Shown: in pieces, positions 1-29,851 of the stretch
How positions within the stretch are numbered: the first letter of the stretch is position 1
How the letters are laid out: each line of letters starts with the position of its first letter
Virus record (IMG/VR): IMGVR_UViG_3300025030_000339
Location: 1 to 29,851 of that record
DNA from: a virus
Reading direction: 5' to 3' (one strand)
DNA length: 29,851 nucleotides
The notes under the pieces: generated by a model
The model's database searches: none
Told to the model about the DNA's origin: nothing
Seen by the model: the letters and a program-made list of their open reading frames with translations, nothing else
Program-made: the position numbers and the translations under genes

Positions 1-11
1 CACCAGTGGAC

Positions 12-60
12 CGAGAGCCTCGCGACGGTGCTAGCCCGCCGTCGCGGGGCTCTCGCTTTT
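12..60 (+). terminator. Rho-independent terminator-like hairpin
   Basis: Bases 12-28 pair with 39-55 to form a 17-bp stem with a single G-T wobble (20/47) and a 10-base loop. The stem is followed by C and four T residues (57-60). The T-run is short, but the stem is very stable. It lies just before the replisome-organiser gene, so it probably ends transcription coming from the left of the window. Confidence 0.75.
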
Positions 61-70
61 GAGGCGCGTG

Positions 71-1309
71 ATGCCCAACCGAATCCTGCGCACCGGACTG
101 CTGTCGAGCGAGGCTGTCGATCGCCTATCAGCGGAGGAGGAGAGCCTCTTCGTTCGCCTCCTCCTCGTCGTCGACGACTGGGGCCGCTACGACGGGCGCC
201 CGGCGGTCATCGCCTCCGCCTGCTATCCTCTTCGGCGCGCACTCGGGAGCGCCGAGGTCGAGACTCGGCTCGGAGCCCTGTCGACGGCCGGCCTGGTCCG
301 CCGCTACGTCGTCGGCGACAAGGCTTTCCTCTCGCTCGAGCACTGGCAGGATCGCACGCGAGCAAAGGTCTCGAAGTGGCCGGGACCAGAAGAAATGTCA
401 ATGATTCCGCGATATTCGGCAGATGACGGGCACATGCCCGACATCCGCGGACATCTGCCAGCGGATGACGGGCACATGACGGGCACATGCCCGGCAGATG
501 ACGGGCACATGCCAGCGGATGGCCACGGATGTCCTCAGATGTTCATGGATGCCGGGTTTGACGGGCACATGCCCGACATCCGCGGACATGCGCGCACGGA
601 ATCGGAATCGGAGACGGAGACGGAGACGGAGACGGAGACGGAGACGGAGACGGAGACGAAAAAGAACAAGTCGGGCTCGGCAAAAAACGCCGACCCGACG
701 TCAGCATCGTCCGACACCACACGCCAGATGCAAAGCAAGCCACGGAGCGGGCCGATCTCGCCCTCCGACGACCAGACCCGCACCACGGACGCCAAGGGCC
801 CTCAGCGGGTACAGGCTTCGCTCAGAAGCGATCCGGACAAGAGAGCCAAACGCCGGTCTCCGCCAGACCCGCAGCTCGCGCTCGACCGCGAGCGCTGGTG
901 CCTCACCGTCGAGCGGCTCCTCGCCTACCCACGCGCCGAGCTCCGTGGCGCCGCTCTGTGGGCGACGTGGACTCGGGCGCGCACGGCCCACGGGATCGAC
1001 GCGCTGGTGCGGAGCCTGGAGGGCCTGGCGCACGGCTCCGACGACGACGTGGCGTTTGCCCGACGCTGCGGACCGGTCGGACTGCTGAGCGAGAGGATGA
1101 TCCCGCGTGGGCTCGCGGTCGAGCGCGAGGTCGCGAGTGCGAGCCGATCGCGGGCCGAGGGACTCCCGCTCGTCCGGGCCCAGCCGCTTCCGCCGCCGCC
1201 GACCCCCGAACAGATCGCGGCCGCCCGGGCCTGCCGCCCTACATGGGCGAGGGACCAGCCGGGGCAGGCAGCAGCGGCGAGCGAGGAGAGCGATGATGTC
1301 CCGTTCTGA
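71..1309 (+). CDS. Phage replisome organiser / replication initiator with N-terminal winged helix
   Basis: This 412-residue protein begins with about 110 residues resembling the winged-helix N-terminus of phage replisome organisers (DnaD/lambda O-like). Visible cues are LVVDDWGRYDGRP near residues 31-43 and a helix-turn-strand pattern ending in FLSLEHWQDR. The middle, about residues 118-200, is a low-complexity linker encoded by DNA repeats: DDGHMP units, then an ET dipeptide run. The C-terminal part is basic and helical with no recognised motif. ATG 71 is preferred because GAGG at 61-64 lies 6 nt upstream; an in-frame TTG at 59 has no such site. It leads a replication operon that includes a DnaB-type helicase, so a role in origin binding and helicase recruitment is inferred. 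The repeats inside the gene fit a lambda O-like arrangement, where the origin sits in the initiator gene. Confidence 0.72.
   Translation: MPNRILRTGLLSSEAVDRLSAEEESLFVRLLLVVDDWGRYDGRPAVIASACYPLRRALGSAEVETRLGALSTAGLVRRYVVGDKAFLSLEHWQDRTRAKVSKWPGPEEMSMIPRYSADDGHMPDIRGHLPADDGHMTGTCPADDGHMPADGHGCPQMFMDAGFDGHMPDIRGHARTESESETETETETETETETETKKNKSGSAKNADPTSASSDTTRQMQSKPRSGPISPSDDQTRTTDAKGPQRVQASLRSDPDKRAKRRSPPDPQLALDRERWCLTVERLLAYPRAELRGAALWATWTRARTAHGIDALVRSLEGLAHGSDDDVAFARRCGPVGLLSERMIPRGLAVEREVASASRSRAEGLPLVRAQPLPPPPTPEQIAAARACRPTWARDQPGQAAAASEESDDVPF
389..600. other. Candidate replication origin: AT-richer stretch plus iteron-like repeats
   Basis: The 12-mer GACGGGCACATG occurs five times at 425, 467, 478, 500 and 560; the copies at 467 and 478 overlap by one base. 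A second element, GACATCCGCGGACAT, with a palindromic CCGCGG core, occurs at about 440-454 and 574-588, each just after a 12-mer copy. A short stretch at about 389-420 is clearly richer in A and T than its surroundings and could be an unwinding element. Iterons inside the initiator gene with an adjacent AT-rich patch are known for lambdoid O genes. Function here is inferred. Confidence 0.55.
610..657. repeat. Hexanucleotide microsatellite (GGAGAC)8
   Basis: Eight perfect tandem copies of GGAGAC lie in the initiator gene and encode alternating Glu-Thr. The unit is a multiple of three, so gain or loss of copies would change linker length without breaking the frame. It directly follows the iteron cluster. 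Confidence 0.95.
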
Positions 1310-1706
1310 CCCACGTCAGATCCGATGCGCCGACGAGGGATGCCGAGCGGCGACGGAGGCGCAACTCACGTCGCTCGCCGCTCAGGTGAGCGATCTGAGT
1401 GCTCAGGTGCGCGAGTACCGGGCGCTGCTCGAGCGGTTCGAGGCTCCCGATCGTGGGCCCGAGTGTGAGCGCTGCGACGACACGGGGGAGGTGTGCTCGC
1501 GCTGCGACACGATGTGCGGCGACGCCCACCCCGCCGATCCGATGGGGCCGTGTCCGGCGTGTAACTCGCGGTGCTCGGCCTGCGGCTCGGCCGCCGGCCT
1601 GGACGACGAGGGACGCTGCTCGGAATGCGGGGTGTGCGCCACCTGCGGCGGGGGCCCCGCCGGGCACGACGAGGATTGCGAACTCGCAGGGAGAGGCGCC
1701 CCGTGA
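1293..1706 (+). CDS. Cysteine-rich zinc-binding-type protein with N-terminal coiled coil
   Basis: The 137-residue product has no family I can name. Residues about 20-50 form a leucine-rich amphipathic helix, likely a coiled coil. The C-terminal two thirds carry many CxxC pairs: CERC, CSRC, CPAC, CSAC, CSEC and CATC. These could hold two or three structural zinc ions in a rubredoxin/zinc-ribbon or DnaJ-type arrangement. The gene overlaps the initiator by 17 nt. GAGGAGAG at 1283-1290 supports ATG 1293 or ATG 1296. It sits between the initiator and a nucleotide-metabolism gene in the replication operon, so a DNA- or protein-binding accessory role is possible but not shown. Confidence 0.7.
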   Translation: MMSRSDPRQIRCADEGCRAATEAQLTSLAAQVSDLSAQVREYRALLERFEAPDRGPECERCDDTGEVCSRCDTMCGDAHPADPMGPCPACNSRCSACGSAAGLDDEGRCSECGVCATCGGGPAGHDEDCELAGRGAP

Positions 1707-2200
1707 CCGACCGACCACTCAGGATCTACGTGGCATCGTCCTGGCGGTGCACCCGCTACCGCGGCGTGGTCGCTGGCCTGCGGACAGCCGGCTTCGACGT
1801 CTACGACTTCCGCGAGCCGGAGCCCGGGGACCACGGATTCTCGTGGCGCCAAGTGTGCGGGGAGCCGCCGCCATGGACGGCCAAAATGACGCGCCACGTC
1901 CTTCAGTATTCAGTGGTCCGACGCGGCTTCGCTCTCGATTTCGTCGCGATGAAGTGGTGTGACGCGCTCGTGCTGGTCCAGCCCTGTGGGCGCAGCGCCA
2001 GCCTCGAGGCCGGGTGGGCCTCTGGCGCCGGAAAGCTCACGATCGCGCTGCTCGCCGACGGAGAGGAGCCCGAGCTGATGTTGCGGCTTCTCGACTACTT
2101 GGTCGTCGACCTCGACGAGGCGATCTCGATCCTCCGGTGCGCCGCCGACCATGACGACACGCTGAGGCTCAGGCTCGTCGGCGAGGGAGTGAAGCCGTGA
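1703..2200 (+). CDS. Nucleoside 2-deoxyribosyltransferase-like protein
   Basis: This 165-residue protein has the layout of the nucleoside 2-deoxyribosyltransferase-like fold. It has an N-terminal beta strand with IYVASSWR (residues 8-15), then VYDFREP (33-39), GFSW (45-48), CDALVLVQP (86-94), and a GRSASLEAGWA loop (96-106). The loop holds a glutamate (E102) where the family has its catalytic Glu, and D87 matches the conserved Asp. Family members exchange or hydrolyse the glycosidic bond of (deoxy)nucleosides or nucleotides; many phage copies probably act in nucleotide salvage or host-nucleotide breakdown. The true substrate here is unknown. The GTG start overlaps the previous stop (GTGA), and its own stop overlaps the helicase start, so all three are translationally coupled. 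Confidence 0.72.
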   Translation: MTDRPLRIYVASSWRCTRYRGVVAGLRTAGFDVYDFREPEPGDHGFSWRQVCGEPPPWTAKMTRHVLQYSVVRRGFALDFVAMKWCDALVLVQPCGRSASLEAGWASGAGKLTIALLADGEEPELMLRLLDYLVVDLDEAISILRCAADHDDTLRLRLVGEGVKP

Positions 2201-3564
2201 GCGGCACGACCTCGGCTCTCTACGATGGCGAGGCGGAGGGGGCGCTCCTCGCGTCCGTGCTGCTCGACTCGGCAGCCCTCGACGATCTCGGTCCACTCGC
2301 GCCCGCGGATTTCGTTCTCGCCGACCATCGTGCGATCTGGTGCGCCCTGCGCGAGGTCCACGACGCTGGACTCCCGATCGAGCTCGTCAGTGTGCGCGCG
2401 TCCCTCCGCGCAGCCGCCGCCGCTGACAGCGCGCACGAACTCCTCGCGGCCCTGATCGCGGAGGTGCCGCAGTCGGCTGCTCCTCGCTACGCGGAGATCG
2501 TGCGCCTCTGCTCTCAGCGCCGCCAACTCCAGGCGCTCCTCGCCTCGCTCCGGCAGCGGGTCGGCGAGCCGGGCTCTGACGTCGAGCAACTCGTCGCGGA
2601 GGCAGATGCCGGGCTCCACGCGATCGTGGGTCCGACCGCTCGCGGTGCTGGCCTCCGCTCGTCGAGCGACGTGCTCGTCGAGGTGTTTCGCGCGGTCGAG
2701 GCGCGCCACGAGCAGCCGGCCGACGTCACGGGTCTCGCCACCGGCCTCCGCGATATCGACAGGCTCACGAGTGGGCTCCAGCCGGGCGACCTCGTGATCC
2801 TCGCCGGACGGCCGGGCTCCGGCAAGACGACAGCCGCGGCCGGCTGGGCCCTGCACGTCGCACAACACGCCGCTCCTGTCGCGTTCTTCTCGCTCGAGAT
2901 GGCCTCGACTCGGATCGTCCTCCGCATGCTCTCGGCCGAGAGCGGTGTGGAGCATGTCCGCATGCGCCGCGGCACTCTCACGGATGCCGATTGGCCGAGG
3001 CTAGCCCCCGCCGCCGACCGCATCCACCGCGCCCGCCTTTACCTCGACGACACGAGCGCGCTCTCTCTCTCCGTAATCCGCACGCGGGCTCGACACCTAC
3101 TCCGGACCCAAGGCCTCTCGCTCGTCGTCGTCGACTACCTCCAACTCCTCGACTCGCCGCGAGGCACCGGTCGCGAGTCCCGCGAGCAGCAGGTCTCAGC
3201 GCTCAGTCGCGGCCTCAAGCGCCTCGCGGGGGAGCTCGCAGTTCCTGTCGTCGCGCTCTCGCAGCTCAACCGCGCGGTCGAGTCCCGCACGAACCGACGC
3301 CCTGTGCTCGCCGATCTGCGGGACTCCGGCGCGCTGGAGCAGGATGCTGATCTCGTCGTCTTCGCCTATCGCGCCGAGCTCCACGACCAGGCCACGCGCG
3401 ATCGTGGCATCGTTGAACTGATCGTCGCGAAGCAGCGCGATGGGGAGACGGGCGCGATCCGCTGTGCGTTCGACGGCGCGCGCTCGCGGATCTCTGACCT
3501 CGAGGAGAAGCGCGAGGACAACGCGGGGGCGAAAAAAAAGGACTGGCACGATGATCGCGACTGA
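2197..3564 (+). CDS. dnaB: Replicative DNA helicase, DnaB type
   Basis: The 455-residue protein matches DnaB over its full usual length. A helical N-terminal domain spans about 1-140 (EGALLASVLLD, DFVLADHRAIW). The RecA-like ATPase domain has Walker A GRPGSGKT (204-211), the FSLEM motif (231-235), Walker B VVVDYLQLL (310-318), an ALSQLNR motif (353-359) and the KQRDGETG arginine-finger region (412-419). It unwinds DNA 5'-3' ahead of the fork as a hexamer. No separate loader gene is visible; the upstream replisome organiser is the likely recruiting partner. The GTG start overlaps the previous stop by four bases. Confidence 0.95.
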   Translation: MSGTTSALYDGEAEGALLASVLLDSAALDDLGPLAPADFVLADHRAIWCALREVHDAGLPIELVSVRASLRAAAAADSAHELLAALIAEVPQSAAPRYAEIVRLCSQRRQLQALLASLRQRVGEPGSDVEQLVAEADAGLHAIVGPTARGAGLRSSSDVLVEVFRAVEARHEQPADVTGLATGLRDIDRLTSGLQPGDLVILAGRPGSGKTTAAAGWALHVAQHAAPVAFFSLEMASTRIVLRMLSAESGVEHVRMRRGTLTDADWPRLAPAADRIHRARLYLDDTSALSLSVIRTRARHLLRTQGLSLVVVDYLQLLDSPRGTGRESREQQVSALSRGLKRLAGELAVPVVALSQLNRAVESRTNRRPVLADLRDSGALEQDADLVVFAYRAELHDQATRDRGIVELIVAKQRDGETGAIRCAFDGARSRISDLEEKREDNAGAKKKDWHDDRD

Positions 3565-3784
3565 GTTCCCTCTCGACTCCGAACTGCGCGAGAGCTCCGA
3601 GCTGCGCGAGTGGCTCCGCGCCAACTGCCCGCTCGTCTTCGCGCGCATCGAGCGCCCGCGACGACGTGACGAGTCACGCCGCGTCACGCCGCGTCGCGCA
3701 TGTCGAGCCGGCGGTCGAGACGACGTGACGTCCCTCCCTAAGGGGCGTCACGTCGTCTCGCCGTCTCGACGGACATGCGACTGA
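3551..3784 (+). CDS. Small hypothetical protein
   Basis: A 77-residue ORF overlaps the helicase end by 14 nt. Its first half, about residues 1-37, is acidic and helical (ELRESSELREWLRANC) and looks protein-like. Its second half is basic and is encoded by the repeat cluster that precedes terS, so its sequence may be shaped mainly by DNA-level constraints. No family is recognised. No clear Shine-Dalgarno site precedes ATG 3551; coupling to the helicase is likely. Confidence 0.5.
   Translation: MIATEFPLDSELRESSELREWLRANCPLVFARIERPRRRDESRRVTPRRACRAGGRDDVTSLPKGRHVVSPSRRTCD
3660..3760. repeat. Repeat cluster before terS: three 12-mers and a 15-bp inverted repeat
   Basis: GACGACGTGACG occurs at 3660-3671 and 3719-3730 on the + strand, and inverted at 3746-3757. 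The latter two lie in a perfect 15-bp inverted repeat (3716-3730 with 3746-3760) with a 15-base loop. Outside it, CGCATGTC at 3697-3704 can pair with 3772-3779. Extra CGTCACG cores occur near 3673 and 3682. No T-run follows, so it is not a typical intrinsic terminator. Its position just before terS suits a terminase recognition (pac/cos) site or an operator; this is inference. Confidence 0.75.
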
Positions 3785-3794
3785 CCGGTAGACT
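3766..3794 (+). promoter_or_regulatory. Candidate late promoter for a leaderless terS transcript
   Basis: TCGACG at 3766-3771 (4/6 to the -35 consensus) and TAGACT at 3789-3794 (4/6 to the -10 consensus) are 17 bases apart. The predicted start of transcription, about 7 bases after the -10 element, falls at the terS ATG (3801). No Shine-Dalgarno site precedes that ATG, in keeping with a leaderless message. The element overlaps the outer arm of the repeat cluster, which could regulate it. Confidence 0.4.
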
Positions 3795-3800
3795 CGCGGC

Positions 3801-4394
3801 ATGGCCCGACGGACAGCGAAGCGTCGACTCACCGAACGCCAGCGCAGCTTCGCTCGCGAGTACCTCGTCGATTTGAACGGCACCCAGGCTGTGCTCCGAG
3901 CGGGCTACCACTGCTCCGCGGAGACCGCCGCCGTGACGGCGTACCGGCTGCTAAGGGATCCCCAGATTGCCGCGCTGGTGGCCAACGCGAACGCGATCCG
4001 AGCGCGGAAGACGGAGCTCACCGCTGAGCGGGTGCTGGCCGAGATCGTGCGGATCGCGTTCTCGGACCTCGGCGAGGTCTTCACCGCCGAGGGCGCGCTG
4101 AGGCCGATCGGCGAGATCCCGGAGGATGCGAGACGGGCGCTGGCCTCGGTCGAGACGGTCGAGCGGCAGGTCGAGGCCGACGATGGACCGGTCGTGCGCT
4201 CGGTCGTGCGGAAGGTGAAGCTGCACGACAAGCTCCGCGCGCTCGAGCTGGCGGCGAAACACCTGGGCCTCCTCGCGCACGACACCGGGGCGCCCGAGGG
4301 CAACCGGGAGATCGTGCTGCGGATCAAGGCGGGCGCCAACGGCGAGGAGATCGAGATCGGTCCCGACTCCGCCTCGCCGGCGACCACGCAGTGA
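3801..4394 (+). CDS. terS: Terminase small subunit (Terminase_2 type)
   Basis: The 197-residue protein has the hallmark N-terminus of Terminase_2 small subunits. RLTERQRSFAREYLVDLNGT (residues 9-28) is followed by QAVLRAGY and an ETAAVTAYRLLRDPQI helix, together forming the DNA-binding helix-turn-helix (about 10-60). The middle is helical (oligomerisation), and KLRALELAAKHLGLL near 150 is typical of the family's C-terminal part. It recognises the viral packaging site and delivers DNA to TerL. ATG 3801 has no Shine-Dalgarno site, and a -10-like TAGACT lies 6 bases upstream. Its stop overlaps the terL GTG. Confidence 0.93.
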   Translation: MARRTAKRRLTERQRSFAREYLVDLNGTQAVLRAGYHCSAETAAVTAYRLLRDPQIAALVANANAIRARKTELTAERVLAEIVRIAFSDLGEVFTAEGALRPIGEIPEDARRALASVETVERQVEADDGPVVRSVVRKVKLHDKLRALELAAKHLGLLAHDTGAPEGNREIVLRIKAGANGEEIEIGPDSASPATTQ

Positions 4395-5752
4395 CCCGTC
4401 TGGATCTCGTGCGCGCCGTGGACTATGTGCCGACGCCGACACAGGCGACGTTCCTCCGCGATCGGACGCCGACTCGGCTGCTCTGTGGAGGGCTCGGGTC
4501 GGGCAAGACGCTAACCGGCGCGTGGGCCGCGCTGGCGGCCGCGTTGGAGAATCAAGGGCGCGGCGACGGGATGCTCGTCGCCCCGAGCTTCCCGATGCTC
4601 GATCGTCTCGTGCTCCCAGCCTGGAAGCGCGTGGTCCCACGCGAGTTGATCCGCGCGCACAGGAAGATCGAGCGGCGGTACATCCTCACAACTGGGGACA
4701 GCGTGTGGTACGGCACGGCCGATGTGCCGGCCTCGCTCGAGGGGACAAATCTCGCGTGGTTCTGGGGCGACGAGGTGCGCTACTGGCCGCTCGCCTCGTG
4801 GCAGAACATGATCGCCAGGGTACGAGTGAGGGGTGCACGGTCGCTCCAGAGGATCGCGACCTCGACGCCAGCGATGGGCTGGATGTCGGTTGTCTTCGAG
4901 CGAGGCGTAGCCGATCGTCGTCTCACCCGGATCTCGACGAGGGAAAACGCGCCGAACCTGGATCCGAGTTACATCCCGACGCTCGAGGCTGCGCTGAGCC
5001 CGCGGCTCGCGCGAGCGCTGATCGAGGGTGAGTTCGTCGTGCTCGAGGGCGCGGTGTACGCGGAGGAGTGGCAGCCCGAGCGCAACGTGATCACGTGGGA
5101 GCACGACAAGCGCTTCATCACGTGGCTCTCGATCGACTTCGGCGCGCGCCGCCCAAGCGTGCTGCTGGCGCAGCAGGTCGGTGACACGCCGTGGTGGGAC
5201 CACAGAACCGGACGGCAGTTCGCGCCGCACGCGCTGATCGTGCTCGACGAACTCCACCCTGACGAGTGCCCGACGATGCGGCTGATCCCGCGAGTTCGTG
5301 AACTGCTCGCCGGACGGCGGGTGGACCAGATCGCGTGTGATCCAGCAGGCGCAGCGAGAGACCAGGCGAGCGGGCTCGCCAGCGTCGAGCTGCTCCGCGC
5401 CGAGTGGGGAGACATCGTGCGCTACACCTCCGACCCGCTGGACACGTCGATCCCCGCAGGGATCGATCGCGTGCGCGGCGCGCTGTGTCCCTCCGACGGG
5501 AGCCCGCCGCGGCTCTACGTCGAGCGGCGGCTCGCGCGAGCGGACGCGAGCTATCGAGGGCTCGTGAAGGCGCTCGCCGGGTACGCGTACCCGGTCGAGC
5601 GTGACGGACGACAGGTGAGCGATCACCCGGTGAAGGACGGGACCTACGAACACGCGATGGACGCGCTGCGGTACCTCGTGACAAACTCGCAGCCTCGCCC
5701 CGGCGGCGAGGGCCGCGTGTACTCCTACTCGTGGGGCGGTGGTGGCGGCTGA
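4391..5752 (+). CDS. terL: Terminase large subunit (ATPase and nuclease)
   Basis: The 453-residue protein contains an ATPase domain with Walker A GGLGSGKT (33-40) and a Walker B-like LAWFWGDE (121-128). The C-terminal RNase H-like nuclease has the expected acidic residues: D249 in SIDFG, D317 in ACDPAG and D424 in HAMDALRY. It pumps DNA into the procapsid through the portal and cuts the concatemer. It is slightly short but complete for the family and ends in a glycine-rich tail. The GTG start overlaps the terS stop (GTGA). Confidence 0.94.
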   Translation: MTRLDLVRAVDYVPTPTQATFLRDRTPTRLLCGGLGSGKTLTGAWAALAAALENQGRGDGMLVAPSFPMLDRLVLPAWKRVVPRELIRAHRKIERRYILTTGDSVWYGTADVPASLEGTNLAWFWGDEVRYWPLASWQNMIARVRVRGARSLQRIATSTPAMGWMSVVFERGVADRRLTRISTRENAPNLDPSYIPTLEAALSPRLARALIEGEFVVLEGAVYAEEWQPERNVITWEHDKRFITWLSIDFGARRPSVLLAQQVGDTPWWDHRTGRQFAPHALIVLDELHPDECPTMRLIPRVRELLAGRRVDQIACDPAGAARDQASGLASVELLRAEWGDIVRYTSDPLDTSIPAGIDRVRGALCPSDGSPPRLYVERRLARADASYRGLVKALAGYAYPVERDGRQVSDHPVKDGTYEHAMDALRYLVTNSQPRPGGEGRVYSYSWGGGGG

Positions 5753-5761
5753 GGGCTGGAC

Positions 5762-6148
5762 ATGGGCGATGTGATCCGCATGGGCGAGGCACGAGCGAGA
5801 GGCACGGCCGCGGCGGTGCAAGGGCTGACCCTCGAGGCGCTCGAGTCAGAGGGTCGGCCGCAGCGTGGGATCGATCTGCGGATTGAGCGGAACACGGCGC
5901 AGCAGCGAGTGCTGCTCGCGACGACGCGATGCCCCGCGTGCGGGACGCGGGGAGGCTGCGGGATGGTTCTCCCTCACGACAGCGGGCTCCTGTCGGAGAG
6001 GGATGCGGCGAGGGTCCTCGCCGGCATCTGTCGCAACGCGGGCGCCGCGCTCGGCGTTTGGCTCGCGCAGACGTGCGAGAGCCACCAGTCGGGAGCACCG
6101 AAGAGTCACGCGCCTGCCGAGGATCCCGCGCCCGGTGGTGATGTATGA
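5762..6148 (+). CDS. Hypothetical protein with CxxC motif
   Basis: This 128-residue protein lies between terL and portal and matches no family I recognise. It has a CPACGTRGGCG segment around residues 57-67, which could be half of a zinc site, and two further cysteines at about 90 and 105. The C-terminal 20 residues are Pro/Ala-rich and probably disordered. Position suggests a packaging or portal accessory role, but nothing in the sequence proves it. Its stop overlaps the next ATG (ATGA). Confidence 0.6.
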   Translation: MGDVIRMGEARARGTAAAVQGLTLEALESEGRPQRGIDLRIERNTAQQRVLLATTRCPACGTRGGCGMVLPHDSGLLSERDAARVLAGICRNAGAALGVWLAQTCESHQSGAPKSHAPAEDPAPGGDV

Positions 6149-6297
6149 GCCTGGACGAGGCGATCGCGGTGTACCGGATCGAGGACCCGCGGCCGACCTC
6201 GACCAGGTGGCGGAGGACCCGCTGCCTCGCGCTGAGGCTCGGCTGGTGGATTCGACGACGAGCGGATAGGCTCGTGCTCTGGGCTCTCTCTCCGTAG
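6145..6297 (+). CDS. Small basic hypothetical protein, translationally coupled
   Basis: This 50-residue ORF begins in an ATGA overlap with the previous gene and ends 13 nt before the portal ATG, filling an otherwise empty gap. It is rich in Arg and Trp (TRWRRTR, GWWIRRRADR) with a short hydrophobic C-terminus. No family is recognised. The coupling and exact fit in the gap support translation; the short length keeps confidence modest. Confidence 0.45.
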   Translation: MSLDEAIAVYRIEDPRPTSTRWRRTRCLALRLGWWIRRRADRLVLWALSP

Positions 6298-6310
6298 AAA
6301 GGTGACGCTG

Positions 6311-8215
6311 ATGGTCGACTCGCTCCCCCGCGTGCTGCGCTCCCTCTTCGGTGGGCGCGAGACGACGGAGGAGCAGGTGCAGATCCCGATCTCGCTGCCC
6401 GCGCCCTACTCGACGCCGCAGCGCTGGATCGCACGCGCACAACTCGCGTGGCCTCACGACTACGCTGCGCAGGTGGACACGGCGCTGCGCTACCTGCGGG
6501 GGCAGCACCTGCGCGACACGACGCAGTGGCTCCGCGAGCACTACGGGGACTCGGCGCAGTTCATGACGCCGGCCGTGATCTCGGTCTTCCGGCGGGTCGT
6601 GCTGGAACTCGCTCGCGTGTACGGACAGGAGGGCGAGGAGTTCCCTCTCCTGTCCGAGGGCGAGGGCGAGGTGGACCCGCGGCAGGCCGACCTCTGGTCT
6701 CGAGTCCGAGTCGGCTGCGAACTCGATCGCAAGCTCAAGGAACTCGAGCGGCACACGGTCGCAGCGAAGCGGATGTTCGTTCGCGTCGGGTGGAACTCGC
6801 GTCTCGACGCGGTGCGGCTCACGCTCTTCTCGCCGACCAGCGTCTTCCCGATCTGGATCGGCGGCGACGACCGGCACCTCTCATCTGCGAGCGGCGTGCT
6901 GCTCGCGATCGAGCCGACGTACGACGAGCAGGGCAGAGCGATCGAGCGGTGGGAGTTCTGGTCAGCGGAGCGGACCTTCACGATCGATTCGCGCGGGCGG
7001 GTGGACCTCGGAACGATCGAGGCCGCAGACGGATCGGTGACGCCGTCGGCAGAGAATCCCTACGGGCAGATCCCGATCGTCGCCTTCGCGGCCGACGAGC
7101 AGGACACCGCCGGCTACTACGCGCTCCCGGACGAGCAGCTCCTCAGCGCTCAGCGCGTCGTGAACGCCGTGGCGAGTGACATCGTCCAGACGCACAGGCA
7201 GCAGGGGTACGGGCAGCTGTACACGGAGACAGTGCCGGGCGAGGCGCCGGGTGACTGGGCAGCGTCGACCTCTGTTGGCCCGAGGACAGGCCGTGATCGG
7301 GGCGCCGCGCAGGGCCGGACGATCCGGCTCGGACCGACTCGGATCGTCGACGTGCCGAGAGGCAGGCGGCTCGGGGTGCTCGCGTTCAACGCCGACGTTG
7401 AAGGCGGCGTGCGGCTCCTGCACTCCTACCTGTCCGACGTGATCACGTCGGAGGGGCTGCCTCCCGGGAGCGTGCTTGCGGACTCGAGAACGGCGGCGAG
7501 CGGCACCGCGCTGCTCGTCGAGCGCCAGCCGCTCACCGAGGCGCGTCGTGATCTCGTTGAGATCATGCGGCCTTCGACGCGCGAGTTGCTCGAGCTCGTG
7601 CGCCTCGCCTGGAATACGCACCGACCGACGGAGCAGTTGCGGCTCACGCCCGACTGGGTAGAGGGCACGCCCACGCCACCGATCTCGCGCGAGGAGAGGC
7701 GACGTGCGGACGAGGTGGACGTGAGGCTTGGGATCGAAAGCCCCGTGACGATCGTGATGCGCGACCGCGGTCTCGAGCGCGAGGCAGCAGTGCGCTACGT
7801 GGCCGAGCGACAGGCCGAGGGCGCCGGAGGCAGGAGCCTCGCTCGCTTGCTCGAGGAGCTGCTCGGCGAAGCGAGCGACGGTGCCGACGTCATTTCCGCA
7901 GAGAAGAAGGACATCTACGCCTACGAGGTCGAGGGCGGGATCTTCACGATCGACGAGATCCGCGGGGCCAAGGGCTGGCCGCCGCGGGCCGAGGACGGCC
8001 AGCTGACGGTGCCGCAATACCGAGCGAAACACGTCGAGGAGATGGCGCTCGCGACGGTCGCGACAACGGGTGGAGGGGCCGAGAAGATTCTGCGACTGCC
8101 CACAGTAGAGTCGCCGGCTGTCGCTGTCCCTGCCGGAGGCGGGTTGCTCGCAGCACAGGTCTCGGCCCCCACGGTCAGTCCGCTGACACAGGCCCGCGGT
8201 GAGGAGAAGACGTAA
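6311..8215 (+). CDS. Portal protein
   Basis: The 634-residue protein is called portal from length, position directly after terminase and before a Mu gpF-like gene, and sequence character. Supporting segments are ENPYGQIPIVAF (typical portal 'NPYG.IP' turn, about residue 247), LLSAQRVVNAVASDIVQTHRQ (portal-like helix) and TAASGTALLVERQPL, which resembles the 'SG.AL' helix of portals. It would form the dodecameric DNA channel at the capsid vertex. ATG 6311 is chosen because GAAAGG lies 8 nt upstream (6297-6302). GTG 6302 is in frame but lacks a site. The last 60 residues are Ala/Pro/Gly-rich. Confidence 0.85.
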   Translation: MVDSLPRVLRSLFGGRETTEEQVQIPISLPAPYSTPQRWIARAQLAWPHDYAAQVDTALRYLRGQHLRDTTQWLREHYGDSAQFMTPAVISVFRRVVLELARVYGQEGEEFPLLSEGEGEVDPRQADLWSRVRVGCELDRKLKELERHTVAAKRMFVRVGWNSRLDAVRLTLFSPTSVFPIWIGGDDRHLSSASGVLLAIEPTYDEQGRAIERWEFWSAERTFTIDSRGRVDLGTIEAADGSVTPSAENPYGQIPIVAFAADEQDTAGYYALPDEQLLSAQRVVNAVASDIVQTHRQQGYGQLYTETVPGEAPGDWAASTSVGPRTGRDRGAAQGRTIRLGPTRIVDVPRGRRLGVLAFNADVEGGVRLLHSYLSDVITSEGLPPGSVLADSRTAASGTALLVERQPLTEARRDLVEIMRPSTRELLELVRLAWNTHRPTEQLRLTPDWVEGTPTPPISREERRRADEVDVRLGIESPVTIVMRDRGLEREAAVRYVAERQAEGAGGRSLARLLEELLGEASDGADVISAEKKDIYAYEVEGGIFTIDEIRGAKGWPPRAEDGQLTVPQYRAKHVEEMALATVATTGGGAEKILRLPTVESPAVAVPAGGGLLAAQVSAPTVSPLTQARGEEKT

Positions 8216-8430
8216 TGTCCCACCATCCGGGAACCCACGCCGCCGGCGGCGGCGGTGGCAAGATCAGCGGCGGCAAGACGATGCCCCGAGGCGCGCGCCC
8301 CAGCGCGGCTGCGATCAAGAAGGACATCGCGAAGCTGCATCGGCAGGTCCTCGCCGAGGCCATGCGCTCGCCGACGAAGAAGAAGGTCGAGACGCTGGCG
8401 GCGTTCCATCGCGTCGCGAAGAGGCTCTAG
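8215..8430 (+). CDS. Small basic hypothetical protein
   Basis: A 71-residue ORF starts on the last base of the portal stop, with GAGGAGAAG as ribosome site. It opens with a His/Gly-rich stretch, then a Lys-rich helix (IKKDIAKLHRQVLAEAM, TKKKVETLAAFHRV). It may be a small head-associated or DNA-binding protein; no family is recognised. It fills the space between portal and the Mu gpF-like gene. Confidence 0.55.
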   Translation: MSHHPGTHAAGGGGGKISGGKTMPRGARPSAAAIKKDIAKLHRQVLAEAMRSPTKKKVETLAAFHRVAKRL

Positions 8431-8434
8431 GCTC

Positions 8435-9076
8435 GTGGCCCGGGTGGCCGATATCGAGGCCGAGGCGCTCGACATGCTTCGGCTGCGCGTGCTGGCGCTG
8501 CTCGATGGGGCCACGCCGCGCAACGCGGTGGCACGGATCGACGCAGTCGAGGACGCACTGCTCCGCGGCTACGACGTGCTCCTCGAGGCAGTGATCGCCG
8601 AGGTGGCGCGAGAGTTAGTAGAGTGGGACCTGCCGACGGCGGCTGTGGCCGAGACGAGCGCAGCGCTGAGGCAGGCGCGATTGCACGTTAGAGACGATGT
8701 GGAACGGTACGCGCGCGAGGCGAGGGGCACGCCGAAAGATCAGGGCGGCCCGCTCGCGGGGCTTCAGCGGCTCGCGACGAACGGGATGGGCCTCGTCGAC
8801 ACCGCGCTGATGGCGGCCGACCGCGCGGTCTCGATCGCGCAGGCCGAAGCGACAGGGATCGAGTGGTGGCTCTACGACGGGCCGGTGGACCAGCGGACGC
8901 GCGACGATTGCCGGGCGTGGGCCGGGCATCGGTTCACCTCGGCACAGGTCGCATCGCTGAAGAGCCGGGCAGGTCCGCAGCCGCCGAGCCTCTACGGAGG
9001 CGGCTGGAATTGCAGGCACCGATGGGCGCCTCTCGACGAGAGCGAGCTCGCGCAGTATCCGCCGTGGCCGGGCTGA
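8435..9076 (+). CDS. Phage Mu gpF-like head morphogenesis protein (minor head protein)
   Basis: The 213-residue protein has the family's C-terminal signature. A YDGPVDQRTRDDCRAWAG segment (147-164) is followed by a PPSLYGGGWNCRHRW segment (183-197): a conserved Asp, TR, Cys, then G-x-N-C-R at the end. The N-terminal 140 residues are helical. Mu gpF/SPP1 gp7 proteins bind the portal and are packaged as minor capsid components that help head assembly or DNA ejection. Its place right after portal is the normal one. GTG 8435 is the first start after the previous stop, and GTG 8444 is also possible. The upstream open frame (from about 8255) overlaps another gene and looks non-coding. Confidence 0.85.
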   Translation: MARVADIEAEALDMLRLRVLALLDGATPRNAVARIDAVEDALLRGYDVLLEAVIAEVARELVEWDLPTAAVAETSAALRQARLHVRDDVERYAREARGTPKDQGGPLAGLQRLATNGMGLVDTALMAADRAVSIAQAEATGIEWWLYDGPVDQRTRDDCRAWAGHRFTSAQVASLKSRAGPQPPSLYGGGWNCRHRWAPLDESELAQYPPWPG

Positions 9077-9579
9077 TCGCCGAGCAATACGCGGGGCACC
9101 TCGCGGCCGGCTACCCGGACGGGTGGACGCAGCATGGCGCGCAGGCAGCGCGCTTCCGGGCGGCGCTTGATCTACTGAGCAGATGCGGGATCGCGCTCGA
9201 CGGACGAACGCTGCACGATGCCGGGTGCGGGACGGGGGCGCTGCGAGCGTGGCTCCCGGATGGCTGCGAGTGGATCGGCACGGACGCGCGCGCTGGGATG
9301 GCCGGTGTGCGGCTCGACCTTCTGACCGGCGCGATCCCATTCGCGGACGTGACGGTGGTGAGCGGGACGCTCGCGTTCCACTCGACCGAGGCGGCGCTCG
9401 TGCTGCTCGGTCGGCTCTGGAGATCGACCGAGGCGGCGCTGGTGCTCAACCACGCGCCGGGGCTCGGGTCTGAGCGAGCGAGGATCGAGCGGTGGGCTGC
9501 ACTGCACGGGCTCGCCGCGACGGCCTGCGGCTACACGGGTTCGGATCGGACCTGGCTCTGCGTTAGGGACAGGGGATGA
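9064..9579 (+). CDS. Class I SAM-dependent methyltransferase-like protein
   Basis: This 171-residue protein has motif I DAGCGTGALRAW (52-63) after a beta strand and an acidic residue ending strand 2 (WIGTD, D74), the usual SAM-binding pattern. A typical DPPY/NPPY catalytic motif is absent, so a DNA N-methylase is not supported. The motif IV region reads VVSGTLAFHST. The substrate is unknown. A near-exact repeat of STEAALVL (107-114, 121-128) reflects a 42-bp offset DNA duplication at 9382 and 9424. GTG 9064 overlaps the gpF-like end by 13 nt. ATG 9022 is an in-frame alternative. Finding such a gene inside the head module is unusual. Confidence 0.7.
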   Translation: MAGLIAEQYAGHLAAGYPDGWTQHGAQAARFRAALDLLSRCGIALDGRTLHDAGCGTGALRAWLPDGCEWIGTDARAGMAGVRLDLLTGAIPFADVTVVSGTLAFHSTEAALVLLGRLWRSTEAALVLNHAPGLGSERARIERWAALHGLAATACGYTGSDRTWLCVRDRG

Positions 9580-9626
9580 CGTGCTCGCCTCTGCTGGTGT
9601 ACCGTGCGCGCGAGGAGGTAGACGAG

Positions 9627-10214
9627 GTGGCGAAGATCCGCGTGAGTTGGCGCTTCCCCGACGGGACCGACGTAGATGCCGTGATGACCCGCGTGATGAC
9701 CCGGATGGGCACACACGCGCGCAGCCTGATCGTGCGTCGCACCGGGCAGGGCCGCGGGATCGACGGACTCCTCGCGCCCTACTCGGCCGGCTACCGGCTG
9801 GCGAAGGCGGCTGCTGGCAGATCGCCGGCGCTCGTGGACCTCACGCTCTCGGGGCAGATGCTCCAGGCTCTCACCGTACTGCGCGTGACGCCGCGCCTCG
9901 CGACGCTGGGCTTCCGTCCCCTGCGTCGGAGGAAGGTCACGCTTGCCGCGCGCGGCCGGAAGTTCGTCGTGTCGGACCTCGAGACGCGGCGCAGCTCGAG
10001 GCGGAGGGTAGTCGCGAAAGCCAAGGCCACCACGTCGGCGGCCGCCGTGGTGAAGAACGATGAGCTCGCGCGGATCCATCACGAGGGACTCGGACGCATG
10101 CCCGCGCGGCCGTGGTTCGGCTTGTCGGATCGCGAGCGGCGCGAGATACTGGAGATCGGTCGCCGCGAGTCGCAGACGGCCATGGCAGCGAAGGGCCCCG
10201 CAGGGGGGTGGTGA
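9627..10214 (+). CDS. HK97 gp10 / Mu gpG-like virion morphogenesis protein
   Basis: The 195-residue protein resembles head-tail joining or tail-completion proteins. It has a DLTLSGQMLQAL segment near the middle and ends with NDELARIHHEGLGRMPARPW and FGLSDRERREI. The 'IPARPFLGLSD' type ending is shared by phage virion-morphogenesis proteins. The family stabilises tail ends or joins head and tail. Two starts are good. GTG 9627 has a perfect AGGAGGT at 9613-9619 with 7-nt spacing. ATG 9576 overlaps the previous stop (ATGA) and has AGGG 7 nt upstream, giving 17 more residues. The first is preferred because those extra residues look unlike the family. Confidence 0.68.
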   Translation: MAKIRVSWRFPDGTDVDAVMTRVMTRMGTHARSLIVRRTGQGRGIDGLLAPYSAGYRLAKAAAGRSPALVDLTLSGQMLQALTVLRVTPRLATLGFRPLRRRKVTLAARGRKFVVSDLETRRSSRRRVVAKAKATTSAAAVVKNDELARIHHEGLGRMPARPWFGLSDRERREILEIGRRESQTAMAAKGPAGGW

Positions 10215-10220
10215 GAGCAG

Positions 10221-11486
10221 ATGGCCTCGTCGAAAAAGTACGCGATCCTCTGCCTCGACGGTGCGGGCGCGCCGCTCACCGGGCTCACCCCCTCGTGGAC
10301 CGCGTACTGGAACTTGTTCGACAATTCGAGCGACGGGAGTCCGCCGACGATCACGGAGGTCGGAGGCGGGATCTACGTCTTCGACGCGGCGCTGATCGCA
10401 GATGGAGCACGGGCGGGCGTGATCGACTGCGGCGCCACGGCAGCGGTCGTGCTCGTCGCCGGGCAGAGCGGCGGGAGCGCGCGGTACGCGATCTGGCAGG
10501 GGCGCTACGAGGATCGCAACGCGGCCGCGGACGTGTGGGGCTACGCGACCCGTGAGCTGACCGGCCTCGATGTGGGCGCCGACGTGTGGGGCTACGGCAC
10601 GCGCACGCTGACAGCGCTGGACGGCACTCCGGCGGCCGACGTGTGGGCTGCGACGACTCGCGCGCTGACGAGCAGCGGAGACGACGCGGTCGCGACCGCG
10701 GTCTGGGCCGCCGTGGCCCGCACGCTGACGGACTTCTCCGACGTGTGGACGGCGGCCTCGCGCACGCTGACGGCGAGCGGCGTGACCGCGATCTGGGCGG
10801 CGGCCTCGCGCACGCTGACGGCGCAGTCGCTCTCCGGGCTCGGCGCCGAGAGCGTGAGCGTGCAGTTCACCGACGGCAGCTCTGGGGTCCAGGGCGCGCT
10901 GGTGCTCGCGATCAACGGATCGTCCGAGCTAGTCGCGGCGCAGCTCACCGACGGCGGCGGAAGCGTGTCGCTCCTGCTCGACGCCGGCGCGTACACGCTC
11001 CTCGCCACCAGGCCGGGCTACCAGTGGGCCGAGACGGCGGTCACCGTGTCGAGCCCGGACACGATCTCGACCTCGACGATCGCCGGGAGCGCGCTCACCG
11101 CGGGGCAGTTCGCGCAGGTCGGCGTGACGCGATCGGTGTCCTGCTCGGCGAAGACGCGAGGCGCGAGGATCGAGAACATCTCGCAGGGCGACGTGCTCAC
11201 GCTGACGCGCACGGTGACCGGCGTTCCGGACGGAACGACGATCAGCTCGGCGGTCGTGCGCTTCGGATCGTTCGCCGAGAAGCGCACGGATCTGAGCGTG
11301 GCGGCCACGGTCACCGACAGCGGAGCGGACGGCACAGGCGTGATCACCTTCGCGCTGACGGCGGCGTACACGCGCGGCTTTCAGCCGGGGCAACCAACCG
11401 ATTACCAGCTGCGCGTGGTCCTCGCGAGCGGGACCGAAGTGCTGGTCGAGGACGGCGTGATCGTCGTCGACCCGGAGATCGACTGA
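10221..11486 (+). CDS. Virion structural protein with VW-TRTLT repeats and Ig-like domains
   Basis: The 421-residue protein starts with a domain of about 95 residues (ILCLDGAGAPLTGLTP). Six imperfect repeats follow at about 104-200, each built on [ADV]VWxxxTRTLT. Beta-rich Ig-like segments then run to the C-terminus. Similar VW-A-TRTLT repeats occur in phage surface or fibre-like proteins, so a head-decoration or adhesin role is inferred. The repeats also show at DNA level: a roughly 24-bp identical block at about 10752 and 10800. It is upstream of the co-chaperonin and scaffold, which makes a head-associated location more likely than tail. Its stop shares a base with the next ATG (TGATG). 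Confidence 0.6.
   Translation: MASSKKYAILCLDGAGAPLTGLTPSWTAYWNLFDNSSDGSPPTITEVGGGIYVFDAALIADGARAGVIDCGATAAVVLVAGQSGGSARYAIWQGRYEDRNAAADVWGYATRELTGLDVGADVWGYGTRTLTALDGTPAADVWAATTRALTSSGDDAVATAVWAAVARTLTDFSDVWTAASRTLTASGVTAIWAAASRTLTAQSLSGLGAESVSVQFTDGSSGVQGALVLAINGSSELVAAQLTDGGGSVSLLLDAGAYTLLATRPGYQWAETAVTVSSPDTISTSTIAGSALTAGQFAQVGVTRSVSCSAKTRGARIENISQGDVLTLTRTVTGVPDGTTISSAVVRFGSFAEKRTDLSVAATVTDSGADGTGVITFALTAAYTRGFQPGQPTDYQLRVVLASGTEVLVEDGVIVVDPEID
10530..10820 (+). repeat. Tandem coding repeats (VW-TRTLT units)
   Basis: Six degenerate tandem units encode the VWxxxTRTLT motif. The last two share a long identical block (gcggcctcgcgcacgctgac) about 48 bp apart, suggesting recent unit duplication or gene conversion. 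Confidence 0.8.
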
Positions 11487-11773
11487 TGAGGCTGCGCGAG
11501 TTCCGGATCTACGGCGACCACGTCCTCCTGCGTGTCGAGGAGGAGTCGGTCGTCACCGCGGGCGGGATCGTGATCCCGGAGCAGGCGCGGGAGCGACGGC
11601 TGTCCGGCGAGATCGTGGCGGCCGGTCCTCGAGCGCCCGACTGGGCCCGCCCCGGGCTGCGCACGCTCTACGAGCGCTACGCCGGGAGCGAGGTCGTCTT
11701 CGACGACGACGAGAGCGTCGTGCATCTTGTGCTGCCTGGCGACCAGCTCGTACCCGTCGAGGTGGTCCTCTGA
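11486..11773 (+). CDS. GroES-like (Cpn10) co-chaperonin
   Basis: The 95-residue protein has the size and order of GroES. An initial strand with a basic residue (YGDHVLLRVEEES, residues 9-21) is followed by the mobile-loop signature AGGIVIPE (25-32). Then come SGEIVAAGP (40-48), a charged middle, GSEVVFDDDE (67-76) and a final strand LVLPGDQLVPVEVV. GroES caps the GroEL ring; phage versions such as T4 gp31 replace it so that the large capsid protein can fold. Here it lies directly upstream of scaffold and major capsid genes, so capsid folding is the likely job. The mobile loop GGIVIP fits the hydrophobic GroEL-contact motif. The ATG overlaps the previous stop by one base. Confidence 0.85.
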   Translation: MRLREFRIYGDHVLLRVEEESVVTAGGIVIPEQARERRLSGEIVAAGPRAPDWARPGLRTLYERYAGSEVVFDDDESVVHLVLPGDQLVPVEVVL

Positions 11774-11886
11774 TCATGGGCTTGCGTTGCTGCGGCGCAA
11801 TCGCGTAGGCTTGCGCCGTTCGTCAGCCGGGTGCTGGCGAGCAGGAGCCTGATCGGGCCTGGAGCCCGCGGGCGAGGGAGCAGGAC
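11774..11886 (+). promoter_or_regulatory. Intergenic leader before scaffold/capsid genes, weak promoter candidate
   Basis: This 113-base gap is one of the longest on the + strand. TTGCGT (11782-11787) and TAGGCT (11806-11811) lie 18 bases apart, each 3/6 to consensus. The 8-mer GGCTTGCG is directly repeated at 11779 and 11808. A scaffold ribosome site (AGGGAG, 11875-11880) precedes GTG 11887. A strong late promoter for the capsid genes would make sense here, but the match is weak. Confidence 0.25.
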
Positions 11887-12564
11887 GTGACCGAGGAAGC
11901 GAAGAAGACGGAGCAGGCAGCGAGCGGAGCGACAGGTGCGCCCGCGGCGCCCGCGGCGCCCGCGGCGCCCGCGATCGGATCTCCCGCGACCGGAGATCCG
12001 GCGACGAACGGAACGCAGGCGTCCAAGGTCTTCGACGAGACCTACGTGAGGGGCCTCCGGGAGGAGGCGGCGAAGCACCGGGTCGCCGCAAGCGAGGCGC
12101 AGAAGAAGCTCGACGCGATCGCGGCCGCGGAGAAGCTGGCGACCGACAAGCTCGCGCTCGAGCAGGGCCGCTGGCAGGACGTCCTCAAGAGCAAGGAAGA
12201 GGCGCTCGCGAGCGCCCAGCGGGATCTCGACGCGGCGAAGGCCCGGGCGGCCATCGCCGACAGGTACGACGCGGACGCGAGCGCGAAGGCGAAGGCGCTG
12301 GCGGACAAGCTCGGAGCCGCCGCGCCGAGCATCGACGGCCTCGACCCGAGGCTCGCAGTCTCGATCCTCGAGAAGTTCGAGGCGGTGACGACAGGGCAGA
12401 AAGTTCGGACGTCCGCCGGCAACCCGGTGGCGCCCGGACAGCAGAAAAAGGATCCGTGGGATCTGACCACGGACGAGTTCGCCGCGCTCTCGCTCGAGGA
12501 GCAGGCGGCTGCGTCGCGCGCCGTGAGGATGCGCGGCGTCACGCATCCTCGACCGAAGCTCTAA
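11887..12564 (+). CDS. Capsid scaffolding protein
   Basis: The 225-residue acidic, Ala/Glu/Lys-rich protein has a disordered N-terminus with APAAP repeats from a 9-bp GCCCGCGGC tandem (about 11940-11975). The segment FDETYVRGLREEAAKHR (49-65) is the characteristic entry to the long coiled coil of phage scaffold proteins, and the coil continues to about residue 125. The C-terminus has DPWDLTTDEFAAL and a basic end (HPRPKL), in line with a coat-binding tail. It would direct procapsid assembly and then leave. Position just upstream of the major capsid protein supports the call. GTG 11887 has AGGGAG 6 nt upstream. Confidence 0.85.
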   Translation: MTEEAKKTEQAASGATGAPAAPAAPAAPAIGSPATGDPATNGTQASKVFDETYVRGLREEAAKHRVAASEAQKKLDAIAAAEKLATDKLALEQGRWQDVLKSKEEALASAQRDLDAAKARAAIADRYDADASAKAKALADKLGAAAPSIDGLDPRLAVSILEKFEAVTTGQKVRTSAGNPVAPGQQKKDPWDLTTDEFAALSLEEQAAASRAVRMRGVTHPRPKL

Positions 12565-12611
12565 CCGCCGGCGCTGCCACGAAGCGCGTCGGCCAGAAAC
12601 GGGAGTAGATC

Positions 12612-13547
12612 ATGGCCGACGCATTCACCACTCGCGGAACCGCCGCCGTGCCCGACGGCACGATGGCGAGCGGCGTCACCCCCGCGCAGCTCTCGGCCGA
12701 GATCCGTCTCGCCGCGCGCGCGCAGATCGTCCTCGCGGACAAGGTGATCCGGAAGGACCTCCCGCGCGGCGTCGCGCAGTGGAAGTACGTCTCGAATTCC
12801 TCGCTGACCGCCACGTCGCTGACCGAGGAGGCGGACCAGGACTCCTCGGCGATGACCCTCTCGGGGATCACGGTGACCACCGACGGTGTCGGGGTGACGG
12901 TGAAGCCGACGGAAGCGGCGCAGCGCGCGACGACCTACGACCTCGCGCAGCTCGCGGTGACGGAGGGGTCCCGCGCGCTCGCCGAGAAGATGGACACGGA
13001 TCTGCTCGCGCTCGCGAGCGGATTCACCACGAATTCGGTCGGCACGAGCGGCGGCGATCTCACGAAGGCGATCATGATGTCCGCCCGGTACAAGCTCCTG
13101 AACGCGAACGTGCCGAGGGGCTTCGATCAGGGCGATCCGAGCTCGTTCGGTCCCTCGCCGTCCGGCCTCCAGGGGATCATGTGCGTTCTCGACCCGTGGG
13201 CGCTGCTCGACCTCCAGACCGCGGTGGAGACGAGCGGCTCCTCGTGGCTGATGGACCCGACCGCGCACGGCGTGATGTACGACGGGGGCGCCGTCTCTCC
13301 CGGCTACGCCGGATCGTTCGCCGGAATCCCGATCTTCCAGTCGAACATGGTGCAGCTCTCCGGGTCCGACTTCATCAACTTGATGTTCGTTCCCTCGGCC
13401 CTGCTGCTCGCGGTGCAGGACTTCGCGGTGGTCCGCTTCGACTTCGACATCGAGACCAGGACGGACGTGATCACGGTGGACGCCTGGTACGGCGTCTCCG
13501 AGGGCGTCGACGGGTTCGGCTGCAAGATCACGGTCGCCAACACGTAG
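12612..13547 (+). CDS. Major capsid protein
   Basis: This 311-residue protein directly follows the scaffold gene and is flanked by head genes. It has an N-terminal helical arm, an ITVTTDGVGVTVKPTEAAQ stretch, a long spine-type helix (AEKMDTDLLALASGF), LQGIMCVLDPWALLDLQ and a FAGIPIFQSN segment. These are typical of HK97-fold capsids of the phage class with separate scaffolds. GGGAG at 12601-12605 gives a good ribosome site. It would form the icosahedral shell. The last six codons also make the left arm of a long hairpin that spans the stop codon. Confidence 0.85.
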   Translation: MADAFTTRGTAAVPDGTMASGVTPAQLSAEIRLAARAQIVLADKVIRKDLPRGVAQWKYVSNSSLTATSLTEEADQDSSAMTLSGITVTTDGVGVTVKPTEAAQRATTYDLAQLAVTEGSRALAEKMDTDLLALASGFTTNSVGTSGGDLTKAIMMSARYKLLNANVPRGFDQGDPSSFGPSPSGLQGIMCVLDPWALLDLQTAVETSGSSWLMDPTAHGVMYDGGAVSPGYAGSFAGIPIFQSNMVQLSGSDFINLMFVPSALLLAVQDFAVVRFDFDIETRTDVITVDAWYGVSEGVDGFGCKITVANT

Positions 13548-13572
13548 GCCGCGAAGCCTACGTGTTGGCGAC
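13533..13572 (+). terminator. Perfect 17-bp hairpin across the major capsid stop codon
   Basis: Bases 13533-13549 pair perfectly with 13556-13572 around a 6-base loop (CGCGAA). The stem starts inside the last capsid codons and contains the TAG stop. It ends just before the next gene's GGAGAGAG ribosome site. There is no T-run, so it may act as an RNA-stabilising or processing element, or as a partial attenuator, instead of a classical terminator. Confidence 0.6.
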
Positions 13573-13584
13573 GGAGAGAGAAAC

Positions 13585-13992
13585 ATGTCCGAGGTCAAGC
13601 CGCTTCGTTTCACCAGGCTCGCGAAGTTCGACGGATCGTTCGTCGACATCGCGGTGGCGCCGCACATCAACGGCGGGAAGGGCGTGGAACTCCAGCTCTC
13701 CAAGATGCTCGGTGACACGCCCGCCTACTACTACCTCCAGGAGTGGGCGGGCTTCTCGGTCGAGCAGAAGGACGAGATCAAGGCCTCGTGCGAGAGGGTG
13801 CTCTCGCGGAGGGGCCGGGCCGTGATGGGTGCGACCCGCTCGGGCGACCCGCTCGAGTCGGCCTACCTCCAGGCCACGCCCGAGGCCCGTGAGGCGCTGC
13901 TCGTGCGCCTCGAGGCGCAGCGCCGGCGCGAGAGCAAGGCGGCGGTGCCGGCGGTGCCGGCGCCGGCCGCGGCCGTGAAGGCGGGCAAGTGA
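13585..13992 (+). CDS. Hypothetical protein downstream of capsid gene
   Basis: The 135-residue protein is preceded by GGAGAGAG (13573-13580). The first 60 residues look globular with beta strands (FDGSFVDIAVAPHING, GVELQLSK). A Tyr-rich motif AYYYLQEW and helices follow, and the Ala/Pro/Val-rich tail is probably disordered. No family is recognised. Location suggests a head-associated accessory or head-tail connector. Its stop overlaps the next GTG (GTGA). Confidence 0.6.
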   Translation: MSEVKPLRFTRLAKFDGSFVDIAVAPHINGGKGVELQLSKMLGDTPAYYYLQEWAGFSVEQKDEIKASCERVLSRRGRAVMGATRSGDPLESAYLQATPEAREALLVRLEAQRRRESKAAVPAVPAPAAAVKAGK

Positions 13993-14177
13993 GTCGCGAG
14001 GCGATCGACGAGATGTTGCGCGGCGTGAAGCGCCACGCCGATCGCGTGGGCAAGTCGCTCACCGAGCGAGAGCTGCGCCGCGAGGTGGTCGACCCGATCC
14101 GGCAGTTGGAGCGGGAGGAGCGGCACCATGGCGATCGCGACTACCGCGAGGGCGAGCGAAAGAACAAGCTGCGCTGA
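13989..14177 (+). CDS. Small charged hypothetical protein
   Basis: A 62-residue, highly charged, helical ORF (EAIDEMLRGVKRHADRVG, ELRREVVDPIRQLERE) starts in a GTGA overlap with the previous gene. Its amphipathic helix could bind nucleic acid or a partner protein. No family is recognised. Its 3' end contains a GGAGGAG that resembles a ribosome site for the next frame. Confidence 0.5.
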   Translation: MSREAIDEMLRGVKRHADRVGKSLTERELRREVVDPIRQLEREERHHGDRDYREGERKNKLR

Positions 14178-14211
14178 GCGCGCTGACAGCGCGGGCGCGA
14201 AGGAAGAGACG

Positions 14212-16539
14212 ATGCCGACGATCACGAAGAGCCGTATCCTTCGCACGCTCACGGGAGTGGGCGTCGTCGCGCTCCTCGTGGGCGCGGCGCCGACGGGCGA
14301 CTACACCCGGCACGACGATCAGCAGTACTTCGTCGGCGCCGTGAACATCGACGGCACCGTGACCACGGCCGGGAGCACGAGCGACTTCGTCGTGGTCGCC
14401 GGAGACGACGCGTCGATTACGGGCACCGACGACGTGTCGCTCGAGCACGGCTCGACGAACTCGATCGTGAACATCGCGACCGCGCTGTTCGCGGCCGACG
14501 TGAACATCGGCAACGCCACGGGCGTCACCGACGTCGACATCACGGCGGGCACCGGAGGAGTGACCCTCCAGTCGACGACCACGGGCGACGTGACGCTCGA
14601 CCCCTCGGACGATCTGCTCTGCACGGTGGCCGACGACGAGACGCACACGATGGAGTCGGCGTCCGCCATCTTCTCCGTGACAGGGACCGCGGGCTTCTCG
14701 ATCAGCCTCGGCACCGACGACACCACGGCGGACACGATCGCGATCGGCAGCGCGAAGGACGACGTGGACGTCGACGGCGAAGACATCCAGTTCGAGAGCG
14801 CCGACGACACGCACTTCCTCTCGACATCGGCAGGGGGCATCTTCAATTTCGGTACGGGCGCCAACGGCTACATCTTCAACTTCGGTACCGACGACACGCT
14901 GGCCGACGACATCAACATCGGCTCCGCGCTCGACGACGTGGACATCACGGGAGCCTCGTCGTTCGTCGCAGGCACGGGCGACCCGCTGACGATCACGGGC
15001 AACGCGGCGAGCACCTGGAGCACCACGGCGGGCGACCTCATCCTGAGCGCGGATGCCGCGAGCGTGACCATCACGGGCAACGAGGCGGCCGCGGGGCAGG
15101 TGGCGCTCTCGGCCACCGGGGTCATCGCGGGCAACGCGATGACCCTGGCAACCAGCGACGGAGGGATCTCGGTCGCCGCGAGCGGGTCGGTGAACGGGGA
15201 CCTGATGCTGAGCGCCGCCGACGACGCGACGCTGAACGGCGGGAGCGCCGGGTCGCTCATCACGATCGGCGGGAACACGCAGGGTAACGTGCTGAACGTC
15301 TGCGCGGACAACACGACGGCCGACGACATCAACGTGGGGTCCGCGCTCGACACGGTGGCGATCACGTCGAGCGTGTGGAGCGTCGACGACAACGGCGCTT
15401 TCTCGGGTCTCGGCGACCTGACGTGCGCGACAGGGCTGACCGGCGGGTGGGATCTCTCCTGCGCGGCGAGTGCGGCGGCCACGCCTGGCCAGTCGATCGA
15501 TCTCACGGGGCAGGCTGGCGGCACGGCGGCGACGGACTCTGACGGGCAGGTGGGCGGCGCTGTGAGCGCGACCGGCGGCGTCGGCTCGGCGCTGAACGGC
15601 GGCGGCGCGAACGACGGCAGCGGCGGAGACGTCGTGCTCCTCGGTGGTGCGCGCGGCGGCGCGACGGGTTCGGCGGTACACGGGATCGTGCGCGTCGGCA
15701 ACCCGACCGTGAGCGGGACCCGAGCCACCGACTACCTCGCCGTCGGTGGCGGATTCGAGGTCGACGGAATCGCGCTGTTCGCCGGCTCCACGACGCTCGG
15801 AGACAATGCGGCCGACGCTCTGACGATCACGGGTTCCCTCTCGGATGTCAATTTCCAGACGGGTCTCGGTGGCGGCGCGGACATCGGGAGCGCCGCTGCG
15901 GCGGCCGACACGGCGGGGCAGTCGCTCGATCTGCTCGGGCAACTCGGTGGGGCGGCATCGACGGGGCAGGTCGGTCGCGCTGGTGGGCTGATCTCGATCA
16001 CCGGCGGCGCCGGCACTCCCAAGGATGGCGCCGGCGCGACGGATGGCGATGGCGGTGACGTGGTCCTCCTCGGCGGCGCGCGCGGAGGCACCACGGGAGG
16101 GACCGAGGTGCACGGGATCGTGCGCGTCGGCAGCCCGACCGTGGGATCGACGAAGGCAACCAACGTACTCGCGATCGGAGGCGCGCTCGAGGTCGACGGC
16201 GCCGCTCGATTCGACGGCGGGCTCGTGATGGGCGACACCTGCACGGGATCGGTCAGCGCCAATGCGGTCTCGTGCTCGGGCGCAAGCGGTGTGATCACGG
16301 ACGATGGCACCGACATCAATCTCGACGCGAGCAGGGCCGACATCACGTGGACGAACGCGAGGATCGCAGCGACCTCCGTGGTGCTGCTCACCGTCTGCGG
16401 CCCGACGCGGGAAACGAACACGAACGTCACAGCGCAGGTCGTGCCGGGCGCGGGCACCGCGACGCTCCAGGTTCGGAACACCGGGACCGCGAATTTCACC
16501 TCGGCCGGCCTCATGCTGTGCTTCCTCGTGCTCAACTAG
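14212..16539 (+). CDS. Long repetitive beta-rich protein with export-signal-like N-terminus (possible fibre/adhesin)
   Basis: The 775-residue protein begins with a basic then hydrophobic segment (KSRILRTLTGVGVVALLVGA, residues 6-25), resembling a Sec signal peptide. The rest is Gly/Thr/Asp/Ala-rich with recurring DDTxADxIxIGSAxDDVDI-type units and no long helices, fitting a beta-solenoid or fibre. Residues about 426-533 and 569-676 are a tandem duplication with offset 143 residues (429 bp), each containing VVLLGGARGG and HGIVRVG. A C-terminal beta domain has two Cys. ATG 14212 has AGGAAGAG 4-10 nt upstream. ATG 14128 is in frame, also with GGAGGAG, adding 28 residues but overlapping the upstream gene. 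Virion fibre is the inferred role; a secreted protein is also possible. Confidence 0.6.
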   Translation: MPTITKSRILRTLTGVGVVALLVGAAPTGDYTRHDDQQYFVGAVNIDGTVTTAGSTSDFVVVAGDDASITGTDDVSLEHGSTNSIVNIATALFAADVNIGNATGVTDVDITAGTGGVTLQSTTTGDVTLDPSDDLLCTVADDETHTMESASAIFSVTGTAGFSISLGTDDTTADTIAIGSAKDDVDVDGEDIQFESADDTHFLSTSAGGIFNFGTGANGYIFNFGTDDTLADDINIGSALDDVDITGASSFVAGTGDPLTITGNAASTWSTTAGDLILSADAASVTITGNEAAAGQVALSATGVIAGNAMTLATSDGGISVAASGSVNGDLMLSAADDATLNGGSAGSLITIGGNTQGNVLNVCADNTTADDINVGSALDTVAITSSVWSVDDNGAFSGLGDLTCATGLTGGWDLSCAASAAATPGQSIDLTGQAGGTAATDSDGQVGGAVSATGGVGSALNGGGANDGSGGDVVLLGGARGGATGSAVHGIVRVGNPTVSGTRATDYLAVGGGFEVDGIALFAGSTTLGDNAADALTITGSLSDVNFQTGLGGGADIGSAAAAADTAGQSLDLLGQLGGAASTGQVGRAGGLISITGGAGTPKDGAGATDGDGGDVVLLGGARGGTTGGTEVHGIVRVGSPTVGSTKATNVLAIGGALEVDGAARFDGGLVMGDTCTGSVSANAVSCSGASGVITDDGTDINLDASRADITWTNARIAATSVVLLTVCGPTRETNTNVTAQVVPGAGTATLQVRNTGTANFTSAGLMLCFLVLN
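15487..16240 (+). repeat. Tandem duplication within the fibre-like gene
   Basis: Two diverged copies, about 15487-15810 and 15916-16240, are offset by 429 bp. They share the encoded motifs GQS-DL-GQ-GG, GGDVVLLGGARGG and VHGIVRVG-PTV, plus a V-E/L-VDG-FDG end. Confidence 0.75.
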
Positions 16540-16546
16540 CTCACGC

Positions 16547-17350
16547 ATGCGCACCCGTCTCGCCATCGCGCTGCTGCTCGCTCCGCTCGCTGCTCACGCG
16601 GCTGCCTCGGTGGCAACCTACGAGGCCATCCGTGGGCGCGCGTCAAAGACGGTGCGCGTGCAGGGCTACGACAGCGCGGTGGCCAGCGGGACCTACGTTC
16701 TGATTCACCCGCTCTCGACGACGGCCGTCCAATTCCTCACCACGGCGGACGAGTTGATCGTTGCGGCTGGAGGCAACGCGAACGACGCGACGGCGGGCAC
16801 CGGGTGCCGCGAGATCACGTTCTGCGGCCTCAACGATTCGTGGGCCGAGGTGTGCGAGGCCGAGGCGACGGCGGGAGCTTCCGCGTCGACGAAGACGACC
16901 GCGAAATTCTTCCGGCTCCACTACGCCTACTGCTCCTCGAGTGGCACGGCGCACGCGGCGAACACCGCGGCGATCTCGATCACCACCGAGGGCGCGGTCG
17001 CGATCGCATCGATCGAGGCTGGGCTGGGCCGCACGCGGCAGGCGCTCTACACCGTGCCCGATGGTTGGACCGCGTACCTCCGGGCCGTGCGCGTGAGCGT
17101 CGACGCCGGGACCTCGGAGGCGGACCTTCGGGTGCTCTCCGCTGGCGATCAGAGCGACGTGACAGCGCCGGTCGCGAGCCCGCAGATCGTCGATCAGCTC
17201 GTCGACGTCTCTGGCTCGGTCGAGCGCGTGTACGAGGTGCTCCCCGAGCTCACGGAGAAGAGCGACGTCTGGGTCGAGGCCTCCGGTGCGGGCGGGGCCT
17301 CGGAGGTGGCGGTGCTCCTCGAGCTGTTGCTCGTGCAGGATGCGCAGTGA
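16547..17350 (+). CDS. Structural-type protein with N-terminal signal peptide
   Basis: This 267-residue protein has a textbook signal sequence: Met-Arg-Thr-Arg, a hydrophobic core LAIALLLAPLAA and a probable cleavage after AHA (residues 16-18). The mature part is beta-rich with paired cysteines (about 86/91, 101, 125) and a TRQALYTVPDGWTAYLRAV segment seen in phage structural proteins. It follows the fibre-like gene by 7 nt with no Shine-Dalgarno site, so it probably relies on coupling. A virion protein with a signal peptide is unusual, since assembly is cytoplasmic. It could instead be an exported accessory protein. No family is named with confidence. Confidence 0.6.
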   Translation: MRTRLAIALLLAPLAAHAAASVATYEAIRGRASKTVRVQGYDSAVASGTYVLIHPLSTTAVQFLTTADELIVAAGGNANDATAGTGCREITFCGLNDSWAEVCEAEATAGASASTKTTAKFFRLHYAYCSSSGTAHAANTAAISITTEGAVAIASIEAGLGRTRQALYTVPDGWTAYLRAVRVSVDAGTSEADLRVLSAGDQSDVTAPVASPQIVDQLVDVSGSVERVYEVLPELTEKSDVWVEASGAGGASEVAVLLELLLVQDAQ

Positions 17351-18036
17351 GGACGCGGAAGCAAGCGCTCCTGCTCGACGTCGGAGGGGCGATCACCTTC
17401 GACGCGCCCGAGTCGGGCGTGCTCTCCTCGACCGTCGTCTCGGTTTTCGATCACGCCGGAGAAGCGACGGCGATCGCGGCGACGGCGGTCGCCGCGGTGA
17501 ACGGAAGGCGGCTCTCGCACACCGTGAGCGCAGCGATCTGCGACACCCTCGGTAGCGGCTATCGGGTGCTCTGGCAGTACACGGCAGGGTCCGAGGTGGC
17601 GGTGCAGCACAGCCGCCTCTTCGCCGTCGTCAACCACGTGCTGCGCCCGAGCCTGAACGGCTCGAGCTTCTTCGGCTCCTACTACCCGGGGCTGAGCGAT
17701 CTCGTGCCGGACCATGTGTCCCTTGGGGTCGCGATCGATCGTGCGTGGGACGAGGTCTTCGAGCGCCTCGAGCAGGCGGGGCTCGACCCGCACCGCGTGA
17801 TCGACGCCTCCGGCCTCGAGGCGCCGCACGCGGATCTCACGGCCGCTCATGTGCTGCGCCAGCTCGGGCCCGGGTACACGGAGCAGGCACAGGCTGCGTG
17901 GGCCCTGGGGCGTGAGCGGCTGATGGCGGCGGCGGGCTCCCTGCGGTTCTACAACGCTGACGACGACGAGGAACTCAAGCCCGGCGCCAGCGAGCTCGAC
18001 GCAGCCCCGGGCGGCCTCACGGCGCTGAGGGGGTGA
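17347..18036 (+). CDS. Putative head-tail connector or virion protein
   Basis: The 229-residue protein starts in a GTGA overlap. The first half is beta-rich (VVSVFDHAGEATAIAATAVAA). The second half is helical with SYYPGLSDLVPD, DRAWDEVFERLEQAGLDPHR and a compact YNADDDEEL tail. The helical half and the gene's place between fibre-like and tail-tube genes fit a head-tail adaptor. I do not recognise the exact family. Confidence 0.55.
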   Translation: MRTRKQALLLDVGGAITFDAPESGVLSSTVVSVFDHAGEATAIAATAVAAVNGRRLSHTVSAAICDTLGSGYRVLWQYTAGSEVAVQHSRLFAVVNHVLRPSLNGSSFFGSYYPGLSDLVPDHVSLGVAIDRAWDEVFERLEQAGLDPHRVIDASGLEAPHADLTAAHVLRQLGPGYTEQAQAAWALGRERLMAAAGSLRFYNADDDEELKPGASELDAAPGGLTALRG

Positions 18037-18040
18037 CGAA

Positions 18041-18493
18041 GTGGCGGCGAGCACCCTGGCGGCATGGCTCGATGGGCTGCCCGAGATCCTCGAGGCGGTG
18101 ACCCCGGAGGACCTCGGCTCGGGCGGAAGCGCGCGGTTCCACTACGTCGGGCGGAAGCGAGCCGTCGAGGAGGCGGTGGCCGATCGGTCTTTCGGCCTCT
18201 CGCTCGTCGGGACGGCGACCCTGACTCCGGACCAAGCTGGAGACGCGATCGAGTACGTCCAGCCAGTCGCTCTCCGCGTGCGGTACCGCGGGCAGTCCGC
18301 CGATCCGCACGCGCTGAACAAACGCATCGCATCGGACCGGCGACAGCTCGTGCGCGCGCTCTACCTGCCGAGCAACCGCGTGTCGAGCGACGTGCTCGGC
18401 CTTTCGGTGGACGGCATGTTGATCGAGCCGGACGAAGAGAACCAACTGATCGATGTCGTCTTCTCGCTCTCGCTGACCTTTCGAGAGAGGTAG
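18041..18493 (+). CDS. Putative tail-terminator / tail-completion protein
   Basis: A 150-residue protein sits just before the tail tube gene, the usual place of the tail terminator. It has an N-terminal helix, then strands such as RFHYVG and FGLSLVGTATLTPD, and a closing VVFSLSLTFRER strand. This alternating pattern suits a small ring-forming tail-terminator fold, but sequence similarity is not certain. GTG 18041 follows a G-rich site (AGGGGG). Confidence 0.5.
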   Translation: MAASTLAAWLDGLPEILEAVTPEDLGSGGSARFHYVGRKRAVEEAVADRSFGLSLVGTATLTPDQAGDAIEYVQPVALRVRYRGQSADPHALNKRIASDRRQLVRALYLPSNRVSSDVLGLSVDGMLIEPDEENQLIDVVFSLSLTFRER

Positions 18494-18496
18494 TCC

Positions 18497-19747
18497 ATGG
18501 CCTTCAGTCCATTCGCGATCCGCAAGGTGTTCGTCAACCCGGAGTCGGCATTCGCTTCCTCGTCTGCGACCGAGGGCGACTACATCCGGGTGCCCGTGGT
18601 CAACCCCGACTGGAAGCCGACAGAGGGGACGATCGAGCGAGCGGTAGCCCAGTCGCGGCTCACGAGCCACTCGGCGATCGTCGGTCGCAAGGGCGGGACG
18701 TTCACCTTCCGCGTTCACCTCGAGGGCCTCACGACGAACGACGGTGCGGCGCAGGTCACGGTGACTCCGTGGCTCGACGAGTGCCTGCTCGCGTGCGGGT
18801 TGACGAAGCTCGCGGGGACCGGCCTGGAGAAGACGGGCGTCGATTCGGACGCCGACGACGTGGTGCTCGCCTCGACGGCGGCCGCGAAATTCAAGCTCGG
18901 CGGGATGCTCGGCTACAAGCTCGACTCGGACGGGCTGCTCTACACGCGGCTGATCAAGCAAATCGCGACGACGACCGTGACGGTCAAGCCGCCGTGGACC
19001 TCTGGTAGCGCGGACCTCGACTCGATCGTGACGAGCGGCGGCGACCTCACGATCTTCTCGCCCGCGACCTACTGGGCGCAGGACGGTCTCGCCGCGCCGC
19101 TCGGCAACGGTGTGATCTCGGACCCGGGCACGGTGTCGTTCGTGGTCGTCGGCTCCGGCTACGAGTTCACGCTCAAGGGGTGTCGCGGCAACGTCAAGCT
19201 CCTCGGCGAGGGCGAGACGGCGATGCTCGAGTTCACCTTCCAGGTGTGCTCGTTCGCGACGAGCTCGCTCGCCCCCACCGCGTCGATGCCGACGGCGAAG
19301 ACCTCGCTGACGCTGCCCGGCAACGCCAAGGTTTGGTGGGGCGACGACGTCGCAGCAACAGCGGACACGATCCCCTGTCGTGACGTGGCCTTCGATTTCG
19401 GCGTGCAACTCGCGGAGAAGGCCGCAGATCAAGGCACCGAGGGGCGTGCTGGCTGGGCGGTCACCGGGCACAAGCCCGTCGCCTCGTTCAAGCCCTACTG
19501 GGACACCGCGTTTCTGACGGCGAAGAGCGCGGCGTCTGCGTACCTCTTCGCCTTCCAGATCGGTACCTCGCCGACGAACTGCGTCTCGGTCGGGCTCAAC
19601 AAGGCGCAGATCGTCGACTACCCGGCGCCCGAGGACCTCGGCGGACTCGTCGGGCAGTCGATCAACCTGACGGCCGTCGACGCGGGCACGGCCACGCTCG
19701 ACGGCACGGCGACGCAGATGCCGGACGCCGTGATGTGCTTCTTCTAG
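18497..19747 (+). CDS. Major tail tube protein
   Basis: The 416-residue protein is called from position, length and beta-rich sequence. It comes after the likely tail terminator and before the tail-assembly chaperone pair. It contains SFVVVGSGYEFTLKGCRGNVK and GETAMLEFTFQVCSF segments. Motifs such as VPVVNPDWKPTEGTIERAV near the N-terminus are typical of siphovirus tail tube proteins with duplicated domains. It would polymerise into the tail tube. GAGAGG at 18484-18489 is the ribosome site for ATG 18497. Its TAG stop is within a small palindrome holding the next gene's ribosome site. Confidence 0.75.
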   Translation: MAFSPFAIRKVFVNPESAFASSSATEGDYIRVPVVNPDWKPTEGTIERAVAQSRLTSHSAIVGRKGGTFTFRVHLEGLTTNDGAAQVTVTPWLDECLLACGLTKLAGTGLEKTGVDSDADDVVLASTAAAKFKLGGMLGYKLDSDGLLYTRLIKQIATTTVTVKPPWTSGSADLDSIVTSGGDLTIFSPATYWAQDGLAAPLGNGVISDPGTVSFVVVGSGYEFTLKGCRGNVKLLGEGETAMLEFTFQVCSFATSSLAPTASMPTAKTSLTLPGNAKVWWGDDVAATADTIPCRDVAFDFGVQLAEKAADQGTEGRAGWAVTGHKPVASFKPYWDTAFLTAKSAASAYLFAFQIGTSPTNCVSVGLNKAQIVDYPAPEDLGGLVGQSINLTAVDAGTATLDGTATQMPDAVMCFF

Positions 19748-19759
19748 AGGAGGTCCTCT
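19746..19759 (+). promoter_or_regulatory. Palindrome holding the gpG-like ribosome site
   Basis: AGAGGAGGTCCTCT can fold to a 5-bp stem (19746-19750 with 19755-19759) with loop AGGT. It includes the perfect AGGAGGT site for GTG 19761 and the stop of the tail tube gene. It may damp initiation. Confidence 0.4.
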
Positions 19760-19760
19760 C

Positions 19761-20261
19761 GTGCTTGGATTCGACTACGCGGAGACCGAGAAGTTCGTTC
19801 TCGACGACTTGCCGGCGGTTACTTGGACCGTGGGGGCGATCCCGTACGGGAAGCTCGTCGCGATCGAGGCCGCGCTCTGGCCGCTCGACCAGGAGGCCGA
19901 GGCGCTCCGCCGTACCAGGCGCATGGCCACCGACGCGGAGGCGCTGACGCTGACGGCTGAGGACCTCGATGCGTTCGTTGCGCTCGGCCGCAGGCAGGAG
20001 CCCATCCGCGTCGAGCTCGTGCGGTGGTCGCTGCGCGACGTGAGCACGAGGCCGGGGGAGCTGGCCTTCGTCGAGGAGACCTTCGCGGGCGAGACCTACC
20101 GGGTGCTTCGCCGCGAGCATGCGGAGGCCTTCGCTCGTCCGGCGTCCGGGCTGCTACTCGCGCGGCTGGCGAGCCGAATCCTCGCCCTCCAGCGCCCCAG
20201 CGTCGAGGATCTGCTGGGTTTCACGCGGCCGCGCACGGAGAGCCCCTCCACCTCGACGTGA
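19761..20261 (+). CDS. Tail assembly chaperone, gpG-like (upstream frame)
   Basis: The 166-residue protein lies between tail tube and tape measure genes, the place of lambda G. It is helical, as expected of the family, with ILALQRPSVEDLLGF near its C-terminus. A canonical slippery heptamer GGGTTTC lies at 20216-20222 near its end, in the right phase for a -1 shift. The ribosome site AGAGGAGGT is very strong and lies in a 5-bp hairpin (19746-19759), which could limit initiation. It binds the tape measure protein during tail assembly (family role). Confidence 0.75.
   Translation: MLGFDYAETEKFVLDDLPAVTWTVGAIPYGKLVAIEAALWPLDQEAEALRRTRRMATDAEALTLTAEDLDAFVALGRRQEPIRVELVRWSLRDVSTRPGELAFVEETFAGETYRVLRREHAEAFARPASGLLLARLASRILALQRPSVEDLLGFTRPRTESPSTST
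20216..20222 (+). promoter_or_regulatory. -1 ribosomal frameshift slippery heptamer GGGTTTC
   Basis: The gpG-like frame reads G GGT TTC here (X XXY YYZ with X=G, Y=T). Slipping back by one gives GGG TTT and enters the overlapping frame, which stays open to 20581. Both the position near the gene's 3' end and the phase match the lambda G/GT mechanism, where the heptamer is GGGAAAG. Confidence 0.85.
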
Positions 20262-20581
20262 GCCGTGCGCGGCTGGACACACAGGATGATGTGCACCTCG
20301 GACTCGACGGACCGTGCATCTCGTGCCCCGCTCACCCGGACGGGTGCCCGCCGTCGGCCGTGCTCGCGGGCGTCGAGTATCGGCGCTGGCCGGGGCTCTA
20401 CGTGACCCCGCGCGTGCACACCTATCGGGCGCTACACCGCCGCGCGAGAGGCGGCGCTCAGCCGCTGACCGTCGGCTCTCTGTCGTGGCCGGCGCCGCTG
20501 GCGACCGCCTTCGACGTGCTCGATCACTACGCAGAGCAGGAGCGCGCACACCGGGAGGTCGCCCATGGGCAACGCCGGTGA
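20222..20581 (+). CDS. Tail assembly chaperone T-domain (gpGT by -1 frameshift)
   Basis: This is the downstream half of a frameshift fusion. About 154 residues of the gpG-like protein would be joined to 119 residues from this frame, giving about 273 residues. The frame has four Cys in a compact GPCISCPAHPDGC segment, then VEYRRWPGLYVTPRV and a helical, basic C-terminus. In lambda the T domain recruits tail tube subunits to the tape measure complex. Independent translation from GTG 20258 is possible (107 residues) but has no good ribosome site. It overlaps the tape measure gene by 17 nt, the usual layout. Confidence 0.7.
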   Translation, partial: HAAAHGEPLHLDVSRARLDTQDDVHLGLDGPCISCPAHPDGCPPSAVLAGVEYRRWPGLYVTPRVHTYRALHRRARGGAQPLTVGSLSWPAPLATAFDVLDHYAEQERAHREVAHGQRR

Positions 20582-22052
20582 GTTTCAATTCGATATAGGC
20601 GCGGACGGCTTTGGTCGGTTGCGTCAGGAAATGGCCGGGGCCAACGAAGCGGCGAAGAAGTCGACTCAGGTATTCAAGCGCGCGTTTGCCGCTGACGTGT
20701 TCGTGACCTCGCTCAGCAGGATCACGCAAGCTCTTGATGGGGCGGCAAAGCAAAGCATCGAGAGCGTATCAACGATCGCACAGGGCTTCCTCGTCGCAGG
20801 TCCGGCCGGCGGCGCGATGGCTTCGTTCAACGTGCTCGTCGGCGAGGGGATTCGTGCGTGGAAGGCGTACGCGGATGCGGCGGCCGAACCAATTCAGGCC
20901 ACCGCGGAGCAGATCGCGAACAGCGCGAAGGCCACTGCCGAATGGACGAAAAAGCTCCAGGACGTCAAGCGTGAGATCCAAGCGATCCGTCTCGCCGATG
21001 CTTCTGGAATCTCAGTCAGCCGCGCGCTCGGGATGCTCTCGACGGCAGAGGTGCAGACGGCGCTGGCGAATCAGGAGACCATGATCGCCGGCCTGAGGAG
21101 AAACCTCGCGGCGGCGAGAGAGGATGCGATCAAGCAGGCGGCTGCGCTTTCGTTCTTTTCTACCGATGATTTGACGCTCGCTAATGACATGGTGTCCTCT
21201 CGCAAGCGCGCCATCGCCGTTGCCGAGACAGCGAGGGAGACGCTGATCGCACAGGCGGCCCTACTCAGAGAGCAGGAGCGCAAAGCCCGAGTGGAAGAGG
21301 CGAATCGGATTCGCGAAGAGAAACGCGGGCTGATGTTCGATCTGGTCGAGATCGCTGGTGAGAGTGCGGCGCGAGAACAAGAGGCCAGAGCCGAAGCCGA
21401 GCTCGAAGAGGAAGCCGATGAGCGGTTTTTCGAGCAGCAGCGTGCGGCAGAAGCGATAGAGCGCGCACGAGCAGAAGAGGCTGAGTGGCAGCGCACGCTC
21501 GCGACGTCGGCGGAGGAGGAGCATCAACGCGCGATGGACCGCAACTCCGAGCAGGCTGCGGCCCGGTTCGGGATGTGGGCGCTGGAACAGGAGCAGCGAG
21601 CGCAGGCCGACGCGGATCACCTCGCGACATTCGAATCGGGGCTCGGGCTCGCGCGGCTAGCAGTCGATGTCGCCGGGGACCTCCGGGCGGAAAACGCCGA
21701 GGCCCTCAAGGGGCGCGCCAAGGAGGCCGCGTTCGAGGCCGCGTTCTACGCGGCCAAGGGGATCGCTGAGTTGATCTGGAACCCGCCCGGCGCGGTGGCA
21801 TCGTTTGTGGGCGCAGGAAAGTTCGCCCTGCTCGCAGCGACCTACGGGATCGGCGCATCGACTGCGCCCTCTGGTGGAGCGTCCGCCGGTAGCGGAGGGT
21901 CGGCCGGTGCTCCTGGTGGTCGCGGGGGCAGCGTGGGCGGTGGGCCAAGGACGATCGTGATCAACGCGGGGCAGGCGTTGACGACCACGGCAGACCTGGA
22001 GCTCCTGATCGCGCGCGCGAGTCGCGAGGGCGAACGCCGGTTGGGAGGCTGA
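20565..22052 (+). CDS. Tape measure protein (short)
   Basis: The 495-residue protein follows the chaperone pair and has tape-measure character. It has long helices rich in Ala, Glu and Arg (about 190-400), a hydrophobic segment near 60-95, a second hydrophobic stretch near 395-430 and a Gly/Ser-rich linker before the C-terminus. Tape measure length sets tail length, at roughly 0.15 nm per residue, so a tail near 70-75 nm is inferred. ATG 20565 has GGGAGG upstream. Its base composition is somewhat less GC-rich than its neighbours and has more TT-ending codons. Confidence 0.72.
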   Translation: MGNAGEFQFDIGADGFGRLRQEMAGANEAAKKSTQVFKRAFAADVFVTSLSRITQALDGAAKQSIESVSTIAQGFLVAGPAGGAMASFNVLVGEGIRAWKAYADAAAEPIQATAEQIANSAKATAEWTKKLQDVKREIQAIRLADASGISVSRALGMLSTAEVQTALANQETMIAGLRRNLAAAREDAIKQAAALSFFSTDDLTLANDMVSSRKRAIAVAETARETLIAQAALLREQERKARVEEANRIREEKRGLMFDLVEIAGESAAREQEARAEAELEEEADERFFEQQRAAEAIERARAEEAEWQRTLATSAEEEHQRAMDRNSEQAAARFGMWALEQEQRAQADADHLATFESGLGLARLAVDVAGDLRAENAEALKGRAKEAAFEAAFYAAKGIAELIWNPPGAVASFVGAGKFALLAATYGIGASTAPSGGASAGSGGSAGAPGGRGGSVGGGPRTIVINAGQALTTTADLELLIARASREGERRLGG

Positions 22053-22054
22053 GC

Positions 22055-22906
22055 ATGGCCACGATCCCGCGCCTTTGGTTTGCTCCCACGCTCAGCGCGG
22101 CGAACAACGCGATCGAATTCTCGGCGCGCGCGAATTCACTCGGCGCTGGCGCACCGAACGCGTACTCAGGGACCGAGGCGGCTGGCACCTACGCGGAGCC
22201 GCACCCGGCCGTTGCGGGGTCGCTCCTCGCGGTGCTGGCCACGAGTTGGGCGGCTGCCACACGCGCCGGGCCCACGGCGTTTTCCGCCGACTCCGGGACC
22301 GTGACGATCACGCTGAGCAGCGCCGGGATCGTCACGGTCACGCTCGGCGGGCTCCTCGACGGATCGACGGCCACGCTGCACTGGGCCACCGGTGGGGCCG
22401 ACGCTGTCGCGCTCGCGGCGCTCCTGGGCTACGACAGCTCGGCGGATGACACGGCCGTCGTGGCGGGCAATGTGGCCGCGTTCGTGGCCGATTGGCCAAT
22501 GCGCAATCTCTGGCACCCGTCTGCACCTCCGCGCGTGCAGGCGGAGGAGCCGGCGGATAGCTGGGTCTCGGTCTCGATGACCGCAGACGGATCCCACGTG
22601 ACCTGGTATTGGCAGAGCTTCACCCGCCGTCGGCTCGTATTCGAGTTCGTGTCGGCCGCGCGCGCCCGGGCAAATGCGGCGACCGGTGACGACACGAACC
22701 TCGACCTCGAGACGCTCTGGCTCAGCGCGCAGGTCGCGCGGATTCGCTACTGGGCTGACCAGACAGCAGTCGAGAGTGGCGGGACGTCGACCTACGAGGG
22801 CGACTACTTCCTCGAGGAGGATGCCGCGCGGCGCTACGAGCCGACGCGCTACAGCGAGGCGATGGCCTTCTACACGATCGAAATGCCAATGAGAGCCTTC
22901 GTCTGA
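22055..22906 (+). CDS. Distal tail / tail-tip protein candidate
   Basis: The 283-residue protein comes directly after the tape measure, where distal tail proteins are usual. It is beta-rich, with GTVTITLSSAGIVTVTLGG and SVSMTADGSHVTWYWQSFTR segments and many Trp and Tyr in the second half. Its position supports a baseplate hub or distal-tail role, though I do not see a definite family signature. GGGAGG at 22043-22048 lies 6 nt before ATG 22055. Its stop shares one base with the next ATG. Confidence 0.6.
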   Translation: MATIPRLWFAPTLSAANNAIEFSARANSLGAGAPNAYSGTEAAGTYAEPHPAVAGSLLAVLATSWAAATRAGPTAFSADSGTVTITLSSAGIVTVTLGGLLDGSTATLHWATGGADAVALAALLGYDSSADDTAVVAGNVAAFVADWPMRNLWHPSAPPRVQAEEPADSWVSVSMTADGSHVTWYWQSFTRRRLVFEFVSAARARANAATGDDTNLDLETLWLSAQVARIRYWADQTAVESGGTSTYEGDYFLEEDAARRYEPTRYSEAMAFYTIEMPMRAFV

Positions 22907-25506
22907 TGACCGCCTTTGCTACCGCACTTTTGCAGCGGAACGCAACGGCGATCCTCTACCTGGAGATCGAGGGGCTCCCCTACGCCTACGGCACGATCGA
23001 GAAAACGAGCGCCTGGTTCACCTCCTCGCAATTCGAGGGGGTTCAGCCGTGGCTTCGTGTCGATGGCTCGTCGATGGGACTCCCGCGGTTCTCTGAGCAC
23101 GCGCTCAACCATTTCGAGGGCACGGTAGGGATGGGATCGATCCGGATGTCGCTCGTCGACGTGGACGACTCTCTCGCCGGTCTCTTCGCGCCACGACGGA
23201 CTGATGATCGGCTCCGGCTCACTGGAGGGAGCGCGAGCGGCTCGGACCTCGCGTACGGCTACACGACGCAACTGCTCGTCGCGGATGATGCGGCGAGCGG
23301 GAACACCGGCTCGCTCGCTGGCGGCGACTGGCCCACCGCGGATCTGACGCTCTACGTGGATGGAGAGACGATCACCGCATCGAGCCGATTGGGAGGGACG
23401 ATCTCGACGCTGACACGTGGGCGCTACAGATCGACGGCAGCGAAGCATGTCGCGCGGAAGGCGAGTCCGAGCACTGACACGGGGTCGATCGTCACGCAAT
23501 ACCCGCGCAACCTCCGCGGCCGCCAGGTCTGGCTCCGCATGGGTCTGGACGCTGCGGCTGATTCTGAGTGCGTCACGATCTGGCACGGAGTCCTCTCGGA
23601 CTTCGCGTGGCTTGACGAGGGGAAATCGATCGCGCTCGATTTGGACGACGCGACAGGGCTGCTCGACGGGCTCATGCTATTTGGCGAGTGGTTCGCACTG
23701 TTTCTCGGCCGAGACGGAGCGGCGAGACCGGAGCTGGTGCGTGGCGAGGCGGAGGACCCGCCGCAGATCTGGATCAGCGGACTGCCCGAGGTCGGCGCCT
23801 CGTACCTCGCCGAGGGCACGATTTTCCATGCTCGCCTGCCAGAGCATCGACTCGTCGCGTTCAAGCGCCAAGGCACAGCGCCTGCGGATGACGGCGCCGA
23901 TGGGCTGGCATTCTCGGTCGAGGCCTCGCAGCTCCTCGGGCTGGGGGCGCCCTTCGAGCTCCATCGCCCGCGGCAGGATCAAGGCGAAGAGACAAGATCG
24001 GTCGGCCCATCGATCCTGCTCGCCGGTGAGATCTCGCCGGTGGTTCTGATCCACGGGGTCGCGCAATTGGAGGTGGCGGCCGCCGAGGCGACAGATGCGG
24101 CGAGCGGAGGGCGGGAGTGGTCGTTCGGCGCCGTCGGCGATCACCCGCTGCAGGTGGTGCTTCAGCTCCTCCTCTCGACCGGCACCGGAACAAATTACGA
24201 CACGGCCGATCCGGACGTGACCGGGATCGAGACGACAACGACCGGATACGACACGCTCCCGCGAGACTGGGGTGTTGGTCTCGACGTCGTGGATGTAGAT
24301 GTGGCGAGCTTCGAGGCGCTGATCCTGGCGCACTCGACTGAGCACGTCAGGATGTTGATCGACGGTCCGCGAGACGCACGCAAGTTGATATCTGATCTGT
24401 TGCGTCCGTGGGGATATTACCTCGTCCCGTCATCGGATGGCCTCAGCGTCCGCAAGTACGCGCAGCCGACGATAGGACAGGTGGATGCTGCGACTGCGCT
24501 GACGTTCGACGATCTCGTGATCGACCCGGGCACGAGCCTCCCGCGGACCCTCAAGGGACCGACGCCGGATCAGGATCTGGTAATCGGTGCTCTCGAATGG
24601 TCACATGGGCCCGAGCTTTCAATCGAGGACGAGGAGCTCAGGATCAGGGTAGAGCCGACGATGTTTCTGGTCGTCGAGGACGAAGCGGACATCGTGCGGA
24701 GACAGGCTGCAGGCAAGCTCAAGATCATCGCCGAGTGCCTGCCCGGACGTCCAATTGTGACTGGCCTGACGGGTCGGGTTTCCTTCAGGGCACCCGTTGA
24801 AATGACGACGGACGACTACGCAGCCTCGGTGCGGGCCCGGCTGGTCGCTGCTCTCGCCAGACGCTTTCGTGAGCCACCCTACCGGCTCACGATCGAGATC
24901 AGCTTCGCTGCCGGCTACGCGATCGACATCGGCGACTGGGTGACGCTCTCCGACTCGATCTCAGGCACGGCGTTCGCGCGAATCCCATCGGCAACCACGA
25001 GCGCGCGTGGGCTCAGTGCAGAGCTCTTCGAGGTGTGGGGGAAGCGCTTTGATCTCGGCGGTGCCAGCGTGATCCTGGACCTCGCGCAGACGGGCGCCAG
25101 CATCAATCGAGAGAGGTACCTCGCTCCCGCCTGTGGCGTTATCTCGTGGGACAACGGAACGATGACACTGACTGTGATACAGCACAAATTCACGAAATCA
25201 GGAGGCGCATACGACGATAGTGACGCCTTCGCGGACGATGACGAGGTCCGGATCTACACGGGCGATCTGAGCAGTCGGTCGACAGCGACCGCGCAGATCC
25301 AGAGCCGCACGGCAACAACGATCGTGATCGACAAGACCCAGGCGCAATTGGGCATCACTCCTGCGTCGGGGTACGTTGTGCTGCACGCCGACTACGACGA
25401 CACCTGGACAGCTCCTGCCAACCTGATCGCGGCGAAAGCCGAATGGTCATTTCGCGCCGATGGAGATCCGGATCTCGCCGGCGACGCGCCGCACCTCCAC
25501 CGATGA
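22906..25506 (+). CDS. Large tail-tip / baseplate hub candidate
   Basis: The 866-residue protein is one of the biggest in the window and sits in the tail-tip slot. It has mixed alpha-beta sequence with LISDLLRPWGYYLVPSSDGL near the middle, like the central domains of hub proteins. The C-terminal beta part carries AGYAIDIGDWVTLSDSISGT and DTWTAPANLIAAKAEW. These hub-type segments (a 'GD.v.l' strand late in the protein) are suggestive, not decisive. It may hold the tail-tip hub and contact the host surface. It overlaps the next gene by 4 nt (ATGA). Confidence 0.6.
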   Translation: MTAFATALLQRNATAILYLEIEGLPYAYGTIEKTSAWFTSSQFEGVQPWLRVDGSSMGLPRFSEHALNHFEGTVGMGSIRMSLVDVDDSLAGLFAPRRTDDRLRLTGGSASGSDLAYGYTTQLLVADDAASGNTGSLAGGDWPTADLTLYVDGETITASSRLGGTISTLTRGRYRSTAAKHVARKASPSTDTGSIVTQYPRNLRGRQVWLRMGLDAAADSECVTIWHGVLSDFAWLDEGKSIALDLDDATGLLDGLMLFGEWFALFLGRDGAARPELVRGEAEDPPQIWISGLPEVGASYLAEGTIFHARLPEHRLVAFKRQGTAPADDGADGLAFSVEASQLLGLGAPFELHRPRQDQGEETRSVGPSILLAGEISPVVLIHGVAQLEVAAAEATDAASGGREWSFGAVGDHPLQVVLQLLLSTGTGTNYDTADPDVTGIETTTTGYDTLPRDWGVGLDVVDVDVASFEALILAHSTEHVRMLIDGPRDARKLISDLLRPWGYYLVPSSDGLSVRKYAQPTIGQVDAATALTFDDLVIDPGTSLPRTLKGPTPDQDLVIGALEWSHGPELSIEDEELRIRVEPTMFLVVEDEADIVRRQAAGKLKIIAECLPGRPIVTGLTGRVSFRAPVEMTTDDYAASVRARLVAALARRFREPPYRLTIEISFAAGYAIDIGDWVTLSDSISGTAFARIPSATTSARGLSAELFEVWGKRFDLGGASVILDLAQTGASINRERYLAPACGVISWDNGTMTLTVIQHKFTKSGGAYDDSDAFADDDEVRIYTGDLSSRSTATAQIQSRTATTIVIDKTQAQLGITPASGYVVLHADYDDTWTAPANLIAAKAEWSFRADGDPDLAGDAPHLHR

Positions 25507-27239
25507 CCGCGACCCGCCTGCCCAAACCGACGCACTACTCGCTGACCCCTGGTGGTGTCGGCACGATGAGCTCGGCCGAGCTGTGGAATGCGCTCCGTGA
25601 GCGCTACGAGTGGATCGAGGACGCGCTGGCGCCGGCCACAGGATGGTGTCACCCGGTGAATCAGGACGTAGCAGAGATCCGGCAGCAGGGGTCGATCCCA
25701 ATCAACGGAGGCGACGGAGATCGCCGGAGCTTCGGCCGCTTCAGATGCGGCGAGCCGTGCGGCGATCCCAATGACGTCGCCACGTTCTTCGTCTTCATGG
25801 GCAATGTTGGGACGGCCAATCTCACCTACTACGCGGAGCAGCCGCCGGACAACGAATACTCGCAGCAGACGCTCGTCACCCCGGGCGTCACCGATGATGG
25901 CGTGTGGTTGAGCGGGGGGCTGCTCATCTACACCGGCAGGACCTACGGGATCGTGGCCGTCGGGTCCGGCGCATTCAGTCAGCGGCCCGAGACGATCGCT
26001 GTGCTGACCGAGCCGAGGACCTCCAGCGGAGGCGAGGTCACGCTCGGAGACGGGCTCGAGTCGGTGCCGGTCGCGTGGGAGAAGCTCGCGGTCACGAACC
26101 ACACGATCAAAGACGCACGGCCGGATGACGTCCATTCGTTCCGCCGCCTTCAACGCCAGACGGGACACCTGATCTGGAGAGCGGCGCGCACGCTGATGCA
26201 GCACTCCCTCGTCGAGCCGATCGCGGCGGACGGAGAGACGCGCACCTATCGATACCTCGTCCGACGATCTGCAGGCGCGGCGGGGATGACCGTGCAGATA
26301 TTCTGTCTGGCCTCGCCCTCGACAGCGCCGATCCATGTGTACCTCATGGAGAGGGGTGGCATACCGGTCGAGGTGGCCGCCTCTGTCGCTGGGCTCGTCG
26401 CGCCGATCACCACCGCGGCGTGGGTCTCCTGCGCGATCACCGAGGCGGAGTTCGACACGGCGCTCGCGAGCGGCGGCGGCGTCGATCCTGAGCAACTCTA
26501 CGAGATCCACGTCACCGCTACTCCGATCGGTGGGGATTCGATCACGGTCTACGACGTCTGCGTCTACGAGAACGCCTATACGGCGGCTGACTTCCTCGCC
26601 TCCGGCGACAGCGCGCCCTCTCGTCAGTACCGCGGAGAGGTCACGCGGCTGCGGCCTGGCGACCCGATCGTGGCCGCCTACACGGGGAGCCCGACACGGT
26701 ACTCGGACCGGAAGACGCTCGCGAACAACGCCCTTCATGCGGCGCTGTACCGCTCCCAGATCGCCGTGTGGGATCGAATCTGGAGAGATTCGGCGGTCGA
26801 GAACCTGAACGCGGCCGAGGGTATCAGTGGCGGCGGAAGCACGGCAATCCTCGCGCGCGCCAAGGTGTTGACGGCCGGCGGGATCGCGTGGACCGAGATC
26901 CGTCTCGCCCTCTGGCGGCATCCGTCATGGGCAACAGCGGACGACTCGCAACTCGGTTCGGACACCGCCGCCGACAAAACGAAGGCGGTCGTGACCCTCT
27001 CGCGCGATTCAGATGGCGTGGTCGACACGGTGCGGACGACGCTACCGGTCGGTGGGCCGATCGGCTACAACGTCACGCTTCGGGCGTCCGCGACCGCCGG
27101 CAGCACGCAGGAATGGGTCATCCACGCCTACTGGGACACCGGAGACACCGTGATGGACGATGCCGAGCAGTGGGATCGCCAGTACATCATCTGCTCGGGA
27201 GCGTGGCTCCACCAGCTCCCCCGACGCGACGGGCCCTAG
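25503..27239 (+). CDS. Tail protein, possible receptor-binding or fibre component
   Basis: The 578-residue protein is the last gene of the tail module and begins in an ATGA overlap. The N-terminus (residues 1-45) looks like a docking segment with a helix. Beta-rich domains with Cys pairs (FRCGEPCGDP) follow, then a SLVEPIAADGETRTYRY region and a C-terminal domain with VIHAYWDTGDTVM. Its end-of-module position suggests a receptor-binding role. Its TAG stop shares a CTAG palindrome with the stop of the convergent minus-strand gene. Confidence 0.55.
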   Translation: MTATRLPKPTHYSLTPGGVGTMSSAELWNALRERYEWIEDALAPATGWCHPVNQDVAEIRQQGSIPINGGDGDRRSFGRFRCGEPCGDPNDVATFFVFMGNVGTANLTYYAEQPPDNEYSQQTLVTPGVTDDGVWLSGGLLIYTGRTYGIVAVGSGAFSQRPETIAVLTEPRTSSGGEVTLGDGLESVPVAWEKLAVTNHTIKDARPDDVHSFRRLQRQTGHLIWRAARTLMQHSLVEPIAADGETRTYRYLVRRSAGAAGMTVQIFCLASPSTAPIHVYLMERGGIPVEVAASVAGLVAPITTAAWVSCAITEAEFDTALASGGGVDPEQLYEIHVTATPIGGDSITVYDVCVYENAYTAADFLASGDSAPSRQYRGEVTRLRPGDPIVAAYTGSPTRYSDRKTLANNALHAALYRSQIAVWDRIWRDSAVENLNAAEGISGGGSTAILARAKVLTAGGIAWTEIRLALWRHPSWATADDSQLGSDTAADKTKAVVTLSRDSDGVVDTVRTTLPVGGPIGYNVTLRASATAGSTQEWVIHAYWDTGDTVMDDAEQWDRQYIICSGAWLHQLPRRDGP

Positions 27240-27490
27240 GGAGAGAGCGCGTGAACCGTGAGCACCCACGAGGAATCGCCGTGACAGGCCAGCGTTTCGT
27301 CGAGTCGGAACCGCTCGACGAGGAACGATCCGCCGGGCGGGATCGTGACGGGCAGCGCGCGATCGCAGGTGAGCGTACCGGTGCCGACGTTCAGGATCTC
27401 CAGGTCTCCGGCCGGAGGCACCGGGCGGGTGCTCTGGCTCGATGGGCAGCCGAGAGCGGTGGTGAGGGCGACGAGCAGCAGCAGCTTCAC
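27236..27490 (-). CDS. Small putative lipoprotein on the minus strand
   Basis: An 84-residue minus-strand gene starts at GTG (27490-27488) with a perfect AAAGGAG 7 nt upstream (minus sense). The product begins MKLLLLVALTTALGC, a lipoprotein-like signal with Cys15 at the lipid site; ALGC is a near-canonical lipobox. A short beta-like domain with two further Cys (TCDRALPVTIPPGG, ACHGDSS) follows. A lone minus-strand gene facing the late operon looks like a moron, for example superinfection exclusion or host-surface change. It fills a 328-base stretch with no + strand gene. It could also supply an outer-membrane spanin subunit, but it is not embedded in an Rz gene. Confidence 0.65.
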   Translation of the reverse strand: MKLLLLVALTTALGCPSSQSTRPVPPAGDLEILNVGTGTLTCDRALPVTIPPGGSFLVERFRLDETLACHGDSSWVLTVHALSP

Positions 27491-27518
27491 TGGGGGTCTC
27501 CTTTCGGAGTGAGATCGC

Positions 27519-27524
27519 ATCGTA
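27519..27524 (-). promoter_or_regulatory. -10-like element for the minus-strand lipoprotein
   Basis: Read on the minus strand, TACGAT (4/6 to TATAAT) lies about 28 nt before the GTG start. The implied leader of about 22 nt contains the ribosome site. No good -35 hexamer was found at the right distance, so this is only suggestive. Confidence 0.3.
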
Positions 27525-27567
27525 CAGGCTGCGTCGGACATCGCCAGTTTCCGGCCGGAGAATCAGC

Positions 27568-28245
27568 ATGGTGGCTCGGGTAGACGAGAGAGGATGGCTT
27601 GAAGGGCCGCGCGTGGAGCGCGTGCCAACGAAGCGCCTCTGCGTGCTGGAGGTCCCACGCCCGATCGGGATCGTGTGGCACTGGACCGGCACGCGGGGGC
27701 AGGCGGATCAGCACGCGCTGAATCTCGCACGGTCGATCGCGGAGCGCGAGAGCGCGAAGAGCATCGGTGCCTCGTGGCACCTGCTGATCGCGCGCTCGGG
27801 CCTCGTGGTGCAGAGCCTGCCGTTCGATCGCGGCGCACTCCATTGCCGGGGGCGTCGCGATGGCCACGAGATCAATCGCGCGTACATCGGGATCGAGCTC
27901 GAGAACGCCGGCTACGTGATAGCGCGCACCCACACTGAGGTGCCGCGCGGCGTCGCCAACCCGCACGAATCGGCCGACCGCTGGCGGGCCGGACCGTGGC
28001 TCGTACCGCGCGAGGAGTTGATCTGCTCGGACGTCGAGGCGCTGCACGCCTACACGGTGGAGCAGGTCTCCGCGGCCGAGGACGTGCTCCGCGCACTCGT
28101 GGCGTGGGCGCCGGAACTCACGCGCGCCTCGTGCGCGTTCGGGCACTGCGATCTCGACCCCTCACGCAAGGCCGACCCGGGGCCGCTGTGGACAGGGGTG
28201 CACCTACCTGCGATCCTCGGCCGCGTGTTCGGAGAGAGCCCGTGA
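27568..28245 (+). CDS. N-acetylmuramoyl-L-alanine amidase endolysin (Amidase_2/AmpD type)
   Basis: The 225-residue endolysin cuts the amide bond between N-acetylmuramate and L-alanine of peptidoglycan. GIVWHWTG gives the first zinc His (H38). INRAYIGIELENAG holds the conserved Tyr106 and Glu110. FGHCDLDPSRKADPG gives His193, Lys201 and Asp203, with the H+8 Lys and H+10 Asp spacing of AmpD. No signal peptide or cell-wall-binding domain is visible, so export needs a holin. GGAGA upstream supports ATG 27568. It is the first gene of the lysis cassette, and its stop overlaps the next GTG (GTGA). Confidence 0.92.
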   Translation: MVARVDERGWLEGPRVERVPTKRLCVLEVPRPIGIVWHWTGTRGQADQHALNLARSIAERESAKSIGASWHLLIARSGLVVQSLPFDRGALHCRGRRDGHEINRAYIGIELENAGYVIARTHTEVPRGVANPHESADRWRAGPWLVPREELICSDVEALHAYTVEQVSAAEDVLRALVAWAPELTRASCAFGHCDLDPSRKADPGPLWTGVHLPAILGRVFGESP

Positions 28246-28523
28246 TCCACTACCCCGCGCCCGTTGCCGCATCGCTCCTCGCCCCCGGAGCCGTCGTCCT
28301 CGGTGAGGCAGTCGCGATCGAGATCTCGACGAGCACGGTGCTCGCCGCCGCCGCCGCGCTCGGGATCGGCGCGCTCGCGTGGTTCGCCAAGCGCGAGCTC
28401 GCGAACAAAGACAGAGCGATCGAGCGCATGCGGTCGAGCATGGCGGATCTTTTCGCAAGACACGCGGCGCTCGAGCGGCGCGTTGACAAGATCGAGACCG
28501 AACGCCAACTGCTCGGACGCTAG
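28242..28523 (+). CDS. Small membrane protein with coiled coil, holin-like candidate
   Basis: The 93-residue protein has one clear membrane segment (about residues 31-49) flanked by Lys/Arg, then a charged helix suited to a coiled coil (51-92). A weaker hydrophobic N-terminus (8-27) could be a second segment. The layout resembles small phage lysis or holin-accessory proteins. Immediate coupling to the amidase by GTGA supports a lysis role, though an antiholin or chaperone is also possible. Confidence 0.6.
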   Translation: MIHYPAPVAASLLAPGAVVLGEAVAIEISTSTVLAAAAALGIGALAWFAKRELANKDRAIERMRSSMADLFARHAALERRVDKIETERQLLGR

Positions 28524-28541
28524 CCCGAGCGTGGAGAGATT

Positions 28542-29102
28542 ATGCTGCCAATCGATCGGATGACGCTCCGCGAGCGCGTGTGGGACCAGGCGCGGGCCCT
28601 CGGCTACGGGCTGATCGTCGCGATGCTTTGGCTCGTGCTCGTCGCCGGGCTGGCTCGAGCAGGCGCCACGGTGGATGAGCTGATCGAGCCTGCGACGGGG
28701 ACTGCGATCGTCGTGGGGCTCGACACGCCAACCGACATCGTGGGTTTCGTGCGCGAGATCCACGGTGCGGCGGTAGAGGGCGACTGGCGCGTGGTCGCAG
28801 GGCTCGTGCTCCTCGTGCTGATGGTCGCGGTCCGCCGCTTCGGGTCGCGGCTGCCCGGCCGGGTCGGCGCCTTCCTCGGCTCGCACCTCGGGGGCGCGAT
28901 CGCGCTCTGCGGGCTCGCGGCCGTCGAGGTCGTGGGGTCCGCGCTCGTCGGCGGGGCGCCGCTCACGTTCGACTTGGCGCTTCGCGTAGTGGAGAATGGC
29001 GCGATGGCCGCCGGGATCTGGCACGTCGCAGCGAAGCCGGCAGGCAAGCGGCTTCAGATCAGGCGCGCGGCTCGCACCGCGGCGAAGCTGGCCGCGCCGT
29101 GA
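28542..29102 (+). CDS. Multi-span membrane protein, holin candidate
   Basis: The 186-residue protein has at least three hydrophobic segments: about 21-41 (GYGLIVAMLWLVLVAGLARA), 82-97 and 115-138. A weaker one lies near 146-163. A basic tail ends the protein. Holins are often smaller, but three-span holins with this layout exist. It has GGAGAG upstream of ATG 28542 and lies in the lysis cassette. The stop overlaps the next GTG. Confidence 0.55.
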   Translation: MLPIDRMTLRERVWDQARALGYGLIVAMLWLVLVAGLARAGATVDELIEPATGTAIVVGLDTPTDIVGFVREIHGAAVEGDWRVVAGLVLLVLMVAVRRFGSRLPGRVGAFLGSHLGGAIALCGLAAVEVVGSALVGGAPLTFDLALRVVENGAMAAGIWHVAAKPAGKRLQIRRAARTAAKLAAP

Positions 29103-29179
29103 GCGACCAGTGGGTGCTCCTGCGGCTGGCCGCGGTGCTTGCCTCTCTCGGCGTGCTCGGCCTGTGGTGCGCCTCGTGA
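29099..29179 (+). CDS. 26-residue single-span membrane peptide
   Basis: A tiny ORF starts in a GTGA overlap with the putative holin and ends in a GTGA overlap with an Rz-like start. It encodes a short charged N-terminus then a hydrophobic stretch with a Trp-Cys end. The double overlap and membrane character suggest a real gene such as a small holin or antiholin, but no ribosome site is obvious beyond coupling. Confidence 0.4.
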   Translation: MSDQWVLLRLAAVLASLGVLGLWCAS

Positions 29180-29457
29180 TCGCGCTCCTGTCGGTGGTCG
29201 CCGCGCTCACCCTGGCGCTGGCCGCTTGGGCCGAGGTCCACCGGCGCCGCGCCCAGCGCGAAGCGGACAGAGCGCGCGCCTTCGCCTCGGAGGTAGAGGC
29301 GCACGCGATCGAGCAGGCGCGCGCCCGCGAGTCCGTGACGGTCGCCGATCTGGATCGGATCCACCTTGACCGACTCGCCGAGACGGAGCGCGACCTGGAG
29401 GCCTCGGCGAACGATACGCTCCAGCGGATGCTCGAGCGAAAGCGGCGGCGACCATGA
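29167..29457 (+). CDS. Rz-like inner-membrane spanin candidate
   Basis: The 96-residue protein has an N-terminal membrane segment (about 3-22) then a highly charged helix that fits a periplasmic coiled coil, ending in a basic tail. This matches the i-spanin (Rz) layout; sequence identity is not expected. Alternative GTG starts are 29164 and 29176; the last overlaps the small peptide stop (GTGA) and drops three residues. It precedes a u-spanin-like gene. Spanins join inner and outer membranes at the last step of lysis, so a Gram-negative host is implied. Confidence 0.6.
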   Translation: MRLVIALLSVVAALTLALAAWAEVHRRRAQREADRARAFASEVEAHAIEQARARESVTVADLDRIHLDRLAETERDLEASANDTLQRMLERKRRRP

Positions 29458-29786
29458 GGCGCGCGCTCGTTTTCGCCTCGCTGCTCGTGCTCTCGCCTAC
29501 GGCGCGCGCCGCGTGCGTGTGCCCGCAGGATGCGCCGACGTGCACCTGCGAGCGCGCGGACGTCGAGCTCTACGTCACGTCGATCGCCGACTTGGAGCGC
29601 GACATCGGGCGCGCAGATGCGGCGCGAGATCGTGCGATAGCGGAGCGAGCCGCGCTCGAGGCCCGACTCTCGGCCGAGTTGGCGCGCGCCCCGCTCGGAG
29701 CGATCGTACGGTGGGAGTCACTCGCGGCCGCAGCCTCAGTGGGCGCAGTCGTCGGGCTCGTGCTGGGCGTCGTGCTCGCGCGCTAG
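29454..29786 (+). CDS. Possible u-spanin-like protein with N-terminal signal and C-terminal membrane segment
   Basis: The 110-residue protein has a Sec-like signal (RRALVFASLLVLSPTARA) followed by Cys21 and a Cys-rich ACVCPQDAPTCTC stretch. A helical coiled-coil-like middle (about 38-78) and a final membrane segment (about 90-109) follow. N-terminal outer-membrane lipid anchor plus C-terminal membrane span is the topology of u-spanins such as T1 gp11. The lipobox here, RAAC, is poor (R at -3), so simple cleavage is also possible. It overlaps the Rz-like gene by 4 nt (ATGA). Confidence 0.5.
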   Translation: MRRALVFASLLVLSPTARAACVCPQDAPTCTCERADVELYVTSIADLERDIGRADAARDRAIAERAALEARLSAELARAPLGAIVRWESLAAAASVGAVVGLVLGVVLAR

Positions 29787-29851
29787 TGGCCGCATTCGCC
29801 GAATCGGTCCCAGCACCCGACGCAGAGCGGGTCGCCGCAGCGCCAACACGC
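29783..29851 (-). CDS. C-terminal end of a minus-strand Cys-rich protein (partial)
   Basis: The right-edge minus strand has an open frame of 22 codons ending in TAG at 29785-29783. It reads CWRCGDPLCVGCWDRFGECG then His: four Cys in two CxxC pairs, plus another Cys and His, as in zinc fingers. The stop shares a CTAG palindrome with the + strand gene, just like at 27236-27239. The start is outside the window, so its family is unknown. Confidence 0.4.
   Translation of the reverse strand, partial: ACWRCGDPLCVGCWDRFGECGH

Follow-up and report, generated by a model that had tools for sequence, protein, structure and literature searches.

We describe a gene for a divergent GroES-like co-chaperonin (Cpn10) in the head operon of a viral record, here called the window (the whole stretch of 29.9 kb, 69% GC, that was analysed). 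Judging from its family and its position, the encoded protein is probably (we would say with a likelihood of about 70%) a phage co-chaperonin that caps the host GroEL to fold head proteins. Cpn10 genes upstream of capsid genes are already known, and the window is not unique in having one. What it adds is a divergent, roofless co-chaperonin resembling T4 gp31 that adjoins a small (32.5 kDa) capsid protein. The features discussed below are collected in Table 1.

Table 1. Coordinates of the co-chaperonin gene, its recognizable parts and its neighbours in the window.
Feature	Position	Strand	Description and basis
Terminase large subunit	4391..5752	+	PHROG 2, E 4e-31; Terminase_6N
Portal protein	6302..8215	+	637 aa, 70 kDa; PHROG 64, E 8.7e-5; SPP1_portal below Pfam cut-off
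Virion morphogenesis/tail completion (Neck1) protein	9576..10214	+	Phage_tail_S above cut-off; PHROG 26
421-aa protein upstream of Cpn10	10221..11486	+	no confident family match
Cpn10/GroES-like co-chaperonin	11486..11773	+	95 aa, 10.6 kDa; PF00166, PHROG 3188; predicted fold like Cpn10 and T4 gp31
Mobile loop region EEESVVTAGGIVIPEQAR	11537..11590	+	about residues 18-35; alignments; IVI at position of GroES IVL
Shortened roof segment PRAPDWARP	11627..11653	+	9 residues between two flanking conserved glycines; alignment count
Probable head scaffolding protein	11887..12564	+	225 aa; weak match to PHROG 233, E 0.016; position just before major capsid gene
Major capsid protein	12612..13547	+	311 aa, 32.5 kDa; PHROG 267, E 2.6e-10

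The gene had been proposed to encode a 95-residue protein of the Cpn10 type, and the reading frame fits exactly, from an ATG at 11486 to a TGA ending at 11773. The Pfam Cpn10 profile (PF00166), which had been named as the check to make, matches with 46.3 bits (E 4.5e-12) against a cut-off of 21.1, and the PHROG 3188 profile ('co-chaperonin GroES') matches with E 6.6e-9. A phmmer search of the PDB gave E-values down to 4e-17, and the top matches were all co-chaperonins. With a Cpn10 profile built here, the real sequence scored 72.8 bits and the best of 2000 shuffles 9.4; since this profile contained the query itself, the match to the curated Pfam model is the better test. There are matches to the NCBIfam GroES models as well (E down to 1.2e-12), but the best of them scores 47.9 bits where the cut-off is 109, and the protein stays below every NCBIfam GroES equivalog/subfamily cut-off, which makes it a divergent member of the family and not a GroES of the cellular type. 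The match to PHROG 931 (head morphogenesis), which we take to be the sequence family of T4 gp31, is weak (E 0.15). At the three codon positions, the GC content is 0.80/0.42/0.90, as fits a true coding gene in a sequence this rich in GC.

The mobile loop reads EEESVVTAGGIVIPEQA. The GGIVIP motif pointed out in the original prediction is present; it aligns with GGIVLT of GroES, with IVI in place of IVL, and so retains the hydrophobic tripeptide of the loop that contacts GroEL. Bacterial GroES shares the fold and the mobile loop with the window protein and differs in the roof. Roof lengths were counted on aligned Cpn10 sequences, 80 from bacteria and 55 from viruses. The roof segment has 16-18 residues in 78 of the 80 bacterial proteins (the other two have 12 residues and an unalignable segment), compared with 9 in the window, where the roof beta-hairpin that is usual (though not obligatory) in Cpn10 is absent. 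Further short viral segments occur in MW202796 (9 residues), L024 (8) and L029 (9). A structure prediction, also suggested beforehand, returned the expected GroES beta-barrel. The AlphaFold model, made from a 56-sequence alignment, matches Cpn10 structures in Foldseek (probability 1.00) and in a VIA comparison (Z 8-9.5, with non-Cpn10 rows from Z 6.7); T4 gp31 (1g31) matches at Z 9.0, TM values to Cpn10 chains are about 0.5-0.65, and the best named viral matches in BFVD are nearly all GroES or Cpn10 of phages/viruses. As the confidence of the model is moderate (pLDDT 67.5) and an alignment made of Cpn10s favours that very fold, the match is supporting rather than independent evidence.

On the plus strand, the genes run in the order DnaB-like helicase, terminase small and large subunits, portal, a weak Mu F-like match, Phage_tail_S/tail completion, the 421-aa protein, Cpn10, probable scaffold, major capsid and, later, an amidase. 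The 421-aa gene ends in a TGA that shares one base with the start codon of the Cpn10 gene (TGATG), an arrangement suggestive of translational coupling, and the capsid gene starts 839 bases past the Cpn10 gene. Between 10000 and 14200 we found no promoter-like site and no terminator-like site on the plus strand, using consensus sequences that may not suit the host; this fits a single operon. The original prediction had set the gene between a structural protein and scaffold/capsid genes: the capsid part of this placement stands and the scaffold is likely (Table 1), while the structural nature of the upstream protein is unproven, given that it matches no family with confidence. The major capsid protein is 26% identical to the capsid protein of Pelagibacter phage HTVC112P, and BLAST finds no similarity between the scaffold candidate and the scaffold of HTVC112P. 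The genes after the capsid region, most of them without a family match, are read as a siphovirus-like tail module.

Several smaller observations concern the same phage. The 421-aa protein contains repeats of the form ADVWGYATRTLT. Further upstream, a 238-aa reading frame (8863-9579) has a GCGTGALRAWL-type motif resembling SAM-dependent methyltransferases, and no Pfam or PHROG family reaches 0.01 for it. Just past the capsid region lies an 803-aa protein (14128-16539), possibly a virion surface protein, with many repeated stretches (for example, GGDVVLLGGARGG occurs twice); Pfam and PHROG searches gave no family match. A 12.5 kb IMG/VR contig (L095) with a terminase 99% identical to that of the window extends this phage by about 4.6 kb upstream, where its reading frames carry DPPYG and DPFVGSGTT-type motifs and look like DNA methyltransferases.

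A home-made GroEL profile gave no match in the 29.9-kb fragment that makes up the record, which leaves the host GroEL as the natural partner of the phage Cpn10. Co-expressed with the head proteins, the Cpn10 would be expected to assemble into a ring of seven copies whose GGIVIP mobile loops would dock onto host GroEL, and the capped chamber would then fold at least one phage head protein, presumably the capsid protein, the portal or the connector. The head proteins of HK97 need GroEL/GroES. Those of lambda do too (PMC4294664), and on these grounds both the capsid protein and the portal count as candidate clients. The established precedent is the folding of gp23 by T4 gp31 and host GroEL (PMC3012670).

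T4 gp31 and RB49 CocO make a close comparison: like the window protein, they are phage co-chaperonins of the Cpn10 fold with host GroEL as the presumed partner. The hydrophobic tripeptide of the mobile loop is found in both gp31 (GLII) and the window protein (GIVI), and neither has a roof loop (PMC6318259 for gp31), the roof segment being 10 residues long in gp31, counted by eye, and 9 in the window. The differences are that gp31 is longer (111 aa compared with 95 aa) with a longer mobile loop, and that its gene lies beside rIII and the 30.x genes, not among head genes. Moreover, gp31 serves a capsid protein of about 56 kDa (PMC6318259), and the 'bigger cage' rationale transfers poorly to a capsid protein of only 32.5 kDa, a size well within the range of GroEL-GroES, for which there is no obvious need of a special cap. 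If the loss of the roof matters for the folding of head proteins, the window provides a test case in which client size is an unlikely reason, with a bearing on the need of T4 for gp31.

The position by itself does not settle the function, since T4 gene 31 and the groES of Pseudoalteromonas siphovirus B8b are located elsewhere than before the capsid gene. A general co-chaperonin of host takeover, which diverts or enhances host GroEL on behalf of many proteins of the phage or the host and whose place in the head operon only serves late expression, is an alternative to be weighed. T4 gp31 and RB49 CocO can substitute for GroES in all essential folding in E. coli (PMC3012670), and Cpn10 is sited differently in other phages: B8b likewise has a GroES-like gene in its structural region, but shortly before the tail tape measure gene (PMC4294664), whereas that of the window precedes scaffold and capsid. 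What speaks against such a broad role is the recurrent site, only a few genes ahead of a capsid gene from either of two PHROG families, which points to head proteins as the main clients, and we consider the takeover role unlikely. More improbable still is that a Cpn10-fold protein has given up working with GroEL and become a component of the virion or of its assembly. In favour of this, the window protein has the longest end branch in our Cpn10 tree (3.48), lies below all NCBIfam GroES cut-offs and has a short roof segment; yet the mobile loop that contacts GroEL (GGIVIP) is among its best-kept parts, and the part that has changed, the roof, is also missing in gp31, a working co-chaperonin (PMC6318259). 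That the gene is a captured host groES, a passenger with no role in phage assembly, is very improbable: Cpn10 is ubiquitous in bacteria and some groES records in phage collections are plain host chromosome, but here there is no adjoining groEL, the start overlaps within a late operon, the highest identity to any row of the tree is 37%, and the protein has diverged much further than a recently captured one would have.

We return to the preferred reading, a co-chaperonin for head proteins, which had been put forward as a dedicated capsid-folding partner working with host GroEL. The Cpn10 identity, the position in the head operon and the lack of a GroEL match in the record argue for it; the part that called the arrangement special was overstated. 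Annotated GroES/Cpn10 genes lie 1.8-2.2 kb before the capsid gene in at least seven phages (Roseobacter CRP-902, Pelagibacter HTVC027P, Alcaligenes QDWS535, Planktothrix Pag-Yong1, 023Pt_psg01 and two Manatee Spring genomes), downstream of terminase and portal if the stretch has these annotated, and in pelagiphages of the HTVC023P type GroES is part of the core genome (PMC9599517). The flavophage family Pervagoviridae has Cpn10 and portal among its conserved proteins (PMC8776804), and the GroES of siphovirus B8b was reported in 2015 (PMC4294664). In the open-licence literature, we found no paper on the head-operon placement itself.

In the capsid proteins, the phages differ. Those of three of the seven isolates match PHROG 371, not PHROG 267 as in the window; the remaining isolates were linked to the PHROG 371 type by a profile built from the capsids of all seven. 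The same profile links several IMG/VR contigs (L058, L074-L076 and L078), in which Cpn10 also stands 1.8-2.2 kb before this capsid type, and the Cpn10s of L058, L074 and L078 match PHROG 3188, as that of the window does. PHROG 267 is thus a second capsid family among head modules with Cpn10 a few genes upstream. The HTVC023P/CRP-901-type and related phages (HTVC027P, CRP-902, 023Pt_psg01, Pag-Yong1, QDWS535, MW202785 and MW202796) resemble the window in having a GroES/Cpn10 gene that precedes the major capsid gene by a few genes; unlike it, they have a Mu gpT-like capsid protein (PHROG 371), different intervening genes (about 290, 160 and 190 aa) and a roof segment mostly of 15-21 residues, with 9 only in MW202796.

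The ancestry of these genes was addressed with a tree of 84 Cpn10 sequences over 100 columns, which does not place the window protein (it joins no supported group). The test does not reject a single clade of the window Cpn10 and the head-operon Cpn10s of phages with a PHROG 371 capsid (p-AU 0.94), which means that shared descent and independent acquisition are indistinguishable for the head-operon Cpn10s. We tentatively suggest, as a possibility that is itself rather doubtful, that the head-operon Cpn10s could be a distinct phage lineage of capsid-dedicated co-chaperonins moving between capsid-module families, some of which (window, MW202796 and L024) would have lost the roof, as in T4 gp31, for an open-topped cage in which head proteins fold. 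A few apparent relatives were set aside. Two short contigs from the single-protein search (L002 and L003) match over a stretch of only 20 residues (74-93), by chance, and their other reading frames resemble RNA-phage replicase and maturation proteins, judged from the translations. Bacterial groES usually neighbours groEL. The groES of Acinetobacter phage MD-2021a belongs to a host groESL operon, not to a phage, and Enterococcus phage Efs 1-1-1, with groES directly before groEL, was likewise rejected.

The association of Cpn10 with head genes is recurrent but not general. Among 30 Cpn10-bearing viral records, 27 have no GroEL match (PF00118) anywhere in the record; a lone Cpn10 is common in such contigs, but most were picked because no GroEL was seen beside Cpn10, which makes the count a description, not a rate. 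Often no recognized capsid gene is close to Cpn10. In one of the Cpn10 loci (L007), a PHROG 267 capsid gene lies about 18 kb from Cpn10, and in two jumbo records, L015 and L043, more than 100 kb separate it from the best Gp23 matches; in further Cpn10 records no capsid gene was recognized with the few capsid families searched. From the side of the capsid, none of 80 IMG/VR relatives found via the capsid protein has a Cpn10 match in the DNA available (43 of the 80 have at least 3 kb upstream), so these capsids can generally do without one, and the idea that the family generally travels with Cpn10 was rejected. A search with the window capsid protein as the only query gave no close relative in either IMG/VR or the GTDB genomes. 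Among the loci examined, the only other one with a PHROG 267-type capsid and a Cpn10 is L010, where the Cpn10 has a full-length roof and lies upstream of the terminase, about 5.5 kb upstream of the capsid gene.

Some of the viral records contain a second, divergent Cpn10-domain gene (L043:16491-16925, L030:9134-9592, L083:13916-14551 and L085:16483-16902; also L069 and L082). It lies about 6-8 kb downstream of the canonical gene, giving two co-chaperonin genes per phage, and the Pfam Cpn10 profile scores above its cut-off in all four that were tested (L043, L030, L083 and L085).

Follow-up and report, generated by a model that had tools for sequence, protein, structure and literature searches.

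Organization of the locus

The window (the whole stretch of DNA analysed, 29,851 nucleotides) is a 29.9-kb IMG/VR virus record from a phage of 69% GC content, carrying genes for a DnaB helicase, a terminase, an SPP1-like portal, a capsid protein and an amidase. Two overlapping reading frames, here termed TAC1 and TAC2, are placed between a tail protein gene, identified by homology to IMG/VR contig L089 and the tail family phrog_290, and an ORF assigned to the tape measure by position only. The features of this region, all on the + strand, are as follows:

18497-19747, +: probable major tail (tube) protein; its homologue at L089 1103-2026 matches phrog_290 (tail)
19761-20261, +: TAC1, putative upstream tail assembly chaperone ORF (G-like, 166 aa), with a GTG start, GGAGGT 6 nt upstream, coding signal in codon-position GC and remote TAC1 homology
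20204-20209, +: SD-like CGAGGA, probable 5′ stimulator, from its anti-SD duplex energy and the spacing in the family
20216-20222, +: slippery heptamer G_GGU_UUC, in phase
20222-20581, +: TAC2, putative T-like -1 extension (119 aa after the slip) with a CxxC...C motif, from the open frame, codon-position GC and hhalign
20226-20238, +: 5′ arm CGGCCGCGCACGG of a predicted 13-bp stem, with 11 Watson-Crick pairs from 20228
20258-20260, +: GTG overlapping the TAC1 stop (GTGA), possible alternative TAC2 start, with no SD at a spacing of 3-11
20263-20275, +: 3′ arm CCGTGCGCGGCTG of the predicted stem, partner of 20226-20238
20565-22052, +: ORF in the tape-measure position (495 aa), overlapping the end of the -1 frame

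The ORF at 20565-22052 gave no family match in Pfam, PHROGs or NCBIfam, and no profile match to the tape measures of the family described below. Elsewhere in the window, both strands of region 14059-16566 carry a very long open frame, of 803 aa (+) and 835 aa (-); the + frame has no family match. The protein encoded at 16304-17350 matches phrog_8198 (unknown function) and, over ~65-120 residues, Synechococcus phage proteins, some of which are annotated as virion or tail fibre.

An in-phase heptamer and an open -1 frame at the end of TAC1

The heptamer GGGTTTC was located at 20216-20222 on the + strand, where TAC1 reads GTC GAG GAT CTG CTG GGT TTC ACG, placing it in the X XXY YYZ phase (G_GGT_TTC); it ends 39 nt short of the last base of the TGA stop. 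The -1 frame was found to be open from 19961 to 20581, overlapping the next ORF (ATG at 20565) by 17 nt, and the predicted fusion comprises 154 + 119 = 273 residues. A first-pass annotation of this DNA had reported the heptamer in this phase about 40 bases before the stop, a -1 frame open to 20581 and past the start of the next ORF, and a fusion of roughly 273 residues; all three were confirmed. Analysis of GC by codon position indicated that TAC1 is coding in its own frame until the overlap, and that the -1 frame is coding from ~20240 to 20580.

GGGTTTC occurs three times in the window (1.1 expected), and XXXYYYZ heptamers in phase are scarce, with only 8 in the 7368 codons of called genes, 3 of which have A or T in the second triplet. 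The probability of an in-phase heptamer of the latter type within the last 60 nt of the gene was 0.003 when codon order was shuffled and 0.037 when the protein was kept and its codons were resampled. Because of this last value, the heptamer alone is suggestive rather than decisive, a pointer that is neither pure chance nor overwhelming. Its glycine codon, GGT, is the rarest glycine codon in the window (10.5%). A second in-phase GGGTTTC is present at 28742-28748 inside an unrelated gene (ORF 28542-29102), where the -1 frame stays open for 100 codons or more; it is probably a chance occurrence, indicating that the motif does arise by chance in this phage.

In E. coli, UUY codons in the A site are shift-prone, and R_RR.U_UU.Y is named as an efficient exception despite its mixed composition (PMC4066793). 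Searching the literature for phage frameshift sites with the sequence GGGTTTC yielded no relevant match.

A family of gene pairs with an in-phase heptamer

Direct searches using TAC1, TAC2, the 20565 ORF, an 866-aa tail protein, the tail tube protein and the portal returned no close relative in phage records and/or viral contigs, and genome contig scans with the capsid protein and TerL gave no match. The TerL search gave only a 99% identical fragment, IMG/VR contig L002, which ends before the tail genes. Positions 9017-12498 of this contig correspond to window positions 4391-7872, with the terminase 99% identical and the portal segment identical, indicating that this phage population is represented by two assemblies. 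A capsid family scan yielded 80 loci at 26-31% identity, whose tail genes could not be aligned; distant capsid similarity was seen to Goodmanvirus and Pelagibacter phages. Single-sequence AlphaFold models of the two putative chaperones had pLDDT values of 35 and 39, too low for further use.

A scan with the tail protein (18497-19747) identified one contig, L089, the tail protein of which is 26-31% identical to that of the window. Downstream of its tail protein gene, L089 contains two short ORFs followed by a tape measure gene matching tape measure families. The first short ORF ends CAA AAA AAC TGA, with A_AAA_AAC in phase, and the second ORF lies in the -1 frame. Matches to the second protein were found in Rhizobium phages L338C/RHph_I4, Agrobacterium phage JP1, Alteromonas phage P24 and Microcystis phage Mae-JY22, and a profile scan added 27 further IMG/VR loci, bringing those in the family to 28.

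All 33 family loci had A_AAA_AAC/A/G or G_GGA_AAC in phase, 3-30 nt ahead of the stop of the first gene, and the second gene was in the -1 frame relative to the first (33/33); these loci include near-duplicates or the same phage (L112 and L090), amounting to ~30 distinct sequences from several deep lineages, and L119/L120 and L122 are more doubtful members. The order tail protein, TAC1, TAC2, next large ORF is shared by the window, L089 and the Rhizobium, Agrobacterium, Alteromonas and Microcystis phages named above. The second proteins (L089-L122) share the motif CxxC...C...CP...GxLPxxGGxxxQPAK; the members scanned had no match in Pfam or PHROGs, and the four members tried had none in NCBIfam. 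Alteromonas phage P24 has no annotated gene at the position of its TAC2 match. The first-pass annotation had proposed conservation of the heptamer in related phages as a check, and this came out positive, with a canonical in-phase heptamer and a -1 second gene at every locus; the comparison covered remote relatives with heptamers other than GGGTTTC, as the searches turned up no close relative for the tail genes.

The window proteins as remote members of the family

We then asked how TAC1 and TAC2 of the window relate to this family, which was defined without them before testing. Neither protein gave a significant match to a chaperone family in the copies of Pfam, PHROGs and NCBIfam searched. 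With a first family HMM, the window TAC1 ranked only 7th of 1000; with an HMM of the larger family both window proteins ranked first of 2000, at 8-9 bits. Since these scores are low, hhalign was used together with controls. Window TAC2 matched family alignment A7 with a probability of 88.6, an E-value of 2.6e-6 and a score of 37.9, compared with 18.8 for the best of 150 shuffles and 16.1 for the best of 33 other window protein segments. Window TAC1 matched family profile A8 nearly end to end, with an E-value of 8.5e-4 (1.7e-3 in a rerun) and a score of ~25-26, the best of 150 shuffles reaching 18.1 and the best decoy among window protein segments 14.6. These E-values refer to single comparisons and each result is modest; both proteins match in the same order.

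The TAC1 alignment runs to RPSVEDL and ends just before the LGF slip codons. At this point the relatives read LxEEExKN, the last two residues of which are their slip codons, indicating that the window heptamer lies at the homologous place. Three of the four conserved cysteines of the TAC2 family align in the window, the fourth being replaced by a tryptophan before the conserved proline, and the GxLPxxGGxxxQPAK block is degenerate (GGAQPLTVGSLSWPAPL). The distance from the slip to the first cysteine is 31 residues in the window, compared with ~13-17 in core relatives. Taken together, profile comparison supports the assignment of both window proteins to the TAC family as remote members.

These data bear on whether the locus could be a single gene broken by a sequencing or assembly error, or a pair of unrelated genes in which a heptamer occurs by chance. 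The window is a single metagenomic record and GGGTTTC recurs in phase at 28742, yet the same split and -1 relation are found at 33 family loci and both window proteins match the family, making this explanation highly improbable.

Probable stimulatory elements around the predicted slip site

The SD-like CGAGGA (20204-20209) ends 6 nt before the heptamer and has an anti-SD duplex energy of -5.9. Hexamers of this kind, of -5.6 kcal/mol or stronger at a spacing of 5-7 nt, were found at 16 of 30 distinct family loci; at a random position of the window, the chance of one of -5.9 or stronger is 5%. Stimulators of this SD-like type figure prominently in dnaX and in an estimated 56% of IS elements, and the spacing quoted for -1 shifts is 9-14 nt (PMC5009743); counted to the A-site codon, the distance of CGAGGA is 10 nt. 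CGAGGA is thus a probable 5′ stimulator.

Downstream, 20226-20238 and 20263-20275 are predicted to form a 13-bp stem with one G-U pair, starting 3 nt after the heptamer (-29.9 kcal/mol for 20223-20282). The 24-nt loop (20239-20262) contains the TAC1 stop and GTG 20258. For positions drawn at random from this phage, a helix of 13 bp beginning 3-9 nt downstream had a probability of 0.0034, and one of 11 Watson-Crick pairs a probability of 0.0018. The strength of the fold is less distinctive: 5% of 60-nt windows of this GC-rich phage fold as strongly, and z-scores against shuffled sequence differed between segments (-3.1, -2.7, -1.1, -1.3). The spacer of 3-5 nt is short; in most close relatives of L089 a stem of ~12 bp starts 6-7 nt after the heptamer. 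The first-pass annotation had pointed to a small AGCCG-TGCG-CGGCT hairpin (20261-20274, -6.2 kcal/mol, 38 nt past the heptamer) as a possible stem; it is outcompeted by the better-placed 13-bp stem and was rejected as the stimulator.

In the family, an alignment of the stem from 15 distinct sequences had 92% of cells paired and 4 pairs with two-sided compensated changes, and pairing was destroyed when the partner was slid. None of 500 shuffles matched the percentage paired or the covariation score, and 44 of 500 matched the count of two-sided pairs. With an SD-like element, a heptamer and a stem, the family follows the plan of the dnaX cassette, and each of these elements is also present in the window.

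Probable frameshifting and its rival, re-initiation

The anatomy of the locus, the phase of the heptamer, the coding character of the -1 frame, the predicted stem and the family homology are shown by the analysis; slippage itself, its efficiency and the functions of the proteins are inferred. The best explanation, in which we have high confidence, is that programmed -1 ribosomal frameshifting yields a pair of tail assembly chaperones of the G/GT type. Most ribosomes would read ORF 19761-20261 to its TGA, yielding a short chaperone of 166 aa. A minority would meet G_GGU_UUC with tRNA-Gly in the P site and tRNA-Phe in the A site, slowed by the 13-bp stem in front and by pairing to the SD-like CGAGGA at their rear, and would slip back one base, GGT re-pairing to GGG and TTC to TTT (GGG UUU). 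Reading would resume at CAC (20222) and continue to 20578, giving a 273-aa fusion with the junction LLGF-HAAAH, the predicted junction peptide covering LLGFHAAAHGEPLHLDVSR. By analogy with lambda, the short form may coat the tape measure, and the C-terminal domain of the fusion may recruit major tail subunits. Points that weigh against this explanation are the recurrence of in-phase GGGTTTC at 28742, the segment-dependent z-score of the fold, the short stem spacer, the longer stretch from slip to first cysteine, the loss of the fourth cysteine and the presence of a GTG start.

Translational coupling is a serious and live rival: TAC2 would be a separate gene, re-initiated at GTG 20258 in the overlap with the TAC1 TGA, and the heptamer would be coincidental. 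Any NTGA overlap places the second gene in the -1 frame, so this relation is expected from coupling as well. The same overlap occurs at the window gene pairs 2197/2200, 4391/4394 and 13989/13992, and 4391 likewise has only a weak SD. Moreover, the 19 codons from GTG 20258 to the first cysteine are near the slip-to-cysteine distance of the relatives. Against this, GTG 20258 has no SD at a spacing of 3-11 while TAC1, 20565 and 22055 have strong ones, and none of the other three GTGA pairs has a heptamer in its overlap. At 12 of 30 distinct family loci, the TAC2 frame contains no ATG, GTG or TTG near the junction before CxxC, leaving frameshifting as the only ready route there. Re-initiation also leaves the heptamer, the SD-like element, the stem and their match to the family unexplained, and we consider it unlikely as the sole route.

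Somewhat more probable, while still improbable, is a sub-case that overlaps the preferred explanation, in which both routes operate and some free TAC2 is made at the GTG in addition to the fusion. Signals for both are present, but the GTG lacks an SD and sits in the loop of the predicted stem, and the lambda scheme has no free T domain.

The G/GT-like frameshift interpretation of the first-pass annotation is therefore supported by the 33 of 33 family loci and by the profile homology of both window proteins; it made no mention of the GTGA overlap at GTG 20258, which allows the re-initiation rival.

Comparison with known systems

Tail-chaperone frameshifting is widely conserved in long-tailed phages and is recognised mostly where the proteins or an annotator reveal it. 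A gene caller would report such a pair as two separate genes or miss the second, as in Alteromonas phage P24. The present case yields an HMM-ready family of ~30 distinct loci and a compact cassette for studying what SD and stem contribute at a Phe-codon slip site; it is also a likely instance in which the heptamer has turned over and the flanking signals have been kept.

In the lambda G/GT tail assembly chaperone frameshift (Levin 1993 and Xu 2004, as cited in PMC5009743), as in the window, a pair of overlapping ORFs occupies the interval from the tail tube gene to the position of the tape measure, and an in-phase heptamer stands close to the end of the upstream ORF; the -1 slip there, predicted in the window, gives short and long products with a common N-terminus. 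The heptamers differ (GGGTTTC in the window, GGGAAAG in lambda), the window proteins are not matched by tail-chaperone HMMs, and the window has an SD-like element, a long stem and a GTG for the second ORF. The E. coli dnaX cassette (PMC5009743) shares the SD-like element, an X_XXY_YYZ heptamer and a stem of ~11 bp, but it belongs to an unrelated gene, slips on A_AAA_AAG and gives a shorter product. Goodmanvirus (Microbacterium phages Goodman and Sucha) has a similar terminase-to-lysin gene order, an annotated joined chaperone, an in-phase CCCAAAA and remote capsid protein similarity, whereas its heptamer is different and its chaperones could not be aligned by BLAST to those of the window.

The TAC family (L338C/RHph_I4, JP1, P24, Mae-JY22 and the 28 IMG/VR loci) is like the window in gene order, -1 relation, place of the heptamer, SD-like spacing, 3′ stem, the TAC2 CxxC...C motif and remote profile homology of both proteins. 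It differs in using A_AAA_AAN or G_GGA_AAC, and in the window the stem is nearer the heptamer, the post-slip linker is longer and the fourth cysteine is lost. A_AAA_AAC is found in most relatives, in contrast to G_GGU_UUC in this 69% GC phage. On balance, we lean slightly towards the view that the window belongs, together with its relatives, to a widespread family of tail chaperones that is missing from the copies of Pfam, PHROGs and NCBIfam searched, and in which a dnaX-like three-part signal was kept while the heptamer was replaced, suggesting selection on the level of frameshifting rather than on heptamer sequence. Frameshifts of the G/GT kind are already known; the novelty here lies in the family and in a form of its signal that uses GGGTTTC.
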